From an uncultured Akkermansia sp. (GTDB lineage Bacteria > Verrucomicrobiota > Verrucomicrobiia > Verrucomicrobiales > Akkermansiaceae): a DNA stretch of 64,000 nucleotides. Every line of letters starts with the position of its first letter. The stretch's first letter is position 1. The DNA is taken from NCBI GenBank assembly GCA_947601655.1, contig CANQGG010000002.1, forward strand, positions 1-64,000, in the 5' to 3' direction. The notes beneath the pieces are model-generated. The model was not told where the DNA came from, did not search any database, and saw nothing but the letters and a program-made list of their open reading frames with translations. Made by a program: the position numbers and the translations under genes. Shown piece after piece: positions 1 through 64,000 of the stretch.

Positions 1-12
1 CATCGCTGAATA

Positions 13-76
13 CTTCGGTACGCTAATTATGTCCGATCACCTTTCTTTCTTCGGTACACTATTTTTGTCCGATCAC
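13..76 (-). repeat. paired 28-bp direct repeats, possible IS21-like element end
   Basis: Two 28-bp units (13-40 and 49-76) match at 25 of 28 positions and are separated by 8 bp. Read on the minus strand each starts with TGATCGGACA and ends with GTACCGAAG. Multiple direct repeats at a terminus that begins with TG are typical of IS21-family elements. I infer that an element end lies near base 75, with its body to the left, outside the window. No transposase is visible here, so this is a structural guess only. Confidence 0.4.
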
Positions 77-289
77 GCGGTTGATTCATTCCGGTGGAGT
101 AGACGAGAGGCGCCGAGCCATGCCCGGATTTGGTCAAGTCATATTTGCTATTGTCGGAAGAAAATGATGAATTCTTCGTCATTTTATAGAAAAATTCGAT
201 AGACTCTCTTCGAAATTGGTGTACCATATACAGACGGTTCGCGCACGGCGGTGCGCCGGTCGATAAGTTTTTCTTTTAAAGATCACACG
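77..289. other. intergenic stretch, no supported gene
   Basis: This is the upstream region of the prc gene. The 66-aa minus-strand ORF across it (27-227) runs into the repeat pair, has no ribosome-binding site and resembles nothing I recognise. A weak -10-like TTAAAG lies shortly before the prc ATG, but no convincing -35 box goes with it. Confidence 0.4.
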
Positions 290-2515
290 ATGAGCTGGTA
301 TATTAAGAGCAAAGTAAAGGCAAAGGTTTTAGGCGCAGTAGCCCTGACTGCCCTCATGTCCTGCAGTGGGATGAGCAACGCCGCGCCGGATTATAATCAG
401 ATCGGCAAACAATTTTCGGAGGTGCTGCAGTACTCGCATTTCTCGAGGGTAAAATTTTCCGCGGAAATGTACGCTAAGTTTCTGGATTGCTACTTGCAAT
501 CCATGGATCCGCAGCACTTGTACTTCACGCAGGAAGACGTGGAAATGCTGCGTAAAAAGTACGCCGATTGCTTCGGAGATTATCTGCTGGCCAATGAGAC
601 GACGCAGCTTGCTCAAGAGCTGTACGGTGCATACATGGAGCGAGTGTTGAAGCATTTGGATCAGGCGGTGGCTCTGTTGCAGGAGTACGAGAAGACCCCG
701 CCCTCTTTCCAAAGCGACCGTAGTATTCCGCGCACACGCCGTAAGCTGCCGCGCGCGGCGAGTGATGCCGACCTGGACCGTGTGTGGCGCGATCAGGTGG
801 AGGATATGCTGCTCACCGAAATATGCCGCCGCGAAAATCTGGCGCGTTTGGCTGCTGAGAAGGGGAAACCGGATCCTAATGCAAAGGAGGTTTCTCCCGT
901 CGCAAAGATTCTGGCACGCCTCAAACGCGTGCGCATGGAGGTACAGGAGGCGGATTTGGAGGATATGGTGTCGCATCTGCTCAACGCTGTGGCGCATGTA
1001 TACGACCCTCACAGTGACTTTATGGGAGCCCGAGAGGAAAAGCAGTTCAAGGATATGATCAAGGCTTCGCTTGTGGGTATCGGTGCACAGTTGAAAGAGG
1101 ATGACGATGGCTCGACACGCATTGAAGGTATTGTGAAGGGTGGTCCTGCAGATAAAAATGGACAGCTTAAGCTTGGCGATCACATCGTCGCTGTGGATAC
1201 TAAGGGAGATGGACACTGGACAGATATTCTCTACATGAGCATCGACAAGGTTGTCAACCTCATCCGTGGGCAGAAGTCTGTGCCAGTGAGGCTTCGTGTG
1301 CAGAGTGCGGAGAGCGGCGACGAACGGGTCATTTCTATTGTTCGGGATGAGGTACCTATGGCAGAATCGCTTGCCAGCGCCCGTGTTATCGACTTGCATG
1401 AAGATGGTCCGGATGGAAAGGAGCGTAACTACCGACTTGGAATTCTGACGCTCCCTTCCTTCTATGTAGACATGGATGCCGGAAATGTGCAGTGTGCGGC
1501 AGATGTGCGTAAGTTGCTCACACGTATGGATCAAGAGAAGGTTCAGGGACTTGTTGTAGATCTCCGAACTAATGGCGGTGGCTCTCTTGAAGAAGTACGC
1601 AAGATGGTGGGCTTTTTTGCCGGATATGGACCAGTGGTGCAGGTGAAGGATGCCCGAGGCAATGTGGAAAAACTCACGGCGAGCTGCCAGCCACTTTTCC
1701 GAGGTGAGATGGTGGTGCTCACGAGCAAGGGAAGCGCCTCAGCATCTGAGATTTTTGCCGGGGCCATGAAGGATTATGGTCGTGCTGTGATTGTGGGGGA
1801 CTCGACTACCTTTGGGAAGGGGACGGTGCAGGTGCCTCGTAATTTGGGAGATTTCATGCCTCTCTCGCTTTCGTGGGAAGACTGCGGGCTTATCAAGGTT
1901 ACCGTACAGAAGTTTTATCGTATCAATGGCGCTTCCACGCAGCTGAAAGGTGTGAGTAGCGATATTGAGTTGCCAACGGTGACTTCTTCTCTGCAGATTG
2001 GGGAGTCAGAGATGGATCATGCGATGCCCTATGATGCCATTGCTCCCGCGGGGGGATATGTGCAGAGTCCGCGCATCGGTTCTATGCTTTCAGAACTCCG
2101 GAAACGCAGCACCGCTCGAGTGGCAAAGGACAGTGATCTGCAAAACAATGTGTGGTATGCGAATTACCGTGAGCGGTTGCAAAAGGAAAATTCCATTTCT
2201 CTGAATAAGCAGACCCGCCAGGCGCAGATTGATGAGTTGCGCAACTTCAAGAAGAAGAGCGATGAGGATAGGAAGAAGCGTTACGAGATTATGGGCCAGG
2301 AGGATAAGAAGCACATGACTGTCTATCGCCTTAATCTCGACGATGTACATGCTGCTGAACTTCCGCACGCCAGTAAAAAAGACAAGGAGAGTTTTATGCG
2401 TGAGGCGAAGGATCCGGAGGATGATCTCGAGGACTCGCTGGATTACCCGTCCGGGCTGGATCCTGTTTTGCGCGAGGCAGTCTATATCGTGCGTGATATG
2501 GTGGACCTGCACTGA
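290..2515 (+). CDS. prc: carboxy-terminal processing (tail-specific) protease, S41A family
   Basis: This is a periplasmic serine protease that cleaves proteins with exposed non-polar C-termini. I start at the ATG at 290 (741 aa) rather than the GTG at 251, because the signal sequence follows directly: a basic stretch, then VLGAVALTALMSC, which could be a lipobox, or cleavage after SNA. A long helical N-terminal region precedes a PDZ domain (about residues 260-345, containing LVGIGAQL and the LGDHIVAVD turn). The catalytic core holds KGSASASEIFAG with the nucleophilic serine and GDSTTFGKGTVQ with the general-base lysine. The charged helical C-terminal tail and overall size match the E. coli Prc subgroup (682 aa) rather than the shorter CtpA type. 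radC follows 26 bp downstream and may be co-transcribed. The assignment is firm; the exact substrates cannot be inferred. Confidence 0.93.
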   Translation: MSWYIKSKVKAKVLGAVALTALMSCSGMSNAAPDYNQIGKQFSEVLQYSHFSRVKFSAEMYAKFLDCYLQSMDPQHLYFTQEDVEMLRKKYADCFGDYLLANETTQLAQELYGAYMERVLKHLDQAVALLQEYEKTPPSFQSDRSIPRTRRKLPRAASDADLDRVWRDQVEDMLLTEICRRENLARLAAEKGKPDPNAKEVSPVAKILARLKRVRMEVQEADLEDMVSHLLNAVAHVYDPHSDFMGAREEKQFKDMIKASLVGIGAQLKEDDDGSTRIEGIVKGGPADKNGQLKLGDHIVAVDTKGDGHWTDILYMSIDKVVNLIRGQKSVPVRLRVQSAESGDERVISIVRDEVPMAESLASARVIDLHEDGPDGKERNYRLGILTLPSFYVDMDAGNVQCAADVRKLLTRMDQEKVQGLVVDLRTNGGGSLEEVRKMVGFFAGYGPVVQVKDARGNVEKLTASCQPLFRGEMVVLTSKGSASASEIFAGAMKDYGRAVIVGDSTTFGKGTVQVPRNLGDFMPLSLSWEDCGLIKVTVQKFYRINGASTQLKGVSSDIELPTVTSSLQIGESEMDHAMPYDAIAPAGGYVQSPRIGSMLSELRKRSTARVAKDSDLQNNVWYANYRERLQKENSISLNKQTRQAQIDELRNFKKKSDEDRKKRYEIMGQEDKKHMTVYRLNLDDVHAAELPHASKKDKESFMREAKDPEDDLEDSLDYPSGLDPVLREAVYIVRDMVDLH

Positions 2516-2541
2516 GCGGGGAATCATCAACCGTAACGAAT

Positions 2542-3291
2542 GTGCGGCCTCAATCATCGATGATACAGGAGGAATCAGCTGCAGGAAAGCACGCGACACT
2601 GCGAGAAGTTATGCCGCAGGAAGAGATGCCGCGTGAGAAGTTGCAGCGTCTTGGGCGCGGAAGCCTTACGAATGAAGAGCTTATTGCCATCTTCCTGCGT
2701 ACCGGAATGCAAGGGTGCAACGTAATGGATCTTGCCCGCAACATGCTGGAAAAAGTCGATTTTTCTCTGGGAAAGCTGGTGGATATGGAGGTAGATGAGA
2801 TACGTCGTCTTGTCAAAGGGATTGGACTGGCAAAAGCCTGTACGTTGGCGGCCGTTTTTGAGCTTGGAAAACGTGCAGCGAGAGATTCGTTGAAGCGACC
2901 GGATATGTCGCTCCCTCGCCACGTGTATGAGTACATGATTGATGTTTTGCGTTCAGAGAGGCAGGAGCACGTGTTTGCCTTAAATCTCAACTCCCGTAAT
3001 GAATTGATCAAAACAACGGATGTTGTGGTAGGCACTCTGACGCGGGTATTGGTGCATCCGCGGGATGTTTTCCGGGATGCGATCAATTACGGGGCGTGTC
3101 GCATCGTACTTGTGCATAATCACCCGAGTGGCAGCCCTCAGCCAAGCCTGTATGACGAGGAGATGACAGAGCAGATCGCGAAAGCGGGAGAAGTACTGCA
3201 TATTCCGCTTATGGACCACATCATCATCGGCTACGGAGGTAAGAAAGAGGAGTCCAACTATTACAGCTTCTTTCTCAATGGAAAACTATGA
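2542..3291 (+). CDS. radC: RadC-family JAB/MPN-domain protein
   Basis: The N-terminal part carries the family opening MPREKLQRLGRGSLTNEEL and a helix-hairpin-helix region around GIGLAKACTL. The C-terminal part has the JAMM metal site: a Glu upstream, then HNHPSGSPQPS followed by an Asp. RadC proteins were named for DNA repair, but their biochemical role is unsettled, so I call the fold and not an activity. The start is uncertain. The track uses GTG 2542; ATG 2560 or a start nearer the conserved MPQEE segment is also possible, and an AGGAGG at about 2568 does not decide it. The 3' end overlaps the next ORF by 14 bp, which suggests translational coupling. Confidence 0.88.
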   Translation: MRPQSSMIQEESAAGKHATLREVMPQEEMPREKLQRLGRGSLTNEELIAIFLRTGMQGCNVMDLARNMLEKVDFSLGKLVDMEVDEIRRLVKGIGLAKACTLAAVFELGKRAARDSLKRPDMSLPRHVYEYMIDVLRSERQEHVFALNLNSRNELIKTTDVVVGTLTRVLVHPRDVFRDAINYGACRIVLVHNHPSGSPQPSLYDEEMTEQIAKAGEVLHIPLMDHIIIGYGGKKEESNYYSFFLNGKL

Positions 3292-3931
3292 GGGAAGTGC
3301 CGCACCGGGTATCATGCAGGATTATCATACACACACGCCAGGACCTCATGGTGGTTATCTCTGCTCCGTTACTCGGTCGGATTGGGAGCGCGTGGCGCAG
3401 GCAGAGGGGATGATTCCTTGCTTTGGAATTCATCCGTGGCATGCAGAAGGGGTGGATCCTGCTGCACTTGCCTTTGAACTTGATGAATGGCTTTCCCGTT
3501 ATCCTGAGGCTGGGGTGGGTGAAACCGGACTGGATGCCACTGCTGCGCATGCTGCTACCCTTCCACAACAGCGCGTACTCTTACAGGTGCAGCTGGGGGC
3601 AGCGTTTCGACATGAGCGTATGGCGCATCTGCACGGATCTCATGCGTGGGCGGAGCTGTTGGATGTCCTCAGGCAGCGTGTGCGCAACGGCACTTTGCCG
3701 AAGGTACTGCTGCACGCATGGAATGGATCGCATGAACTCGCGCGCTCTTTCCTCGAACTCGGCGCTATTTTTTCTGTGGGATTCAGGGAGCTTACTCATC
3801 CGAAAGCGCGGGAGCGCTACGCGCGTATCCCGTCCGATAAGCTTTTTCCGGAGACAGACGATCACCCGGAAAATTGGGAGCGTACGCTGGCCCTCCTCAG
3901 TGTCATTCGTGCGGATTTTGGCGAAGCATGA
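3278..3931 (+). CDS. TatD-family metal-dependent hydrolase, short form
   Basis: This 217-aa amidohydrolase-fold protein resembles TatD/YcfH metal-dependent nucleases. Visible metal-site motifs in order are DYHTHT (HxH), a GIHPWHAEG segment, GVGETGLDA with the bridging Glu, MAHLHGSHAW, LLHAWNGS and the C-terminal FPETDDHPENW, which matches the ETD motif of the family. It is about 40 residues shorter than typical TatD proteins (about 260 aa) and begins almost at the HxH motif. TatD proteins are reported as 3'-5' exonucleases, but short divergent members may act on other substrates. It overlaps radC by 14 bp, so the two are probably translated from one message. Confidence 0.8.
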   Translation: MENYEGSAAPGIMQDYHTHTPGPHGGYLCSVTRSDWERVAQAEGMIPCFGIHPWHAEGVDPAALAFELDEWLSRYPEAGVGETGLDATAAHAATLPQQRVLLQVQLGAAFRHERMAHLHGSHAWAELLDVLRQRVRNGTLPKVLLHAWNGSHELARSFLELGAIFSVGFRELTHPKARERYARIPSDKLFPETDDHPENWERTLALLSVIRADFGEA

Positions 3932-3934
3932 GGA

Positions 3935-5812
3935 TTAGTGTGCTGCTTCCTGTCCGTCTTCCCCCTCCGGGTGCGGGCCGGTGTAGGATTGCGGGGAAGG
4001 GGCGGTAAGATCAAGTGCCGGGTTGTACCACGGTGTGCGCAAGTCGAAGAAGCCGAGGAGGGTGTGGAAAAAGTGCTCCTGTGCGATCAGCATGTTGGCG
4101 TGTCTCTGCAGTGCGCGAAGAGAGCTGGCAAAATGGGGATGCAGCGCTTCCAGCTCCGGAGAGGAAAGGATAAAAGCCCCCACATAGCAGCCGGTGGTGC
4201 TCAGGTAACTGCGCCCGCTCTCCCCCAGGGCAGCACGTCCCCAAATGCCATCGTGCCCGAGGTACTCGCCATGGTCGCTGATGTAGAGGTAAAGCCAGGG
4301 GCGACCGTGGAACAGGGAAGTGACGCGGCGTACGAACTCGTCTGTGTAGTGGACGGTGCTGTCGTAGGCGTTGTTCACTTCCTCAGCGTGGGAGGAAGGG
4401 GTTTCGAAGCTCGTGCCTGCAGGGTGAAAAGGAGGGTTTTCGTGGTTGTAGTGGTAAAAGGGAGTGTGGCTCCCTTCATTGTTGATGAAGAAGATTGTAT
4501 TTTGTTTTTTCGGCAGAGACCGCAAAATGTCCGCCATTTGCGGAACAGAAGTCCAGGGGCTTCCCGGAGCGTGAATTTTTTGCTCGGCGCAGCGAGTGAG
4601 CAGACGTACTACAAGGTCATATTTCAGGTGGGTCGCATTGCGTTTACCAAAGAAAGCAAAAACGCGGAACCCATGGGCGGCGAACAGATCCAATACTGAG
4701 CCTGTGTGGGGCCTCAGTGCCGGATCCTTTTCGTAAATGTCGCGTCGAGCATCGGTCAGAATTGCGATTTGAGCCTGGCAGGTGTCGCAGGCAGCGGAGA
4801 CGCAACGCGGGAAATTGATGAGTCTTGGGCATTGGCGCAACCATGGGGTAGTGTCGCGTTCGTAGCCATTTATGCTCATGCGGTCTGCCCGTACACTTTC
4901 GCCAATATGCACAATAACTACCACACCCTCTCCCCCATGAAGGGTGTGGAGAGAGGAAGGTTGTTCCGTCGGAGAATGCAGACCTTCTACCTGACGGATG
5001 GTTGCCTGGTTGTGAAAGACGGCTTCGGTGCAAGCATGGATGAGCGAATAAGCTTCAAAGTATGGCCAGAAGTGGCGAGCATGGCGTTGAGATGACGGTA
5101 TGGCAAGCCCGAGAAGCCCTGCGAGCAGCATGAAAAAAAATCCTGCGTTCAAAAGAGGAAGTCTGTCTTTGCAATGCTTCATTACCCAAGCCAGCAGCCA
5201 GCAGAGAATCGCTGCTCCGAGAAGCGAACTCAGGGCAATCACCAGATTGATGGTACTCAGGTAGCCAGAGATTTCTTCCTGCGACGCCTCAATTGTTTCG
5301 GCGATGACGAGAGAGTTGATACGCGAACCGTACTGGGTGTAGCCGGCGATCTGTGCAAGTTCCAGAGAAACAAAAATCCACCAGAAGAGCAGGGAAAAAG
5401 TGCGCGAAATGGCCCACAGCAGGCAAAAAGCTCCGGCATTGAGCAGAATGAGGAGAGGCAGCGCACTCATTTCGTACCTCGGCAGCATGCTGCAGCTTAT
5501 CGCGCACAGAGCGCTCAGCAGGATGATGCTCCACAGCCTGCCTGCTTCCGGCAGGACCGAAGAGCCCTTCTTTCGGGCGATCAGGACTCCTGTAATCAGT
5601 AATAACGCGCAACTCGCCGCGACGGCGATGAGAACAGCCGCAGGTACTAATCCTTCCCCATGCGGCGGAATGTCCCGTACCCACGAAGTGCCGATGCGTA
5701 CCGCAGCCAGCCCGGCCACCGACAGCGAAACTAGTAGAACGAAACAGAGACGCGTCCGGAGGAAGGTGAACATCAGAGAATAATCAGGAATGCGGAAGAA
5801 GGAAGAAATCAA
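3935..5812 (-). CDS. membrane phosphoethanolamine transferase-like protein (EptA/CptA superfamily)
   Basis: About five N-terminal membrane helices (residues 10-260) precede a periplasmic alkaline-phosphatase-fold domain. Sulfatase-superfamily motifs are visible: HIGESVRADRMSINGYERD, where the Glu is a zinc ligand; an NNEGSHTPFYHY segment; and YISDHGEYLGHDGIWG near the C-terminus. Family members transfer phosphoethanolamine from phosphatidylethanolamine to lipid A, core sugars or other surface glycans. The usual threonine nucleophile sits in a CGTxTA-like motif; the best match here is AACDTCQAQ, where the register is not clean, so the nucleophile is uncertain. The start overlaps the upstream YlbF-like gene by 4 bp (ATGA), giving a two-gene operon. 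The acceptor is unknown. Confidence 0.75.
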   Translation of the reverse strand: MISSFFRIPDYSLMFTFLRTRLCFVLLVSLSVAGLAAVRIGTSWVRDIPPHGEGLVPAAVLIAVAASCALLLITGVLIARKKGSSVLPEAGRLWSIILLSALCAISCSMLPRYEMSALPLLILLNAGAFCLLWAISRTFSLLFWWIFVSLELAQIAGYTQYGSRINSLVIAETIEASQEEISGYLSTINLVIALSSLLGAAILCWLLAWVMKHCKDRLPLLNAGFFFMLLAGLLGLAIPSSQRHARHFWPYFEAYSLIHACTEAVFHNQATIRQVEGLHSPTEQPSSLHTLHGGEGVVVIVHIGESVRADRMSINGYERDTTPWLRQCPRLINFPRCVSAACDTCQAQIAILTDARRDIYEKDPALRPHTGSVLDLFAAHGFRVFAFFGKRNATHLKYDLVVRLLTRCAEQKIHAPGSPWTSVPQMADILRSLPKKQNTIFFINNEGSHTPFYHYNHENPPFHPAGTSFETPSSHAEEVNNAYDSTVHYTDEFVRRVTSLFHGRPWLYLYISDHGEYLGHDGIWGRAALGESGRSYLSTTGCYVGAFILSSPELEALHPHFASSLRALQRHANMLIAQEHFFHTLLGFFDLRTPWYNPALDLTAPSPQSYTGPHPEGEDGQEAAH

Positions 5813-6303
5813 TCTTGCCGCTTACAGTGTTTCTCTTTCTCGTGGCATGAACCGTCACAATTCCCGTCGCATTCGCCGGAGCAGTTTCCCCCGCAGGAGC
5901 AGGCGCTCATCCGTTGCGTGAGAGATTTTTCCACTTCCTCCGCCGTGGGTGCCTCTCCCTTTTCGATGGCGAGGAAGAGGTATTGATTCACGGCGCGCAG
6001 CATGGAGTCGAGCTCCTCCCTCGCTTCCAGGAATCCCTTGCAGAGAGGGTTATTGATAACATCGCGCCGCAGTTCGTCAAATTGTGCAAATTCCTGTTCG
6101 GTAGGCTTCATGCCAGCCTCACTTTTGGCGTGCAATTGTTCTCCAAAGTCACTTACTTTGCGGAAAAGCTCAGTAGCGGCTGGGTTTTGGTAGAAGAGAC
6201 CGATGCGGGCTTTTGCAGATACAACACGTTGATGACTGGCGAATGCTGCTGCGAGTGGAGCGGCGAGTTCTGCAAGTTCAGCGGGTAAAATGGGTGTTGC
6301 CAT
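5809..6303 (-). CDS. YlbF/YmcA-like protein with cysteine-rich tail
   Basis: I start at ATG 6303 (164 aa) because a promoter-like -10 box lies 10 nt upstream; the longer 185-aa ORF would run back through that promoter. The body (residues 1-125) is an all-helical Com_YlbF-type domain, with the phrases SAKARIGLFYQNPA and INNPLCKGFLEAREEL. In Firmicutes, YlbF, YmcA and YaaT form a complex that affects RNase Y and development; the role in this phylum is unknown. The tail adds eight cysteines in a CxCGGNCSGECDGNCDGSC pattern, likely a metal or iron-sulfur site, and similar Cys-rich C-termini are known on some YlbF proteins. It overlaps the phosphoethanolamine-transferase-like gene by 4 bp. Confidence 0.7.
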   Translation of the reverse strand: MATPILPAELAELAAPLAAAFASHQRVVSAKARIGLFYQNPAATELFRKVSDFGEQLHAKSEAGMKPTEQEFAQFDELRRDVINNPLCKGFLEAREELDSMLRAVNQYLFLAIEKGEAPTAEEVEKSLTQRMSACSCGGNCSGECDGNCDGSCHEKEKHCKRQD

Positions 6304-6313
6304 GTCGGCACGC

Positions 6314-6341
6314 ACTCTACCACAAATCGTAAAAAAATCAA
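6314..6341 (-). promoter_or_regulatory. putative promoter of the YlbF-like/Ept operon
   Basis: On the minus strand TTGATT is followed after 16 nt by TAGAGT, and the chosen ATG lies 10 nt further on. This leaves essentially no 5' leader. Confidence 0.5.
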
Positions 6342-6373
6342 GTCCAGTTTCTTTTCGCAATGCCATTTTTTAC

Positions 6374-6402
6374 TTGCCTCCCGGGTATTTATGTGGTAGA
6401 AA
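6374..6402 (+). promoter_or_regulatory. putative promoter of the sulfatase gene
   Basis: TTGCCT is followed after 17 nt by TAGAAA, and the ATG at 6412 lies 9 nt beyond. No Shine-Dalgarno sequence is present. Confidence 0.45.
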
Positions 6403-6411
6403 GGCGACGAT

Positions 6412-8694
6412 ATGAAACTGCACAGGCTTGTATTCTCTATGCTGGTAGCTGCGGCCGGTTGCTTGCAGGCTGCGGAAAAGCCCAACATTATCATGATCCT
6501 CGTGGATGATATGGGATGGGGCGATCTGAGCTTTAATCAGGCGGACGAAGAAAAGGGAAAAGTACCGGTCATCATGACTCCGCAGCTCAAGAGACTGGCG
6601 GATGAGGGGGTGCGACTCACCCGCCACTACACGAGCGCTCCCGTGTGTGCTCCGGCGCGAGCTTCCCTGTTCGGTGGCGTGCACCAGGGGCATGCTGAGG
6701 TGGTTCGCAACAACAGCTTTGATGCCGCGCTGGAAAACAGCCACACTCTTGCCAGTGTGCTCAAGCAGGCAGGCTATGCCACGGCGCTCATCGGCAAGTG
6801 GGGCATCGGCGGCGGGGCAGAGAGCGGCGGTACTCCGACGACATGCGGGGCCTGGCCTACAGCCCGTGGTTTTGATTACTTCTTTGGGTATAACAACCAT
6901 ATTGCCGGTCACCGTCACTACCCGAAAGAGGATCCTGCAGTTGACCCCGACACGCATGTGAACGCCGTTTGGGATGGCGATAAAGTTATTACCGATAAGC
7001 TGGATAACTGTTACAGCACGGATCTTTTTACCGCGCGAGCTAAGAAGTGGATCGTGGATACGCACAATACTGCGCCGGATAAGCCTTTTTTCCTAGCGCT
7101 CACGCTCATTGCCCCGCATGCGCGCCTGGCGGTTCCCTCCGTTCCTTATCCGGAGAAAGGAGGTTTGGAAGGCGGTGTGCAGTGGATTGGGGAGCCCGGG
7201 CACATGATTAACACGGCTACGGGGGATTGGGATTCCTTCATTAACCCAGAATATCGCGGAGCATGGGTGGACTACGCGGTGGAACGCTATGTCAAGCCAA
7301 CGGGGCAGAAGAAAAAGCTCGTACCAGAGCACAAGCTCCTGGCTGCTCGTCGCCATGCCACCATGGTTACGCGTATCGACGATGCCGTGGGTGATATCAT
7401 GCAGTTGGTGCGCGATCTCAAGCTTGATCAGAATACATTCCTTGTGTTCTTGAGTGATAATGGTCCTCATGATGAAGGTGGGTCTGTACGGGGTATGGCG
7501 GATCATCCTGCCCCGGGACAGGATCCGTCCTTTTTCCGCAGTTACGGACCTCTGGATGGCATCAAGCGCGATGCTCTGGAGGGAGGACTGCGTGTGCCTG
7601 CTCTGGTGTGGGCTCCTGGGCTTATCAAGCAGGGTTTCGTGAGCGCTCGTCCCGGTCAGTTCCATGACTGGATGGCGACTTTTGCTGATTTAGCGGGGGT
7701 TCCTGTGCCGATGCGCTGTGATGGCGTGTCGCTGATGCCTACCTTGCGCGGTGAGGAGGATAAGCAGCAGAAAGGGGTGGTGTATTCCGAGTATTCATAC
7801 GGCGGCCAAGTGCCGAAATATCCGGATTTTGCAGAGAATAAGGTCAACCGCCCGCGTGGTGAGCAACAGGTGATCTTCTTCGCAGCCCCCGGCAGCAAAA
7901 GGGGGAATCCTCGCTGGTTGAAGGCTATTCGCACCGGTATGAAAACCGGGGAAGAGGATTTTGAGATCTACGATGTGCTTGCTGATACACATGAGGCAAA
8001 TAATATCGCGAGCCGTTATGCTTCACTGCAGCCCCAGCTCAAGAAGAGCGTACTCTGGAATCGACGGGCCTACGATTATGCGCGTGATCCGAAAGCCGGG
8101 CGACGCAACAATTCGTGCAGTGGCGTACGCTTCTATGACTCACTGCTTGTGCCGTCCAACAAACCCTCCGGCAAGATAGAGTCAGGGCTGGCGATGCGCA
8201 CTGTGAAAACGGATTGTCCATGGGTACCGGTGTTTGATACCTTGCCCGGTGCAGCTTCTGCCAAGTCCAGTGTGGTGGCAGATCCGAATGAGGTGGAGCT
8301 TCCCGCCGGTAGCGTGACAGAGTTCAAAGGATACATCAATGTTCCGAAAGAACACCGTGACTGGCATTTTTATCTTACCCTCAGCGATGTACCTGGTACC
8401 AGGGCTTACGTCAAGATGCACAACTTCCAGCTCATCGATGCAGACATGAACTACAAACCGGGCGCGACGGCAGATGTTTCCTCTGCAGCGAACACGGTGG
8501 AGCGTTTGGAGGATAAGACCGGAAAGAAAGGCATTCCTCTGGAGAAAGGATTGCATGAGGTGACAATTACCGTAGTGCAGGGAGCGACTGCCCCCGGCAA
8601 GATGAAGCTCGAGTGGTGCACGCCCGATGGGAACGATCGCAAGGTAATTCCTGCGGCGAGATTCCACCACGCTGTTGCCGGCACCAAAGATTAA
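6412..8694 (+). CDS. secreted type I (formylglycine) sulfatase with C-terminal PA14-like domain
   Basis: A signal peptide ends around LQA-AEKP; an AAGC within it could alternatively be a weak lipobox. The sulfatase domain begins PNIIMILVDDMGWGD, with the metal-binding double Asp. The modification motif is CAPAR at residues 79-83, the cysteine-type CxPxR signal converted to formylglycine. LIGKWGIGG and a downstream SDNGPH segment complete the active site. At 760 aa it is longer than common arylsulfatases: the last 170 or so residues read like a PA14-type or carbohydrate-binding beta domain (FKGYINVP, KLEWCTPDG). It likely removes sulfate from host mucin or another glycan; the linkage cannot be told. 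No sulfatase-maturing enzyme is nearby. It ends 4 bp into the convergent coaC gene. Confidence 0.9.
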   Translation: MKLHRLVFSMLVAAAGCLQAAEKPNIIMILVDDMGWGDLSFNQADEEKGKVPVIMTPQLKRLADEGVRLTRHYTSAPVCAPARASLFGGVHQGHAEVVRNNSFDAALENSHTLASVLKQAGYATALIGKWGIGGGAESGGTPTTCGAWPTARGFDYFFGYNNHIAGHRHYPKEDPAVDPDTHVNAVWDGDKVITDKLDNCYSTDLFTARAKKWIVDTHNTAPDKPFFLALTLIAPHARLAVPSVPYPEKGGLEGGVQWIGEPGHMINTATGDWDSFINPEYRGAWVDYAVERYVKPTGQKKKLVPEHKLLAARRHATMVTRIDDAVGDIMQLVRDLKLDQNTFLVFLSDNGPHDEGGSVRGMADHPAPGQDPSFFRSYGPLDGIKRDALEGGLRVPALVWAPGLIKQGFVSARPGQFHDWMATFADLAGVPVPMRCDGVSLMPTLRGEEDKQQKGVVYSEYSYGGQVPKYPDFAENKVNRPRGEQQVIFFAAPGSKRGNPRWLKAIRTGMKTGEEDFEIYDVLADTHEANNIASRYASLQPQLKKSVLWNRRAYDYARDPKAGRRNNSCSGVRFYDSLLVPSNKPSGKIESGLAMRTVKTDCPWVPVFDTLPGAASAKSSVVADPNEVELPAGSVTEFKGYINVPKEHRDWHFYLTLSDVPGTRAYVKMHNFQLIDADMNYKPGATADVSSAANTVERLEDKTGKKGIPLEKGLHEVTITVVQGATAPGKMKLEWCTPDGNDRKVIPAARFHHAVAGTKD

Positions 8695-9224
8695 AGACGA
8701 TCAAGAATCGCGTTCGTGATCTGCTCCACCGGTACAAGGCGTCCCTTGCCGGTGGAGCCGCATGCTAGGGCGCCGTCCTCCGCAGGACCAATGATATCGT
8801 GCCCGCGCTTAAGGAGGATTTGCACATTTTCTTGCGTAGCCTTGTGCTCCCACATCAGAGTGTTCATTGCAGGGAAGAGGAGTACTTTAGCGCGCGTGGC
8901 AAGGTAGAGGCTCGTGAGTACATTCGGCGCAAGACCGCGAGCCATGCAAGCTATGGTGTTTGCCGTTGCCGGTACGATTGCCAGTACATCTGCCTTCTGT
9001 GCCAGCGTGATGTGTGTCGGCATCCAGTCTGCCGTCTCATCATCCATGGTGCAAATGACCGGGTTGCGCGAAAGTGTGTGCAATGCCAGGGGCGTCACAA
9101 ACTTCAGCGCTGCCGGTGTGCAAACGCAGTGCACTTCGTGTCCTCCTTTCACCAGGGAGGACGCGACGTCCGCTGCCTTGTAGGCGGCAATGGAGCCGCA
9201 GATCCCAAGAACGATGGTGGCCAT
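8691..9224 (-). CDS. coaC: phosphopantothenoylcysteine decarboxylase-type flavoprotein
   Basis: This HFCD-family flavoprotein is predicted to decarboxylate 4'-phosphopantothenoylcysteine in CoA synthesis. I start at ATG 9224 (177 aa), directly before ATIVLGICGSIAAYKA, the FMN-binding opening. Family signatures follow: THITLAQKAD with the catalytic His, VPATANTIACMARG matching the PASANT loop, PAMNTLMW matching PxMN, and GALACGSTGKGRL with the conserved cysteine of the substrate clamp. It contains only the CoaC half; no CoaB synthetase domain is fused or adjacent. UbiX-type prenyltransferases share the fold, but the ACG.GKGR loop favours CoaC. The gene lies 10 bp behind ridA and is probably co-transcribed with it. 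Confidence 0.85.
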   Translation of the reverse strand: MATIVLGICGSIAAYKAADVASSLVKGGHEVHCVCTPAALKFVTPLALHTLSRNPVICTMDDETADWMPTHITLAQKADVLAIVPATANTIACMARGLAPNVLTSLYLATRAKVLLFPAMNTLMWEHKATQENVQILLKRGHDIIGPAEDGALACGSTGKGRLVPVEQITNAILDRL

Positions 9225-9234
9225 AGCGGAGAAA

Positions 9235-9705
9235 TCAGAGGCGAGACGGGTCAAACTCAACGATCATATTGATCTCGACAGCTACGCCGAGGGGAAGACT
9301 CGCCACCCCGACTGCTGAGCGAGAATGCGCTGCCTCCTGTCCGAAGAGCTCCACAAGGAGGTCCGAAGCCCCATTGAGTACCTTCGCCTGGTCGGTGAAC
9401 TCCGGTGTGCAGTTTACAAAGCCGTTTACCGCAACAATACGGGTGACAGGTTCGAAGCTACCAAGCTCGGCTTGAATGACGGCGAGGCGGTTGAGGATAG
9501 CAGCCTCGGCAGCTTTTTGTCCTTCTTCCACAGCAAGATCGCGACCGAGCTTTCCATAGAAAGAACTTTCCCCATTCACCGAGATGCCGCCAGAGAGATG
9601 CAGCAAGTTGCCTGTGCGAATGCATTGCACATAGGATCCCACCGGTGTCGGAGCAGGGAGAAGTTTCAGCCCCTTTTCTTCAAGAATGCGCATATTGAGT
9701 TGCAT
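9235..9705 (-). CDS. ridA: RidA/YjgF-family protein
   Basis: This 156-aa chorismate-mutase-like-fold protein belongs to the family of enamine/imine deaminases that clear reactive intermediates of PLP enzymes. Its ending SRSAVGVASLPLGVAVEINMIVEF resembles the YoaB-like clade with ARSAVGVA, not the RidA archetype with its strictly conserved R105 context, so imine deaminase activity is plausible but not certain. The fold cues ILHLSGG-like strand (LLHLSGGISVNG) and LAVIQAELGSFEPVTRIVAVNGFV are typical. A -10 box TAGGAT lies 6 nt before the ATG, supporting this start and a leaderless message. It is divergent from the lipoprotein gene and precedes coaC. Confidence 0.85.
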   Translation of the reverse strand: MQLNMRILEEKGLKLLPAPTPVGSYVQCIRTGNLLHLSGGISVNGESSFYGKLGRDLAVEEGQKAAEAAILNRLAVIQAELGSFEPVTRIVAVNGFVNCTPEFTDQAKVLNGASDLLVELFGQEAAHSRSAVGVASLPLGVAVEINMIVEFDPSRL

Positions 9706-9711
9706 GCTTCT

Positions 9712-9739
9712 ATCCTACTCTTGCCCGCCAAAATGTCAA
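9712..9739 (-). promoter_or_regulatory. putative ridA-coaC promoter
   Basis: On the minus strand TTGACA, a 16-nt spacer and TAGGAT are followed by 6 nt and then the ATG. This is the clearest consensus promoter among the apparently leaderless genes. Confidence 0.6.
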
Positions 9740-9754
9740 GGGTGAGCGCAGGGC

Positions 9755-9783
9755 TTGCCAAGAGGGAAGGGGTGTGGTAGGAT
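9755..9783 (+). promoter_or_regulatory. putative promoter of the lipoprotein gene
   Basis: TTGCCA, a 17-nt spacer and TAGGAT are followed by 6 nt and then ATG 9790. It lies back-to-back with the ridA promoter. Confidence 0.55.
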
Positions 9784-9789
9784 GATGGC

Positions 9790-10275
9790 ATGAGGGGTGG
9801 ATTTGCGATTGCAATGCTTACATTGATGGTAGTGTCCGTGAGTTCGTGTTCGTGGGTGCAGTCCCATCTCGTGCCTCAACGGAAGGACGCGTCGTCAGTC
9901 CACTCCAGTCAGTCAACAAATAAGGAATCTGTTGATATTAAGGAAAATATAGCTCAAAATTCTCCTGGAGATGACGAGCAGAGCGCGAATAGCATCGTGC
10001 CAACTGAGGCTCAGAGAGAGGAAGCGGGAAAGTTGCTGGCGGAAATGCGCGAAGACAATGCGCCTCATGTTGAGAAAGGGGGGCCGATGGAGCAGACACT
10101 GCCTGTTCTTCCACCAGGTCAGACACGCACGCGGGAGCATTTTGAGAAGAGGGAGGAGTCTGTTGAGCAGGATCGCGGATCCATGCTGGACCCCGCAGAG
10201 CAGCGCGGCTTGCGTTCTCCTGGATTGCCGAAGCTCTTGCCCATGGACATAGACGGAAAATTATACAATAGTTGA
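9790..10275 (+). CDS. small predicted lipoprotein of unknown function
   Basis: The 161-aa product starts with a short basic segment, a hydrophobic stretch (FAIAMLTLMVV) and the lipobox VSSC, so it is probably a lipidated envelope protein. The rest is hydrophilic and low in hydrophobic residues, rich in Ser, Gln and Glu, and looks largely disordered; PVLPPGQTRTREHF and LLPMDIDGKLYNS are the only distinctive phrases. I recognise no domain. The gene has its own promoter candidate, which also supports the start codon. Its stop overlaps the TTG of the longer version of the next ORF, but the methyltransferase probably starts 50 bp later. Confidence 0.65.
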   Translation: MRGGFAIAMLTLMVVSVSSCSWVQSHLVPQRKDASSVHSSQSTNKESVDIKENIAQNSPGDDEQSANSIVPTEAQREEAGKLLAEMREDNAPHVEKGGPMEQTLPVLPPGQTRTREHFEKREESVEQDRGSMLDPAEQRGLRSPGLPKLLPMDIDGKLYNS

Positions 10276-10325
10276 GAGCTCTCTTCCTTTGTCTCTTCCT
10301 GCTACCGACTGCCACTTTCAACATT

Positions 10326-11546
10326 ATGGAAAAACTGCCCCGTCACTTTGTGCCTCAACCCTTCGCATACCACGACGAGGTGGAATTGCACATTGATGCG
10401 CTATCTAACGGGGGCGAGGGTGTAGGGCGCGTCGGTGGTTGGGTGGTGTTTGTGCCGTTTACGTTGCCGGGTGAGCGCGTGCGTGCGCGCATCTACCGCA
10501 ATGATAAAAATTGTTCGCGGGCGGATCTTGTGGAGGTCCTGGAGGCAAGTCCGAACCGTGTGCAGCCGGTTTGCCCGGTATATGGAATTTGCGGGGGATG
10601 CTGTTACCAGCATGTGCGCTACGAGGAGCAGCTGGCATGGAAACGGAGGCAGGTTGTGGACCTTTTACGTTTGCAAGCGGGCATCGAGGAGCCTGTGAAT
10701 GAGCCTGTCTCCACTCCCCAGGTGTATGCTTACCGCTCCAAAATTACCCCACATTTCAATAAGCCACGCGACGCAAAGATAGGTAGCATTGGCTTTTTGC
10801 GTGCCGGCAGTCGCAGCGAACTCTGCGATATTTCGTGCTGTCCCATTGCCATGGATCCCATCAATGCACTTTTGCCTGTGCTCCGGCGGCAAGTGCAGGA
10901 TTCAGCCTCAGAGTACAGGCGTGGGGCGACTCTTTTACTGCGCGTGAGCGAAGACTCAGTGCTTACCAATCCCCGTGCAGTCTGCTGTCAACAGGTGGGA
11001 AACATTACTTTCCGCTTCCTCGCGGGGGATTTCTTCCAGAACAATCCTTACATTCTTCCGGCGTTCACAGAGTACGTAGCACAGCAGGCTTGCGGCTCCG
11101 GAGCGCGTTTTTTGGTGGATGCCTATTGCGGTAGCGGACTCTTTTCGCTCTGCCTTGCCTCGCGGTTTGAGCAGGTTGTGGGGGTAGAAGTGAGTGAGAC
11201 AGGTGCGGATTGGGCGCGGGCCAACGCGGAGTCCAATGGCATTGGTAACGCCCGCTTCCTTGCGGCGAGTGCAGAAGCTATCTTTTCCCGGGTGGATTTT
11301 CCTCCGGCTGAGACGGCGGTGGTCATAGATCCTCCGCGCAAGGGCTGCGACAGGGTGTTTCTCGACCAGCTGTTTGCTTTCAATCCGTCACGTGTTGTGT
11401 ATGTCTCCTGCAATCCCGCCACTCAAGTGCGCGATCTCGTAGCGTTCCGAGAAGCGGGCTATAGCGTGACTGCCGTGCAGCCTTTCGATCTATTTCCTCA
11501 AACCAAGCATCTGGAATGCGTGACAACTCTCGACTCGACACCATGA
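10326..11546 (+). CDS. 23S rRNA (uracil-C5)-methyltransferase, RlmD/TrmA family
   Basis: I start at ATG 10326 (406 aa); the upstream TTG extension encodes a hydrophobic stretch foreign to the family. The order is an N-terminal TRAM-like OB domain (LSNGGEGVGRVGGWVVFVPFTLPGE), an iron-sulfur cysteine set (CPVYGICGGC plus a later CDISCCP), and a C-terminal Rossmann SAM domain with DAYCGSGLFSLCLA. The catalytic segment VYVSCNPAT contains the nucleophilic Cys and VVIDPPRKGCD is the motif IV loop. The Cys cluster favours RlmD-like enzymes over TrmA, which lacks it, but RlmC is also possible. The stop codon overlaps the following regulator's ATG (ATGA). Confidence 0.88.
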   Translation: MEKLPRHFVPQPFAYHDEVELHIDALSNGGEGVGRVGGWVVFVPFTLPGERVRARIYRNDKNCSRADLVEVLEASPNRVQPVCPVYGICGGCCYQHVRYEEQLAWKRRQVVDLLRLQAGIEEPVNEPVSTPQVYAYRSKITPHFNKPRDAKIGSIGFLRAGSRSELCDISCCPIAMDPINALLPVLRRQVQDSASEYRRGATLLLRVSEDSVLTNPRAVCCQQVGNITFRFLAGDFFQNNPYILPAFTEYVAQQACGSGARFLVDAYCGSGLFSLCLASRFEQVVGVEVSETGADWARANAESNGIGNARFLAASAEAIFSRVDFPPAETAVVIDPPRKGCDRVFLDQLFAFNPSRVVYVSCNPATQVRDLVAFREAGYSVTAVQPFDLFPQTKHLECVTTLDSTP

Positions 11547-11935
11547 AACAGGACTTTATTCGCCTCTCCCGAAGTGCAGAGGATTATTTGGAATGCATCG
11601 GGCATCTCTGCCGTGAGAAGGGGGCTGCTCGGGTGCAGGATATCGCCCTGCGCCTCGGGGTGAAGAAGCCCAGCGTTACCGTTGCCGTACGACGCCTCGC
11701 GGAACAGGGTTTTGTGCAGTACAGGCAGTACACGCCCATCGAACTCACTCCGCGCGGGGAGGAGTATGCCGAGAAAGTGATTCAGGCGCACAGTATCCTG
11801 AGGCGCTTTATGCGCGAGGTAGCGGGGTTGAGTCGTGAGCGGGCGAATGAGACAGCGTGCCTCATGGAGCACCAGCTTACGTACGAGGAGATTCAACGCC
11901 TCAGCGAACGTCTTCCTCATCCATCGGATTCTTGA
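11543..11935 (+). CDS. MntR/DtxR-family metal-dependent transcriptional regulator
   Basis: ATG 11543 overlaps the preceding stop (ATGA) and gives a 130-aa protein; the track's start 27 nt earlier is less likely. A winged helix-turn-helix (VQDIALRLGVKKPSVTVAVRRL) is followed by the dimerisation and metal domain. Compared with B. subtilis MntR as I recall it, the D and E of SAEDYLE match Asp8 and Glu11, the H of QAHSIL matches His77, and MEH matches Glu102-His103. The Glu99 position is Cys here (TACLMEH), as in DtxR (ACRWEH). The metal preference, Mn or Fe, is therefore ambiguous. There is no SH3 domain. No target operon is evident nearby. Confidence 0.82.
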   Translation: MKQDFIRLSRSAEDYLECIGHLCREKGAARVQDIALRLGVKKPSVTVAVRRLAEQGFVQYRQYTPIELTPRGEEYAEKVIQAHSILRRFMREVAGLSRERANETACLMEHQLTYEEIQRLSERLPHPSDS

Positions 11936-11967
11936 ACGGATCTTTTCTATCAACCATCCCTATTTCC

Positions 11968-12723
11968 ATGAGCAGTTTATTTCGCAACCAGGTGAGCATG
12001 ACGACATCGCTCTTGCTTTCGAATGTTATCGTGTTCCTTCTCGGTGGTATCCTGCAAGTGCCGGCAGTGTTCAACGTAGAATTTCCTGCCGCAGGGGAGC
12101 CGGAACCTCTCCTCATGGTAAGGGGGTCGTATTCGTGGATGACGTGCTTTATGGATGGCGAATTGTGGCGGCTCATCACATACCAGTTTCTGCATGCCGG
12201 CGTGCTTCACCTTGTTTTCAACATGTGGGCGCTCTATTTCTTCGGCCCTGCTGTGGAGAGCGTGATGGGGGCTCGTCGCTTCCTGCTTTTCTATTTGAGT
12301 TGCGGCGTGGCGGGCGCTCTCTTCTCCTCCCTGCTGGCCCAGATGGGTTTCTTCTCGCAGGTGGATTCTGTTGCGCAACTTCAACTCGTTCAAATTATGG
12401 CTGATTACACCGGTCACACTGAGCTGCAGTTCTGGCAACTTGTGCCGATGGTTGGCGCCAGTGCGGCGATTTACGGTGTGCTTATTGCTGTGGCGTTCCT
12501 CTACCCGCACAGCATGGTGCAGCTCGTTTTCCCGCCTGTCAGAATGACGATGCGCACCTTTGCTCTGGCAACTCTCGCCTTTGCAATCCTCGTGGTGTCA
12601 GTCAATGGTCACAACGCCGGCGGTGAGGCAGGGCACTTAGGGGGTATCATCTTTTCCGCTATTGTGATGTCCATCTGGCGGTACCTCTACCTCAAGAGAC
12701 GGAGAGATGAAGGTCGTTTTTGA
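11968..12723 (+). CDS. rhomboid-family intramembrane serine protease
   Basis: I start at ATG 11968 (251 aa); the 37-residue upstream extension in the ORF track overlaps the regulator gene and has no hydrophobic character. About six membrane helices are visible. Rhomboid landmarks are ELWRLITYQFLHAGVLHLVFNMWAL (the first His-rich loop and helix 2), VGASAAIYG with the catalytic Ser in GxSxxxYG, and EAGHLGG with the catalytic His. An unusually long segment lies between helix 2 and the Ser helix, including QVDSVAQLQLVQIMADYTG. The substrate is unknown. It overlaps the following HAD gene by 17 bp, so the two are probably co-translated. Confidence 0.88.
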   Translation: MSSLFRNQVSMTTSLLLSNVIVFLLGGILQVPAVFNVEFPAAGEPEPLLMVRGSYSWMTCFMDGELWRLITYQFLHAGVLHLVFNMWALYFFGPAVESVMGARRFLLFYLSCGVAGALFSSLLAQMGFFSQVDSVAQLQLVQIMADYTGHTELQFWQLVPMVGASAAIYGVLIAVAFLYPHSMVQLVFPPVRMTMRTFALATLAFAILVVSVNGHNAGGEAGHLGGIIFSAIVMSIWRYLYLKRRRDEGRF

Positions 12724-13396
12724 CATGGATGGCACGCTCTTTGCGGGCGATTCTCAGTTGCGTTTTGCACGGTGGGTATTACGTCGTTGCGGATGGTGGC
12801 GGCGCGCATATTTGCTGTTGTTTTTACCTGTGGTTCTGCTGGCAGCGTTGCGCGTTGCGCGTTTGCAGACGGCAAAGCGTGCCTTTTTCTCCTTCGCCTG
12901 GGGATTGTCCGGGGAGGAGTTGCAATCCGAGTGCCGTGCCTTCGTAGAGCAGGAGCTGCTCCCCTCTGTTTTTCCTGAGCTGCGGCAGCGTTTGGAGGGG
13001 CATCTGGCTGTTGGAGATGAGGTGGTTCTCTGTTCGGCGTCTCCGGAATGGTGGACTCGCCCTTTCGGGAAACTACTGGGCATTCGGCATGTTATTGCTA
13101 CGCCGCTGCTGCTTGCGAGCGGGCGCGTGCCGCTTTTTCCGCGCATTGAAGCGCCCGGAAACAACCGCGGGGCTGTGAAATTGCAGCGCCTTGCTTCTGC
13201 CGGTATCCTTCGTGCCGATCTTGTTTATACTGACAGCACGGCGGATCTGCCGCTGCTCTCCATATGTTCACGTGCGGTCCTGGTGAATCCATCGCCTCGT
13301 CTTGTGCAGCAGGCCTCTGCCGAGGCGGAAATCCTCCGCCCCGGCGGCGTCCCCTCTCCCACTTTTTTTACCCTCGCTTGCCTGTTGGGATTTTGA
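12707..13396 (+). CDS. HAD-superfamily IB phosphatase (SerB-like)
   Basis: The four HAD motifs are present: FDMDGTLF with the nucleophilic Asp and acid/base Asp near the start, VVLCSASPEWW (motif II Ser), a Lys in AVKLQRL, and YTDSTADLPLL (motif IV with metal Asp). A helical cap with a hydrophobic run (YLLLFLPVVLLAALRVA) sits between motifs I and II, the C1 type of subfamily IB. Such proteins include phosphoserine phosphatase and lipid phosphate phosphatases; the hydrophobic cap could favour a lipid-linked substrate, but this is only inference. A GGAGAG precedes the ATG, which lies inside the end of the rhomboid gene. Confidence 0.8.
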   Translation: MKVVFDMDGTLFAGDSQLRFARWVLRRCGWWRRAYLLLFLPVVLLAALRVARLQTAKRAFFSFAWGLSGEELQSECRAFVEQELLPSVFPELRQRLEGHLAVGDEVVLCSASPEWWTRPFGKLLGIRHVIATPLLLASGRVPLFPRIEAPGNNRGAVKLQRLASAGILRADLVYTDSTADLPLLSICSRAVLVNPSPRLVQQASAEAEILRPGGVPSPTFFTLACLLGF

Positions 13397-13475
13397 GTGC
13401 GATTCTCAATGTCGGTTGCAAGGGATGGCAGCGAACTTTTGAAATCTGTGGTTCGTGTGCGTGCAGATCCGATGC

Positions 13476-13901
13476 TTACGCACCGGTTTCACTCTCCGCC
13501 CAATGCCAGATAATTTTCCGGGGAATATCGTCGCGAATAGCCTGACCGACAGGGCAGTGCAGCGCAGCGTGCTCCAAAAGGCGTTTCTGTTCGTCATTCA
13601 TTGACCGGGGAACAGTGATGAGAAAATGCAGACTGCCGATGCCCTGCGGACCTTCGTCGCAGCGAGCGCAGATACTCATACCGCGAGTATCAAGGCTACG
13701 TCGATTGCCGGTAAAGGCGAGCATGCTGAGCATGCAGGAAGCAACTGTGGCGGCAAGCATTTCGCCGGGTGTGGCTTTCTCACCTTTGCCGCCCAGGGCG
13801 GCGGGCACGTCGGTGCAGAAAGCGCAGGCATCCTGACGTCGCATCGTGGTGCAGCAGCGCATTCCTTCCTCCAACCTTGTTTCGGATGTGTAGGACTCCA
13901 T
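13476..13901 (-). CDS. OsmC/Ohr-family peroxiredoxin
   Basis: This is a 141-aa protein if started at the third Met (13901), which a TAGGAT box 10 nt upstream supports; the track's ATG lies on top of that box. The two conserved cysteines are visible in TVASCMLSML and HCPVG, as in OsmC proteins that reduce organic hydroperoxides. PGEMLAATVASC is the classic segment before the first Cys. Extra cysteines early in the chain (CC and CAFC) are not part of the known mechanism. It is convergent with the HAD gene, and no terminator stands out in the 79-bp gap. Confidence 0.85.
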   Translation of the reverse strand: MESYTSETRLEEGMRCCTTMRRQDACAFCTDVPAALGGKGEKATPGEMLAATVASCMLSMLAFTGNRRSLDTRGMSICARCDEGPQGIGSLHFLITVPRSMNDEQKRLLEHAALHCPVGQAIRDDIPRKIIWHWAESETGA

Positions 13902-13911
13902 AGCGTCCATC

Positions 13912-13941
13912 ATCCTACACCCTTTCTCGCACCGTCTGCAA
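13912..13941 (-). promoter_or_regulatory. putative OsmC-gene promoter
   Basis: On the minus strand TTGCAG, an 18-nt spacer and TAGGAT are followed by 10 nt and then the third Met codon of the ORF. The first ATG of the ORF overlaps the -10 box, which decides the start. Confidence 0.5.
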
Positions 13942-14017
13942 GATAACTTTCCAACGGTTCGGGATGTACAATCTTGTGAGGGGAGATTTCGAAATCTACT
14001 TGTTTCGAAGGCAGCCC

Positions 14018-14968
14018 TTATGCATGCCCGGAGAGTTTTTCCAATCGCAGCAGCTGGTCAATTTGCTTCTTCCTGGCTTTGTAGTAGCGGCGGCGTCTGC
14101 CAAAGGTGATTTTGCTCAGAAAGCGGTAGAGGAGAAACTTACCGGGAGTCGGCTCAATTTTTTCATCAGAAAGGAGATATGATCCATTGAGTTCAAGAAT
14201 CTTGATGGTTCCTTTCTGCTGTGCATGGAACAAATACAGCGACAGGCAGAATTCCCCAAGATACCCCAGAAAGCGTTTTGCAGCAGGCCTCAAGCGTGTG
14301 CTGTCCACCTGTTTGTCCACCTCAGCAAGAAGTCGGAAACAAAACTCACTATACTCAAAAAATAGTTTTCGTCGCATGATAAACATGTTGCACAAGTACT
14401 GTACGCTGCCTTGCTCAAGCTTGTCCGCCGCTGCAGCATAGTCCGGGTAGAGCCGTCGCACCGCTTCCAGCAGCATGTCAAACCATTCGCCCTGCTGCCC
14501 GGCAAGGCATGTGTACTGTTCTCGCACAGTTTGACGTCCCAGGTTTTGCACGTCGTACGGTTTGAGTACGATGCAATCCTGTCCTTCAATGCGTTGCAAT
14601 ATTTGTTCGTCCGCCAGGTGATTTCTATACGCCGGCGTGATGCAGGGGACAAAGTAGATGTGTCCGCCGGGAAGCCAGACCCCTTCAGGATTTCTCTCCC
14701 AATCGTCGAACATGAAGTGTCGGCGGTAATGCATGAATCCCACATACTCCGGATTTCCCTCTGCCTCGTAATTTTTCCACGCCCAATACTGTGCTGTCAA
14801 CTCGCAGTACTTGTCGTTCTCCGCAGAGATGTTCTCCCCCGTGTTGTCACGCAACATTTTCTCATACAGTTCCTCTGCCGTTGCGCAGCCCGTCTGTATG
14901 GGCGTCAGGATGTCGCTTTCGAGCAACTGGTGGCGGTCGTGGTAGCTCAGGTATATTTTAATTTTCAT
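14018..14968 (-). CDS. DUF4422 protein, probable polysaccharide glycosyltransferase
   Basis: This 316-aa protein has the DUF4422 signature DNTGENIS, then YWAWKNY and PEYVGFMHYRRH. DUF4422 proteins sit in capsule and exopolysaccharide loci and are considered glycosyltransferases, although biochemical proof is thin. The same signature opens the 696-aa fusion protein at 21959-24049, so the locus has two DUF4422 units. It is the last gene of the minus-strand polysaccharide locus, separated from the rest by the 211-bp repeats. Its start overlaps a 30-codon ORF by 11 bp, and a TTGCAA-16-TATGCT element upstream of that ORF could be a separate promoter. Confidence 0.8.
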   Translation of the reverse strand: MKIKIYLSYHDRHQLLESDILTPIQTGCATAEELYEKMLRDNTGENISAENDKYCELTAQYWAWKNYEAEGNPEYVGFMHYRRHFMFDDWERNPEGVWLPGGHIYFVPCITPAYRNHLADEQILQRIEGQDCIVLKPYDVQNLGRQTVREQYTCLAGQQGEWFDMLLEAVRRLYPDYAAAADKLEQGSVQYLCNMFIMRRKLFFEYSEFCFRLLAEVDKQVDSTRLRPAAKRFLGYLGEFCLSLYLFHAQQKGTIKILELNGSYLLSDEKIEPTPGKFLLYRFLSKITFGRRRRYYKARKKQIDQLLRLEKLSGHA

Positions 14969-15050
14969 CGGGTTTGTTGATATTCAGCTCACAACACCCT
15001 CCGTTGAGGATGATCTCATCTTGTTTACCGAAACTTTGAAAGGGTTTCAT
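14958..15050 (-). CDS. candidate 30-aa peptide translationally coupled to the DUF4422 gene
   Basis: A 31-codon frame (including stop) reads MKPFQSFGKQDE, then IILNGGCCELNIN and a charged end. Its TAA lies 11 bp inside the DUF4422 gene, an arrangement typical of coupled or leader-peptide genes. Upstream support is weak: GGTG directly before the ATG and a possible TTGCAA-16-TATGCT promoter about 100 bp away. The adjacent cysteines are notable. It is too short to be sure, and it could be a chance frame. Confidence 0.3.
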   Translation of the reverse strand: MKPFQSFGKQDEIILNGGCCELNINKPDEN

Positions 15051-15369
15051 CACCGTAATGTCTCAAAAGAAAACGTCACCGAAGCCCGATGCCTCAAAAT
15101 GAACGGTCACCCAACAGCATAGCATTTTAGTGGGCATTTGCAAGGCTTTGCTGAGGGACTGAGTCAAAACAGGCTTTCATTGGACTAATCAGAAATTAAT
15201 GATAAAGAGGCAGGCGGCGGCAATCCCGGTAAATCGAGAAAATCGGTACTGCAAAAGGCACGCGTTATCACCTCTCTCGCGAAAATCACATCGCAGCAGA
15301 TTTATACATGGATGCTCTGAAAATTGGTATGTCTGTTCTGGAGAAACAGGCGAGAGGTTACATCCATTC
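15051..15369. other. intergenic region, no gene seen
   Basis: Between the DUF4422 gene and the first 211-bp repeat the sequence has only short frames in both strands with no ribosome-binding sites. The minus strand has the TTGCAA-16-TATGCT promoter candidate near 15120-15150. The block is otherwise featureless and may be a degraded insertion. Confidence 0.4.
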
Positions 15370-15580
15370 AAAATAAAACCTCGTTGAAAAAGTTGAATTT
15401 TGCATCAAATTTACGTCAAATTCAACGCAAATTCGAAAGGGTGTTTTCGCTGAGATATAATATTCAATATATTACGATATACGAAATCATGCTGTAATTC
15501 TCTCGATGTATTACCTATGCCGCACCATGGCTCCATGTTTTACAACGGAGAGTGATGTTATGGACTAAGCGTGCCGAGTG
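15370..15580 (+). repeat. 211-bp direct repeat, copy A
   Basis: This copy matches 15653-15863 over 211 bp without gaps, with about a dozen substitutions (about 94% identity); the two are offset by 283 bp. Inside is an 11-bp phased CAAATT series (CAAATTTACGT, CAAATTCAACG, CAAATTCGAAA), which could bend DNA, then GAGATATAATATTC. Near the end is GGAGAGTGATGTTATG followed immediately by a stop codon. The order promoter-like box, leader, ribosome-binding site and ATG suggests a duplicated gene-upstream region, but no ORF follows. Confidence 0.9.
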
Positions 15581-15652
15581 AAGACAACGCGGATGTCGGC
15601 CTCGCGGCGATATAAAGACTGCACAACCCGACATGCCATCACTGCGGTCGCT

Positions 15653-15863
15653 AAAATAAAACCTCGTTGAAAAAGTCGAATTTTGCATCAAATTTACGTC
15701 AAATTCAACGCAAATTCGAAAGTGTGATTTCACTGAGATATAATATTCAATATCTTACGATATACGAAATCATGCTGTAATTCGCTTGATGTATTGCTTA
15801 TGCCGCACCATTGCCCCATGTTTTACAACGGAGAGTGATGTTATGGCCTAAGCGTGCCGAGTG
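15653..15863 (+). repeat. 211-bp direct repeat, copy B
   Basis: Second copy of the repeat at 15370-15580, starting AAAATAAAACCTCG and ending GTGCCGAGTG. Differences are scattered single-base changes, so the copies are not recent. A 72-bp unrelated sequence lies between the copies. Copy B ends about 100 bp from the stop codon of the GT8 gene. Whether the repeat also exists elsewhere in the genome cannot be told from this window. Confidence 0.9.
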
Positions 15864-15966
15864 GGGCTATCACGCATTCCTCACTCCGTCAATTCTTTTC
15901 CGTCTTATTCTTCAGTTTTTTTATCCTCCCGGATGGTAACGCCCTACTTCTTCTGCTGGAAAGCAG

Positions 15967-17058
15967 CTACTGTTTCGGTTGTGGCTGGCCGGTCAGAGCT
16001 GTTCCAAGGTCAATCAGCGACTTTCCAAAATTTGTTAGCCTGTTTGCCTGTTCGGAGATTTTCTTGTTCACCTCGCCTCGCAAAATGGCGCAGATGTTGG
16101 TATAGAGGATATGCTCATAGTAGAGAGTGCGCCGTGCCACGTCCCACCACTCGACCGCACCTTCATGATCCGGCTTTTGCCACGGCTTGGCCCCTCCTGC
16201 CCAATGGATGATCTTGCGGTTTTTCTTGTCCGCCAAAGCTTTCTTGCGGTACTTGAGCGGTAAGTGATCCGGATTGTACGACACTAACCCGTTCCACTCC
16301 GAATCGATGTAATAAATATGCTCCTGGCATACCATGTTAATGGCGCATTGGTCATGAAAGTGCATGGATGGGTTCTGTGCCGCCTGCAGCAGTTTTTCCT
16401 GTACCCCATGTTTACGCATCGCCCGCAGGTTGAGCAGCATCACCCCCGAATTGACGTAATTTTCCTTCGGCCGTTTGACTCCCAACACTTTGGTAAAATA
16501 GGGGCCCAGCTTGGGCTGCTTTTGCCGTCTTTCACGCTCCAAAATGCCGATGATGCCGTAATCCCAGCGGCACGCCGCAATCCAGTTGTCCCCTATGCTT
16601 GTGGCGTACAGTTTAGCTACATCATCGCGCACCAAAATATCGGCATCCAGCCAGAGGATCTTATCGTATTCCGGGAAAAGGCTTGGAGCAAAGAGGCGAT
16701 ACCAACATTCGGCAGAGAGAGGTTTATACCCCGGAGCGAAATCGTAATCAGCCATGCTGATGGGCATTTCCATGAACCTCAAATGAAAGCTTCCTGCAGA
16801 TTTACGTCCAAACTGGTCGACGATGCGTTCCAGCAACTCCCGGTTTCGTTTGCTTAAGTCGTGGTACAACACGATCAGTTCATATTCGTGCTTTCCCGCA
16901 CACTCCACCAAGCTAGCCAGAGCTACTCCCAAGTACGGCGCATACCAGTTGTTCACGGCAAAGAGTACCGCCACTTTTTTGCACTGAGAACTCACTTTTT
17001 GGAGAGACTTTCGTGCGACTCGAGTGCTTGGTGCTCCTTTTTCCTTTGTCTGTATCAT
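15967..17058 (-). CDS. GT8-family glycosyltransferase
   Basis: This 363-aa protein follows the retaining GT8 pattern: VAVLFAVNNWYAPYLGVALASL at the start of the nucleotide-binding fold, the DxD metal site in LWLDADILV, PEENY-like KENYVNSGVMLLNLRAMRK, and a C-terminal IIHWAGGAKPW where the His and Gly contact the donor. GT8 enzymes use UDP-Glc, UDP-Gal or related donors in LPS and capsule synthesis. A shared C-terminal phrase (HWAGG.KPW, WWDVARRTLYYEHIL) links it to the GT8 half of the 696-aa fusion upstream. It is separated by 84 bp from the phosphonate cassette and may have its own promoter. Confidence 0.88.
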   Translation of the reverse strand: MIQTKEKGAPSTRVARKSLQKVSSQCKKVAVLFAVNNWYAPYLGVALASLVECAGKHEYELIVLYHDLSKRNRELLERIVDQFGRKSAGSFHLRFMEMPISMADYDFAPGYKPLSAECWYRLFAPSLFPEYDKILWLDADILVRDDVAKLYATSIGDNWIAACRWDYGIIGILERERRQKQPKLGPYFTKVLGVKRPKENYVNSGVMLLNLRAMRKHGVQEKLLQAAQNPSMHFHDQCAINMVCQEHIYYIDSEWNGLVSYNPDHLPLKYRKKALADKKNRKIIHWAGGAKPWQKPDHEGAVEWWDVARRTLYYEHILYTNICAILRGEVNKKISEQANRLTNFGKSLIDLGTALTGQPQPKQ

Positions 17059-17142
17059 GTCCGTACGGGAGAAAATTAGGCGGCCCTTGAATCCTTATTC
17101 TTGTGAGAAGAATACTATTTATTTTCTGTTCATTACACTTTG

Positions 17143-18156
17143 TCAGACATCCAAAATACGAAGCAAGTCTGTGCGGGAAAGAGGACGAGGGTTGTTGGCG
17201 AGGCGCTGGAGGTTGACGGCATCGACGATGGCGGTGGCGGAGGTAATGCCGAGTGATTGCAGGTTGGTTTCCAAACCAATTTGCTGCAGAAGTTGCCGAA
17301 AGTGTTCCGGGAAGCCATCCGAAGCCACACCCAAGGCTGTGAGAAGTGGGCCGGGATCATCAAGGCAACACAAGTTCATGGGGAAAAGGTTGGTCATGCA
17401 GAGAGCTACGGCATGACCATGGGAGATGCCGTAATCAGAAGTGATTTTGTAGGAAAGAGCATGGGCGGCAGTAGTGCGCGAGATGTTGATGGCCATTCCG
17501 GCAAGATGCGCTGCAGTAAGCATTTTCTCGTTGGCGTCCGGGTCGTTACTGTTCACGGCTTGGACCAAACACTCACGGCAGAGATTAAGTGCCTTAAGGG
17601 AGTAGTCACGGCTTTCTTGCGTGGCTCGGCGTGCCCAGTAAGATTCAATCGCTTGACAATACGCATCCATGGCGCAGCAGGCTTTCAGGTGTCGAGGAGC
17701 ATTTTCGCAGAATTGGCTATCAAGGATCACACATTCAGGCAACAGACTCGGTTCGTCGATGGATTGCTTCACTCCGTCCTTGTAGATTACGGCAAATTGG
17801 GTGGCCTCACTCCCGGTACCGGCGGTGGTGGGGATGGCGATGAGCGGAGCGCTGCGCTTGCCGTAGTATCGGAAAGCTTTGGCGAAGTCAATCACACTGC
17901 CGCCTCCCCAAGCAATGATGTGGTCGTAGCCGTGCCCTTCTAATTCACCGCAAGCGTTCATCACACCTTCATACCGCGGGTTCGGTTCGATATGCGGGTA
18001 GAGTCTGACATTGACGTGTGGGTGCAAAGCATTCTCTACGGAGGGGAAGCGTTCCAGCATGTTCAAGGTGGCAAAGAGGAGTACATGCTCCCCTTCCTGC
18101 AATTCCTTACACAGCATTTCGATGCTTCCCCTCCCGTAGTATTTATGATTGGACAT
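17143..18156 (-). CDS. iron-containing alcohol dehydrogenase, probable phosphonoacetaldehyde reductase
   Basis: This 337-aa group III (iron-type) alcohol dehydrogenase has the NAD loop AWGGGSVIDFAKA, the signature IPTTAGTGSEATQFAV, and metal ligands in CAMDAYCQAIE, TAAHALSY and GISHGHAV. On sequence alone it could reduce several aldehydes. The context decides: it directly follows PepM and Ppd with a 14-bp overlap, the known order for phosphonoacetaldehyde reductases of the PhpC/FomC type, which make 2-hydroxyethylphosphonate. There is no aminotransferase beside it, so 2-aminoethylphosphonate is not the expected product. The reductase role is inference from genome context. Confidence 0.8.
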   Translation of the reverse strand: MSNHKYYGRGSIEMLCKELQEGEHVLLFATLNMLERFPSVENALHPHVNVRLYPHIEPNPRYEGVMNACGELEGHGYDHIIAWGGGSVIDFAKAFRYYGKRSAPLIAIPTTAGTGSEATQFAVIYKDGVKQSIDEPSLLPECVILDSQFCENAPRHLKACCAMDAYCQAIESYWARRATQESRDYSLKALNLCRECLVQAVNSNDPDANEKMLTAAHLAGMAINISRTTAAHALSYKITSDYGISHGHAVALCMTNLFPMNLCCLDDPGPLLTALGVASDGFPEHFRQLLQQIGLETNLQSLGITSATAIVDAVNLQRLANNPRPLSRTDLLRILDV

Positions 18157-19240
18157 ACTTCATGAAGGCTTGTTTGTTTTCCTGGGGACTCTCCTTGGGA
18201 CGTCCTAAATCCTTGCGTGCGCCGCGTCGCACACGGATTTCGAGCATTGCCGTTCCCTGCACTTGCATAAAATCTTGCCAAACTGCGCGGATGCCATCCA
18301 CGCTATCCACACGAAAAACTTCTTTGTAAGCGAGAGCGCGTGCAGCAGCAGGCAAGTCTACACCGCCCATCACCGTGGGCTGACCGCCCACGGAATCATG
18401 CGCGCCGTTGTTCAACACAATGTGGCGCAGGTTCGGCACGGCCTGCGCAGCCACCACCGGGAGTGCGCCCAAGTGCATGAGCACCGCACCATCGCCGTCC
18501 AGGCACACCACCTTCCTCTGCGGCTGGGCCAGTGCAATGCCCAAAGCAATGCTTGAGGCATGCCCCATGCTCCCCACCGTTAAAAAGTCCCGCTCATGCG
18601 TGCGGCGGTTTTCATACACCTCCCGCGAAATCATGCCGGTGGTGGACACCACGATATCGCGCTCACCGAGAAGCCCCAACACTTCGCGGATTGCCTCCTC
18701 GCGAGGAAGCGTCGACAACTCCTCGCGCGGAGGCAACTTCTGGGAGGGTTCGAAGGAGCCTTTGCGCACTACGAGGGCATAAGATTGCCCGTGGAGCATC
18801 ATGTATTCGCAAGCCTCACGCACCTGTTCCTTTCTCTCCAGCACACTGTGAGCAACCCCCATTGTCTTCAGCAGCGGCAGAGTGAGCCGCCCCTGCGTGA
18901 TGTGTTGCGGTTCATCGTGCACGCCGGGTTTGCCACGCCAGCCGATGATGAGCAGTGCCGGGATGCGGTATACAGCCTTATCCGTGAGAGAGAGCAGGGG
19001 ATTCACAATGTTTCCCAATCCGCTATTCTGCATATATACAACCCCCGGTCGCCCGGTAGCCAGGTAATGCCCGGTTGCCAGAGCGAGCGCATTCCCTTCA
19101 TTGGCGGCGATGATGTGCTGCTTGCTGTTCAGTCGCGTGGTGATGCAGCTGCAAAGCTCCTTAAGCAGGGAATCCGGCACTCCTGCGAAGAAGTCCAGTC
19201 CTGCATTCAGCAGGATGTCCAGAAAATCATTTGCTTTCAA
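18143..19240 (-). CDS. ppd: phosphonopyruvate decarboxylase
   Basis: This 365-aa ThDP enzyme pulls the unfavourable PepM reaction forward by decarboxylating phosphonopyruvate to phosphonoacetaldehyde. The N-terminal PYR domain has [13 protein letters not shown] and [19 protein letters not shown] with the catalytic Glu; the C-terminal PP domain has the GDG...N metal motif in [11 protein letters not shown] and [32 protein letters not shown] is typical of Ppd and sulfopyruvate decarboxylase. Association with PepM settles Ppd. It overlaps both neighbours by 14 bp, so the three genes are one transcript with coupled translation. Confidence 0.92.
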
Positions 19241-20555
19241 GCACGCGTCCTCCCGGTATCAGGTTAATGATTTCTTTGATGCTCATGCAGTACTCTTGCG
19301 ATGCTTCCTGCGCGCGGTGATGCGTGAGGATGCTTTGCGCCACTTTCACCATCGCCGGGTACGCTGCGCGTAAAAGCTGGTTGGCGTAAATCACCATGTT
19401 AATCCCCGCGGAGGCAAGCTCTTCCTCCGTCACTTGTGCGTAGCTCGTAGGTACAACGACGAGAGGTTTGCGGTTCGGCAGCTCTCTGTACCGTCGTGCA
19501 AACTCCTGCACTTCAGTAAACTCTTTGGAGCGCGAGTGGATCATGATGCCATCCGCACCGGCTTCCAAGTAGGCCTTTGCGCGATTCATCGCGTCTTCCA
19601 TCCCCTGTTCGAGAATGAGACTCTCAATGCGCGCGATGATCATGAAGTTCTGCGTCACTTGGTTGGCTTTGCCGGAGGCAATCTTGTGGCAGAAGTTTTC
19701 GATACTGTCCTGCTGCTGTTCCACCTCGTTGCCGAAGAGGGAGTTTTTCTTGAGCCCTATCTTATCCTCAATAATGACGGCTGATACTCCCAGTCGCTCC
19801 AGCTCCCGCACGGTGAAGACGAAATGTTCTGCCGGTCCTCCGCTATCTCCATCGTAGATGATGGGTTTCGTTGTTACGTCCAGAATCTCACTGAGCGCCT
19901 CGATGCGAGAGGAGGCATCCAGGAACCCGTTATCCGGCTTTGCCTTCGCCGTGGCTTGTGTGAGGGAGGATATCCATAGCGCATCAAATTCCTCCGTTTT
20001 CCCATCTTGCTTGACTTGAACCTGCTCCACAATCATCCCGCTCAGCCCATTGTGCGCCTCCATCACTCGAACGATATCCTTGCTGTTCAGTAACCTCAGC
20101 AACCGCCCCGCGCGGATCTCCGGCGTAGTGCCGATTTCTTTGAGCGTCTTATTCAGCTGAGTGGAGGATATTCCTTTCGTGTACGGTATATCGATGACCT
20201 GCCCGCCCCACTGTGACATCACTTCTACGATCCTCTGGCGCGTCTGTGCTTGTACTCCCGTCTTCCAATCATCGCCGTGCAGCACGAAGTCCGGTTTTTC
20301 ATGCAGCAGATTAGGCACATAGTCCAGCGTCTCCTGCGCCACCACGCGACTCACTCCCTTCACGGCCTCCACCACCACACGCCTCTGCTCGTAACTCATA
20401 TAGGGCAAGCGCTTGTAACTGGCTATCGCACGGTCCGTCAGCAGCCCCACGACGACTTCCCCACCATCACCTGCATATTGCCGCGCCTGTTTAATGATAT
20501 TCAAATGCCCCGGATGCAGCAAATCCGCGCTCATTCCTATGTATACTTTTACCAT
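19227..20555 (-). CDS. pepM: cytidylyltransferase-phosphoenolpyruvate mutase fusion
   Basis: This 442-aa fusion has two domains. Residues 1-140 form a TagD-like nucleotidyltransferase, with HPGH at 14-17, HGDDWKTG at 94-100 and the GISSTQLN loop at 128-135. Residues 150-440 form PEP mutase, with YDGDSGG at about 234-240 and the diagnostic [10 protein letters not shown] at 263-272, which fits the EDKxxxxxNS motif that separates PEP mutase from isocitrate-lyase relatives. PepM converts phosphoenolpyruvate to phosphonopyruvate. The N-terminal domain is expected to activate a phosphonate with CTP; TagD itself makes CDP-glycerol from glycerol-3-phosphate, and 2-hydroxyethylphosphonate is a short analogue. 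This fusion is known from other gut bacteria. Confidence in both domains is high; the activated substrate is inference. Confidence 0.93.
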
Positions 20556-20577
20556 ATTTATCTTTCTGCATGAATCG

Positions 20578-21957
20578 TTATAATGCTTCCAGGTACTTGA
20601 TAAACTTCTCTGTTATGTTCTCTCGTACAGGGAAAAATTTCTCTAATTTCTTTTTGTAAGCATCTTCCAGAATAAAATCATTCTCGACGTATTTGCGAAT
20701 GCACGCAATCGCCTCCTCCTTTTTGTAGAATACATTGAAGAGCTCCTTATCCAGCTCCTTCGAATGAGCCATATCTTTCCTATCATAACCCATCAGAGTT
20801 TTATCATCAAAATCGGGACGAAAGAATACGGTAGGGATACCAAGGAAAGAAAAGTCAAAAAATACAGATGAATAATCGGTTACAAGAAGGTCTGACGTTG
20901 CAATATAGGATGCAATATCGGTAGGATCAACAATCTCAACTCCATTACCACACAAATCTTGGTGGTCTGGGACAGTAACTGTTTGGTCTAATGAAGAATG
21001 ATGGAAACTATATAAGACTTTGAGTTGAAAATCTTTCATTAGATCGCAAAAATCTTTATCGTGCATGAAGCTCTTAATTCCAGTATAATACTTTGTCTTT
21101 GTAAGGGGCGTCTTAAATTTGGTCTTATTCCATGGTCCCAATGATGTACGCCATGTAAACATGATAAAAATGGTTTTTTCCTCATGTGGAATTCTCTTTA
21201 ATTGATCACACCTGCAACATCCGGTTATAGGGAGATTCTTCTTCTCCCATTGCCCATACTTCATGAATAGGTCAGCCTCTGCTTTATTCCAACACGCATA
21301 TCTATTATAAGTGGTGCGGCTGAAATATGGACCTATAAGAGGGAACACCTTGAAAAAAGTACATGCGTGTCCCACTTGATGAAAAGTGATGTATTTATTC
21401 TCAAAAAGGGCGCGATTAACTGAGCGGTTATATAACGCAAAGGAAATCAACAGAACTTTGGTTCGAAATAAGTGAGGGAAAACTTTGAACCAAAACTCGA
21501 AATTCCTGCCGCTGTTATGTCGAACACTGTATTTTATTGTTATGATGTTTTTTAAGTTGGTCGATTCCTTAATCTTGTTATAAGCTAAATTCTCTTTCCA
21601 AATAACGTAATATGAACGAATGCCTCTCTTTTGCATTTCTTCAAATATACAGTACGCATCTACACAACCTGCATGTTTTTCATACAAATTATCTAACAAA
21701 ATATACGTATCCTTCTTGAAGAATGGCTGGAGAATTTTTAAGATGATTTTAGATATTTGGAAGAAGGATATTTGAAAGAAAAATTTTTGGAAAAATGTTT
21801 TCCTCCAGTACAAAATTCCCAACAACATTGCAATAATAGCCAGGACAATCCATGGAATAAGAGGAATAAAATATCCGAGCAGGAGAGCCTCAAGGGGTCC
21901 GTCCGATAAGTTCAGGTCAATACCTGCGGTCAGTACTTTGAATTGGTTCATCATCAT
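20578..21957 (-). CDS. CDP-glycerol glycerophosphotransferase-family (TagF/TagB-like) transferase
   Basis: This is a 459-aa protein with one N-terminal membrane helix ([21 protein letters not shown]) and a cytoplasmic GT-B-like domain. The family signature is clear: [11 protein letters not shown] in the place of the WHG.P.KK loop, a [10 protein letters not shown] strand, and [20 protein letters not shown], the conserved phosphate-binding segment. Known members transfer glycerol- or ribitol-phosphate from a CDP-alditol to a wall polymer. Next to a cytidylyltransferase-PepM fusion, the likely donor is a CMP-phosphonate, which would put hydroxyethylphosphonate on the glycan. That donor is inference. 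The gene is visibly more AT-rich than its neighbours, a sign of separate origin. Confidence 0.82.
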
Positions 21958-21958
21958 A

Positions 21959-24049
21959 TTATTTGTTTTTTAAAAAGGATGTAATCAAACTGATCTTGGA
22001 CGTAAGTTCATCTTTACGTCTGGAATAACGCTGTTTTCGTTTGCCCCACGAAAAGAAAAGTCGCAAACGTGTCATCATCAATCTTCTTCGATATTTATGA
22101 AGTAGAAAAGCCTCGCGAATGATAGACAGACTGGAAAACATGTGTTTCTTTGTTTCAGCAATAATGTGGTTGACTAGTTCACGGTTGTCAATTTTCCCCC
22201 TTTGTTGCTCTATAATCTGTAAGTAGTCTCGGCTCATCGCCTTGATATTAATAGGAGCGTTAATAGCCTTCATTAGAGTTTTTTCAATGCACGCCACGGT
22301 ATTGATATTTAAAATCTTTTCATATACAGGCGTTTGTCTGGCATATTTCCACCAAATATCAGCTAGTTCCACCCCCGGATTATTCCATGGTTTCGAAACA
22401 GTGCCGCGATAAGAAAGAATTTTGGCGTCTTGCCTGGTATTTTTCCAATCCCAGTACTCATTTGCGGGAAGATAATTGCTATCAATCCATTGAGGGCAAA
22501 CATTCCATGTTGCCTCAAGAATCTTCACGTGACCATAACAAAGCTTATTGAGTGCATCTGATAGAGGTTTTTTAAACTCTTCCTCTTCTATTAGTTGGAG
22601 TCCTCTTGCCTCTTGTCGGGCTTCACGCATTGCGCGTACATTCCAAAGGACAACATCATCGTTAATATATTCATTGTAAGGATTATTGATGCCTATGTGT
22701 TCTGTATAGTATTCAATCTGCTCACGACCGCTATTGAGACGGGCTGCGAGAAGATTATCGCGGCAAGCTCCGATCCAGTGGCTACCTAAATCGGTGTTAA
22801 ATAGATTGGACACATCAGCTTGAGCAATCGTATCATGCCCAAGGTAAAGCACTTTGTCGTAATTTTTAAAAACCTCCGGACAACAAAGTGGTAAAATGCT
22901 CATTATGGAATACCCTTGAGGGAGAAGGAAGTTTCGTCTCTCAACAAGCCGATTGACTCGATAGAATCGAATAGAGACATTGGGATACCCTTTGTTAATT
23001 TTTTGAATCTCTTCCTGCCGAGCTTTGCTCAATTTATCATACAAAACCACGAAATCATAATTCAACTCAGCCGTTGCATGTGTGAGAACGGATTGAATCA
23101 TTACCTCAACCATGTAGGAATTTGTGTTATCTGCTGAACAGCATATAGCTACATTATTGATGTCTGATAGAGGAAAAAGAGTATGCGGTATTTCCGTATC
23201 TTCAATATGCATCATTGTCAGCTGCTTGATCTTAAGCCCCTCCTTAATCATCTGAGTTATAAAGACACCTGTGATAAGTTCTGCTAAGTAAGCAGGATAA
23301 CGCTGATCGGCGGGGCAGAAATTTGATCTTTTAATTTTTCCGTTAACAAAGTTCAGAATGTCAAAAATAAATTGAGCATATCTGAAAAAAATTTCTTTTC
23401 TGGCAATAAACATGTTCCATTGGAAACACTTACTTCCGGAAAAATATTTTACGGCTGTTTCATAAAAATCCGGATATTTTATCTGAATGTAATCCAATGC
23501 TTCTTTTTCGCCGATATTTCTGGGATGTTGCTCCTTAACTTTACATTTTTCTGGAGGGTTTTTGGACCATATGTAACGACCTTCCGAAACTTTAAATTTG
23601 AACACTGGCAAACATTTCGGAACATACATGTCGTATTCGCCTAAATGTAGTTCGTCAATTTTTAATAACTTTGAATATTCTTCTTTTGTAAGGAAAGGTT
23701 TAAAAATACGAGGATCTCCCTGTTCCTGTTCAGGAAAAGCCATAATACGCCTGTAGTGCATAAATCCCACATAATCAGGATTGCCGAGTTGATCATAATT
23801 CTTCCATGCCCAAAAATGTCCGGTAAGTTCGCAAAAAATATTATTATATTCCGAAATATTTTCCCCTGTGTTGTCCCCAATGCAGTTTTCTAGTAGCCAG
23901 TTATAAGATGAATGATCCGTAAAGCCATCTTTGTGCGGGGCATTTTTCATACCGCGTCCAAGATGGATAGGAATTAAGTTTTCGTTTCGGAAGATAACAG
24001 CTGGTTTGTGATAACCGATCAATATTTTAATTGTGGGCGTTGTTTTCAT
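21959..24049 (-). CDS. DUF4422-GT8 two-domain glycosyltransferase
   Basis: This is a 696-aa fusion. Residues 1-275 are DUF4422 (DNTGENIS, FWAWKNY, PDYVGFMHYRR). Residues 300-600 are GT8 (NNVAICCSADNTNSYMVEVMIQSVL, then IGINNPYNEYINDDVVLWNVRAMR, then ILSYRGTVSKPWNNPG). The metal-binding DxD, which is LDAD in the other GT8 of this locus, reads LGHD here, so the first Asp is Gly. Either the enzyme binds metal differently or the GT8 half is inactive. The remaining 90 residues are basic and helical. Only 1 bp separates it from the TagF-like gene, and it shares that gene's AT-rich composition. Both halves probably add sugars to the same polysaccharide. Confidence 0.85.
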   Translation of the reverse strand: MKTTPTIKILIGYHKPAVIFRNENLIPIHLGRGMKNAPHKDGFTDHSSYNWLLENCIGDNTGENISEYNNIFCELTGHFWAWKNYDQLGNPDYVGFMHYRRIMAFPEQEQGDPRIFKPFLTKEEYSKLLKIDELHLGEYDMYVPKCLPVFKFKVSEGRYIWSKNPPEKCKVKEQHPRNIGEKEALDYIQIKYPDFYETAVKYFSGSKCFQWNMFIARKEIFFRYAQFIFDILNFVNGKIKRSNFCPADQRYPAYLAELITGVFITQMIKEGLKIKQLTMMHIEDTEIPHTLFPLSDINNVAICCSADNTNSYMVEVMIQSVLTHATAELNYDFVVLYDKLSKARQEEIQKINKGYPNVSIRFYRVNRLVERRNFLLPQGYSIMSILPLCCPEVFKNYDKVLYLGHDTIAQADVSNLFNTDLGSHWIGACRDNLLAARLNSGREQIEYYTEHIGINNPYNEYINDDVVLWNVRAMREARQEARGLQLIEEEEFKKPLSDALNKLCYGHVKILEATWNVCPQWIDSNYLPANEYWDWKNTRQDAKILSYRGTVSKPWNNPGVELADIWWKYARQTPVYEKILNINTVACIEKTLMKAINAPINIKAMSRDYLQIIEQQRGKIDNRELVNHIIAETKKHMFSSLSIIREAFLLHKYRRRLMMTRLRLFFSWGKRKQRYSRRKDELTSKISLITSFLKNK

Positions 24050-24057
24050 AATGAAAT

Positions 24058-25197
24058 TTATATCGAACAGATTCCTAAAAACCCCCTCAGCGCTTCCTCC
24101 ACCGTCTGAGCCATATTAAGGTAGCAGTAGGAGGCGAGGCGGCCGAGGAAGTGAGTATTGGGGAGGGAGGAGGCGAGTTGTTGATAACGGTTATAGAGGG
24201 CGGCGTTTTCCGGAGAGGGGATGGGGTAGTAGGGTTCGTTCTTGCCCGGAGAGTAGGCACAGGGGTATTCGCGCGAAATGGTGGTGTGCGGCGTTTCCTC
24301 GTCCAGGTAGTACTTGTACTCCACACTGCGCGTGTAATCGTAGTTGCAGGGGAAGTTGATCTGCGGACCGGATTGCGTAAACTCCCGCGGCAGGTTGCGG
24401 AATTGAAGATCCAAGCTGCGGTACGGGAGCGCCCCGAACTCGTAGTCAAAAAACTCATCGATCGGTCCCGTGAAGAAAAGCCGGTCGTAGGAAATTTTCC
24501 CTTTCACATCCGACCAATTCGTGTTGAGACGCACTTCTATGAGCGGGTGATCCAGCATCCGCCGCGCCATGGCGGTGTAGCCCTCGGCGGGAATCGCCTG
24601 GTAGGTGTCTCGGAAATAGCGATTGTCCCGCCCGACACGTACCGGTACGCGCCCGCTCACGGAGGCGTCTAATTGCTCCGCCGTCAGTCCCCACTGCTTC
24701 ATCGTGTACCCGGCAAACACCTTCTCGTAGATGAAATCCGCCAGCAGGTGCAAGTCCTCATCCTTGGTCTCGCGCAACTTGAGGATGGGCACATCCGTGT
24801 TGAATCCGAAGGAAGCGATCAGCTTCTCCTCGATGCGGGTCGCCATCGTGCGCGGGAAGAGCGTATGCAGCGAATCCAGGTTGAAGGGCACCGGCACCTC
24901 CGTGCCGTCCACCACCGCCTTCACTCGGTACATGAAAGGATGCCACTCGGTGAAACGGCTCAGGTAATCCCACACCTCCTTGCTGTTGGTGTGGAACACG
25001 TGAGGTCCGTACTTATGAACTGTCACCCCAGTTTCGGGATCCTTTTCATCGTAGATATTGCCGCCGATGTGGGCGCGTTTGTCGATGATGAGCACGGGCT
25101 CCTCGAGCTGGGAGGCGATGCGCTCCGCCACGACCATGCCGGACAGACCGCAGCCTACCACCAGGTTCTTTACGTGTTCCGATTGGGATGTGCTCAT
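24058..25197 (-). CDS. glf: UDP-galactopyranose mutase
   Basis: This 379-aa flavoprotein is predicted to interconvert UDP-galactopyranose and UDP-galactofuranose. The FAD-binding start VVGCGLSGMVVAERIA is followed by the hallmark GGNIYDEKDPETGVTVHKYGPHVFHTN; the His and Phe there line the active site. Later marks are YTMKQWG, a FTGPIDEFFDYEFG strand, YKYYLDEETPHTT, YPCAYSPGKNEPYYP and NTHFLGRLASYCYLNM. Its presence shows that the surface glycan contains galactofuranose. It is well matched to the family length. The deleted galE gene directly upstream would have supplied UDP-galactose, so another epimerase is probably encoded elsewhere. Confidence 0.95.
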   Translation of the reverse strand: MSTSQSEHVKNLVVGCGLSGMVVAERIASQLEEPVLIIDKRAHIGGNIYDEKDPETGVTVHKYGPHVFHTNSKEVWDYLSRFTEWHPFMYRVKAVVDGTEVPVPFNLDSLHTLFPRTMATRIEEKLIASFGFNTDVPILKLRETKDEDLHLLADFIYEKVFAGYTMKQWGLTAEQLDASVSGRVPVRVGRDNRYFRDTYQAIPAEGYTAMARRMLDHPLIEVRLNTNWSDVKGKISYDRLFFTGPIDEFFDYEFGALPYRSLDLQFRNLPREFTQSGPQINFPCNYDYTRSVEYKYYLDEETPHTTISREYPCAYSPGKNEPYYPIPSPENAALYNRYQQLASSLPNTHFLGRLASYCYLNMAQTVEEALRGFLGICSI

Positions 25198-25233
25198 CGT
25201 CAGATGTTAAAAGCGCCGGTGCTGCTCCCACTG

Positions 25234-25440
25234 CTAGGCAGTGGAGAGGATGGAACGGATATCGGTATGGTGCGGCTGCCAGCCGAGGATGGAGCGCGCA
25301 GCGGCATTGTTGGCAAAGAGCCGTGCAGGATCTCCGGGGCGGTGCTCCGCAATTTCATGAGGCAGGACTTGCCGCACCGTGTGCGAGCCGATGTAGCCCG
25401 CCCCTCCCATCACGAGGATTTGTTTTGTTTCGGTATTCAT
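25234..25440 (-). pseudogene. galE remnant with large in-frame internal deletion
   Basis: The 68-codon frame joins the N-terminus of UDP-glucose 4-epimerase (ILVMGGAGYIGSHTVRQVL, the NAD-binding glycine motif) directly to its C-terminus (EIAEHRPGDPARLF, then SILGWQPHHTD). About 260 codons in between are missing, including the YxxxK catalytic pair, and the usual C-terminal Trp-rich end is also cut. The reading frame is intact, so a short protein may be made, but it cannot be an epimerase. The ATG overlaps the ugd stop by 4 bp, so it is still embedded in the operon. Confidence 0.85.
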
Positions 25441-26696
25441 GACTTTGCGAGGAAACGGCAGTCGATAACACGAGAGGGTTCAAGCATGAGCTTTTTGATG
25501 GCGCTCATGTCGGCTTCCGCGAACTCCGGCCACTCCGTGAGGATTGCCAGCACGTGCGCCCCCTGTGCGGCGCTCTCCTTGTCCGGCGCGTAGGTGATGG
25601 AGTCGCCCAACAGCTTGCGAGCGTTATCCATCGCCTTGGGGTCGTAGGCGGTCACCGTGACGCCTGCGCGTTTGATGAGGTGCTGCACAATGCCGATGGC
25701 GGGACTCTCCCGGCAGTCATCCGTGCCGTTCTTGAAGGCTAATCCCCAGACGGCGATGCGCGGGTGAGGGATGTCTTTGACGGCATCCAGGATCTTGTGC
25801 GCCATCAACTCGCGGCGTTTGGCATTGCCCGAGATGGTGGAACGAATAAGGGAAAGCTCCACCCCATGCTTATGAGCCATGTGCAACAGGGCTTTCGTGT
25901 CTTTCGGGAAGCAGGAGCCGCCGTAACCTGGTCCGGGGCGCAGGAATGCCAATCCGATGCGGGTGTCTTCACCCATGCCGCGCGCCACCTCATGAATATC
26001 CGCTTGCACCGCTTCGCAGAAGTCGGACATCTCGTTGATGTAGTGGATTTTCATGGCGAGGAAGGCGTTGGAAGCGTACTTGATCGCCTCCGAGGAGCGA
26101 CGGGAGACAAAGAGCATCTTCGGTGAAGGCTCCATGGGCGCGTACAGCTCGCGGATGAGGGAGCGAGCCTCTTTGCTCTGCGTGCCCACCACGATGCGGT
26201 TCGGGTGGAAGAAATCGTGCACGGCATAGCCCTCTCTCAGAAACTCAGGCAACGAGATCACTTCCGCCTGCGCGGCAGGGTTGGTCTCGCGAATAAGCGC
26301 CCCCACCCGGTCCCCCGTCCCCACCGGCACGGTGGATTTGACTGCCACGACCACAGGATCTTTAAGGCATTGAGCCAGCTGCTTCACTGCCGCGAACAGG
26401 TAGGTCAGGTTAGCTTCGCCTGTGTCGGGATTTTCCGGAGTCCCTACGGCGACCATGACGATCTGCGCCCCCTTTACTCCCTGAGCCACGTCCTCGGTGA
26501 ACGTGAGGCGACCGGACTCCAGCCCGGATTTCAGAAGCTCCTCAAGTCCCTCTTCAAAAAGCGTCACCTGACCGGCGCGAAGTTTCTCCACCTTTTCGCG
26601 GTCGCAATCGATGCAGGTGACATCGTGTCCGAGCTTCGCGAGCCCCGCTCCCGTGGGAAGCCCCACATACCCTGTTCCTATAATAGCAATCCTCAT
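25437..26696 (-). CDS. ugd: UDP-glucose 6-dehydrogenase
   Basis: This 419-aa enzyme makes UDP-glucuronate from UDP-glucose by two NAD-dependent oxidations. Marks in order are the NAD motif [64 protein letters not shown], and the catalytic cysteine in [34 protein letters not shown] opens the C-terminal domain. The PEFLREG.A..D...P.R segment supports UDP-glucose over UDP-ManNAc as substrate. It overlaps UXS on one side and the galE remnant on the other by 4 bp each, so these are co-translated. UDP-GlcA then feeds the UXS enzyme encoded just upstream. Confidence 0.95.
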
Positions 26697-27646
26697 GCTT
26701 TGTTGATTTGTGTTTTGAAGTATTGAATTGTGGCGTCCAGCCCCCGTGCTAACGGCACTTGTGGACTCCAGTGCAGTGCGCTTTTCGCCAGACTGATATC
26801 CGGTCTCCTCTGCGTGGGGTCATCCGACGGCAGCTCGCAATGCACGAGCTTCGAGCTGCCTCCTACCTTTGCCAGTACGATGTCCGCCAGTTCGCGTATG
26901 GTGAACTCCCCGGGGTTGCCCAGATTCACCGGACCCGTAAAGGAGGCATCCTCTACCGCCATCATACGTACCATACCCTCGATGAGGTCGTCCACATAGC
27001 AAAAGGAGCGCGTCTGGCTTCCATCGCCGTAGATGGTGATGTCCTCTCCCCGCAACGCCTGACAGATGAAATTGGAGACCACACGACCGTCCTTCGGGTC
27101 CATCTTCGGACCGTAGGTGTTGAAAATACGGATAACGCGAATGGAAACGCCCTCGTGGCGGTGGTAGTCGAAGAAGAGGCTCTCGGTGCAACGCTTGCCC
27201 TCATCGTAGCAGGAACGGATGCCGATGGGGTTCACGTTTCCGCGGTAGGTTTCCCTCTGGGGGTGCTCCAACGGTTCGCCGTACACCTCTGAGGTACTGG
27301 CTTGCAGGATGCGCGCCCCGTGCGCCTTCGCTAACTCCAGCATGTTGAGAGCGCCCAACACGCAGGTACGCGTGGTGTCGATAGAATGCCTCCCCTGATA
27401 CGCCGGCGGTGAGGCGGGGCAGGCGAGATTGTAGATCTCATCTACGTGCTCACCCGGGTCGAAAGGATTGCATACGTCGTGTTCCACGAAGCGGAAGTTC
27501 GCACTTCCCTGCAATTCCGCGATATTCTCCATGCGCCCGGTGTAGTTGTTGTCCAGACAGATCATGCGCCGTCCCTCGCGCAGCAGGCGCGCGCAGAGAT
27601 TGGAGCCGAGGAAGCCCGTCCCACCTGTGATAAGCGTTGTCATCAT
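26693..27646 (-). CDS. UDP-glucuronate decarboxylase (UDP-xylose synthase)
   Basis: Started at ATG 27646 (317 aa): a GGAGGGGAGG lies about 11 nt upstream and the NAD-binding [15 protein letters not shown] follows at once. The track's 60-residue extension is Pro/Arg/Ser-rich and not part of the family. SDR marks are [15 protein letters not shown], the catalytic [29 protein letters not shown] with the YxxxK pair, and [30 protein letters not shown] is diagnostic of UXS enzymes, which decarboxylate UDP-GlcA to UDP-xylose. With ugd directly downstream, UDP-Glc to UDP-GlcA to UDP-Xyl is encoded back to back. Confidence 0.93.
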
Positions 27647-27722
27647 AAAATCATTTTCCTCCCCTCCTTCTTCATAAGACTGAACGTTCCTCACTGACCC
27701 AGGGGAAGAGGTACGGAGAAAG

Positions 27723-28535
27723 CTACCTCTCCAGGGCACCAGTGAGTTTCCTGACGTGGTAGATCCCCCGCTCCCACGAGTCGGAAACCAGGGACTTCTC
27801 GGGGACGATGCTCTCTGCGGTCCCATTGTCCGGGATGATGTACCATCCTCTCTTTGCGGGGTCCGGAAAGGCTATGTACAGGTTCTTCTGTTTCCGCACG
27901 GCTTCCCTTTCAACGGCAGGGCGTCCCTTGATTTGCAGCAACATGACCCTTCCCCGATAATCCAACCGCGATGAATCGAGACAGGCTATCACGTCGGCGC
28001 ACCACGCATCATTTGTCACGCGTTGGCATTCGAATCCATAATCCGCCAGCAGGGACATCAGCTTCTGAACGTTGTAGGCTTCCTTCCCTTTATCGCTCAG
28101 ATCATTGTAGTAAACCGGCTCCGGACCGCCGACCCACGCCGGGACCGTTTCTCCCTCGGCGGAGCTTTCCCCTGCCATCGGCGGATCGCCCTGCGGCTCC
28201 TTCATGAGGGAGAAGACGATATCCGTGTCGCTCTGCGTCACGGCCGAGAAGATTTCCCCCTTTCTGTGATCCGTGTAGAGCGAGTATTTCTCCGATGTTG
28301 AGCCCTTATCGAGAACGTTGACAGCATGCTCGTGAAAGGCTTTCTCAAGCTCCGCCGCCGGAGCCGAGAAGATGCGCTTGTCTCCGTTGATGGCACACAC
28401 AAACCAGAACCTCGCGTGGTTCCTGGCAGCCTCGTTCAGCTTTTTCGTCCGTATGTTCATCCAGCAGCGCTCTTCGTTCGCCAGGCATGGCTTGGCGGCA
28501 TAGACGGCATATCGGTATGGCAATTTAACCTTCAC
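27723..28535 (-). CDS. unknown protein with a possible PD-(D/E)XK-like C-terminal domain
   Basis: This 270-aa protein is not recognised as a whole. The C-terminal half reads [20 protein letters not shown], then [14 protein letters not shown], then [21 protein letters not shown]. An acidic residue before a strand followed by Q-x-K on the next strand is the layout of PD-(D/E)XK nuclease-fold proteins, so a nuclease-like domain is plausible. The N-terminal half ([16 protein letters not shown]) could be a second copy of a similar strand pattern. No signal peptide or membrane segment is seen. The GTG start at 28535 is uncertain; ATG 28460 is an alternative. It lies between the GT2 and UXS genes, an odd place for a nuclease. 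Confidence 0.5.
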
Positions 28536-28599
28536 GGCAATCTTTGAATTGTGGATGAGAGAGCAGCTTTTTCTCTGATTTTCTTTTCATCGACTGTAC

Positions 28600-29637
28600 T
28601 TATCGCAGGATTCCTCTTGTCATTAAGCACCACAATCGCCACATCGGCCCGAATCGCATTACTTCGGCGAGAGGCAATTGCATCAGGCGCAACTGACCGC
28701 GCCACGTCCTCGTGCGGTAAAAGACTCTGCGAAGCGCCCATTGAATCGACCTTTCCGTGCAGGCCTTCTCGTACCCCGCAGCTTCCAGTCGTGCAATGGC
28801 ATGCTTTACCGCGGTCAGCAAACGCTCTCCTTCCTCGAGTACCTCCTTGCCGTGCAGAAACGAAACGAGCGCTCGGGCTTCTTCTTCATCCACTTTGAAT
28901 TGTTGGGTCAGTGACTTTGTCTGTATCCGGCAGGCTATTTCCTCCTGTTCTTCTCTCCTCGGGAGGAACTTCTTTTTGCGGTACCTCACCAGAACCTCAT
29001 CCATCTTTCCAAACTCCGTCCTGCCCAGGAGGTCCAGCCACATCTTGTAGTCTTCCGCAGGAAAACAATTTGTAAAGCTTATGCCCTCCCGACGAAGAAC
29101 CTCCCGGCGCACCATCACCGAGGAAGTGCAGTATACGTTGCCCACGAGCAGCAGATCGCATTCAATCTGTTCGGAGCAATTTCCCTCCCGAAGACGCTCT
29201 GTTCGCCGGGGATGCTCCGCATCTCCTACCCGCGTGCCAACCAGACCGATGCCCGGGTGACTTTCCATGTACTCTACCTGCTTCTCCAATCTTTCCGGCA
29301 GGGAAATGTCATCCGAATCCATGAAGGCAATATATTGCCCGCGCGCTATCTTCAATCCCTCATTGCGCGCTATGGCCGCCTTCATGTTCTTTTCCAACCG
29401 CAGGTGCACGATCCGCGCATCTTTGTACTCGCTGAGCTGACGCTGAGTGGCCTCATCCGAACCGTCGTCAATGATGATGAGTTCAAAATCACTAAGCGTT
29501 TGCTCCAGGATGCTTCCTATGGCCGTATCGAGCCATTCCTGCCGCGTGTTGTGCACAGGCATGATCACAGATACCTTTGGCACTTCTCGCGCTCTGCTCT
29601 GGGCATCCGCGAGATCTGGCGATTTTTGCTGAAGCAT
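28600..29637 (-). CDS. GT2-family glycosyltransferase
   Basis: This 345-aa protein has an N-terminal GT-A domain of inverting family 2: VSVIMPVHNTRQEWLDTAIGS, ELIIIDDGSDEATQ, an AAIARNEGLKIARGQYIAFMDSDD segment with the DxD-type metal site, and FPAEDYKMWL with the ED-type catalytic region. The C-terminal part is basic and helical with no clear membrane segment, so it likely acts at the inner face of the membrane on a lipid-linked acceptor. It is the first gene of the minus-strand polysaccharide operon, directly downstream of the candidate invertible promoter. The donor sugar is not predictable. Confidence 0.9.
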   Translation of the reverse strand: MLQQKSPDLADAQSRAREVPKVSVIMPVHNTRQEWLDTAIGSILEQTLSDFELIIIDDGSDEATQRQLSEYKDARIVHLRLEKNMKAAIARNEGLKIARGQYIAFMDSDDISLPERLEKQVEYMESHPGIGLVGTRVGDAEHPRRTERLREGNCSEQIECDLLLVGNVYCTSSVMVRREVLRREGISFTNCFPAEDYKMWLDLLGRTEFGKMDEVLVRYRKKKFLPRREEQEEIACRIQTKSLTQQFKVDEEEARALVSFLHGKEVLEEGERLLTAVKHAIARLEAAGYEKACTERSIQWALRRVFYRTRTWRGQLRLMQLPLAEVMRFGPMWRLWCLMTRGILR

Positions 29638-29664
29638 ATACCGGAAACACCAACGCCGGTAGTG

Positions 29665-29855
29665 TATCTCTTTCCTAATGCGATGCGCTGTATGGATTTT
29701 AATTACTACTTATCAATCAATAAATTATATGAATAGCTCCTTCACGATTCCAACAACCGCGCCTTTTCCTTTTGTCTTTTTCAAAATTCCCAAATTCCGC
29801 GTAGCTATGTGACTTTTTTTGTTTTTGGACTGTACATCGCATTAGGAAAGAGATA
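29665..29855. promoter_or_regulatory. candidate invertible promoter segment (perfect 21-bp inverted repeats)
   Basis: TATCTCTTTCCTAATGCGATG at 29665-29685 is repeated as its exact reverse complement at 29835-29855. The arms enclose 149 bp of AT-rich DNA holding a good minus-strand promoter aimed at the polysaccharide operon. Short perfect repeats around a promoter upstream of a capsule-type operon is the layout of phase-variable invertible promoters in Bacteroides. In this orientation the operon would be on; after inversion the promoter would face the nanA operon. Recombination itself is not shown by the sequence. Confidence 0.7.
29724..29753 (-). promoter_or_regulatory. putative promoter of the polysaccharide operon
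   Basis: On the minus strand TTGGAA, an 18-nt spacer and a perfect TATAAT lie inside the inverted-repeat segment. The GT2 start codon is about 87 nt downstream, with one repeat arm in the leader. Confidence 0.55.
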
Positions 29856-30007
29856 TACACCGTGAAAAACGATGCAATTATTTTAGTATAACATAGTTGA
29901 GAAAATATCACCTGAAGAGAGGTCATGAAGCACGGGTGAGAGGAGGGGTGCAGGATGTTCAGGAAGGGGAGCGCTCATCCAAAAAATGGAAGGCAGCAAG
30001 AATTAAC

Positions 30008-30036
30008 TTGAAAAAGAATGATAGATGGAGTAGAAA
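30008..30036 (+). promoter_or_regulatory. putative nanA operon promoter
   Basis: TTGAAA, a 17-nt spacer and TAGAAA lie 36 nt before ATG 30073. The leader contains the hairpin listed separately. Confidence 0.5.
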
Positions 30037-30044
30037 GGAATTTG

Positions 30045-30064
30045 GAAGGGCGGAACAACCCTTC
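30045..30064 (+). promoter_or_regulatory. inverted repeat in the nanA leader
   Basis: GAAGGG, an 8-nt loop (CGGAACAA) and CCCTTC form a perfect 6-bp stem ending 8 nt before the nanA ATG. It could be an operator for a repressor or an RNA hairpin that limits ribosome access; the sequence does not decide. Confidence 0.35.
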
Positions 30065-30072
30065 ATGTTCTT

Positions 30073-30996
30073 ATGCAAACCTCACTGAAACTTCACGGTC
30101 TCGTAGCAGCTACGCATACACCGATGCGTGCCGATGGAACTTGCAACCCGGACATCGTTGATGCGCAGGCAGCCTTTCTCGCTTCGCAGGGTATAAAGCT
30201 TACCTTCATCACCGGATCCACAGGCGAATCTGCGCACATGCAGCTTACGGAGCGCAAAGAGAACATGGCGGCATGGGGGGAAGCCGCGAAGAAGCATGGA
30301 TTGCAGTTCATTGTGCACACCGGCGGCAACAGCGTGTACGACGGGCGCGAGCTGGCAGATTATGCTGTGAAGTGCGGTGCGGCGGGGACCGCGAGCAACT
30401 CTCCCTGTTATTTCAAGCCCGGGAGCATTGATTCACTGGTGGACTGTCTTGCTTTCGAGGCGTCCGGCGCTCCGGAGCTTCCGTATTACTTTTACGACAT
30501 TCCCGCGCTCACGCACGTGGCGTTCAATCCGTGCAAGGTTATTGCTGCCTGTGCGGCAAAGATTCCCAATTTCTGCGGTGTGAAGTTTACCAACCCGGAT
30601 CTTGCTCTCTATATGGAGGCGCTTAACTACGACGGGGGTGAATACGATATTCCCTGGGGGGTGGATGAGTGGTTTCTCGCCGCGCTGGCAACGGGAGCGA
30701 AGGGCGGGGTGGGTTCTTCTTTCAACTATGCTCCGAAGCTCTACCAGGATCTCATTGCCGCTTTCAATGAAGGAGACATCGAAAGAGCGCGCCACTTGCA
30801 GAAATTGTCCGTGCAGATGATTAACATTATCGCCGCGAAGGGCTATATGGGCTGCTGCAAGGTTATCATGGGCTGGTGGGGCGTGGATTTGGGGCCGGCG
30901 CGCTTGCCGATGGGAACCCCGGATGCCGCTACGGTGGCGCAACTCAAGGATGAGCTGAAGGCCATCGGCTTCTTCGACTGGGCAATCAACAAGTAA
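30073..30996 (+). CDS. nanA: N-acetylneuraminate lyase (DHDPS/NAL family)
   Basis: This 307-aa TIM-barrel aldolase is predicted to split N-acetylneuraminate into N-acetylmannosamine and pyruvate. Marks are FITGSTGESAHMQLTERKE (the GSTGE carboxylate loop), PYYFYDIPALTHV with the conserved Tyr, and FCGVKFTNPDL with the Schiff-base Lys. DIPALT matches the YYIPALT motif of lyases and not the YNVPGRT of dihydrodipicolinate synthase, and the AGE-family epimerase downstream agrees. An aspartate replaces the usual His/Tyr in the YYYHIPALT string. It is the first gene of a five-gene operon that runs to 35423. Confidence 0.9.
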   Translation: MQTSLKLHGLVAATHTPMRADGTCNPDIVDAQAAFLASQGIKLTFITGSTGESAHMQLTERKENMAAWGEAAKKHGLQFIVHTGGNSVYDGRELADYAVKCGAAGTASNSPCYFKPGSIDSLVDCLAFEASGAPELPYYFYDIPALTHVAFNPCKVIAACAAKIPNFCGVKFTNPDLALYMEALNYDGGEYDIPWGVDEWFLAALATGAKGGVGSSFNYAPKLYQDLIAAFNEGDIERARHLQKLSVQMINIIAAKGYMGCCKVIMGWWGVDLGPARLPMGTPDAATVAQLKDELKAIGFFDWAINK

Positions 30997-31019
30997 CACT
31001 CGCGGCGCGAGTCACGGTT

Positions 31020-32216
31020 ATGGACAGGCAGAAGCTTGGTTTATTTTACAGAGAGAAGCTGCTGGGCGAGGTAGTGCCTTTTTGGTTCCCACGCGCAGTG
31101 GACGAGGAGCACGGAGGCCTATACCATTGCTTTGATGCAGATGGCACTATGGTGGACAGTGACAAAAGCGTGTGGGCCCAGGGGCGCATGGCGTGGATGC
31201 TGCTCACCTGCTACCTGAGCATTGAGAGAAAGCCCGAGTGGCTGCGCTGGGCAGAGAGCGCTCTGCGCTTCCTGGATGAGAAATGCATTGACCCTGCCGA
31301 TGGGCGGATGTATTTCCACGTGGCGGCAGACGGCACACCACTGCGCAAGCGGAGGTATGCTTACAGCGAGTGTTTTGCTGCCATCGCATGGGCAGCGCAC
31401 TATGGCGCCACGGGGGATGCGAAAAGCGCTGAAAAGGCGCGCAGGTGGTTTGGCGTGTTTGCAGATATCTTTTTCACTCCCGGCAAGATGGCGCCTAAGA
31501 CCACAGGCAGGCGTCCATCGGAAAATCTCGGCTGCCGCATGATCATGATCGTCACCTGCCAGGAGCTGCGCAAATATCTTGGCGAGGAAGGAGGGGTGTA
31601 CACCGCGTGGATTGATCGCTGTTTTTCGGATATTCAGCGGCTTTTCCTACACGAGGAGATTCGAGCGGTCGTGGAAAACGTCGCGCCGGATGGCAGCGTC
31701 ATTGACCATTTTGACGAACGCACGCAGAACCCCGGTCATGCCATTGAGGGCGGCTGGTTTCTGCTGGAGGAATCCCGCTGCCGCGGCGGAGATGCCAAGA
31801 TGGTGGGGGTGGCCTGCAAGATGATTGATTGGGCGCTGGAGCGCGGCTGGGATGAGAAGTACGGCGGCTTGCTCTACTATACGGACGTGTATCGCAAGCC
31901 TGCGCAGGAGTACTGGCATAATATGAAGTTCTGGTGGCCACACGATGAGGCGCTTATTGGCACCTGCCTGGCATACGTTACCACAGGCGATGAAAAGTAT
32001 GCTGAGTGGCACCAACGCATTCACGACTGGGCTTTCACCCATCTGCAGGACACCGAGCACGGCGAGTGGTACGGCTACTGCGAACGGGACGGATCCCCTG
32101 CCAATGGGCTGAAAGGATCCATCTGGAAGTCATTCTTCCACCATCCGCGTGCGCTATGGTTCTGCGCACACTATCTCGGCGCCATACCGGCGGTTCACCC
32201 CTTGTGTTCTCAATGA
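31020..32216 (+). CDS. N-acylglucosamine 2-epimerase (AGE) family protein
   Basis: This is a 398-aa (alpha/alpha)6-barrel epimerase expected to turn N-acetylmannosamine into N-acetylglucosamine, so that sialic acid carbon can enter amino-sugar metabolism without a ManNAc kinase. Family phrases are HGGLYHCFDADGTMVDSDKSVWAQGRM, YAYSECFAAIAWA, NPGHAIEGGWFLLEE with the catalytic His, and WWPHDEALIG with the second His. It lies 23 bp behind nanA. Some AGE-fold members act on other sugars (cellobiose, mannose); the nanA pairing makes the ManNAc reaction by far the best guess. Confidence 0.88.
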   Translation: MDRQKLGLFYREKLLGEVVPFWFPRAVDEEHGGLYHCFDADGTMVDSDKSVWAQGRMAWMLLTCYLSIERKPEWLRWAESALRFLDEKCIDPADGRMYFHVAADGTPLRKRRYAYSECFAAIAWAAHYGATGDAKSAEKARRWFGVFADIFFTPGKMAPKTTGRRPSENLGCRMIMIVTCQELRKYLGEEGGVYTAWIDRCFSDIQRLFLHEEIRAVVENVAPDGSVIDHFDERTQNPGHAIEGGWFLLEESRCRGGDAKMVGVACKMIDWALERGWDEKYGGLLYYTDVYRKPAQEYWHNMKFWWPHDEALIGTCLAYVTTGDEKYAEWHQRIHDWAFTHLQDTEHGEWYGYCERDGSPANGLKGSIWKSFFHHPRALWFCAHYLGAIPAVHPLCSQ

Positions 32217-32226
32217 TTCCCACACC

Positions 32227-33363
32227 ATGATTATTGGCATTCTCAACTCCGGAGGCGATTGCCCCGGCATCAACGCAGTCATCGAAGGTTTCGTTTCCGC
32301 CGCTTATAGTCGCGGCTGGCGAGTCATCGGTTTCCACGATGGATTTGAGGGGCTGCTGCCCATTGAGGGCGGGAGACGTTATGAAATTCTCACGCCGATC
32401 AAAACTCACAAAATCCGTTCGCTTGGTGGCACTATTCTTGGCACCACAAGTACCGGCAATTTTGCTGTGCATGTGAACAAACTTGGTCGTGCGCAGGTGG
32501 AACCTGCCACCATGGCCAAGGCGAAGAAAACCATTACGGCTCTCGGGCTACAGGCGCTGGCTGTTGTCGGCGGCAATGGATCAGCTCGCACGGCAAGCCT
32601 TCTTTCCGAGGAAGGACTGCCTGTTATCTCCATTCCAAAAACCATAAATAACGATCTTTGCCCCGCTTCGGACTTTACGTTCGGTTTCCAGAGCGCCGTG
32701 TCGGTAGTGACGGAATCCATTGACCGCATCCGCACCACGGCCAATGCCCACCAGCGTATCATGGTGATTGAGGTGATGGGCGACCTCTCAGGATGGATTG
32801 CGCTGCACAGCGGCATTTCTACTGCGGCGGACGTGGTACTCATCCCGGAGATCCCCTTTGACTTGCAGAAGGTGGTGGATTGCGTGATGGCACGCAAGCA
32901 CGCCGGACAGCGTGAGATTATCGTGGTAGTTGCGGAAGGAGCGCGTCTCAATGGACACCTCATCACTGTGCGTAACAAGGACAATGGGGATGAACGCCTC
33001 GGCGGCATCGGCAATCGCCTTTGCCACGCTTTGGAGGAAATGACCGGTGTGGAGTCTCGCTACTGTGTGTTGGGGCACACCCAGCGCGGCGGTTCGCCTG
33101 TGCCGTTTGACCGCATCCTGGGGATTCGCTTTGGTGTGGAGGCGGTGAAGCTCATTGAGAAAAACACCTTCGGCTGCTCTCTGGTGCTGCAAGGGCTCAA
33201 CGTGGGGCATATACCTATACACGAGGCTATTGCACAGCCGCGCATGGTGCGGGAAGAAAGCCAGTTGGTCTACACGGCGCGAGATTTGGGCATTATTTTC
33301 GGCGACCGCAAGCCGGACGAGTTGCATGCACACTCTCCTAAACCCGAAAACAAATCCGAATGA
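32227..33363 (+). CDS. phosphofructokinase-like protein with substituted active site
   Basis: From ATG 32227 this is a 378-aa PfkA-family protein; the track's start lies 78 nt upstream inside the epimerase gene. It aligns end to end with the intact paralog at 34341, yet three active-site positions differ. GGDGS is GGNGS (Asn117), TIDND is TINND (Asn141, the catalytic-base position), and MGR is MGD (Asp186). These match Asp103, Asp127 and Arg171 of E. coli PfkA as I recall them. GHTQRGGSPVPFDR, the effector/substrate region, is intact. It has probably lost kinase activity and may be a regulatory or hetero-oligomeric subunit. It overlaps the next gene by 4 bp. Confidence 0.88.
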   Translation: MIIGILNSGGDCPGINAVIEGFVSAAYSRGWRVIGFHDGFEGLLPIEGGRRYEILTPIKTHKIRSLGGTILGTTSTGNFAVHVNKLGRAQVEPATMAKAKKTITALGLQALAVVGGNGSARTASLLSEEGLPVISIPKTINNDLCPASDFTFGFQSAVSVVTESIDRIRTTANAHQRIMVIEVMGDLSGWIALHSGISTAADVVLIPEIPFDLQKVVDCVMARKHAGQREIIVVVAEGARLNGHLITVRNKDNGDERLGGIGNRLCHALEEMTGVESRYCVLGHTQRGGSPVPFDRILGIRFGVEAVKLIEKNTFGCSLVLQGLNVGHIPIHEAIAQPRMVREESQLVYTARDLGIIFGDRKPDELHAHSPKPENKSE

Positions 33364-34319
33364 AGCTTTCCTCTATCCTATCATTGAGTTTCGGTGCGTT
33401 CGCATTGAGCGTTTTCTGCACATCCTGCGGAGAGCTGGACCCGACGCCGCAACCGCCCACGGAGCGCGCGCCGAGTTATCTGGCAGTGGAGACGTATTCC
33501 GGGCGCATTTTGCACACGGGCAACCCGAATGAACGTCGCCCCATCGGCATGCTGGCAAATATCGCTACAGCTCTCGTTGTGCTTGATTGGGCGAATGCTC
33601 AGGGAGTGAACATGGACAGGGAGCTCACCGTGCCGGCAGAGGCTTGCAAATGGCCGCAGACCAACTTACTGCATTTGCAACCCGGAGACAGGATCTCGCT
33701 TCGCGATGCGCTGCATTCCACGATCATGTGGGATGATAGCGCGTGCGCCGCCACACTGGCGCATGCTTGCGGCAGCACCATCAGCGCTTCTGATCCGGAG
33801 GGCGCTTTCATTTCCCAGATGAATCAGATGGGGCGAGCCATAGGCATGAAATCCACTCGCTTCAAGGGTGTCAGTGGTGCGGTCATTACGCAGTCTGACA
33901 CGCACGATATGGCTAAGCTGGGGATGTACGCCATGCAGAAGCCGGGCTTCCGCAGCATATGCTCGCAGCGGAGTTATGTGGCAACGGTGAACCATTCGCG
34001 CAGCGTGACCATCGTGAACTCCAACCAGCTGCTCACAAATCCCTCTGTGGATGGAGTGCGCGCGGCTCGCTCCGGGATGGCTGGGGCGTGTTTGCTGGCA
34101 TCTGCCAACCGAGCCTCAGTGAAGCTCATGAGCGCCAACAGTGGGAGGGAAGAGACCTATCCTCAGCGGTTGCTCATAGTGATTCTCGGCGCGCACACCT
34201 CGCAAAGCCGCTATAAAGTGGCATCTCTCCTCCTGCGCGATTGTTGGAAAACCTGGGAGGAGTGGCAAAAAACAGGCGATTATACCGATACTTCCAAATT
34301 TATCACCGTTCCCAAATAA
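33360..34319 (+). CDS. DD-carboxypeptidase-like (S11) lipoprotein lacking catalytic motifs
   Basis: This 319-aa exported protein starts MKLSSILSLSFGAFALSVFCTSCGE, a signal peptide with a lipobox-like Cys. The remainder follows the PBP5/PBP7 (peptidase S11) fold by its context phrases: ERRP..LANIATALVVLDWA, then LRDALHSTIMW and AHACG, then SVDGVRAARSGMAGACLLASANR. Each catalytic triplet is altered: SxxK reads MLAN at residues 64-67, SxN reads DDS at 125-127, and KTG reads RAA. It is therefore likely a non-catalytic peptidoglycan-binding or scaffold protein. It is sandwiched between two phosphofructokinase genes in one operon, overlapping the first by 4 bp. Confidence 0.78.
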   Translation: MKLSSILSLSFGAFALSVFCTSCGELDPTPQPPTERAPSYLAVETYSGRILHTGNPNERRPIGMLANIATALVVLDWANAQGVNMDRELTVPAEACKWPQTNLLHLQPGDRISLRDALHSTIMWDDSACAATLAHACGSTISASDPEGAFISQMNQMGRAIGMKSTRFKGVSGAVITQSDTHDMAKLGMYAMQKPGFRSICSQRSYVATVNHSRSVTIVNSNQLLTNPSVDGVRAARSGMAGACLLASANRASVKLMSANSGREETYPQRLLIVILGAHTSQSRYKVASLLLRDCWKTWEEWQKTGDYTDTSKFITVPK

Positions 34320-34340
34320 ACTCACACCTTCTACCTGCCC

Positions 34341-35423
34341 ATGAATATAGGAATTCTTAACGCCGGGGGCGACTGCCCCGGTCTCAACGCCGTGATTGAA
34401 GGAGCAGTGAGCGCTGCTACCGCTCGCGGTTGGGTTGTGTATGGCTTTTACGATGGCTTTGAGGGACTTCTCTCTACGCCGGAGGACGAGCGCTGGCGCA
34501 TCCTTACTCCCGCCAACTGTCTGAATATACGCTCTCAGGGTGGCACCATTCTCGGCACCGTCAATAAAGGCAATTTCACCGTGAAAAGCGGAGTGGATGG
34601 GCGCATGCAAATTGCACAATCCGTTCTGGACCGCAGCCGCGAGACTGTTGAACGTCTCGACCTTTCTGCTCTCATCGTCGTGGGCGGCGATGGTTCTCAG
34701 ACGATCGGGCTGGAACTTCAACAGATTGGTTTGCCCATCGTCGGCGTGCCCAAGACGATAGATAACGATCTGGGATCCACAGATTACACCTTCGGGTTCT
34801 GGACGGCGGTATCGGTGGTGAGCAATGCGCTGGACCGTCTGCGCACCACGGCGGTCTCTCACCAACGAATGATGATCGTGGAGGTGATGGGGAGGCATGC
34901 CGGCTGGATTGCTCTTTACGGAGGCATCGCAGGCGGTGCGGATGTGATTCTGATTCCGGAGATAGAGTTCAAGCTTGAGGAGATCGTGCGCAAAGTGGAG
35001 CTGCTGAAAGCCCTGGGGCAGCGAGAGATTCTCCTCGTGGTAAGCGAAGGGGCGAAGATAGGCGGCAAACTTCTCACGCTGGATGAGGAAACAAAGGGCG
35101 AAGTGCGCCTTGGCGGCATCGCTTCCTTCCTTTCCACAAAGTTGGAGACCATCACAGGAATCGAGACGCGCTATTGCGTGCTGGGGCATGTTCAGCGCGG
35201 CGGTTCTCCCATTCCCTTTGATCGTATTCTCGGCGTCCGCTGCGGATCGAAAGCGATTGATCTCATTGATGAAGGCAAGTTCGGAGAAACGGTTGCTCTG
35301 CTGCGCAACGAGATTGTTTCTATGCCTATCGCAGATGCCGTACGATCCTTGCACCTCGTGGATGGCAACAGCCAGCTTGTGGAAGCGGCGAAGGAAATAG
35401 GCATTTCTTTTGGCGACGAATAG
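34341..35423 (+). CDS. pfkA: 6-phosphofructokinase
   Basis: This 360-aa enzyme phosphorylates fructose 6-phosphate. Marks are NAGGDCPGLNAVI, GGTILGTVNKGNF, VVGGDGSQTI (Asp117), VPKTIDNDLGSTDYTFGF (Asp141), HQRMMIVEVMGRHAGWIAL (Arg185) and GHVQRGGSPIPFDR. The donor loops combine GGDGS, typical of ATP enzymes, with PKTIDND, where ATP-type E. coli PfkA has PGTIDND; this mixture is usual in the group that includes actinobacterial enzymes, so ATP or PPi cannot be fixed by eye. It is the last gene of the nanA operon, linking amino-sugar breakdown to glycolysis, and is paralogous to the substituted copy upstream. Confidence 0.9.
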   Translation: MNIGILNAGGDCPGLNAVIEGAVSAATARGWVVYGFYDGFEGLLSTPEDERWRILTPANCLNIRSQGGTILGTVNKGNFTVKSGVDGRMQIAQSVLDRSRETVERLDLSALIVVGGDGSQTIGLELQQIGLPIVGVPKTIDNDLGSTDYTFGFWTAVSVVSNALDRLRTTAVSHQRMMIVEVMGRHAGWIALYGGIAGGADVILIPEIEFKLEEIVRKVELLKALGQREILLVVSEGAKIGGKLLTLDEETKGEVRLGGIASFLSTKLETITGIETRYCVLGHVQRGGSPIPFDRILGVRCGSKAIDLIDEGKFGETVALLRNEIVSMPIADAVRSLHLVDGNSQLVEAAKEIGISFGDE

Positions 35424-35458
35424 AGGAAGGGAATAAGGTTAACGACGGCGTCCCGACG

Positions 35459-35482
35459 CTGATTTTCTAAGACGGAAATCAG
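35459..35482 (+). terminator. hairpin after the pfkA gene
   Basis: CTGATTT, a 10-nt loop and AAATCAG form a perfect 7-bp stem 36 nt after the pfkA stop. No U-run follows, so it is at best a weak or Rho-assisted terminator between this operon and the convergent xer gene. Confidence 0.35.
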
Positions 35483-35560
35483 TGCTGGCGGCGTTTATTG
35501 CTCCGCGTGGCGGCAGGTGTCTCTCCCGTGAGGAAGAGAGAGGCGTCCGAGAAGTATCTA

Positions 35561-36508
35561 TCAGTTGTTATCTGACTTCCGGCGCGAGGCGACGCCCGCA
35601 CGCGGATGAGCGCTGCGATACACTGCTTTCATGCGAGATTTGGTTACATGCGTGTAAATCTGCGTGGTAGAAAGGGAGGCATGTCCAAGCAATTCCTGCA
35701 CGGCACGAAGATCCGCCCCGGCATCCAGCAGGTGTGTGGCAAAGGTGTGGCGCAGTTTATGCGGGGAAATGTGGACAGGAATATTTGAATAGCGTAGATA
35801 TTTCTCCAGCATCAACTGGATCGCGCGGCCCGTCATGCGGCGCTTCAGCCGACTGATGAAAAGCGGAGAAACGCCGCTCACACCGGACATTTCACAGTAT
35901 CGGCGGATTGCACTGCGGGCGTAATCTCCCACCGGTACGAGGCGCACCTTTCGTCCCTTACCCACCACGCGCAGACACTCCTCACCATCCTGCAGCGCAT
36001 TAGCATTTAAGCTCACAAGCTCGCTAAGGCGAACGCCGCAGGAGTAAAAAAGTTCCAGGATGGCAGCATCGCGATACGGCAGCCAGGCCGGGCACTTCTT
36101 ATCCAATGGCACACGCAGGGGGATAGAGAGCAGCTCATTCATCTGCTGCAAATTCAAATGCACCGGCAAGGGGTGACGAGCCTTCGGCAGAGATACCCCT
36201 GCCAGAGGACTTACGGGCACCTCTCCGAATCGCACAAGGTAGTTGTAAAACGACCTTAAGGCGGCAAAGCGCAGGCGGATTGTGGAGGATTTCAACTGCT
36301 CCTCCATCGCCTCGTAGAGCCACCCACGGAAGTGTTCTGTGGCACACTCAGTCCACCCGGGGAAGCGCTTGCCCATCCATTCGCGGAACTGACGCAGTGA
36401 GCGCTCATAGGCGGATAAAGTGAGGCGGGAGGCGCTTCGCTCTGCCATCATATAGCGGATGAAATGCGCTACCACAGGGTCTTCCGCCGCTTTTTCCCAA
36501 ACAGTCAT
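35561..36508 (-). CDS. tyrosine recombinase, XerC/XerD family
   Basis: From ATG 36508 (315 aa); the track's longer form would overlap rho. An N-terminal SAM-like DNA-binding domain (VVAHFIRYMMAERSASRLTLSAYERSLRQF) precedes the catalytic domain. The catalytic set is complete: Arg in CGVRLSEL, Lys in VGKGRKVR, HxxR in SPHKLRHTFATHLL, His in LLGHASLSTTQIYTHV and the nucleophilic Tyr in QIYTHV. Length and motifs fit XerC/XerD, the chromosome dimer resolvases, but eye inspection cannot separate them from related integrases. It is located downstream of rho, typical of a housekeeping gene, yet it is also the only recombinase near the 29.7-kb inverted repeats. Confidence 0.88.
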   Translation of the reverse strand: MTVWEKAAEDPVVAHFIRYMMAERSASRLTLSAYERSLRQFREWMGKRFPGWTECATEHFRGWLYEAMEEQLKSSTIRLRFAALRSFYNYLVRFGEVPVSPLAGVSLPKARHPLPVHLNLQQMNELLSIPLRVPLDKKCPAWLPYRDAAILELFYSCGVRLSELVSLNANALQDGEECLRVVGKGRKVRLVPVGDYARSAIRRYCEMSGVSGVSPLFISRLKRRMTGRAIQLMLEKYLRYSNIPVHISPHKLRHTFATHLLDAGADLRAVQELLGHASLSTTQIYTHVTKSRMKAVYRSAHPRAGVASRRKSDNN

Positions 36509-36543
36509 GAGCAGAGGGACGAACGGGAGGGACGTGCAATAAT

Positions 36544-37986
36544 TCAGCGCGCCTTGAGGTTGATAAGCATCTGAGCGTTGTTTGGGCAACGCTTCATCAG
36601 GGAGAGCAGCCTCTCCATAGCTTCCGGGGGCTTATGCCCCGCAAGGGCGCGACGAATCAGGTGGATTTTTTCGAGCATCCACTGCGGCAAAATCAGCTCT
36701 TCACGACGTGTGCCGCTCTTCAGGATATCCACCGCGGGGTAGATATACATCTCCGCAATGCGACGGTTGAGCACGAGCTCCATATTGCCCGTTCCTTTGA
36801 ATTCCTGGAAAATGAGCTCATCCATACGGCTGTTTGTTTCAATGAGAGCCGTGGCGAGGATGGTAAGAGAACCGGCCTGACGCGTATTGCGTGCCGCGGC
36901 AAAGAGGCGGCGCGGCATCTCGAGCGCACGAGCGTCAATACCGCCGGACATCGTGCGCCCGCTACCTTTCTCTGCATTGTTGTAAGCGCGTGCGAGGCGG
37001 GTGATGGAGTCCATGACGATAAGTACATGGCGCCCTGCTTCTACGAGCCGCTTGGCGCGAGTGACGCACATTTCCGCCATACGACAGTGCTCATATACGC
37101 CGCCGTCGTTGCTGGAGGCATAGATTTCCGCACCCGGCAAGGCCCTGCGAAACTCTGTCACTTCTTCCGGACGCTCATCCACCAGCAGCACAAGCAGCGT
37201 AATCTCATCTTTATACTTTTCCAATATCGCCTCAGAAATGTGCATCAGGAGGGTTGTTTTCCCTGTGCGCGGCGGCGCTACGATGAGCCCACGCTGACCA
37301 CGCGCCACAGGCGATACCACATCAAGCGTGCGGGTTGTGTAGCGTTCGGGCGTCGTTTCAAAACTGATACGTTCGGTCGGATTGACCGCCTTGAGATCAT
37401 CGAAATGAGGGTTGCGCGCCGCGTCCTCCGGGAGCTGTCCGTTTACCTCCGTCACAGAGATAAGCTGGTGCCCGCGCTCGTATTTCTGGGCCATGCCCCG
37501 CACCTGGACGAAAGGACGAAGGTGGTAGCGCGAGATGAGATCCGCCGGCACATAGACCGCCCCTGTGGAGGGGGCCCAATTGTTGTCGGGTACGCGGATA
37601 AAGCCAAAGCCTTTGCTGGTGAGCTCCAACAACCCTACGAGCTCTCTGGGCTCGCCGACGGGGACATAGGCCCGAGAGGAGGCGTTTTCCTCGGGGGGGA
37701 TGGGACGAGCGGGCCTGGCACTGCCACGCGGAGAAGGGGAACTCTGCCGATGTTGAAAAACACGCTGGTGGCGCGGAGAATTTCCCTGACGTCGGGGGCG
37801 GGGACCGCGGAAATGAGTGTTTCTACGGTCAGATCTCTCTGCCCGGAAGGGTTTGCGAATTTCTCCCTCATCCATGATCTGAATACGGGCAGACTGCGGC
37901 GAATCATCACCGGACTGTGCAGGATCCTCGCTGTTCATCATATCTGCACAAGGCTTTGTTTTCTCAGGTAAAAACACAGAGGGCAT
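36544..37986 (-). CDS. rho: transcription termination factor Rho
   Basis: This 480-aa hexameric RNA helicase ends transcription. An Arg/Ser/Pro-rich, probably disordered segment (about residues 20-110) is inserted before the RNA-binding OB domain ([19 protein letters not shown] and [15 protein letters not shown]). The ATPase core has Walker [13 protein letters not shown] and the Walker B region [39 protein letters not shown] and SGTRREELI are conserved. The stretch after [10 protein letters not shown] reads [15 protein letters not shown] where most Rho have EVVASTFDEPASRHV, a visible divergence. The ATG overlaps the yebC stop by one base. Confidence 0.97.
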
Positions 37987-38741
37987 CAGGAGAGACGTTC
38001 CAGAATATCCTCGTGAATTTCAAAGTTGGTAAACACGTTCATCGTGTCGTCGTAATCATCCAATAGCTCGTAGAGTTTCATTACCTTGCGCGCTGTCTCC
38101 TCATCGGTGATCTCAGTGGGGGTCTGGGGTACGGAAATGAGCTTGATGCCTGTCACATTCTTACCCGCCGCCGAAAGTGCTTCGGAAACCGTCTGCATAT
38201 CTCCAGGTGCACAAGTAAATACCCATTCTCCCTCGTTCTCTCCACTTTCAAACTCCTCCGCCCCACAATCCATGGCCAGTTCCATGGCAGCATCCTCATC
38301 CAGCGTTTCATCTACAATGCGTAACTCGCCTTTACGATCAAATTGGTACGCAACGGAGCCAGGGGTGCCCATATTGCCGCCATTTCGCGAGAAAATAGTG
38401 CGTATCTCCGAAGAACAGCGGTTCGTATTGTCCGTTGCAACCTCCACGATGATGGCAGTGCCTCCTGGACCGTACCCTTCGTAAGTGACCTCCTGAATGG
38501 TGGCTCCCTGCAATTCCCCTGTTCCCTTTTTTACCGCGCGGTCGATATTCTCCTTAGGCATAGATACTGCCTTTGCTCCCTCGATAGCCGCGCGCAACCG
38601 CGGGTTAGTATCTACATCTCCTCCGCCACTCTTTGCAGCCAGTGTGATTTCGTGCGAGTAGCGCGCAAAAATTTTCCCTTTTTTCGCGTCGGCTGCCGCT
38701 TTGGTGAACTTGATTTTAGACCATTTATTATGACCTGACAT
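37986..38741 (-). CDS. yebC: YebC/PmpR-family protein
   Basis: This is a 251-aa YebC/TACO1-type protein with the canonical opening SGHNKWSKIKFTKAAADAKKGKIF, then GGGDVDTNPRLRAAIEGAKAVSMPKENIDRAV, and a YEGYGPGGTAIIVEV middle domain. Bacterial members were long annotated as transcription regulators; newer work on the family points to a role in translation, so the annotation should be read loosely. Length is normal. A -10 box TAAATT lies 6 nt before the ATG without a clear -35, so the gene may use a leaderless start. It shares a base with the rho start codon, so rho is probably co-transcribed. Confidence 0.95.
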   Translation of the reverse strand: MSGHNKWSKIKFTKAAADAKKGKIFARYSHEITLAAKSGGGDVDTNPRLRAAIEGAKAVSMPKENIDRAVKKGTGELQGATIQEVTYEGYGPGGTAIIVEVATDNTNRCSSEIRTIFSRNGGNMGTPGSVAYQFDRKGELRIVDETLDEDAAMELAMDCGAEEFESGENEGEWVFTCAPGDMQTVSEALSAAGKNVTGIKLISVPQTPTEITDEETARKVMKLYELLDDYDDTMNVFTNFEIHEDILERLS

Positions 38742-38923
38742 AGCGTGAATTTAGTGTGTTGTTGTAGGGAAGAGATCTCGGCTCCGAGCGTTTACCACCG
38801 CAGCCGGTGAAAGGCATTCGGGGAAGACTGTCCGACTTTCGGACCACGCACCTCATGCCTTGTCCGAGCAGAAAGAAGGAAGAGGAGGGAAGGAGGGAGT
38901 GGGGTTCAGACCGGCTATCAAAG

Positions 38924-38997
<74 letters not shown>

Positions 38998-39016
38998 TAG
39001 CTCTGAACCGGGCAAC

Positions 39017-39044
39017 ATTCTACAGCATTTTTCACCTTTGACAA
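39017..39044 (-). promoter_or_regulatory. putative tRNA-Pro promoter
   Basis: On the minus strand TTGTCA, a 16-nt spacer and TAGAAT lie 19 nt before the mature tRNA 5' end. TAGAAT is a recurrent -10 form in this window. Confidence 0.6.
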
Positions 39045-39121
39045 GCCAAAATTGCACGCCAAAGTAGTTTTTGCTTCTTTGCCGGAGTAAAACGAGCGGT
39101 GCAAATTTTCCGGCAGTTTAT

Positions 39122-40420
39122 TCAATGTTGCATCATCGCTTCCACCTCCGCCGCTTCCAGCGGGGCGTCAGGGATAAGGTCGTCTACGCCGCCATCCGGG
39201 CGGATGAGTACATCCGTTTCGATACGCACACCTATGCCTTCCTCGGGAATGTAAATGCCGGGCTCAATTGTCCAGATCTGCCCGGGGGCAAAAACGGGGT
39301 TGGCGGGTGTGACATCATGCACATCAATGCCCAGAGAATGGGATGTGCCGTGCATGTAATACTGGCGCACACATGCCGGGTCGACCGGGTCGGCATCCAC
39401 CTGCGCGCGGGAAAGGAGGCCCAATTCGACGAGTTTCTCGGCCATAAATCGGCGTATGCGACGCTCGTAATCCATCTTATTCACTCCGGGAAGCATAATC
39501 TGCGCCGCATAACGGTGTACGGCCAGAACGGCATCATATACCGCCCTCTGCCTTGGAGTGTATTTCCCATTAACCGGGACGGTGCGACTCATGTCCCCCG
39601 CATAACCGCCGTACTCCGCCCCCACGTCAAAGAGAACGAGTTCACCATCCCGGCATGTTTTGTGATTGGAGATGTAATGCAGCACGCAAGTGTCCGCGCC
39701 GGCAGCGATGATGGGAAGGAAGGAGAACCCGCGAGAACGACGGCGTATGTACTCTGCACTCAGCATACCCTCCATTTCCCACTCACCCATGCCGGGGCGA
39801 ATCTGCGGCAGAATGGCGGCGAAGCCTTGTCCTGTGGTGCGGCAAGCCTCGCGCACCTGAGCAATCTCCTCTGCACTCTTCACGAGCCGCAACCCGGCCA
39901 ACAGGGGAAAGAGGCTCTCTGTCGGCATCTCCGGGTAGGAAGCGCGCAAGGCCGAGGCAAAGCGATCATTGCGCGTCTGCACCGGAGTGTAGCGGCGAGG
40001 GTGCTCATCGAGCTCCAGATAGACCCGGCGGGCATGACTCATGCATTCCGCCAGGAGAGGAGCGTACTGCGCGGTCCAGCGTACGTCTTCAATGCCGGAG
40101 ATTTGTGCAGCTTCCTCCTGCGTAAGCCGGGCGCCTTCCCAGACAACGATTCGTTCGTTGGTCTCACGCAGGAGCAGAGTGTCCTTGTGCTCTCCATTTT
40201 CTCCTACCTGCATCAGCAGCACGGTTTCTTCCTGATCGATGCCTGTCAGGTAGAAAAGATCAGCGTTCTGATGGTGCGCCATGGTTCCGTCTGCATTGGT
40301 GGGGAATACATCATTGGAGTGAATCACCACCAAGCTCTGCTTCGGCAACAGAGCGGCGAGTCGATCCCTCGTGTTACGGTAGAATTCAGCAGGTATTGGG
40401 GTGTAGCGCAGGGTTTTCAT
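39122..40420 (-). CDS. pepP: Xaa-Pro aminopeptidase (aminopeptidase P, M24B)
   Basis: Started at ATG 40420 (432 aa), because the 27-residue extension passes through the promoter. The N-terminal creatinase-like domain contains HHQNADLFYLTGIDQEETVLL, typical of PepP. The C-terminal pita-bread domain shows all five metal ligands: two Asp in LFDVGAEYGGYAGDMSRTVPV, His in YMHGTSHSLGIDVHDV, Glu in WTIEPGIYIP and Glu in VRIETDVLI. It removes N-terminal residues before proline. It is divergent from rpmJ, with separate promoters in the 200-bp gap. No export signal is evident. Confidence 0.93.
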   Translation of the reverse strand: MKTLRYTPIPAEFYRNTRDRLAALLPKQSLVVIHSNDVFPTNADGTMAHHQNADLFYLTGIDQEETVLLMQVGENGEHKDTLLLRETNERIVVWEGARLTQEEAAQISGIEDVRWTAQYAPLLAECMSHARRVYLELDEHPRRYTPVQTRNDRFASALRASYPEMPTESLFPLLAGLRLVKSAEEIAQVREACRTTGQGFAAILPQIRPGMGEWEMEGMLSAEYIRRRSRGFSFLPIIAAGADTCVLHYISNHKTCRDGELVLFDVGAEYGGYAGDMSRTVPVNGKYTPRQRAVYDAVLAVHRYAAQIMLPGVNKMDYERRIRRFMAEKLVELGLLSRAQVDADPVDPACVRQYYMHGTSHSLGIDVHDVTPANPVFAPGQIWTIEPGIYIPEEGIGVRIETDVLIRPDGGVDDLIPDAPLEAAEVEAMMQH

Positions 40421-40447
40421 GTCTGGCAGCAAAGAATATCTGGGGGG

Positions 40448-40476
40448 AGTATAGCGCGAACCATTCCTGCGTTCAA
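40448..40476 (-). promoter_or_regulatory. putative pepP promoter
   Basis: On the minus strand TTGAAC, a 17-nt spacer and TATACT are followed by a 27-nt leader to the ATG with no Shine-Dalgarno sequence. Confidence 0.5.
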
Positions 40477-40528
40477 TACCTATTGCGTCCCTGCAACGCA
40501 AAAAACGTGGGAATGTCCAAAATTTGTC

Positions 40529-40556
40529 TTTACAAATGAGTCGATATAGGTATAAT
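40529..40556 (+). promoter_or_regulatory. putative rpmJ promoter
   Basis: TTTACA, a 16-nt spacer and a perfect TATAAT lie 64 nt before the rpmJ ATG. The leader contains GCCC and GGGC blocks that could pair. Confidence 0.65.
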
Positions 40557-40620
40557 GCGCCCCCTGAAAAGACAGGAGCCCCTGATGAGCGGGCGCTAAC
40601 CCCAAACAGTCACGAGTATC

Positions 40621-40785
40621 ATGAAAGTTCTTTCTTCGCTTGCCTCAATGAAGCGCCGCCACGCTGATTGCCAAATCGTGAAGCGCAAGGGTACCCTCTA
40701 CGTCATCTGCAAGAGCAATCCCAAGTTTAAGGCCCGACAGGGGGCCACGGCCGGCACTCGCCTTAGTAAGAAGGGAGTGAAGTAA
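40621..40785 (+). CDS. rpmJ: 50S ribosomal protein L36
   Basis: This 54-codon gene is missing from the ORF track. It begins [20 protein letters not shown] and contains [15 protein letters not shown], which is unmistakably L36 of the longer type. The zinc-binding form has three Cys and one His; here only the cysteines of DCQ and VIC remain, so this is the zinc-free (C-minus) form. A 14-residue basic tail ending LSKKGVK extends past the usual end at ARQ(R/G). The gene stands alone with its own strong promoter and a downstream intrinsic terminator. There is no Shine-Dalgarno before the ATG. Confidence 0.95.
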
Positions 40786-40850
40786 GGCATGCGCCGTTCA
40801 GTGGACCGGGGGTCCGCGTCGTTTATAGGTTTCTCCGCTGTGCAGGGGGT

Positions 40851-40881
40851 CGGCGCATTGGACGCCGGCCTTTTATTTTTT
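40851..40881 (+). terminator. intrinsic terminator after rpmJ
   Basis: CGGCG, a 7-nt loop and CGCCG form a GC-rich stem followed by a T-rich run (CTTTTATTTTTTC). It ends the monocistronic rpmJ transcript just before metX. Confidence 0.75.
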
Positions 40882-40900
40882 CACACAGCTCATTTCTGCT

Positions 40901-42052
40901 ATGCAGCCCCGCACTTGTAGTCAAAATCATTCACTCGGCAGCTTTCGCTTCTGCAGTGGTGAAGAGGTGCCGAATGCCTGTCTGGCATACGAGACGTACG
41001 GTGTATTGCAAGGACGTGGGGAGAATGCTCTTTTAGTCCTGCATGCGCTTACCGGCAGTCACCATGCATTCGGAATGAATCCGGATTTGCCTGAAGCCGG
41101 AAATTTCTGGCAACCGGAAAATTATACCGGGTGGTGGGAGGGTATGATTGGTCCCGGCAAGCCGCTGAATACAAATAAATACTTCATTGTTTGCATCAAT
41201 TATCTCGGCAGTTGCTACGGCAGTACGGGGCCTGTTTCTCCCGCGCCGGATGGTCAACCGTGGGGCAGTCGCTTTCCTATGGTTACTGCGGCGGACCAAG
41301 CGCGCGCGCAGATGCAGCTTCTGCAAGCGCTGGGCATTGAGCGCTTCACCATTGTGGGACCGAGCATGGGGGGGCTGGTAGGTTTGGTGATGGCTGCGCT
41401 TTACCCGGAGCACGTTCGCGGGATGATCCTCATCGGAGCCGGATACAAAGCCCTCATTGAGCAAAAACTCTCCGTTTTCGAGCAAACCCTTGCCATCGAG
41501 CTGGACCCTCGTTTTCGCCGAGGACGCTACCCCCTGAGTGATCCGCCGCGAGATGGTCTGGCGCTTGCGCGTATCATCTGCCATAAGCTTTTTGTAAACC
41601 AACGCGGATTGGCCAAACGCGCAAAAAGAGGCGGTGTGCAATCCGCGAGAGGGGATTTTCCTGCGTGGTATCAACCTCAAACAAGCATGGAAAGCTACAT
41701 GCTGCACCAGGGTACAAAGTTTTCCCTGCGCTTTGATGCGAACGCTTACATCCGCATCGTACACATGTGGACAGATTACGATTTGCGGTTGCAGGCAGGC
41801 GCGAAGTCTCTCAAGGAGGTTTTCTCTCGCTATGCAGAGGCTGGCATTCCTTTTCTTCTCTTTTCCATTAGTACCGATGGTTGCTTTTCCCCCCGCACTG
41901 TGGAGACCTTGCACCGCACTCTTCGCCGCCACGGCGTAAATTCTCGTCACGTACGTGTGCGCTCTGCCAAGGGGCATGATTCTTTCCTGCTGGAACCGGC
42001 GCTTTATGAGCAACGGTTGGTCGAATTTCTGGATAGCATAATGCGTGGCTGA
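40901..42052 (+). CDS. metX: homoserine O-acyltransferase (MetX-type alpha/beta hydrolase)
   Basis: This 383-aa enzyme activates homoserine for methionine synthesis, most likely with acetyl-CoA. Marks are CLAYETYGVL, VLHALTGSHHAFG (oxyanion region), the CINYLGSCYGSTGP loop, the nucleophile elbow VGPSMGGLVGL, and the C-terminal catalytic His in SAKGHDSFLLEP; the catalytic Asp is probably in LLFSISTDGCFSP, where the usual form is SDxLFPP. The STDGCFSP variant is a little unusual. Acetyl versus succinyl specificity cannot be told by eye. It starts 20 nt after the rpmJ terminator and no clear promoter was found. Confidence 0.88.
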   Translation: MQPRTCSQNHSLGSFRFCSGEEVPNACLAYETYGVLQGRGENALLVLHALTGSHHAFGMNPDLPEAGNFWQPENYTGWWEGMIGPGKPLNTNKYFIVCINYLGSCYGSTGPVSPAPDGQPWGSRFPMVTAADQARAQMQLLQALGIERFTIVGPSMGGLVGLVMAALYPEHVRGMILIGAGYKALIEQKLSVFEQTLAIELDPRFRRGRYPLSDPPRDGLALARIICHKLFVNQRGLAKRAKRGGVQSARGDFPAWYQPQTSMESYMLHQGTKFSLRFDANAYIRIVHMWTDYDLRLQAGAKSLKEVFSRYAEAGIPFLLFSISTDGCFSPRTVETLHRTLRRHGVNSRHVRVRSAKGHDSFLLEPALYEQRLVEFLDSIMRG

Positions 42053-42108
42053 GTATTCTGCCGCCGCTGCGGTAAAAATAATTTTCTCTCACGGTAGCAT
42101 TTTCTTCC

Positions 42109-42137
42109 TTGCAATGCCGGATTTCTCGTGATAAAAC
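42109..42137 (+). promoter_or_regulatory. putative promoter of the pilin-like gene
   Basis: TTGCAA, a 17-nt spacer and TAAAAC precede ATG 42165 by 27 nt. No Shine-Dalgarno is seen. Confidence 0.45.
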
Positions 42138-42164
42138 AGATTTTGAAATTCCATACACCTTCTC

Positions 42165-42932
42165 ATGAAAACTCCTACTTTTTTGAAAAAGGGACGCAAG
42201 AATGGTTTCACCCTCATTGAGTTGATGGTTGTGGTGGCTATTCTGGCCACGCTGGCTTCAGTGGGTTACGGTCCGATTCTTGATCACATGAATGACGGCG
42301 ATCGCCAAAAGGCCAACAGCAACCTTAAGAATGTGTTTACCTTGCTCCAGCAGTTCAAGACGGATGAGGGGCAATACCCCTGCGATGCTACGGCTGACAA
42401 ACTCCTCGAGGATCATCCGGACAATGATTTCGGCGACTTGAAGGGGGACAATTCCAATGCTTATTTCCGCCAACTTTTTTACAAAAACGGCGTGGATTCC
42501 GAGAAACCCTTTTTCGCGAAAGTCGCTACAACAGGTCTCGTAGTTTCTGCTGAAGGTGATGATAAGCTTGCTAATGGACAAGCTCTTAAAGCAGGTGAAA
42601 ACGCTATGTCTTACGTTATGTGCCGTGACAAGGGTGACGCGAACGTTAAGACCTCAGTGAAAAAGAGCAATGCACCGTTGGCAATGTGCTCCGTATTGCC
42701 GAGTAAAACGCCCTATGCAGGCGATAAGCTGGTGGTGGATATGGATTCCTTCCGCGGTCACTTCTTCGTGCTCTTCTGCGATGGTTCTGTGAACGATATG
42801 GAGAGGAGTATCGAGGAGAATCCGGATGATGATTCCACGGGTGTTGTCGGCAAGGACAAGAGCATCTTCCCTGAGACAAAGAGAGGACGCGCTACGGCAG
42901 GAGATTATGTTGTCCTTACGCCGGAGGCATAA
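42165..42932 (+). CDS. type IV pilin-like / type II secretion pseudopilin protein
   Basis: This 255-aa protein has a class III signal: a basic leader (KKGRKNG), then FTLIELMVVVAILATLASVGY. Cleavage after Gly and methylation of Phe by a prepilin peptidase are expected, with Glu5 in place. The C-terminal domain is larger than in common major pilins and contains FFVLFCDGSVNDM, a motif recalling G/H-x-DG pseudopilins of Planctomycetes and Verrucomicrobia. It is monocistronic, with a strong terminator downstream. The secretin and PilT ATPases further along the window would complete a pilus or secretion machine; it could be a major or minor subunit. Confidence 0.85.
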   Translation: MKTPTFLKKGRKNGFTLIELMVVVAILATLASVGYGPILDHMNDGDRQKANSNLKNVFTLLQQFKTDEGQYPCDATADKLLEDHPDNDFGDLKGDNSNAYFRQLFYKNGVDSEKPFFAKVATTGLVVSAEGDDKLANGQALKAGENAMSYVMCRDKGDANVKTSVKKSNAPLAMCSVLPSKTPYAGDKLVVDMDSFRGHFFVLFCDGSVNDMERSIEENPDDDSTGVVGKDKSIFPETKRGRATAGDYVVLTPEA

Positions 42933-42974
42933 GTGAAGCAGCTTGTGATGCGACTTACCTGGAACTGATTTCAG

Positions 42975-43017
42975 GACCCGGTGTGCCCGTGCGGGAGCAT
43001 GCCGGGTCTTCATTTTT
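42975..43017 (+). terminator. intrinsic terminator after the pilin-like gene
   Basis: GACCCGG pairs perfectly with CCGGGTC, with a nested CCCG/CGGG stem inside, followed by TTCATTTTT. It lies 43 nt after the stop codon. Confidence 0.8.
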
Positions 43018-43029
43018 GCCGAAAACACC

Positions 43030-44076
43030 ATGGAACTGTACTCCGTCAATTCCCTGATCGCGGGTCTTACTGAACAGGCAGAAATTCATGCCCGCCTCGC
43101 TGTCCAGCTTACGCAGAAAACGCCTCGCACCACAAAATCCGGCAAACCCTACCTGGAGGTGCAAGTATCAGACCCCGGGGGAACCCTTGCCATCAGAGTG
43201 TGGGAAACTCTTCCCTGGTACCCGGAATTCTGCGCTGCTGATGTGAACGCGACCTTCATGGTGAGCGCATTGTGGCGACAGACTTCCTTTGGCCCCGACC
43301 CCACGGATCTCACGCTGCGCCCGCTCACTTCGCAAGAAGAGGAGGCTATGCTTGCCGGGAGCGAGGAACTACGTGAGTTGCAGCAAAGAAACTGGGAGGC
43401 GATTACCCGACTGTGTTCTACGATTGAGGATCCTCGTTTCGCCACTCTCTGTCGCAGCTTTCTGGAGCAGTACGAGGGACGTTTTCGCCGAGCGGCTGCC
43501 GCGCGCGGTTACCATCACGCGCGTCGTGGCGGACTCGTAGAACATACTGCCGGGGTCATGCGAACGGCTGCGGCTCTCTGCGAATCCTACCCGGAATTGA
43601 ACCGTGACTTGCTGCTCACCGGTGCGCTGCTGCACGATTGCGGGAAAATGTGGGAGAATGGCTATGCGGAACATACCCTTACCATGGCATACACCGATGT
43701 GGGTGAGTTGCTTGGGCACATCACGCTGGGAATTGAGGTTGTAAACAGACTGTGGAACAGTGTTTGCACGGAAACTCGACGGAAGGAGTGGGAATCGCTT
43801 TGTCCCGCGACAGAGCAGGCGCGCCTGCATTTGCTGCACCTTATAGCTTCCCATCACGGCAGTCTGGAATATGGCTCACCCGTGCCCCCAAAAACTCCGG
43901 AAGCATTCGCTCTAAATCATGTGGATGACCTGGATGCAAAGCTGGAGATGATGCGCGGCGCGTATAAGACTTCCCCGTTTCTTTCGACACATATTCGCCA
44001 ACGCAAGGCGCCTTTGCCTGGCAATGTGGCAGATCCCTTGCCGCGTGTTTCCCCAACCAGCTCAAGTTCATCCTGA
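43030..44076 (+). CDS. YhaM-family 3'-5' exoribonuclease (OB-fold plus HD domain)
   Basis: This is a 348-aa protein. The N-terminal 100 residues look like an OB-fold nucleic-acid-binding domain (KPYLEVQVSDPGGTLAIRVW). The C-terminal HD phosphohydrolase domain has GGLVEHTAGV, LLTGALLHDCGKMWE with the HD pair, HLIASHHG and ALNHVDDLDAKLEMM. This order matches YhaM/CBF1 exonucleases that degrade RNA and some DNA. Between the domains sits a charged helical stretch. The Ser-rich end PTSSSSS is not part of the fold. Its stop and the next gene's ATG share a base (TGATG), so the LysE gene is probably co-translated. Confidence 0.85.
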   Translation: MELYSVNSLIAGLTEQAEIHARLAVQLTQKTPRTTKSGKPYLEVQVSDPGGTLAIRVWETLPWYPEFCAADVNATFMVSALWRQTSFGPDPTDLTLRPLTSQEEEAMLAGSEELRELQQRNWEAITRLCSTIEDPRFATLCRSFLEQYEGRFRRAAAARGYHHARRGGLVEHTAGVMRTAAALCESYPELNRDLLLTGALLHDCGKMWENGYAEHTLTMAYTDVGELLGHITLGIEVVNRLWNSVCTETRRKEWESLCPATEQARLHLLHLIASHHGSLEYGSPVPPKTPEAFALNHVDDLDAKLEMMRGAYKTSPFLSTHIRQRKAPLPGNVADPLPRVSPTSSSSS

Positions 44077-44696
44077 TGCCGGAGAGTTTTCTCAGCATTC
44101 TTGCCGTATGCGGTACGACGATTCTTTCCCAACTCAGTCCGGGACCGGATGTCTTTTTTGTCTTTCGTACTTCGTTGGCTCAGGGCTACAAGCGGGGCCT
44201 TGTCGTCGCTTTTGGCATCACCGTCGGCGCTTTCATCCAGAGCATTGTTGCCTGTACACTTGGCGTTTACGTGCTGGAGCAAAGCTGGAGTCAATGGGTG
44301 ATCTATGCGGCAGCTGCCTGGCTTTTCTACCTGGCGTGGAAAATCTTCCCAAGATCCCATACCGCCGCCAACGAACTTTCTGCCAATCCGGTTCAGAAAG
44401 AATCCATCTTGAGCCTTCTCTTACAGGGGTTCCTTTGCAATATACTTAATGTCAAGTGTATGTTGTTTATTATGAGCCTGAGTGCCGACGCCCTGCGCTC
44501 ACACGCTGCTCTTTCCTGGTATGTGCCGGCTCTCATCGGCAGCCTTTTTGCTGCGAATTTATTTGGTTGGTGTTTATGGAGCAGTTTGTTGCAGTTTCCA
44601 CCAGTGCGTGCAGCTTATTTGCGACATATCCGCCTCATTGATGAATTTTTCGCTCTGGTTCTTTTCGTCTTCGGTCTGCTTCTCCTCATGACTTGA
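44076..44696 (+). CDS. LysE/RhtB-family amino-acid exporter
   Basis: This 206-aa inner-membrane protein has about six helices. The family signature appears in LSQLSPGPDVFFVFRTSLAQGYKRGL, matching the PGP-V motif and basic loop of LysE/RhtB proteins, followed by VVAFGITVGAFIQS. LLQGFLCNILNVKCMLFIMS replaces the more common NPK-type second motif (F..NLxNPKxxxF), with the pattern recognisable. It would export amino acids or their analogues; the substrate is unknown. It starts inside the stop codon of the YhaM-like gene and ends one base before the Dus gene start. Confidence 0.85.
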   Translation: MPESFLSILAVCGTTILSQLSPGPDVFFVFRTSLAQGYKRGLVVAFGITVGAFIQSIVACTLGVYVLEQSWSQWVIYAAAAWLFYLAWKIFPRSHTAANELSANPVQKESILSLLLQGFLCNILNVKCMLFIMSLSADALRSHAALSWYVPALIGSLFAANLFGWCLWSSLLQFPPVRAAYLRHIRLIDEFFALVLFVFGLLLLMT

Positions 44697-45713
44697 GTGA
44701 TGCAACGCGCTCCGCTCACGACTGTTTATGGCGACACGCCTCTGCTTGCACTAGCACCTATGCAGGATGTGACGGATCTGTCTTTCTTGCGCACCTTGCA
44801 GCGTTTACACTGTCTGCCGGATTTCGTTGTGACACCTTACTTGCGTAGTGCTACAACTTCCTGCGTGATGTCGGATTCTATTATCCGTTGCATTACGGAG
44901 AATCCGACGTCATGTCCCATATGGGTACAGTTGGCTGGTAGTGAAGCCGAGCCTCTTCTTCGGGATGTTAAAACTTTGAATGAGTTTCCGGTTGCCGGTT
45001 TTAATCTGAATGTCGGGTGTCCATCACCCCTTGTAAATCGCCACGGTGCGGGTGCCGCACTGCTGAAAAATCCTGCGCATCTTCAATGCATTTGTTGCGC
45101 CATGCGGGATGCAATTTCCCTAGGGCGTTGGAGTGTGAAGTGTCGCGTTGGTTGGGAAAGTTCAGGGGAGTTCTCGCAGATATTGTCGGCTATTTGTGCC
45201 AGTTCTCCGGATCTCTTCATCGTGCATGCACGCACGCGTCGCCAGATGTACGCAGGGAAGCCGGATGACGCTTCAGTGCGTCTGGCCGTGCAGCAGGCTT
45301 CCTGCCCGGTACTGGCCAACGGCGATATTTCTTCTCGAACCGATGCTGCACACAGATTACTTTCCACGCGGACGCATGGCGTGATGATAGGGCGGGGCAT
45401 TGTGCGCAATCCCTATCTTTTTCGCGAGCTGCGCGGCGGAGTGGCTCCCTCCCGTGATGAGATGTTGCTCTACTATATAACCTTGTTGGAGGAAACGGGG
45501 CGGGAGTTATTGCATCCTTCACCCGCGGCTCACTGCAACCGCATGAAAAAGTTTCTTGCATTCTGCTACGAGGATTTTTCTCCGCAAGCCGAATACACCC
45601 TCCGCCGTTGCACCTCCCCTTTCGAAATGGAAAAAACGCTCCTTCTTGCAGCAAACAAGATACCCAGCGATCGCGAAATCAGCGGGAAAAAGCCGACACG
45701 CAACACGCCATAG
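44697..45713 (+). CDS. tRNA-dihydrouridine synthase
   Basis: This 338-aa FMN-dependent TIM-barrel enzyme reduces uridine to dihydrouridine in tRNA D-loops. Marks are LALAPMQDVTDLSFLRTL (FMN loop), WVQLAGSEAEPL, FNLNVGCPSPLVNRHGAGAALLKNP with the catalytic Cys in NxGCP, VKCRVGW, VHARTRRQMY and VMIGRGIVRNPYLF with the phosphate-binding residues. Which uridine it modifies (DusA/B/C class) is not evident. The GTG at 44697 is directly followed by an ATG at 44700, and either may be the start. It is the last of three closely packed genes. Confidence 0.93.
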   Translation: MMQRAPLTTVYGDTPLLALAPMQDVTDLSFLRTLQRLHCLPDFVVTPYLRSATTSCVMSDSIIRCITENPTSCPIWVQLAGSEAEPLLRDVKTLNEFPVAGFNLNVGCPSPLVNRHGAGAALLKNPAHLQCICCAMRDAISLGRWSVKCRVGWESSGEFSQILSAICASSPDLFIVHARTRRQMYAGKPDDASVRLAVQQASCPVLANGDISSRTDAAHRLLSTRTHGVMIGRGIVRNPYLFRELRGGVAPSRDEMLLYYITLLEETGRELLHPSPAAHCNRMKKFLAFCYEDFSPQAEYTLRRCTSPFEMEKTLLLAANKIPSDREISGKKPTRNTP

Positions 45714-45767
45714 GCGGTGCTGAGACGGCACAGGCTCCGCATCCTGCCGTGCGAATATGATACCGCC
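45714..45767. terminator. nested inverted repeats between convergent dus and small peptide genes
   Basis: GGCGGT/ACCGCC forms an outer stem around an inner imperfect stem (GACGGCACAGG with CCTGCCGTGC). It could be a bidirectional terminator for the two convergent genes, although no long U-run is present on either side. Confidence 0.35.
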
Positions 45768-45774
45768 GACCAGC

Positions 45775-45879
45775 TTAGCGCTGAGCAAGAACAGGAGTCT
45801 CAGGCGTGGGTGGGAGTGAGTTAGCTGAAGCTGTCCCGACTACCATTCCAAGCAATAAAATGAGAGTTTTCGTCTTCAT
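45775..45879 (-). CDS. 34-aa secreted peptide gene
   Basis: This gene is too short for the ORF track. It encodes MKTKTLILLLGMVVGTASA followed by NSLPPTPETPVLAQR: a textbook signal peptide with cleavage after ASA, leaving a 15-residue Pro/Thr-rich mature peptide. GAGAGGTG sits about 9 nt before the ATG, one of the few good Shine-Dalgarno sequences in the window, and a TTGACG-16-TAGAAT promoter lies upstream. Promoter, ribosome-binding site and signal peptide all agree, so I consider it real. Function is unknown: signalling or small envelope peptide are guesses. It is convergent with the Dus gene. Confidence 0.65.
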   Translation of the reverse strand: MKTKTLILLLGMVVGTASANSLPPTPETPVLAQR

Positions 45880-45910
45880 ATTTATTTACACCTCTCGGGG
45901 TGCCGGGCGC

Positions 45911-45938
45911 ATTCTAGTCCTCTTTTCTCCTCCGTCAA
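45911..45938 (-). promoter_or_regulatory. putative promoter of the 34-aa peptide gene
   Basis: On the minus strand TTGACG, a 16-nt spacer and TAGAAT lie 31 nt before the ATG, leaving room for the GAGAGGTG ribosome-binding site. Confidence 0.6.
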
Positions 45939-46012
45939 GTCTAAAATCCATTTTTCTTTCTTTTTCTCTCTAACAATTTTTTTGCCAGAAGAATCCTCCG
46001 GGTGAGGGAGAA

Positions 46013-47035
46013 CTAGTGCACCGAATGCAGGAGTCGATGCCTGAGGAGCAGAAACCCCTCATCGAGAAGATTGAGCGGATTGAGGCGCAGTATGTGCCTT
46101 CCGTGGATTTTTACAGATCTGATCTGTGGGGTTTCAGGATGACTGATCTGATGCTGCTTGATGGTTTGCACGACCCGATGGAAGATGTTATAACGAGTGA
46201 TAAGGAGACGGCGCGCCTCGCGTAAAGCCGGGAGTCTCTTTTCATATTCGTTGTCGCGAATGGCTTTACGGATGATTTCAAGTGCTGCAGGTGGATCGTC
46301 GATAGGAATTGGAATTACGCACTCCTTCGGAAAAATTTCTGTCAGCGCGGGATCCCCTGCATAAAAGGTGAGGCAGAGTCCGAGTATCGGGTCAGATATT
46401 TTATCGGACCAGTGATAGGGATGGATATAATTTTCCACCGCCAGGTGGTAGCGGTAGTCTGAGAGAGCAGTTGTTTTGGAGTCGAGCGGGGCTTTGCCCC
46501 AGCCAAACCAATCCATCTCCGGGATATGCTTAGAGATATATTCCGTGAGGTGATAACGATTGAAGTGTTGAGTATGCTTCATCATCTTGGTGGAGCATAC
46601 CGTGGAGAAAAGTTTGGACTTTGGCCAGTCGGACCGTTCGTAAACCTCTTCCGCACTGTAGCCAGCCATCCACATCAGGCAGCCCTGTCCGCGCCGCCAA
46701 TTACGATGAGGTAGGTAGCAGCGGTCATGCGTGGTGAGCACATATTCGAATTGCCGCGTGTAGCAGTTTGGATAAAGTTTGATGCTTGGAGGCTCTGCCG
46801 TAATGAGAATTGTGTGTTCCTTTGGGCACGCCAAGGGCTCTGTCTCGTGGCGAATACTCCCTGAATTTTTTCGAGGCATATCGTCGTAGACTACCAGCCA
46901 ATCGTAATCCCTGCAGCGCGCATCCGCGATGAATTGCACGCCAGTGCGCTCTTGTTCTTTCTCTGATACGGGGAGTATCCGGGAAGGTGATTCAGGTCCC
47001 ATGCCGGGCAATATCAGTTTAACGCGCGTTCCCAT
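46013..47035 (-). CDS. GT10-family (alpha-1,3/4-fucosyltransferase-like) glycosyltransferase
   Basis: I start at ATG 47035 (340 aa); the track start at 47059 lies inside the -35 to -10 interval of an excellent promoter. The C-terminal half contains the GT10 donor-binding pattern: YHLAVENYIHPYHWSDKISDP, then LTFYAGDPALTEIFPKECVIPI, close to the F.lafENS...dYvTEK motif of bacterial fucosyltransferases. HFNRYHLTEYI and the DWFGWGK strand precede it. It likely adds fucose, or another GDP-sugar, to lipopolysaccharide or a surface glycan, possibly mimicking host antigens. The last 60 residues are basic and may bind the membrane. It stands alone, divergent from fmt. Confidence 0.8.
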   Translation of the reverse strand: MGTRVKLILPGMGPESPSRILPVSEKEQERTGVQFIADARCRDYDWLVVYDDMPRKNSGSIRHETEPLACPKEHTILITAEPPSIKLYPNCYTRQFEYVLTTHDRCYLPHRNWRRGQGCLMWMAGYSAEEVYERSDWPKSKLFSTVCSTKMMKHTQHFNRYHLTEYISKHIPEMDWFGWGKAPLDSKTTALSDYRYHLAVENYIHPYHWSDKISDPILGLCLTFYAGDPALTEIFPKECVIPIPIDDPPAALEIIRKAIRDNEYEKRLPALREARRLLITRYNIFHRVVQTIKQHQISHPETPQIRSVKIHGRHILRLNPLNLLDEGFLLLRHRLLHSVH

Positions 47036-47045
47036 GACAGTGGAC

Positions 47046-47074
47046 ATTATAAACGGCATGGATCATTTTTGCAA
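47046..47074 (-). promoter_or_regulatory. putative GT10-gene promoter
   Basis: On the minus strand TTGCAA, exactly 17 nt and a perfect TATAAT are followed by 10 nt and ATG 47035. This is a near-consensus promoter and it fixes the gene start. Confidence 0.7.
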
Positions 47075-47118
47075 GGAGGCAATCTCAGGGTATTCGTATC
47101 AGAACATAGGGTTTGTTC

Positions 47119-47147
47119 TTGACAAGAAAGGCGGATGCCTCTAAAAG
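47119..47147 (+). promoter_or_regulatory. putative fmt promoter
   Basis: A perfect TTGACA, a 17-nt spacer and TAAAAG are followed by only 5 nt before ATG 47153. The track's in-frame ATG at 47135 lies inside the spacer and cannot be used from this promoter. Confidence 0.6.
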
Positions 47148-47152
47148 GGGGC

Positions 47153-48139
47153 ATGCGTATCGTGATGATGGCAACGGGAGATATTGCTCTGCCCTCCCTT
47201 GTGGCGTTGAAAGAGGAGGGGGTGCTTGTTGCCCTCGTCACACAACCGGATAAACCCGCAGGACGTCATCATCGACTCACGGCACCGCGCATCAAGCTTA
47301 AGGCGCAAGAATTCGGTATTCCCGTGCTGCAGCCAGAGAATGTGCGTACAGCGGAAGCGTTGTCAGATCTGCAAGCGCTTGAACCGGATTTGCTTGTCGT
47401 CATGGCCTACGGGCAAATTCTATCGCAGGAGGTTATTGACCTGCCGAAAATTGCCTGCATTAACGCACATGCTTCCTTGCTACCACGCCACCGGGGGGCG
47501 TCCTGTATCCAGGCTGCCATCGAGGCGGGGGATGATGAGACGGGCATTACGATCCTTCATGTAGTGAAAAAGCTGGATGCTGGGGATATCATTTGCCGGG
47601 CTGCCATCCCTCTGCGGGGTACAGAAACGGCGGAAGATCTGCACGATACCCTAGCGCAACTTGCTCCTCGTCCGTTGCTTGAGGCGATTCATGCCATTCA
47701 GGAGGGCACAGATGAGAGCACGCCGCAGGACGAGAGTCTGATGACTTATGCCCCGAAATTGCAGCGCAGCAACAGCTGTATTGATTGGTCGCAGCCGGCC
47801 TTACAGGTTGCTCGTAAAATTCGTGCCTACCATTCCTGGCCTGGAACCTTTACTTTCTACCCCTCGGTCAAGAGTGGAAATGACAAAACCATTAAGCTCT
47901 TTCCCCCGGTGGACGTCTTCACCAATATCTCCAAGCCTCTTGATGCATGTCCAGGCATGGTACTGGAAGCGAATGCGAGTGGGCTCATTATATCCTGCGG
48001 CGGTGTGCATGGCGGTGCCATCCGTATCTCGTCCCTTCAGCCGCCAGGAGCACGCAAGATGAATGTGGAAAGTTTTTTTGCCGGTCACACGATTTTACCC
48101 GGTATGATCCTTGGTCTTGCTTCCTCTGCCGGTTCCTGA
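47153..48139 (+). CDS. fmt: methionyl-tRNA formyltransferase
   Basis: This 328-aa enzyme formylates initiator Met-tRNA using 10-formyltetrahydrofolate. The start at 47153 directly precedes RIVMMATGDIALPSLVAL, the N-terminal Rossmann strand. The catalytic segment INAHASLLPRHRGASCIQAAI carries the Asn-His pair and the SLLPxxRG loop; DDETGITILHVVKKLDAGDI with the catalytic Asp follows. The C-terminal OB-like tRNA-binding domain includes KIRAYHSWPGTFTFY. Length is normal. The folate supplied by folD elsewhere in this window supports the same cofactor pool. It ends about 160 bp before rpoD. Confidence 0.95.
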   Translation: MRIVMMATGDIALPSLVALKEEGVLVALVTQPDKPAGRHHRLTAPRIKLKAQEFGIPVLQPENVRTAEALSDLQALEPDLLVVMAYGQILSQEVIDLPKIACINAHASLLPRHRGASCIQAAIEAGDDETGITILHVVKKLDAGDIICRAAIPLRGTETAEDLHDTLAQLAPRPLLEAIHAIQEGTDESTPQDESLMTYAPKLQRSNSCIDWSQPALQVARKIRAYHSWPGTFTFYPSVKSGNDKTIKLFPPVDVFTNISKPLDACPGMVLEANASGLIISCGGVHGGAIRISSLQPPGARKMNVESFFAGHTILPGMILGLASSAGS

Positions 48140-48302
48140 CTTGCCTTATTTGGGACGATAGAATTACTCCCCTTCAGGTATTTTTTGTGTCATACTTGTA
48201 GAAGAACAATTGAATTCCACGTTTTATTCTTTAGCATAGTCGCCCGCCCATTCTTCCTCTTGATGAATACTAATGGGTGCACTACACCCCTTCTCCTATA
48301 TC

Positions 48303-50696
48303 ATGTCAGCCCTTAATAAGTCCGCGTCGAAAAAGCCGACCAAGCCTGAGCCGAAGAAAGCTCCTGCCAAGAAAGTGACGCCAAAGCCTGCGCTGGAGAA
48401 AGCTCCTGCCAAGAAAGTGACGCAGAAGCCTGCGCCGAAGAAGGCTCCTGCCAAGAAGGTGACGCCAAAGCCTGCGCCGAAGAAGGCTCCTGCCAAGAAA
48501 GTGACGCAGAAGCCTGCGCTGGAGAAAGCTTCTGCCAAGAAGGTGACGCCAAAGCCTGCGCCGAAGAAGACTCCTGCCAAGAAGGTGACGCAGAAGCCTG
48601 AGTCGAAGAAAGCTCCTGCCAAGAAGGTGACGCAGAAGCCTGAGTCGAAGAAAGCTCCTGCCAAGAAGGTGATGCCGAAACCCGAGTCGGAGCCTGCTCT
48701 TGTCGAGATGCCGCGGAAAAAGGAGAAGAGCGGGGCGATACCTTCAGGTCACGATTCTAAGAACCGCCATTCGTCCAAAAGCGCTGCCAATTTTAAGGTT
48801 TCCACCGCGCAACTACAAGCTTTTTTCCCGGACGATATTACCCTGAAAACGGCTTTCAAAAACCTGCTGGCACTTGCCAAGAAAAATAATGGCTATGTGA
48901 CGGATGACGACATTATCACCTCGCTCCCGGCAGAGGGGTTTGAGGAGCAGGATACTGAAAAACTTTTTGAGCGACTTCATTCTTTTGGGGTCGACGTGGT
49001 GGAAGAACCCGTCGGAGGAACGGCTTCTGATATGCACGGGCTTACTGCTGAGCAGCTTCGCGATCTATCGGCAGATATGCCCGGCAAACTGATTGAGAAT
49101 CCCATGGTTCAGGAAAAACTGCGGTTGCTTGTGTTGCAGGCCAGTGACCAAGGGTTTCTGACTTATGATGATATCAATGATGTACTCCCTTCGAATCTCA
49201 TCAATCCTGCGGATCATGAAAGGATCATGGAATGCCTCCGTGGAATGAATTTTCGCATCATTGATGCTTCCGAGATGGGAGAGGTTTCTTTGGGACAGCG
49301 TGAGGAAGGTCCTGTCGAGTCCGAGGATGTCGAAAAGACAGCGGATTTGGATGATCCCGTGCGCATGTACCTCAAGCAGATGGGGCAGAAAGAACTTCTT
49401 AAGCGTGACGAAGAAGTGCAACTTTCACGCCGCATTGATCAGGCAGAAAGTGGCCTCCAGAAAAGTCTGCATCACGTTGGTGTCGTTGCTACCTATTACC
49501 GTGACCTGGCTTTCCGTCTTTTACAAAATAAGGAGAGGTTTGATCGTGTAGTTGCCGATAAAAATATTGACCATCGCGAGCAGTATTTCAAGGACTTGCA
49601 GAATGCTCTTAACAAGCTGCAAGATCTCTACGAGTCGACGCAAGCATCGTATGTTGCGTTGCGACGCGCTCGCAAACGTCGCAAAGGTGTTGAGACCGCC
49701 CAACTAGATTTCAAAGCACGCATTAACAAGCTCCACGAGCTTTACAGACGTTTTTCCTACAAACCGAAAGTGTATGAGGATTTTGTCGAGAAGCTTAAGG
49801 AAATTCGCCAACGTATCCTCAAGATTCGTCGCCAACAAGAGACAGCGCCTGATGAGAAACTTTTCAAGGAGAAGCTCGCTGATATTGAGATGCAGTTATG
49901 GATGCCCATTGATGACTTCATGGAACATTACCGCGTCATGCGCGCTCATATGAAAGCGGCGAAGGAATCAAAAGGAGAGATGATTGAGGCGAACCTGCGC
50001 CTTGTTATCTCCATCGCAAAGAAGTATACCAATCGAGGCCTTGCCTTCTTAGATCTCATTCAGGAGGGTAACATGGGACTCATGAAAGCTGTGGAAAAAT
50101 TTGAATATCGCCGCGGCTACAAGTTCTCTACCTACGCTACATGGTGGATTCGCCAGGCCATTACCCGGTCCATAGCGGATCAAGCCCGAACCATCCGTAT
50201 TCCCGTGCATATGATTGAGACTATCAACAAGCTCATGCGTGTGCAGAAAAGACTTGTTCAGGACCTGGGAAGGGAACCCACACCTGAGGAGATATCTGTC
50301 CATTGCGGTATGTCTGTGGAGCGGGTTCGCAGCGTACTCAAAATGGCGCAACAACCTATCTCCATGCAGCAACCCGTTGGAGACTCTGATGATACTTCTT
50401 TCGGTGATTTTCTCGAAGATAAAAGTGCTGAAAACCCGATGGACGGGGCGGCTTTTAACTCCCTGCGAGAAAAGCTTTCCGTTGTGTTGAATACACTTAA
50501 TGACCGTGAGCGAGCCGTTATTGAGCAACGCTTCGGATTGCGTGATGGTAATCCTCGTACGCTGGAGGAGGTCGGACGACAATTTAACGTGACCCGTGAG
50601 CGCATCCGTCAGATTGAAGCAAAGGCTTTGCGTAAGCTGCGCCATCCCTCCCGTATCCAGAAAATTAAGGGATTCCTTGACTCTACAGCGGATTAA
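48303..50696 (+). CDS. rpoD: primary RNA polymerase sigma factor RpoD with repeat-rich N-terminus
   Basis: Start ATG 48303 (797 aa). Eight 14-residue repeats of the type [13 protein letters not shown] (residues 18-129) form a strongly basic tail. Two region 1.1-like modules follow: [24 protein letters not shown] and [24 protein letters not shown]. Then come region 1.2 ([13 protein letters not shown]), a charged non-conserved region, region 2 ([29 protein letters not shown] and [12 protein letters not shown]), region 3, and region 4 ([19 protein letters not shown]). Regions 2.4 and 4.2 are those of primary sigma factors, consistent with the TTGACA/TATAAT-like promoters seen here. A paralog without the tail is not present in the window. 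Confidence 0.95.
48354..48689 (+). repeat. eight tandem 42-bp repeats inside rpoD
   Basis: Eight in-frame 42-bp units encode KK(A/T)PAKKVT(P/Q)KP plus two variable residues, some beginning with EK. Repeats 1-4 and 5-8 differ slightly, pointing to successive duplication. A 42-bp period in a coding region can expand or contract without frame loss, so copy number may vary between strains. Confidence 0.9.
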
Positions 50697-50714
50697 CTAC
50701 TGACTGTTCCTCCC

Positions 50715-50742
50715 TTCTTCAAGGCAGAAAAACATTGAAGAA
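50715..50742 (+). terminator. hairpin after rpoD
   Basis: TTCTTCAA, a 12-nt loop and TTGAAGAA form a perfect 8-bp stem 18 nt after the rpoD stop. No U-run follows, so termination may need Rho, or the hairpin may stabilise the mRNA end. Confidence 0.4.
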
Positions 50743-50778
50743 AAGGGGACTTACGAGCATTTGCTGTGATGAATGCGC

Positions 50779-50807
50779 TTGCTCGGCATGGTTTCTCGCG
50801 GTACAAT
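50779..50807 (+). promoter_or_regulatory. putative pdxH promoter
   Basis: TTGCTC, a 17-nt spacer and TACAAT are followed by 6 nt and ATG 50814. The longer frame from 50766 would begin upstream of this promoter. Confidence 0.6.
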
Positions 50808-50813
50808 ACGGGC

Positions 50814-51452
50814 ATGGATCTGTCAGCCTTTCGCGAGGAATATTTGAAAGAGACTCTGCATCGTCGGGATCTCGCGGAGAGTCCTTTCGAGCAATTTGAT
50901 CGTTGGTTTAAGCAGGCGTTGGAAAGTGGGATCCCCGAACCAAATGCTATGAGTATTGCCACCGCGACCAAGCAGGGCATGCCCTCTCTGCGTACCGTGT
51001 TGCTCAAGTATTACGATGATCGGGGTTATGTGTTCTTCACCAACTATACCAGTCGTAAGGCCAACGAGATTTTTCAAAATCCAGAAGTTTGCATGTTACT
51101 TCCGTGGGTAACTTTGGAGCGGCAGATCATCGTGTATGGGCGAGCCGAGAAAATTTCGCGTACGGAGACTATGAGGTACTTTTTAACCCGTCCACGTGAA
51201 TCGCAACTGGGGGCATGGGTTTCGCACCAGAGTCAGGTTATCTCTACTCGTAAATTGCTTATGATGAAACTTAGCGAGCTAAGAACCAAGTTTGCTGAGG
51301 GTAAGGTGCCTCTCCCGGATTTCTGGGGGGGATTCCGCATTATTCCTCACCACATGGAGTTCTGGCAGGGCGGACCTGGCCGCATTCACGATCGCTTCCT
51401 TTACACCCTGCTGCCGGATTCCTCATGGGATATTCGTCGTTTGCAGCCATGA
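50814..51452 (+). CDS. pdxH: pyridoxamine/pyridoxine 5'-phosphate oxidase
   Basis: This 212-aa FMN enzyme oxidises pyridoxamine or pyridoxine phosphate to pyridoxal phosphate. MDLSAFREEYLKETLHRRDL is the normal family start, in agreement with the promoter position. FMN and substrate marks are PNAMSIATATKQGMPSLRTVLLKYYDDRGYVFFTNY, SRKANEIFQNP, LPWVTLERQIIVYGRAEKI, YFLTRPRESQLGAWVS and the C-terminal WQGGPGRIHDRFLY, WDIRRLQP. Everything expected is present and the length is standard. It is flanked by rpoD and a secreted unknown, apparently as a single-gene unit. Confidence 0.96.
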   Translation: MDLSAFREEYLKETLHRRDLAESPFEQFDRWFKQALESGIPEPNAMSIATATKQGMPSLRTVLLKYYDDRGYVFFTNYTSRKANEIFQNPEVCMLLPWVTLERQIIVYGRAEKISRTETMRYFLTRPRESQLGAWVSHQSQVISTRKLLMMKLSELRTKFAEGKVPLPDFWGGFRIIPHHMEFWQGGPGRIHDRFLYTLLPDSSWDIRRLQP

Positions 51453-51592
51453 CAGCAGGTAACCGATCTCTATTCCGCGTGCTCGCGTAAGAGGGAGTAG
51501 GGAAATCATATTGGGGAGCTGGAGAGAGAAGAAAAATTCGGGTTTGATATCTGTCGTCTCGTATGCGGCAGATGGAGCGGGACGATACGTTC

Positions 51593-51621
51593 TTTACAGG
51601 TGACTGCTGCAAGTGTAAAAT
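51593..51621 (+). promoter_or_regulatory. putative promoter of the secreted unknown gene
   Basis: TTTACA, a 17-nt spacer and TAAAAT are followed by 7 nt and ATG 51629. The signal peptide begins at that ATG. Confidence 0.55.
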
Positions 51622-51628
51622 GCGGAGC

Positions 51629-52396
51629 ATGAAAGCACAGTTCGCCTTGCTACTGGCGCTTGCCGTGTCGTGCTTTTCGCCGTTGTCAGCGGCGGAGCAG
51701 GGGATGTACGGTAGCATTGGGCAGCGTGTATGGCAAAATGAATGCGCAAGAAGTGTTCGGGGTTTGGTGAGTTGGAACGCTGGCGAGGGCTTCCCCTCGC
51801 TGGGCATTGGGCATTTCATTTGGTACCCTGCCGGATACCGTGGAGTATTTGACGAGAGCTTCCCAAAGTTTGTTGTTTTTGCCGAATCGCAGGGTGTGAC
51901 GGTCCCGACGTTTTTTCGTGGTCCCGCGCCATGGTCCACGCGCGCTGCATTTCAAGCGGATCGATCTGGTTTGGTTGACCAGATGCGTAATTGGCTTTCT
52001 GCGCACATCGATCTGCAAGTGCAGTTCCTGGTGGCTCGATCTCATTCTGCCTTGTCGAGAATATTGCGCGCTGCGCGTAATCCGCAGATCGTGCATGCGC
52101 GCTACAAAGCTCTCGCCGCTACCGCGCAGGGATTGTACTGTATCGTGGATTACGTGAATTTCAAGGGTGAGGGTACGAAAATTGAAGAGCGCTACAACGG
52201 CTACGGTTGGGGGTTGCTACAAGTATTGGAGGAGATGCGGGGAATGCCGGGCGGGTCTGCAGCGGCAGGGGAGTTCAGCCGTGCTGCTGCCGTCGTACTT
52301 ACTCGTCGTGTGGCAAATTCTCCGACTGTAAGAGGCGAGCAGCGTTGGTTGCCCGGCTGGTTGAATCGTTGTCGTACATACTCTGGCGGTAAATAG
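51629..52396 (+). CDS. secreted conserved protein of unknown function, possibly lysozyme-like
   Basis: Start ATG 51629 (255 aa), set by the promoter and by a clean signal peptide, KAQFALLLALAVSCFSPLSAAEQ. The mature protein contains VSWNAGEGFPSLGIGHFIWYP and FDESFPKFVVFAE, phrases I associate with an uncharacterised bacterial family; a Glu in WNAGEGF followed by a G-I-G-H turn is reminiscent of lysozyme-like muramidases, but that is only a resemblance. Further helical phrases (QVQFLVARSHSALSRILRAA, YCIVDYVNFKGEG, YGWGLLQVLEEM) recall the substrate-groove helices of such folds. It probably acts in the periplasm or outside the cell. The catalytic role is unproven. Confidence 0.65.
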   Translation: MKAQFALLLALAVSCFSPLSAAEQGMYGSIGQRVWQNECARSVRGLVSWNAGEGFPSLGIGHFIWYPAGYRGVFDESFPKFVVFAESQGVTVPTFFRGPAPWSTRAAFQADRSGLVDQMRNWLSAHIDLQVQFLVARSHSALSRILRAARNPQIVHARYKALAATAQGLYCIVDYVNFKGEGTKIEERYNGYGWGLLQVLEEMRGMPGGSAAAGEFSRAAAVVLTRRVANSPTVRGEQRWLPGWLNRCRTYSGGK

Positions 52397-52408
52397 TATG
52401 ATGTGCGC

Positions 52409-52426
52409 AAAAAACGGTTGTTTTTT
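52409..52426 (+). terminator. weak hairpin with A- and T-runs
   Basis: AAAAAAC, loop GGTT and GTTTTTT form a 7-bp A/T stem right after the secreted-protein gene. The stem is poor in GC, so it may be a weak bidirectional terminator. Confidence 0.3.
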
Positions 52427-52449
52427 CATGCCCGTGTGTGCAATGGGGC

Positions 52450-52478
52450 TTGCTTTTAGCTGAAAAATGCTCTAAACT
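52450..52478 (+). promoter_or_regulatory. putative corA promoter with structured leader
   Basis: TTGCTT, a 17-nt spacer and TAAACT lie 58 nt before the corA ATG. The leader contains a TCAGT/ACTGA stem followed by GCTTTTC, which could attenuate transcription. Confidence 0.5.
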
Positions 52479-52536
52479 GTGACCGCGCTGTGGCGCAATG
52501 GGTCAGTAATGCTAACCACTGAGCTTTTCTGAATCC

Positions 52537-53535
52537 ATGATACGCATCTACACACAGTCTGAGCAAGGGATTACGCGCACGGTGGGGCTGGATGAGCCTG
52601 TGAACCGCGGGGCGGCTATTTTTTGGATTGATTTGCTTACACCGGATGCGCAGGAGTTGGAGTTCGCAGAGAAGCTATGCGGAGTAGAGATGCCGACAAA
52701 GGATGAGATGCGGGAGATCGAGGCTACAAGCCGTTTGTATTGTGAGGACGGCGCACGTTTCATGACGACGACTCTGTTATCGCGCGTAGAGACAGATGAG
52801 CCGACGATAGCAGAGATAACTTTTATACTTAAGGCGGAGATATTGATTACCATCCGACATACGGATTCATATTCATTCCGCGTGTTTTCACATGCATTGC
52901 TGCGAATGCAGGAGACCAATCGTGATTTGGTGTTTATTGGACTGTTGGAGACCTTGGTGGATCGGCAAGCGGATGTGCTGGAGAGGTTCGGAACTGTGTT
53001 GGATGCACTTTCTAAGAAGGTTTTTGGCACGCACCACGCTACACGCCGCAATGCGAAGCGGGATGATGACCCGGATACGGATGATCTACGCGATGCGTTG
53101 GAAGAGCTGGGGAGGGTGGGAGATCTCATCACGCGCCAGCGGGATGCTCTGGTGAACCTGTTGCGCATGATTACTTTTGCGGGGAATGAGGAGAGCTGTA
53201 TGAGTGCGCATGAGAGTTTGTATGTGCCGCTGCGTCCGGTTTCACGGGATGTCAATTCTCTTGCCGAATACGCATCATTTCTGTCCAACAAGATTAACTT
53301 CATGCTTGATGCAGTGCTGGGACTCATCAATATTGAGCAGAACGACATCGTGAAAGTGTTCACCATAACATCTATTGTGTTTTTGCCGCCGACACTTGTG
53401 GCAAGCATATTTGGCATGAATTACAAATACATGCCATTTTTGGATACGGTATGGGGATTTTGGCTGTCCCTGGTGCTTATGGTGAGTTCTGCGGTCCTTC
53501 CGCTGGTGATATTCCGACTCAAACGTTACATTTGA
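52537..53535 (+). CDS. corA: CorA-family divalent metal transporter
   Basis: This is a 332-aa protein. A cytoplasmic alpha/beta domain and long stalk helix lead to two C-terminal membrane helices. The pore signature GMN is present in IFGMNYKYMPFLD, between helix 1 (VFTITSIVFLPPTLVASI) and helix 2 (WGFWLSLVLMVSSAVLPLVI). An acidic insert DDDPDTDDL in the cytoplasmic region is longer than usual and could bind Mg. The basic tail FRLKRYI fits the family. CorA imports Mg2+; ZntB, which exports Zn2+, shares the GMN motif and is a less likely alternative. argB follows after 9 bp, so the two are probably co-transcribed. Confidence 0.9.
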   Translation: MIRIYTQSEQGITRTVGLDEPVNRGAAIFWIDLLTPDAQELEFAEKLCGVEMPTKDEMREIEATSRLYCEDGARFMTTTLLSRVETDEPTIAEITFILKAEILITIRHTDSYSFRVFSHALLRMQETNRDLVFIGLLETLVDRQADVLERFGTVLDALSKKVFGTHHATRRNAKRDDDPDTDDLRDALEELGRVGDLITRQRDALVNLLRMITFAGNEESCMSAHESLYVPLRPVSRDVNSLAEYASFLSNKINFMLDAVLGLINIEQNDIVKVFTITSIVFLPPTLVASIFGMNYKYMPFLDTVWGFWLSLVLMVSSAVLPLVIFRLKRYI

Positions 53536-53544
53536 AGAAGACCT

Positions 53545-54453
53545 ATGATAGCAACACGTAAAGTAGCTCAACCGGAACAGGAGATACTTAAAGCGAATAT
53601 CCTTATTGAAGCGCTGCCGTATATGCAGGCGTATCGCGATAAGACGGTGCTTATCAAGTTTGGAGGGTCAGCGATGGATGATCCGGAATTGGTGCGCTCC
53701 CTCATGCGTGATATTGTGGTGTTGGAGAGTATGGGGATTAATCCGGTTGTGGTGCATGGTGGTGGCAAGGCCATCTCTGCTGCCATGGCAGATGCTGGGT
53801 TGGAGGCGCAGTTCATCAACGGACTTCGAGTCACCACATCGGAGGCTATCAATATCGTTGAAAAAACTCTCACGGGGCAGATCAACCCTGGACTCGTAGA
53901 AATGATACGCCGAACGGGAGGTTCCGCGGTGGGAATCCCAGGGACAACGGTGTTTGTGGGCGAGAAACTGGTGGAGAGAGATGAGAAAGGGGAGCCTTTG
54001 GATTTGGGCATGGTGGGGCAAGTGATCGGCTGTCGGCTTTCAAGAGTGGAGGAGGCATTGTCCTTGCAGCTTATACCGGTGATTTCGCCATTGGCGCGCG
54101 AGCTTGGCACGCAGCATGCCCTCAATGTGAATGCGGATCTGGCGGCGGCAGCGCTGGCTCGTGAGCTCAAGCCTGTGAAGCTGATCTACATCTCAGATGT
54201 GCCGGGCATTCTTCCGAAGCCGGATGACCGAAGCACCATCATCAAGAGCATAGATCGCAAGGAAGCAATACAGCTCATTGACGAAGGGGTTATCACAGGT
54301 GGGATGATTCCCAAGGTGAAGAGCGCGTTGGATGCGCTGAATGCCGGTGTACGCAAGGTGCACTTTATTGATGGGCGTCTGCCGCACACACTGCTGCTGG
54401 AGATTTTCACTCCTCAGGGGATTGGCACAGAGATAGTGCGTGAGCAGCGCTGA
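53545..54453 (+). CDS. argB: acetylglutamate kinase
   Basis: This 302-aa amino-acid kinase does the second step of arginine synthesis. Marks are TVLIKFGGSAMDDPEL (phosphate-binding Lys and Gly), NPVVVHGGGKAIS (GGGK loop), FINGLRVTTSEAINIVE with the conserved Arg, GMVGQVIG, LNVNADLAAAALARELKPVKLIYISDVPGIL, and VITGGMIPKVKSALDALNAGV with the C-terminal Lys. The N-terminal 25-residue extension (LKANILIEALPYMQAY) resembles the kinked helix of arginine-sensitive hexameric enzymes, so feedback inhibition by arginine is plausible. No other arginine gene lies nearby. The end overlaps the nadK frame. Confidence 0.96.
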   Translation: MIATRKVAQPEQEILKANILIEALPYMQAYRDKTVLIKFGGSAMDDPELVRSLMRDIVVLESMGINPVVVHGGGKAISAAMADAGLEAQFINGLRVTTSEAINIVEKTLTGQINPGLVEMIRRTGGSAVGIPGTTVFVGEKLVERDEKGEPLDLGMVGQVIGCRLSRVEEALSLQLIPVISPLARELGTQHALNVNADLAAAALARELKPVKLIYISDVPGILPKPDDRSTIIKSIDRKEAIQLIDEGVITGGMIPKVKSALDALNAGVRKVHFIDGRLPHTLLLEIFTPQGIGTEIVREQR

Positions 54454-54496
54454 TTTTAGTTTTCGTGAAGGAGAGTCGTTCTTTTTCTTGCATGCC

Positions 54497-55339
54497 ATGG
54501 CTGCATTTCCCATCATCGGAATCCTCGCGCCGTATCGCAACAAAGAATGCCTACGGACACTTGAGGAAATTCAGGAGGGGTGCGAGCGGCGATCCCTTCG
54601 CGCATTTGAGCTAGGTAGATGCACGGCTGATTCTATTCGGCCGGATGTGCTCATATGCCTGGGCGGAGATGGCACAATTCTTTCCGCGGCTGCGCAAGCT
54701 GCTCGCAATGGCTGCGTCATTGCGGGAGTGAATATGGGGCACCTTGGTTTTTTGAGCGCGTGTGGATGCGAGGAGGTTGAGTTGATGCTGGATGCTGTGG
54801 CGAGTGGGGGGTACAGTGTGGATGAGCGCAGCATGCTTCAGGTTACGCAGAGGGGGCTTGGGAAAAGGGAGACCAAGGAGAGGATATCTTACCTTGCTCT
54901 GAATGAGGTGGCACTTATGCGCGCACAAACTGGCAAAATGATTGATGTGGATGTGGAGCTTGACGGATCTCTGCTGAATCGCTATCATGCTGATGGTGTA
55001 CTTGTGGCTACTCCCACAGGTTCGACGGCTTATTCACTTTCAGCGGGGGGGCCGCTACTCTGGCCTTCAGCAGAGCTGATGTGTCTCACGCCTATCTGCC
55101 CGCACAGCCTCACCAATCGCTCAGTGGTGCTGCCGGATAGCGTGGAAATCACGCTGCGTCCGCGGGAGCGACGAGGTCGTTCCGGTGAGTCTCTCATCTT
55201 CTCTACTGATGGGCAGGCTACGCACAGCATTCCATTGAATGCGGAACTCATCATTTGCAAGGCTCCTGTTTCTCTGCGTCTACTCTCTCTTCCCGGTAGC
55301 GACTACGCCGCGCGTCTTCGTGCCAAGCTTGGTTGGTGA
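54497..55339 (+). CDS. nadK: NAD kinase
   Basis: This 280-aa enzyme phosphorylates NAD to NADP. The start at ATG 54497 (MAAFPIIGILAPYRN) fits the first strand better than the GTG at 54440 of the ORF track, although that start would overlap argB by 14 bp. Marks are LICLGGDGTILSAAA (the GGDG catalytic loop), IAGVNMGHLGFLSAC, YLALNEVALMRA (the NE motif), and HADGVLVATPTGSTAYSLSAGGPLLWP (nucleotide binding). TDGQA follows near the end. Length is usual. It is the last gene of the corA-argB-nadK run, followed by 570 bp without a supported gene. Confidence 0.93.
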   Translation: MAAFPIIGILAPYRNKECLRTLEEIQEGCERRSLRAFELGRCTADSIRPDVLICLGGDGTILSAAAQAARNGCVIAGVNMGHLGFLSACGCEEVELMLDAVASGGYSVDERSMLQVTQRGLGKRETKERISYLALNEVALMRAQTGKMIDVDVELDGSLLNRYHADGVLVATPTGSTAYSLSAGGPLLWPSAELMCLTPICPHSLTNRSVVLPDSVEITLRPRERRGRSGESLIFSTDGQATHSIPLNAELIICKAPVSLRLLSLPGSDYAARLRAKLGW

Positions 55340-55912
55340 GTCCTTTTTTGCTGGATGCAGATTTATGGACGCGGTTGCGTGGCACATATAAATCCTTTTG
55401 TATGGTGGTATACGTTAAAGCCTCCGTTCACAGTAACGAAAGCGGCTGTTTCTTACATGGAAGAGATGGAATTTGCCGTTGTTTTGAGGACGGCACTGTG
55501 TGTTACCTTCACGGAAGGTACGGAGAAAAGTCGGGAATGCTCTGCAGGACTACTCGTCGAAGATGGCTTGTAGGGATTTGTTCTACATTACCCGCGCAGT
55601 TTCGCACTTACCCCAAAATTCATCCCTAGCATGATGAAGTATTTTCAGGGGTATTTTCGTGTGTCTATGTGAGGTATGCTTCGATTTTCTCATTTTTGCT
55701 CCGAAGTGCCCCTTTGAGGAGCTTTTCTTCGAAAGGACGTTTTGCAGGAAGGCGGAACAATTTTCCGTCAAAGGTCCGGCGTCGACGGGGAGTCGAAGGA
55801 GAAGGGATCAGTTGTGAGTGTCGCAGCGCAGAGTGCGACAAAGTGAGGCGCTTTGGTCGTCATCTTCGTTGTCCACACTCTGGAAACTGAACTTGCAATA
55901 GTGTGGAGGGAA
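55340..55912. other. 573-bp intergenic region, no supported gene
   Basis: The frames in this gap (98 and 72 aa on plus, 62 and 71 aa on minus) have no signal, family phrase or good ribosome-binding site. A perfect hairpin TACCTTC-ACG-GAAGGTA lies at 55504-55520. The right part is rich in TTTTC and GGAAGG-like runs. The region sits between convergent nadK and pilT, so it does not need to hold promoters for either, which makes its length notable. Confidence 0.4.
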
Positions 55913-57007
55913 TCAAGCGCCACCAGCATTGGCAATAGCGGCATCTTCCGGCGGTAGGAAGTTCTTGAATCGTGCTTTGTCAATGGCTTTCATATAAGCC
56001 TCCTGCGGTGAGACAAGACCTTGCTGAAGCTTTTGCCAGATGGCATCATCCATGAACTGCATGCCCAGCGCTTTTCCTGATACGATAACATCGGAGAGTT
56101 TCTGAGTGGCGCCTTCGCGGATGATGGCGGAGACGGCAGGCGTGGCGAAGAGAATTTCATTTACTGCTACGCGCCCTGGTTTGTCGCAGCGTTTCATGAG
56201 CAGTTGCGCCACTACACCCCGCAGGGATCCGGCAAGCATTGTGCGAGCCTGCGCTTGTTGCTCGGCGGGAAAGACATCGATGATACGGTCGACCGTCTTG
56301 CGTGCGTTGTTGGTGTGCAAAGTGCCGAAGACAAGTAATCCTGTTTCGGCGGCAGTGAGGGCGAGGGAGATGGTTTCCAGATCACGCATCTCACCTACGA
56401 GAACGATATCCGTATCTTCACGAAGGGAGGCGCGAAGACCATCCGCGAAGGAAGGAGTGTTTGTTGGTACCTCTCGCTGAGTGATAAGACTCTTTTTTGA
56501 GGGATGTACGAATTCGATAGGCTCCTCAATGGTGATGATGTGGCGAGAGAAGTTTGTGTTGATGAAGTCGATAAGGGCGGCGAGAGTGGTGGATTTACCT
56601 GAGCCAGTGGGGCCTGTGACGAGCACTAGACCCGAGCGCATTTCGCCGAAACGTTTGATTTGTTCGGGTACATTGAGCTGTTCAAGGGTGAGGATTTTTG
56701 TAGGAATGATACGGAATACACAGCAATAACCGCGCTGCTGCTTCATGTAGTTGCAACGGAAACGGGAACTCTCATCCATTTCATAAGCAAAGTCGGCGTC
56801 GCCGCATTCTTCAAAGCTCTTCCATAGTTTCTCCGGGCAGATGGGTTGCATCAGTTCCACCATGTCCTCGTGCGAGAGCGTGTGTTCTTCAATGGGGGTG
56901 ATATCGCCATGCACACGCAACTTTGGGGGCTGCCCCTCTGAGAGATGCAGGTCCGACCCTCCGAGTTCAACGAGCTTCTTGAAATAAGTGTGGATTTTAG
57001 GCTCCAT
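55913..57007 (-). CDS. pilT: type IV pilus twitching ATPase PilT
   Basis: This 364-aa hexameric ATPase retracts pili. An N-terminal PAS-like domain (LVELGGSDLHLSEGQPPKLRVHGD) precedes the RecA-like core. Motifs are complete: Walker A TGPTGSGKSTTLAAL, the Asp box IITIEEPIEFVH, Walker B DIVLVGEMRDLETIS with the catalytic Glu, and the His box FGTLHTNNA. The C-terminal part holds AIREG-like AIIREGATQKLSD, as in PilT rather than PilB. Length is usual. It lies 36 bp downstream of a second PilT-type gene on the same strand; the pair suggests a PilT/PilU-like arrangement. Confidence 0.95.
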   Translation of the reverse strand: MEPKIHTYFKKLVELGGSDLHLSEGQPPKLRVHGDITPIEEHTLSHEDMVELMQPICPEKLWKSFEECGDADFAYEMDESSRFRCNYMKQQRGYCCVFRIIPTKILTLEQLNVPEQIKRFGEMRSGLVLVTGPTGSGKSTTLAALIDFINTNFSRHIITIEEPIEFVHPSKKSLITQREVPTNTPSFADGLRASLREDTDIVLVGEMRDLETISLALTAAETGLLVFGTLHTNNARKTVDRIIDVFPAEQQAQARTMLAGSLRGVVAQLLMKRCDKPGRVAVNEILFATPAVSAIIREGATQKLSDVIVSGKALGMQFMDDAIWQKLQQGLVSPQEAYMKAIDKARFKNFLPPEDAAIANAGGA

Positions 57008-57043
57008 GGTATTGGGAAAATTTTGGGGATTAGCAGAAAAGGA

Positions 57044-58465
57044 TCATTGGGCGGCAGGTGCCGGTGCAGCAGGTTGCTCTGGGTGCGCTTTGAGGAAATT
57101 CTCCATACTGGTGAGATCGTTAGCACGCGTGATACATTCCTCAGCACTGATTGTTCCTGCAAGGTAGAGCTCCTGTAGAGCATCGTCCATGAGGCGCATG
57201 CCTTGTGCTTTGCCAGTTTGGATGATGCCCGGAATCATGAAAGTTTTACCCTCTCGGATACAGTTCGCCACTGCCGAAGTGTTTACCAACATTTCCAATG
57301 CCATTACACGGCCAGATCCGTCCTTTTTCGGCACAAGTTGTTGAGAGAGTACACCGCGCAGAGATTCCGAAACCATTACGCGAATGTGCTCGCGTTCCTC
57401 CACCGGGAAAGCATCCAGAATACGGTCAATTGTGCGAGAAGCGGAGCCAGTGTGCAGGGTGCCGAGTACCAAGTGACCCGTCTCAGCGGCTGAGAGAGCC
57501 AAAGAAATAGTTTCAAGGTTTCGCATGTCACCAACCATGATTACGTCCGGATCCTCACGGAGGGCGGCACGCAGCGCACGACCGAAGGATTCCGTATGAC
57601 GGCGCACTTCGCGTTGGTTCACTTGACATCCGACGGGCTGGAAGACGAATTCAATAGGGTCTTCCATGGTGATGATGTGGTCGTGTCGATCTTCATTGAT
57701 AAATTGGATGATACTTGCCAGAGTGGTGGATTTGCCAGAACCTACCGAGCCTGTCACAAGGATCAGCCCATTGGTAAAGCGGGTGAGCGGCTTTACATAT
57801 TGAGCTGGCAGGTTGATTTCTTCCATGGTGCGGATGCGGCTATTGATAATGCGGAATGCAAGGTCATAGCCCAATCGTTGCTGCACAACAGAGGTACGGT
57901 AGCGACCATTGGCATTGGCATAGGCGAAGTCGAGATCGCCGAGTTCCTTGAGGCGAGTCCATTCTTTCTCGTCCAAGAAACTGTCGGCAAGTGCCTTGGT
58001 ATCCTCTTTAGTTAGGATGGGAGCGCCTTGCCACATAGGTTGCAGTGCGCCGAAACGTCGCCATGTAGGTGCACAGGCTGTGGGCAAATGAATGTCAGAG
58101 CAATCGCACTCTATACCCTGCTGCAGGAAGGCGTCCACGTGCAGCCAGACGAGTACCATAAGTGGGCCAGCCTCCTGTTTGTAAATATAGGCGTGGTATT
58201 TACCGACGGAGCAGGAGGAGACAAAATCAACCGCTCCTTTCTCATCAAGAGTTTGGCGCTGCTGATCCGTGGTGCAGCTTGTTACAAGTTTCTGCATATC
58301 CTCCGCACTCAGCGTGGGTGCATCAGGTTGGATGGGAGTGTAGACAGCAGCTTTCATCCAGTAGGGCTGCATACCAGTGCCCAAATAGAGAGCCGGACTA
58401 AGTATACTCTTGCTTAGCTCCAGGTAGCGCTCGACATTATCAAAGAGGGGAGGAGTATCACTCAT
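57044..58465 (-). CDS. PilT/PilU-like ATPase with a duplicated N-terminal domain
   Basis: This is a 473-aa paralog of PilT. The N-terminal domain is present twice: residues about 45-110 (APTLSAEDMQKLV, then GAVDFVSSCSVGKYH) repeat the pattern of about 150-210 (APILTKEDTKALA, then GDLDFAYANANGRYR). The core has Walker A TGSVGSGKSTTLAS instead of GPTGSGKST. Walker B reads VIMVGDMRNLET where PilT has VGEMRD: the catalytic Glu is Asp and the Asp is Asn. The His box LGTLHTGSA is intact. Weaker ATPase activity, as in accessory PilU-type subunits, is plausible. AGGAAGGTG precedes the ATG. The tail is Pro/Ala-rich. Confidence 0.88.
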   Translation of the reverse strand: MSDTPPLFDNVERYLELSKSILSPALYLGTGMQPYWMKAAVYTPIQPDAPTLSAEDMQKLVTSCTTDQQRQTLDEKGAVDFVSSCSVGKYHAYIYKQEAGPLMVLVWLHVDAFLQQGIECDCSDIHLPTACAPTWRRFGALQPMWQGAPILTKEDTKALADSFLDEKEWTRLKELGDLDFAYANANGRYRTSVVQQRLGYDLAFRIINSRIRTMEEINLPAQYVKPLTRFTNGLILVTGSVGSGKSTTLASIIQFINEDRHDHIITMEDPIEFVFQPVGCQVNQREVRRHTESFGRALRAALREDPDVIMVGDMRNLETISLALSAAETGHLVLGTLHTGSASRTIDRILDAFPVEEREHIRVMVSESLRGVLSQQLVPKKDGSGRVMALEMLVNTSAVANCIREGKTFMIPGIIQTGKAQGMRLMDDALQELYLAGTISAEECITRANDLTSMENFLKAHPEQPAAPAPAAQ

Positions 58466-58521
58466 AATTCACCTTCCTATTTAACACATTTAGAACCGGA
58501 TTTCCAGATAAAATTTCTACT

Positions 58522-59403
58522 TCAGCAACCGCTGATTTGCCGACAAGCCTTCACCGTGTTGGACATGAGCATCGCGATGGTCATGGGACCCACGCCTCCG
58601 GGCACAGGAGTGATGGCTGAGCAGAGTGGCTGTACATTGGGAAAATCTACATCCCCAACAAGGCGGTAACCGCGTGGAGAAGAAGCGTCTCTTACGCGGT
58701 TGATGCCTACGTCGATAACAACAGCGCCAGGTTTGATAAAGCTCGCTTTCACGAGCTGTGGTTTACCAACAGCGGCTACGAGAATATCTGCACTGCGGCA
58801 TACTTCCTCAAGTCCCTCTGTGCGAGAGTGGGCAATGGTGACGGTAGCATTTGATTCCTTGCCTACCAGTAGAGAAGCCATCGGCTTGCCCACAATCATG
58901 CTGCGTCCCAGAACTACAGCATGTTTGCCAACGGTAGGAATGCCATAGGTTTTGAGTAGCTCCATGCAGCCGAGTGGGGTGCATGGTACAAAGCCGGAAG
59001 GATCGTCCAACACGAGCTTTGCCACGTTAACAGGGTGAAAACCGTCCACATCTTTGCGCGGATCGATGTGACGGATAACTTCAGTTTCATCAATGTGAGA
59101 AGGCGGTGGACTCTGCACAAGGATACCATGGATGCGGGGGTCCTCGTTGAGCTTATGAATAAGATCTAACAGCTCGGTCTGCGTGGTTTCGGCCGATAGA
59201 ACCCATTTTTGGGAGTAGATCCCCAGTTGTTCACAAGCTTTTACCTTTGAGTTCACATAGACTCGTGAGGCGGGATCATTCCCTACGAGCACGACGGCTA
59301 ATCCAGGTGTATGACCGCTTTGGGTAAGTTGCGAAATGGTGTCAAGGAGGGCGTTACGAGTGAGCTCCGCCGTGCGTTTTCCATCCAGTATGGTTGTGGT
59401 CAT
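58522..59403 (-). CDS. folD: methylenetetrahydrofolate dehydrogenase/cyclohydrolase
   Basis: Start ATG 59403 (293 aa), which opens [17 protein letters not shown]; the track's extra 66 residues run into the neighbouring gene and are not part of the fold. FolD converts methylene- to methenyl- and 10-formyl-tetrahydrofolate. Marks are [28 protein letters not shown] with the catalytic Lys, [13 protein letters not shown] (usually QLPLP), [29 protein letters not shown] for NADP, and [15 protein letters not shown] at the end. QSPPPSH in place of QLPLP is a visible variation. The 10-formyl product would serve the fmt gene seen earlier. Confidence 0.95.
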
Positions 59404-59441
59404 TGTAACAATTCTTTGTTGAGGGTTGATAAGAAGAAGGC

Positions 59442-60077
59442 TCAACTGCCCATGAGAGTCTGTTCCAATAGCAAGCAGTAAGAAGATAGTTCCTCTCCCG
59501 CAACACCGCTTGGCACTGTGATCTGGGGGCAGATCTCCAGTTCCACCCGGGAGAAGGGAAGGGGAATGTAGAAGCGGTCCCAAGTACGCATGCGCAAACA
59601 AGCTCCGAAGTGGATGCGTAGAGGGGTAATGGGGATGCCACTCATCGAGGCAAGTTTAATGACGCCCGGGTGACATTTGTAACGTGGGCCCTTTGGTCCG
59701 TCCGGGGTAATGCACATGCTCATCCCCTCGCGCAGTTCACGTAACATATCAATAAAGCCAACAGCTCCGCGACGTTGAGCAGAACCGCGCACGGTTCGCA
59801 TGCCATAGTTGTTCGCCACTGTGGATAGCATAGTGCCGTCTTTACTGGCACTTGTGAGCATGCTCATGCGGATTTCTCCATGGATCACGTAACGGTAATA
59901 ATAGCAGGGAACAAAAATGCTGTTATGCCAGAGTGCAACGATGCTTTGTGTCGTGCGTAATTTTTCGGCATCCCCTCGTACCCGTTTTCTCAGAGTAAAG
60001 CATACGAGGGTGATGATCAGCCATAGAACATTTCCAAGCGGTTGCGACCACCATACCTGCCGGATTTCGTTACTCAT
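59442..60077 (-). CDS. DUF374 lysophospholipid-acyltransferase-like protein
   Basis: Start ATG 60077 (211 aa); the longer ORF would overlap the secretin stop. One N-terminal hydrophobic segment ([16 protein letters not shown]) anchors it to the membrane. Family phrases are [12 protein letters not shown] with the His of the acyltransferase active site (the HxxxxD equivalent), [25 protein letters not shown], and [36 protein letters not shown]374 members are thought to acylate lipid A-like or phospholipid acceptors, with little experimental evidence. The Asp expected four residues after the His is replaced by Phe, so the classic HX4D motif is not strict here. Confidence 0.8.
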
Positions 60078-60126
60078 CGTGGTGTTGAGAAGAGAATTGC
60101 GAGGCGCCAATAGAAAAGAACAGAGA

Positions 60127-62667
60127 TTAGGAAGATGAAATCTCAAATTCTTGGGACGCAGAGGAATGCTTTGGTGCTCCGGTTGGGGTGACTATGTTAA
60201 CTTTTGCAAAAATCAGTAGCACGCGTTGTTTTTTCTTCGAGCCAGAGGAACGGAAAAGACGTCCCACGAGCGGAAGATCTCCAAGCACCGGAACCTTGTC
60301 TTCATAGCTCACAACCTTTGCTTCCTTCATACCGCCCATCACCAACACACTCCCATCTCTCACCACGAGCGAGGTATTAGTCACATAGCGCTTGAAGATA
60401 GGCTGCAGAATGTGGTTAGGGGTCAGTTCCACATACATGAGCTGGTCTTTTGTGTAGAGTCCTGCATTGATCGGAGATCCCCAATCCACAAATCCCTCGA
60501 AATCATTGACATATGTGGTTATAGCCAAGCGAACATGCTCGCCGTCCGGTAACACTTCAGCATTGTGTACCTGCATGATGGAACCGACTCCTCCAACGTT
60601 ATCTTCTTCTACCCCGTAGCGTACGAAGTCGGTGGGCATGGCGGGAGTGGCGATAGCTAAACCGCCTTTTCTATTCGTACTCCAATTTCCCGTACCGTTA
60701 CCGCTGGAGTCTGTGTCTTCCTCGTCCTGATATGAGTTGGAAGTGGACAGGCGAGGAGGATCATAATTGGTCGGGTAATAGAGTTCCTTGACATTGATGA
60801 TAGAGGATTGTTCCTCACGTCCCGGGGAAAAGACAAGCTTCGGAGTGCTAAGAGTGTCCACGGCTCCTTTCTGGGAGAGCCCCCGCATGATCATGGTCAC
60901 ATCCGCTGTGGACCAAATGCCACGAAAACCAAAGATAGTGGGGGAGAGATCTTCCGTATGACTTCTTTGATACCCCGCCACAGACCCTTGAGCCAGCAGG
61001 TGTTCTATATCCGCCTTACCCGCCACATTGCGGATGGAACGCAATCCGCTGGTCACAGAGGGAGAGTTATCCTGAAGCTCACTACCGGAGGAGGTGATAA
61101 GAGGCATGCCTGTGGCAGCACTGGCGGTCTTTGCTGTGCCCCCACCAGTAAAGAGTCTGTCTCCTGCGCCGATATTGAGTAGCCATTCGAAACCAAGATC
61201 CTCCAGATCTTCCTGAGAGGTTTCCATCACAATGACGCTTATCACAATGACATCCTCGTTTAGAGTGCCGGATTCTGAGATGAGTTGCTCAATTTCCGCA
61301 ACATTACCTAAGGTGTTGCGTATGGAGAGACGACGAGATCGGGCATCGTAGTTTGCACCAGCCCCTTTGGGGAAGGAGATGCCCATGCGCTTGAGGGCAA
61401 CGACGGGATCCACTCGATTAACCTTCAGTCCACTGTCGGCGAAGGCATTTTCCTCATCGTCACCCTCTTCGTTCCCAGATCCTTCGTTGTCAAAGAAATG
61501 AGGCGGCACAGTATAAGCGCGATCCACGAGACGTCCAAAATTTTTACCGGAGTAAGTGAACTCCGCCCCAAGGGGGACGTAGTAAACGGCAAGGCTGAAG
61601 CGTTCAGCAACTTCGTTGAGAAGCTCTTTGAGGGAGAGATCTCCGTAGCGAAAGGATACGCGACGCTGCATGAGTTCTTTGTAGCCGGGGGTATCCTCCG
61701 ATCCGAAGGAGCCGATAATATTGAGTTTGCGCTGCGAGGGGGCATTCTGATCTTGCTCGCGGCGTAGGAAAGACTGCAGGATTTCAATTACTTCACTGAT
61801 AGAAGCATTTTCAACATTGATACTCGGGATGCGTATATTCTCAAATTGATTAGCCGAAGCGATCTCCTGTTCACTGGCGGTCGATTGAGCAGCCTGCTCA
61901 GTCGGTGTAGGAGTGCCCGGGACTGGCGCGTTTGGAAGGCTTTCATCGGAGGCATAAAGAGCATTGTCCCAAGAGGCGTCGACTTCCGAAAGGAGCTTAG
62001 AACGACGGGCATTATATGACGCCTTATGGTAGCTTTGTTTTTTTGCGCGTACTTGTTCCAATCCGCGCGCGGCAGCTTCGTTGTACCGATCGATGCGTAG
62101 TACGGCGCGGAAATTTTCCTCTGAGGCATCATAATTGGCAAGATCCAGCTGACCGAAAGCAAGAGTGAGTAAGCGGTTCACCTCTTCCACATCCCCGATA
62201 TGTCGTGGTGTGAGTGCTGGATTTGTGCGCACGGGATCCTCTGTGTACGCAAGTTCGACTTTGGCTCGCCGGTTCTGCGGCGCCTGTTTAATAGCTTCTT
62301 TGAGAAAATCCAGCGCCTCTTCCACGCGCCCTACGCTCCGGTAATCGATAGCCCGAGCGACGAGAGCATCTGCCAGGCTTTCCCGAATAAATTGTTCCAA
62401 TTTTGCGGTTGCCTTTCCTTTCGGCAGCACAGAGAGTGCATTTCGGTAATGCTCCACGGCTTCCGTATAGCGTTTATCTGAGTACGCGTTGCGGGCCTGC
62501 TGAAGCTGCTGCATGGCATCCATAGCGGCCATGCGACGGTGGGCTGTTTCTTGGGAGGATACTGGTGTGTTCGGGGATTGTGCGAGACCCAGCGAGGACA
62601 CAAGCACCCCCATACTGGAGATCCAGATTAGTGTGCTCCGTGTGCATGTCAAAAGGATTTTGCCCAT
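60127..62667 (-). CDS. TPR-containing secretin (PilQ/GspD-like outer-membrane channel)
   Basis: Start ATG 62667 (846 aa); a -10 box lies on top of the earlier ATG. A signal segment (TLIWISSMGVLVSSLGLAQS) is followed by TPR-like helices (residues 50-190; YTEAVEHYRNALSVLPKG, VEEALDFLKEAIKQAP), a linker, N-domain strands (NIRIPSINVENASISEVIEILQSFL), a second N-domain around VVALKRMGISFPKGAGANYD, and the secretin domain ending VPVLGDLPLVGRLFRSSG. A large Ser/Asp-rich insertion (about residues 640-690) interrupts the secretin domain. The layout recalls the TPR-secretin Amuc_1098 of Akkermansia, which forms the pilus pore. With the two PilT genes and the pilin it implies a working pilus system. Confidence 0.88.
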   Translation of the reverse strand: MGKILLTCTRSTLIWISSMGVLVSSLGLAQSPNTPVSSQETAHRRMAAMDAMQQLQQARNAYSDKRYTEAVEHYRNALSVLPKGKATAKLEQFIRESLADALVARAIDYRSVGRVEEALDFLKEAIKQAPQNRRAKVELAYTEDPVRTNPALTPRHIGDVEEVNRLLTLAFGQLDLANYDASEENFRAVLRIDRYNEAAARGLEQVRAKKQSYHKASYNARRSKLLSEVDASWDNALYASDESLPNAPVPGTPTPTEQAAQSTASEQEIASANQFENIRIPSINVENASISEVIEILQSFLRREQDQNAPSQRKLNIIGSFGSEDTPGYKELMQRRVSFRYGDLSLKELLNEVAERFSLAVYYVPLGAEFTYSGKNFGRLVDRAYTVPPHFFDNEGSGNEEGDDEENAFADSGLKVNRVDPVVALKRMGISFPKGAGANYDARSRRLSIRNTLGNVAEIEQLISESGTLNEDVIVISVIVMETSQEDLEDLGFEWLLNIGAGDRLFTGGGTAKTASAATGMPLITSSGSELQDNSPSVTSGLRSIRNVAGKADIEHLLAQGSVAGYQRSHTEDLSPTIFGFRGIWSTADVTMIMRGLSQKGAVDTLSTPKLVFSPGREEQSSIINVKELYYPTNYDPPRLSTSNSYQDEEDTDSSGNGTGNWSTNRKGGLAIATPAMPTDFVRYGVEEDNVGGVGSIMQVHNAEVLPDGEHVRLAITTYVNDFEGFVDWGSPINAGLYTKDQLMYVELTPNHILQPIFKRYVTNTSLVVRDGSVLVMGGMKEAKVVSYEDKVPVLGDLPLVGRLFRSSGSKKKQRVLLIFAKVNIVTPTGAPKHSSASQEFEISSS

Positions 62668-62680
62668 ACCAAGTAAGTGC

Positions 62681-62708
62681 ATTCTACCAGATACCGTTTG
62701 CAAAGTCA
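62681..62708 (-). promoter_or_regulatory. putative secretin promoter
   Basis: On the minus strand TGACTT, a 16-nt spacer and TAGAAT are followed by 13 nt and ATG 62667. The upstream ATG of the ORF overlaps the -10 box. Confidence 0.45.
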
Positions 62709-62766
62709 CTCACAAAGTCACTTGAGAAGGAAAAAAGATTGATGACCAATATTGCTTTTTTCCTTT

Positions 62767-64000
62767 TCATTTTCCCTGTTGCAAAAAAATTCTGCGCAAG
62801 TGGTCAAGACGCTCAGCAATGCGGCTTTCCAGCCCATTGTTGGTTGGATGGTAGTAAGAGCGTCCCTCCGGAAGGTAAGCTTGGGGGACGTAGTGTTCCT
62901 CTCCGAAATCGTGGGCATATTTATAAGTGGTCTCTTCCACTGTCGCACCGCGCAGGCGTGCAAGTTTTTTGCGGGTAGGGGTGGCGATATGATCCGGGAC
63001 AGCGAGAGTTTTTCCCTCTCTGACATCTTGCATGGCAGCTTCCAGGGCCATGTACGCGGAATTGCTCTTGGGGGCAGTGGCGATATAAACCGCAGCGTGG
63101 GCCAGTGGGATACGTGCCTCGGGCATGCCGACCATCTCCGCAGCGCGAGCGGCGGCGATGGCAACTCGCAGAGCATTGCTGTCTGCCAGACCTACATCTT
63201 CGCTGGCGCAGATGACGATACGACGAGCGATGAAGCGGATATCTTCACCAGCATTCAGCATGAAGGCAAGCCAGTAAAGAGCGGCATCTGGGTCACTGCC
63301 GCGCATGGATTTGATGAAGGCGGAAATGGTATCGTAGTGTCCATCCCCAGCACGGTCGTATCGCAAAGCCTTCTGCTGGATGGATTCCTCTGCCACGGAC
63401 AGGGTAATGGCGATGCGCCCATTCTTTCCCGGAGGGGTGGAGAGAGCTGCTACTTCTAAAGCAGTGAGGGCTTTGCGAGCATCACCGTCCGCTTTGAGAG
63501 CCAGGTGCTGTAGAGCATTCTCATCTACATCGAGGGGCATCTTGCCCAGACCGCGAATTGAGTCGTTTTTTGCGCGTAACATGAGGGCTTCCAATTCTTC
63601 TGCCGGTACAGGTTCTAGCGGGAAAACCTGAGAGCGGGAGAGCATAGCCGAATTAATGGCAAAGAAGGGGTTCTCCGTGGTGGCACCAATGAAACGCACA
63701 GTGCCGCGCTCCAAATGAGGTAGTAGGACATCCTGTTGAGCTTTGTTGAAACGGTGCAGCTCATCGACGAAGAGGATAGTTTTTTGCCTGTGGAGGGTGA
63801 GCCGTGCCTTAGCTTCTGCAATTTTGTCGCGAATTTCACTCACGTTGGATTCTACCCCATTAAGCATCACGAAAAATGAGCTTGTTTGACGCGCAATAAC
63901 ATAGGCCAACGTAGTTTTTCCCACCCCTGGGGGACCGTAGAAAATAAGCGAGGAAAAGCGATCTGTTTCAATAGCTCGACGAAGTAGCTTGCCTTTTCCC
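62767..64000 (-). CDS. rarA: RarA/MgsA-type replication-associated recombination ATPase, N-terminus cut by the window edge
   Basis: The reading frame stays open to the right edge; the track starts at an internal GTG that is really the Val of the Walker A. Reading on to the edge gives GKGKLLRRAIE and IFYGPPGVGKTTLAYV, the normal RarA beginning, so about 30-60 residues are missing. Walker B is TILFVDELHRFNKAQQDVLLP, then the sensor FIGATTENPFFAINSAMLSRSQVF. The C-terminal part contains ADGDARKALTALE, the MRGSDPDAALYWLAFMLNAGED segment and the AEAARRIPLAHA-like clamp domain. RarA acts at stalled replication forks together with SSB and RecA. Confidence 0.93.
   Translation of the reverse strand, partial: GKGKLLRRAIETDRFSSLIFYGPPGVGKTTLAYVIARQTSSFFVMLNGVESNVSEIRDKIAEAKARLTLHRQKTILFVDELHRFNKAQQDVLLPHLERGTVRFIGATTENPFFAINSAMLSRSQVFPLEPVPAEELEALMLRAKNDSIRGLGKMPLDVDENALQHLALKADGDARKALTALEVAALSTPPGKNGRIAITLSVAEESIQQKALRYDRAGDGHYDTISAFIKSMRGSDPDAALYWLAFMLNAGEDIRFIARRIVICASEDVGLADSNALRVAIAAARAAEMVGMPEARIPLAHAAVYIATAPKSNSAYMALEAAMQDVREGKTLAVPDHIATPTRKKLARLRGATVEETTYKYAHDFGEEHYVPQAYLPEGRSYYHPTNNGLESRIAERLDHLRRIFLQQGK

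Follow-up and report, generated by a model that had tools for sequence, protein, structure and literature searches.

A candidate inverton upstream of a polysaccharide operon in an uncultured Akkermansia and its proposed split promoter

Is the short segment in front of a surface polysaccharide operon in this Akkermansia genome (G000) an invertible switch, and if so, what would its inversion change and which enzyme would carry it out? The segment lies in a stretch of 64,000 nucleotides that was analysed at its full length and is called the window here. Our preferred reading, which we hold to be fairly probable, is that 29665–29855 is an inverton whose inversion joins two promoter halves and so switches the minus-strand polysaccharide operon, with a dedicated tyrosine recombinase acting on it, the best candidate for which is encoded at G000:C2:96531–97649.

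The repeat and the genes on either side

A repeat search of the window found a perfect 21-bp inverted repeat at 29665–29685 and 29835–29855 with 149 nt between the arms, just upstream of the GT2-led operon, which confirmed what a sequence-only reading of this DNA had described. The arms could be extended to 29662–29685 and 29835–29858 (24 nt, 96% identity). By our own estimate, the chance of a perfect 21-mer pair so close together in 64 kb is about a few in a million. The switch segment is small, ∼190 bases in total, and intergenic; with short inverted repeats on both sides and a gene downstream of it, it has the layout of an inverton. The features considered below are the following (G073 is the nearest relative).

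14018–28535, minus strand: remainder of the presumed operon, with epimerase, UDP-sugar dehydrogenase, UDP-galactopyranose mutase, DUF4422/GT8 proteins, glycerophosphotransferase, PEP mutase-cytidylyltransferase, TPP enzyme and Fe-ADH
28600–29637, minus strand: GT2 glycosyltransferase (Pfam PF00535), first gene of the presumed switched operon
29661–29666, minus strand: -10-like half of the proposed promoter on the GT2 side, outside the segment, TACACT (TATACT in 7/8 G073 homologues); after inversion it would be 17 bp from the -35-like half
29665–29685, plus strand: left recombination site, TATCTCTTT-CCT-AATGCGATG, in which a 3-nt centre separates two imperfect half-sites (from the repeat search, genome-wide arm matches and centre analysis)
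29686–29834, no strand: putatively invertible interior of 149 bp, with homologous copies at C1:142655, C4:67630, C6:31056 and C19:2 (88–97% identity, sequence comparison)
29715–29727, plus strand: perfect match to the IHF consensus, AATCAATAAATTA, retained in the G000 and G073 copies of the window cassette
29724–29753, minus strand: TTGGAA-18-TATAAT of the sequence-only reading, not conserved in G073
29813–29827, plus strand: T-rich run directly upstream of the -35-like half; other invertons have an A/T run at the equivalent place
29831–29836, plus strand: -35-like half of the proposed promoter at the right end, inside the segment, TGTACA, 4/6 (TGGACA, 5/6, in G073 homologues)
29835–29855, minus strand: right recombination site, an inverted copy identical to the left one including the centre triplet CCT (same basis)
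29854–29859, plus strand: -10-like TATACA on the nanA side, 17 bp from TGTACA in the assembled orientation, both 4/6
30073–30996, plus strand: DHDPS-family (nanA-like) gene on the far side of the switch
35561–36589, minus strand: XerC-like housekeeping recombinase

The ATG of the GT2 gene lies ∼28 bp from the left arm, and the best relatives of the protein were found in rabbit-gut Akkermansia MAGs. Within the presumed switched operon, the PEP mutase-cytidylyltransferase, TPP enzyme and Fe-ADH genes stand together at 17143–20555 of the window, which suggests that the surface polysaccharide has a phosphonate decoration.

About 300 bp of the window cassette is repeated on contigs C1, C4, C6 and C19 of G000 with 88–97% identity, and C29 carries one further end of it. 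Wherever the contig covers that side, the GT2 start of the G000 copies is always on the same side. The sequence-only reading had named nanA as the target of the flipped state. This did not agree with the homologous copies, which keep GT2 whereas their other neighbour varies (e.g. a topoisomerase or an unknown protein). Because the side opposite GT2 differs among the cassette copies, the nanA-like gene is probably a neighbour or bystander and not a partner of the switch, although the weak -10-like TATACA does face it. The IHF site was also considered as a general inverton part and was rejected, with matches in 3/52 inverton interiors compared with 1.1 in shuffles.

A family of paired sites and their orientations

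The window arm had 23 genome-wide matches with at most three mismatches, and the control had none. With the paired-site pattern ATCTCTTT-NNN-AA..TT-NNN-AAAGAGAT, 14 strict pairs and at least 18 relaxed pairs were found in G000. Among 76 Akkermansia genomes, such pairs were nearly limited to a single subclade (G000 and G063–G074), with 2–23 each; G026, G048 and G056 had 1–2 each, and the remaining genomes, including the A. muciniphila-type ones, had none. The reversed pattern, which served as the control, gave 0 pairs in every one of the 76 genomes.

The centre triplets of the two arms were identical in 77/78 pairs of 184–190 bp. When only non-homologous pairs were counted as independent, the triplet was identical within 52/52, compared with 14% between pairs, and the best of 10,000 within-genome shuffles reached 32 matches. 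Matched centres are what strand exchange between both arms of one inverton would enforce, and they separate the invertons of a genome from one another.

Segment lengths fell into the narrow classes of 146–147, 157–160, 174–177 and 184–190 bp with empty gaps between them. Helical quantisation was rejected as the reason, because the steps are not 10.5 bp and some lengths come from three-site arrays. Such arrays (∼176 + 146 bp) were seen at L281, L283, L284, L305, L307, L310 and L339, where the middle site is palindromic and could recombine with the site on either side of it.

Oppositely oriented homologous copies were also observed. The sequence-only reading had advised looking for the flipped orientation in relatives, and it was found in G073, which has eight copies of the window cassette, the one on C20 being inverted compared with the other seven. 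This flipped copy precedes a truncated GT2 gene, and the idea that one locus is ON in G073 was rejected accordingly, as no single active capsule locus is shown by it. Further homologous invertons lay in opposite orientation with both flanks in agreement, namely L271/L273 in one genome and L288/L293 and L302/L327 between genomes; the comparison of interiors and flanks over all pairs gave more that were supported by one flank. Invertons upstream of recombinase genes also appeared flipped in homologous pairs. All G000 copies of the window cassette share one orientation. Because homologous copies occur in opposite orientation, including one of the eight window cassettes of G073, the segment very likely inverts; inversion of the window copy itself we infer from these relatives. 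The proposal of an invertible phase switch before the polysaccharide operon was in this way supported by many paired sites, matched centres and oppositely oriented homologues.

Promoter halves at the segment ends

According to the preferred reading, a dedicated tyrosine recombinase would recombine both 21-bp sites and so invert the segment. The -35-like hexamer and the preceding A/T run, which is conserved and would be UP-element-like, lie just inside the right end, and the -10-like hexamer lies outside, by the left site before GT2. As assembled, the halves are separated, and GT2 would be OFF. Inversion would join them to TGTACA-17-TACACT and turn GT2 ON, with the recombination site as the 17-bp spacer of the assembled promoter. 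The identical centre triplet of each pair would let every inverton recombine with itself and not with other sites of the genome. That the joined halves work as a promoter, and that this state is the ON state, are predictions from the positions of the hexamers.

Fifty-two non-homologous invertons were read outward across the site in a register scan, in which the predicted register is that of a 17-bp spacer. At this register, a -35-like hexamer (5/6 or 6/6 to TTGACA) was present at one inner end in 23/52, compared with 0–6 at other registers, and a -10-like hexamer (5/6 to TATAAT) on one outer flank in 27/52, compared with 0–2. The G073 copies of the window cassette had TGGACA inside, with TATACT outside in 7/8 of them, and the internal TATAAT and TTGGAA were gone. 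In most assemblies the halves were at opposite ends (OFF to ON, 43 to 4). Therefore most loci, the window included, would be OFF in the assemblies on the split-promoter reading. The sequence-only reading had GT2 ON, with the promoter now pointing at it; on the split-promoter reading, the assembled orientation would be the OFF one.

To our knowledge, a whole promoter inside the segment is the rule among known invertons, and this counts for a classical invertible promoter, in which TTGGAA-18-TATAAT drives GT2 now and would drive nanA when flipped. The element is indeed present (minus strand, 29753–29724), its hexamers match at 10/12 positions, and the TATAAT region is retained in other G000 copies. 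As a promoter it was not supported: it is absent from the eight G073 cassette homologues, the genes opposite GT2 vary among the cassette copies, and 1.6 sites of this type are expected by chance in 2.5 kb, which makes one such site weak evidence alone. Internal promoters were found in 8 and 10 of 35 by direction, compared with 8.9 ± 2.5 in shuffles. A complete promoter inside the segment is neither conserved nor enriched, and the halves flank the site, so the classical form is unlikely here. Very unlikely, in our judgement, is an either/or split promoter, with nanA driven in the present orientation and GT2 driven after inversion. TGTACA-17-TATACA does face nanA as assembled, and the G000 invertons L052 and L053, both between divergent genes, have TATACT on both sides; but both window hexamers match at only 4/6, the pair would be a weak promoter at best, the nanA start is 218 bp away, and unrelated genes occupy the nanA side of the homologous copies.

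The bases resembling TTGACA and TATACT might instead be recombinase contacts in true recombination sites, with the promoter elsewhere. Extended half-sites do have bases in common, and most of them share a C at the fourth base past the core GAT, so that TGNNCA, already a 3/6 match to TTGACA, comes with the site itself; the -10 flank is also often mirrored at the inner end that does not carry the -35-like hexamer. Such contacts may account for part of the hexamer conservation. As a full explanation it appears highly improbable, in view of the full TTGACA in 8/52 invertons, which displaces the shared C, the restriction of the -35-like hexamer to one end, and the association of -10-like flanks with an outward-reading gene (43/66 flanks vs 7/33). 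A static, non-inverting repeat left by transposition or acting as a terminator is barely credible: the right arm does overlap a terminator-like site, but there are dozens of centre-matched pairs and oppositely oriented homologues, and each of three contigs has an end that coincides with an arm or lies no more than three bases from one. Against the split promoter itself count the weak hexamers of the window (4/6 and 4/6), the lopsided OFF to ON ratio of 43 to 4, and the weak -10 half in the CGGATT invertons of other Akkermansia.

Beyond the -10-like flanks of G000 lie polysaccharide genes, autotransporters, a glycerophosphotransferase and a VipA/VipB type VI locus. At the last (L276:927–3197, contig C9), the type VI secretion genes are preceded by a ATCTCTTT-type inverton, whose flank towards them carries TACACT; L330 is a G073 homologue of this inverton. 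The inverton of L053 (L053:2–10727, contig C25) lies between two divergent autotransporters and is possibly an either/or switch; L052 has a similar layout between two APH-domain genes.

If the split-promoter reading holds, the inner end that adjoins the -10 flank tells the state of an Akkermansia inverton, and this can reverse a whole-promoter reading, as it does here. ON and OFF could then be predicted from assemblies and read sets of any kind, the published A. muciniphila long reads among them, and there would be a possible explanation for one recombinase serving many sites without scrambling the chromosome. The reading would further suggest a common type of switch for the polysaccharide operons, autotransporters and a type VI secretion locus of a single gut commensal. 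Evenly balanced, in our estimation, is the broader proposition that dozens of Akkermansia surface loci are under promoter-assembling switches with centre triplets as addresses, and that parallel networks in one cell are run by paralogous tyrosine recombinases that each have a separate site type and in many cases an inverton as well.

Recombinases and comparison with known systems

The Xer-type protein of the window had been regarded as the only recombinase in view. Its gene is present at 35561–36589, but the protein scores as XerC, and 12 other tyrosine recombinases are encoded in the genome. It and a XerD-like protein on C8 are housekeeping proteins, and XerC is not a likely inverter. Xer/dif recombination involves XerC and XerD at one dif site in chromosome resolution, whereas the sites here are many and in inverted pairs. 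The 12 others form a paralogous, inverton-associated family. For at least five of them, and for further members in relatives, an inverted repeat lies directly upstream, each with a sequence type of its own. The loci L073–L086 and L137–L216 show such paralogues with upstream invertons and subfamily-specific half-sites, e.g. TACGAATT, CGTATT, CGGATT, ATATGATT and TACAGCATT.

Among the paralogue loci examined, none adjoined ATCTCTTT sites, and assignment of the cognate enzyme by adjacency was rejected. The group-1 paralogues L083 and L085 were set aside, as they are missing in G067 and G070. The single-copy L073 group (G000:C2:96531–97649) was the only paralogue group in all clade genomes searched (67–88% identity). 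Its orthologues (≥67% identity) occurred in 14 genomes, of which 14/14 had site pairs, compared with 2/62 of the other genomes (Fisher p ∼2e-13, a statistic that ignores shared descent, which could give the same pattern within one clade). The catalytic residues R, K, R, H and Y of this PF00589 protein are present and invariant in a 12-row alignment; at the first position of the usual HxxR motif, all 12 aligned tyrosine recombinases have D. By co-distribution, the L073 recombinase is the best candidate inverter and would act in trans.

Invertons are already known in Akkermansia. Phase-variable capsule by inversion is established in A. muciniphila, where the orientation of the cps1 inverton was linked to capsule experimentally and the inverton motif is CGGATT..AATCCG (PMC13343947); the motif of Jiang et al. 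2019 was confirmed in PMC11892184, which also refers to a promoter motif that Jiang et al. gave for Akkermansia. These invertons resemble the present one in genus, in short inverted repeats before capsule genes, in the order half-site, 3-nt centre, half-site, and in a one-sided inner -35-like hexamer by the site, which is weak in the window (TGTACA, 4/6). They differ in the site itself, CGGATT-NNN-AATCCG compared with TATCTCTTT-CCT-AATGCGATG, by which the window does not belong to the CGGATT group. A split promoter is not described in PMC13343947 or PMC11892184. No description of the ATCTCTTT site family or of a split promoter in invertible elements was found in the literature searched, and in view of the Akkermansia promoter motif of Jiang et al. 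the novelty of the split promoter is provisional. Of the 20 independent CGGATT invertons taken from seven further Akkermansia genomes, 14 had a -35-like hexamer one base inside the site, and the -10 side was weaker. In G005, an A. muciniphila-type genome, L356 and L382 were considered as the cps1 inverton and rejected, since L356 lies beside autotransporter/PEP-CTERM-like genes and L382 beside a recombinase. L382 (G005:C1:2436888–2437045) is a CGGATT inverton before a recombinase of the same family and adjoins a tandem-repeat, CRISPR-like array.

The capsule promoters of Bacteroides fragilis lie whole within segments that are inverted by the serine recombinase Mpi. That system is similar in its many invertons per genome before surface polysaccharide loci and in one recombinase presumed for many sites, but the candidates in Akkermansia are tyrosine recombinases, and the three resolvase-domain proteins of G000, two of them large, were found only on contig C14. 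The fimS element of E. coli also combines tyrosine recombinases, FimB and FimE, with a short invertible element before surface genes; unlike the Akkermansia switch, it is a single element that contains its whole promoter and has its recombinase genes next to it. In minicircles of the IS911/IS2 type, junction promoters form when recombination unites -35 and -10 across the recombined end. The joining of the two hexamers by recombination is what the proposed switch would share with these junctions, which belong to a transposition intermediate and not to a reversible inversion.
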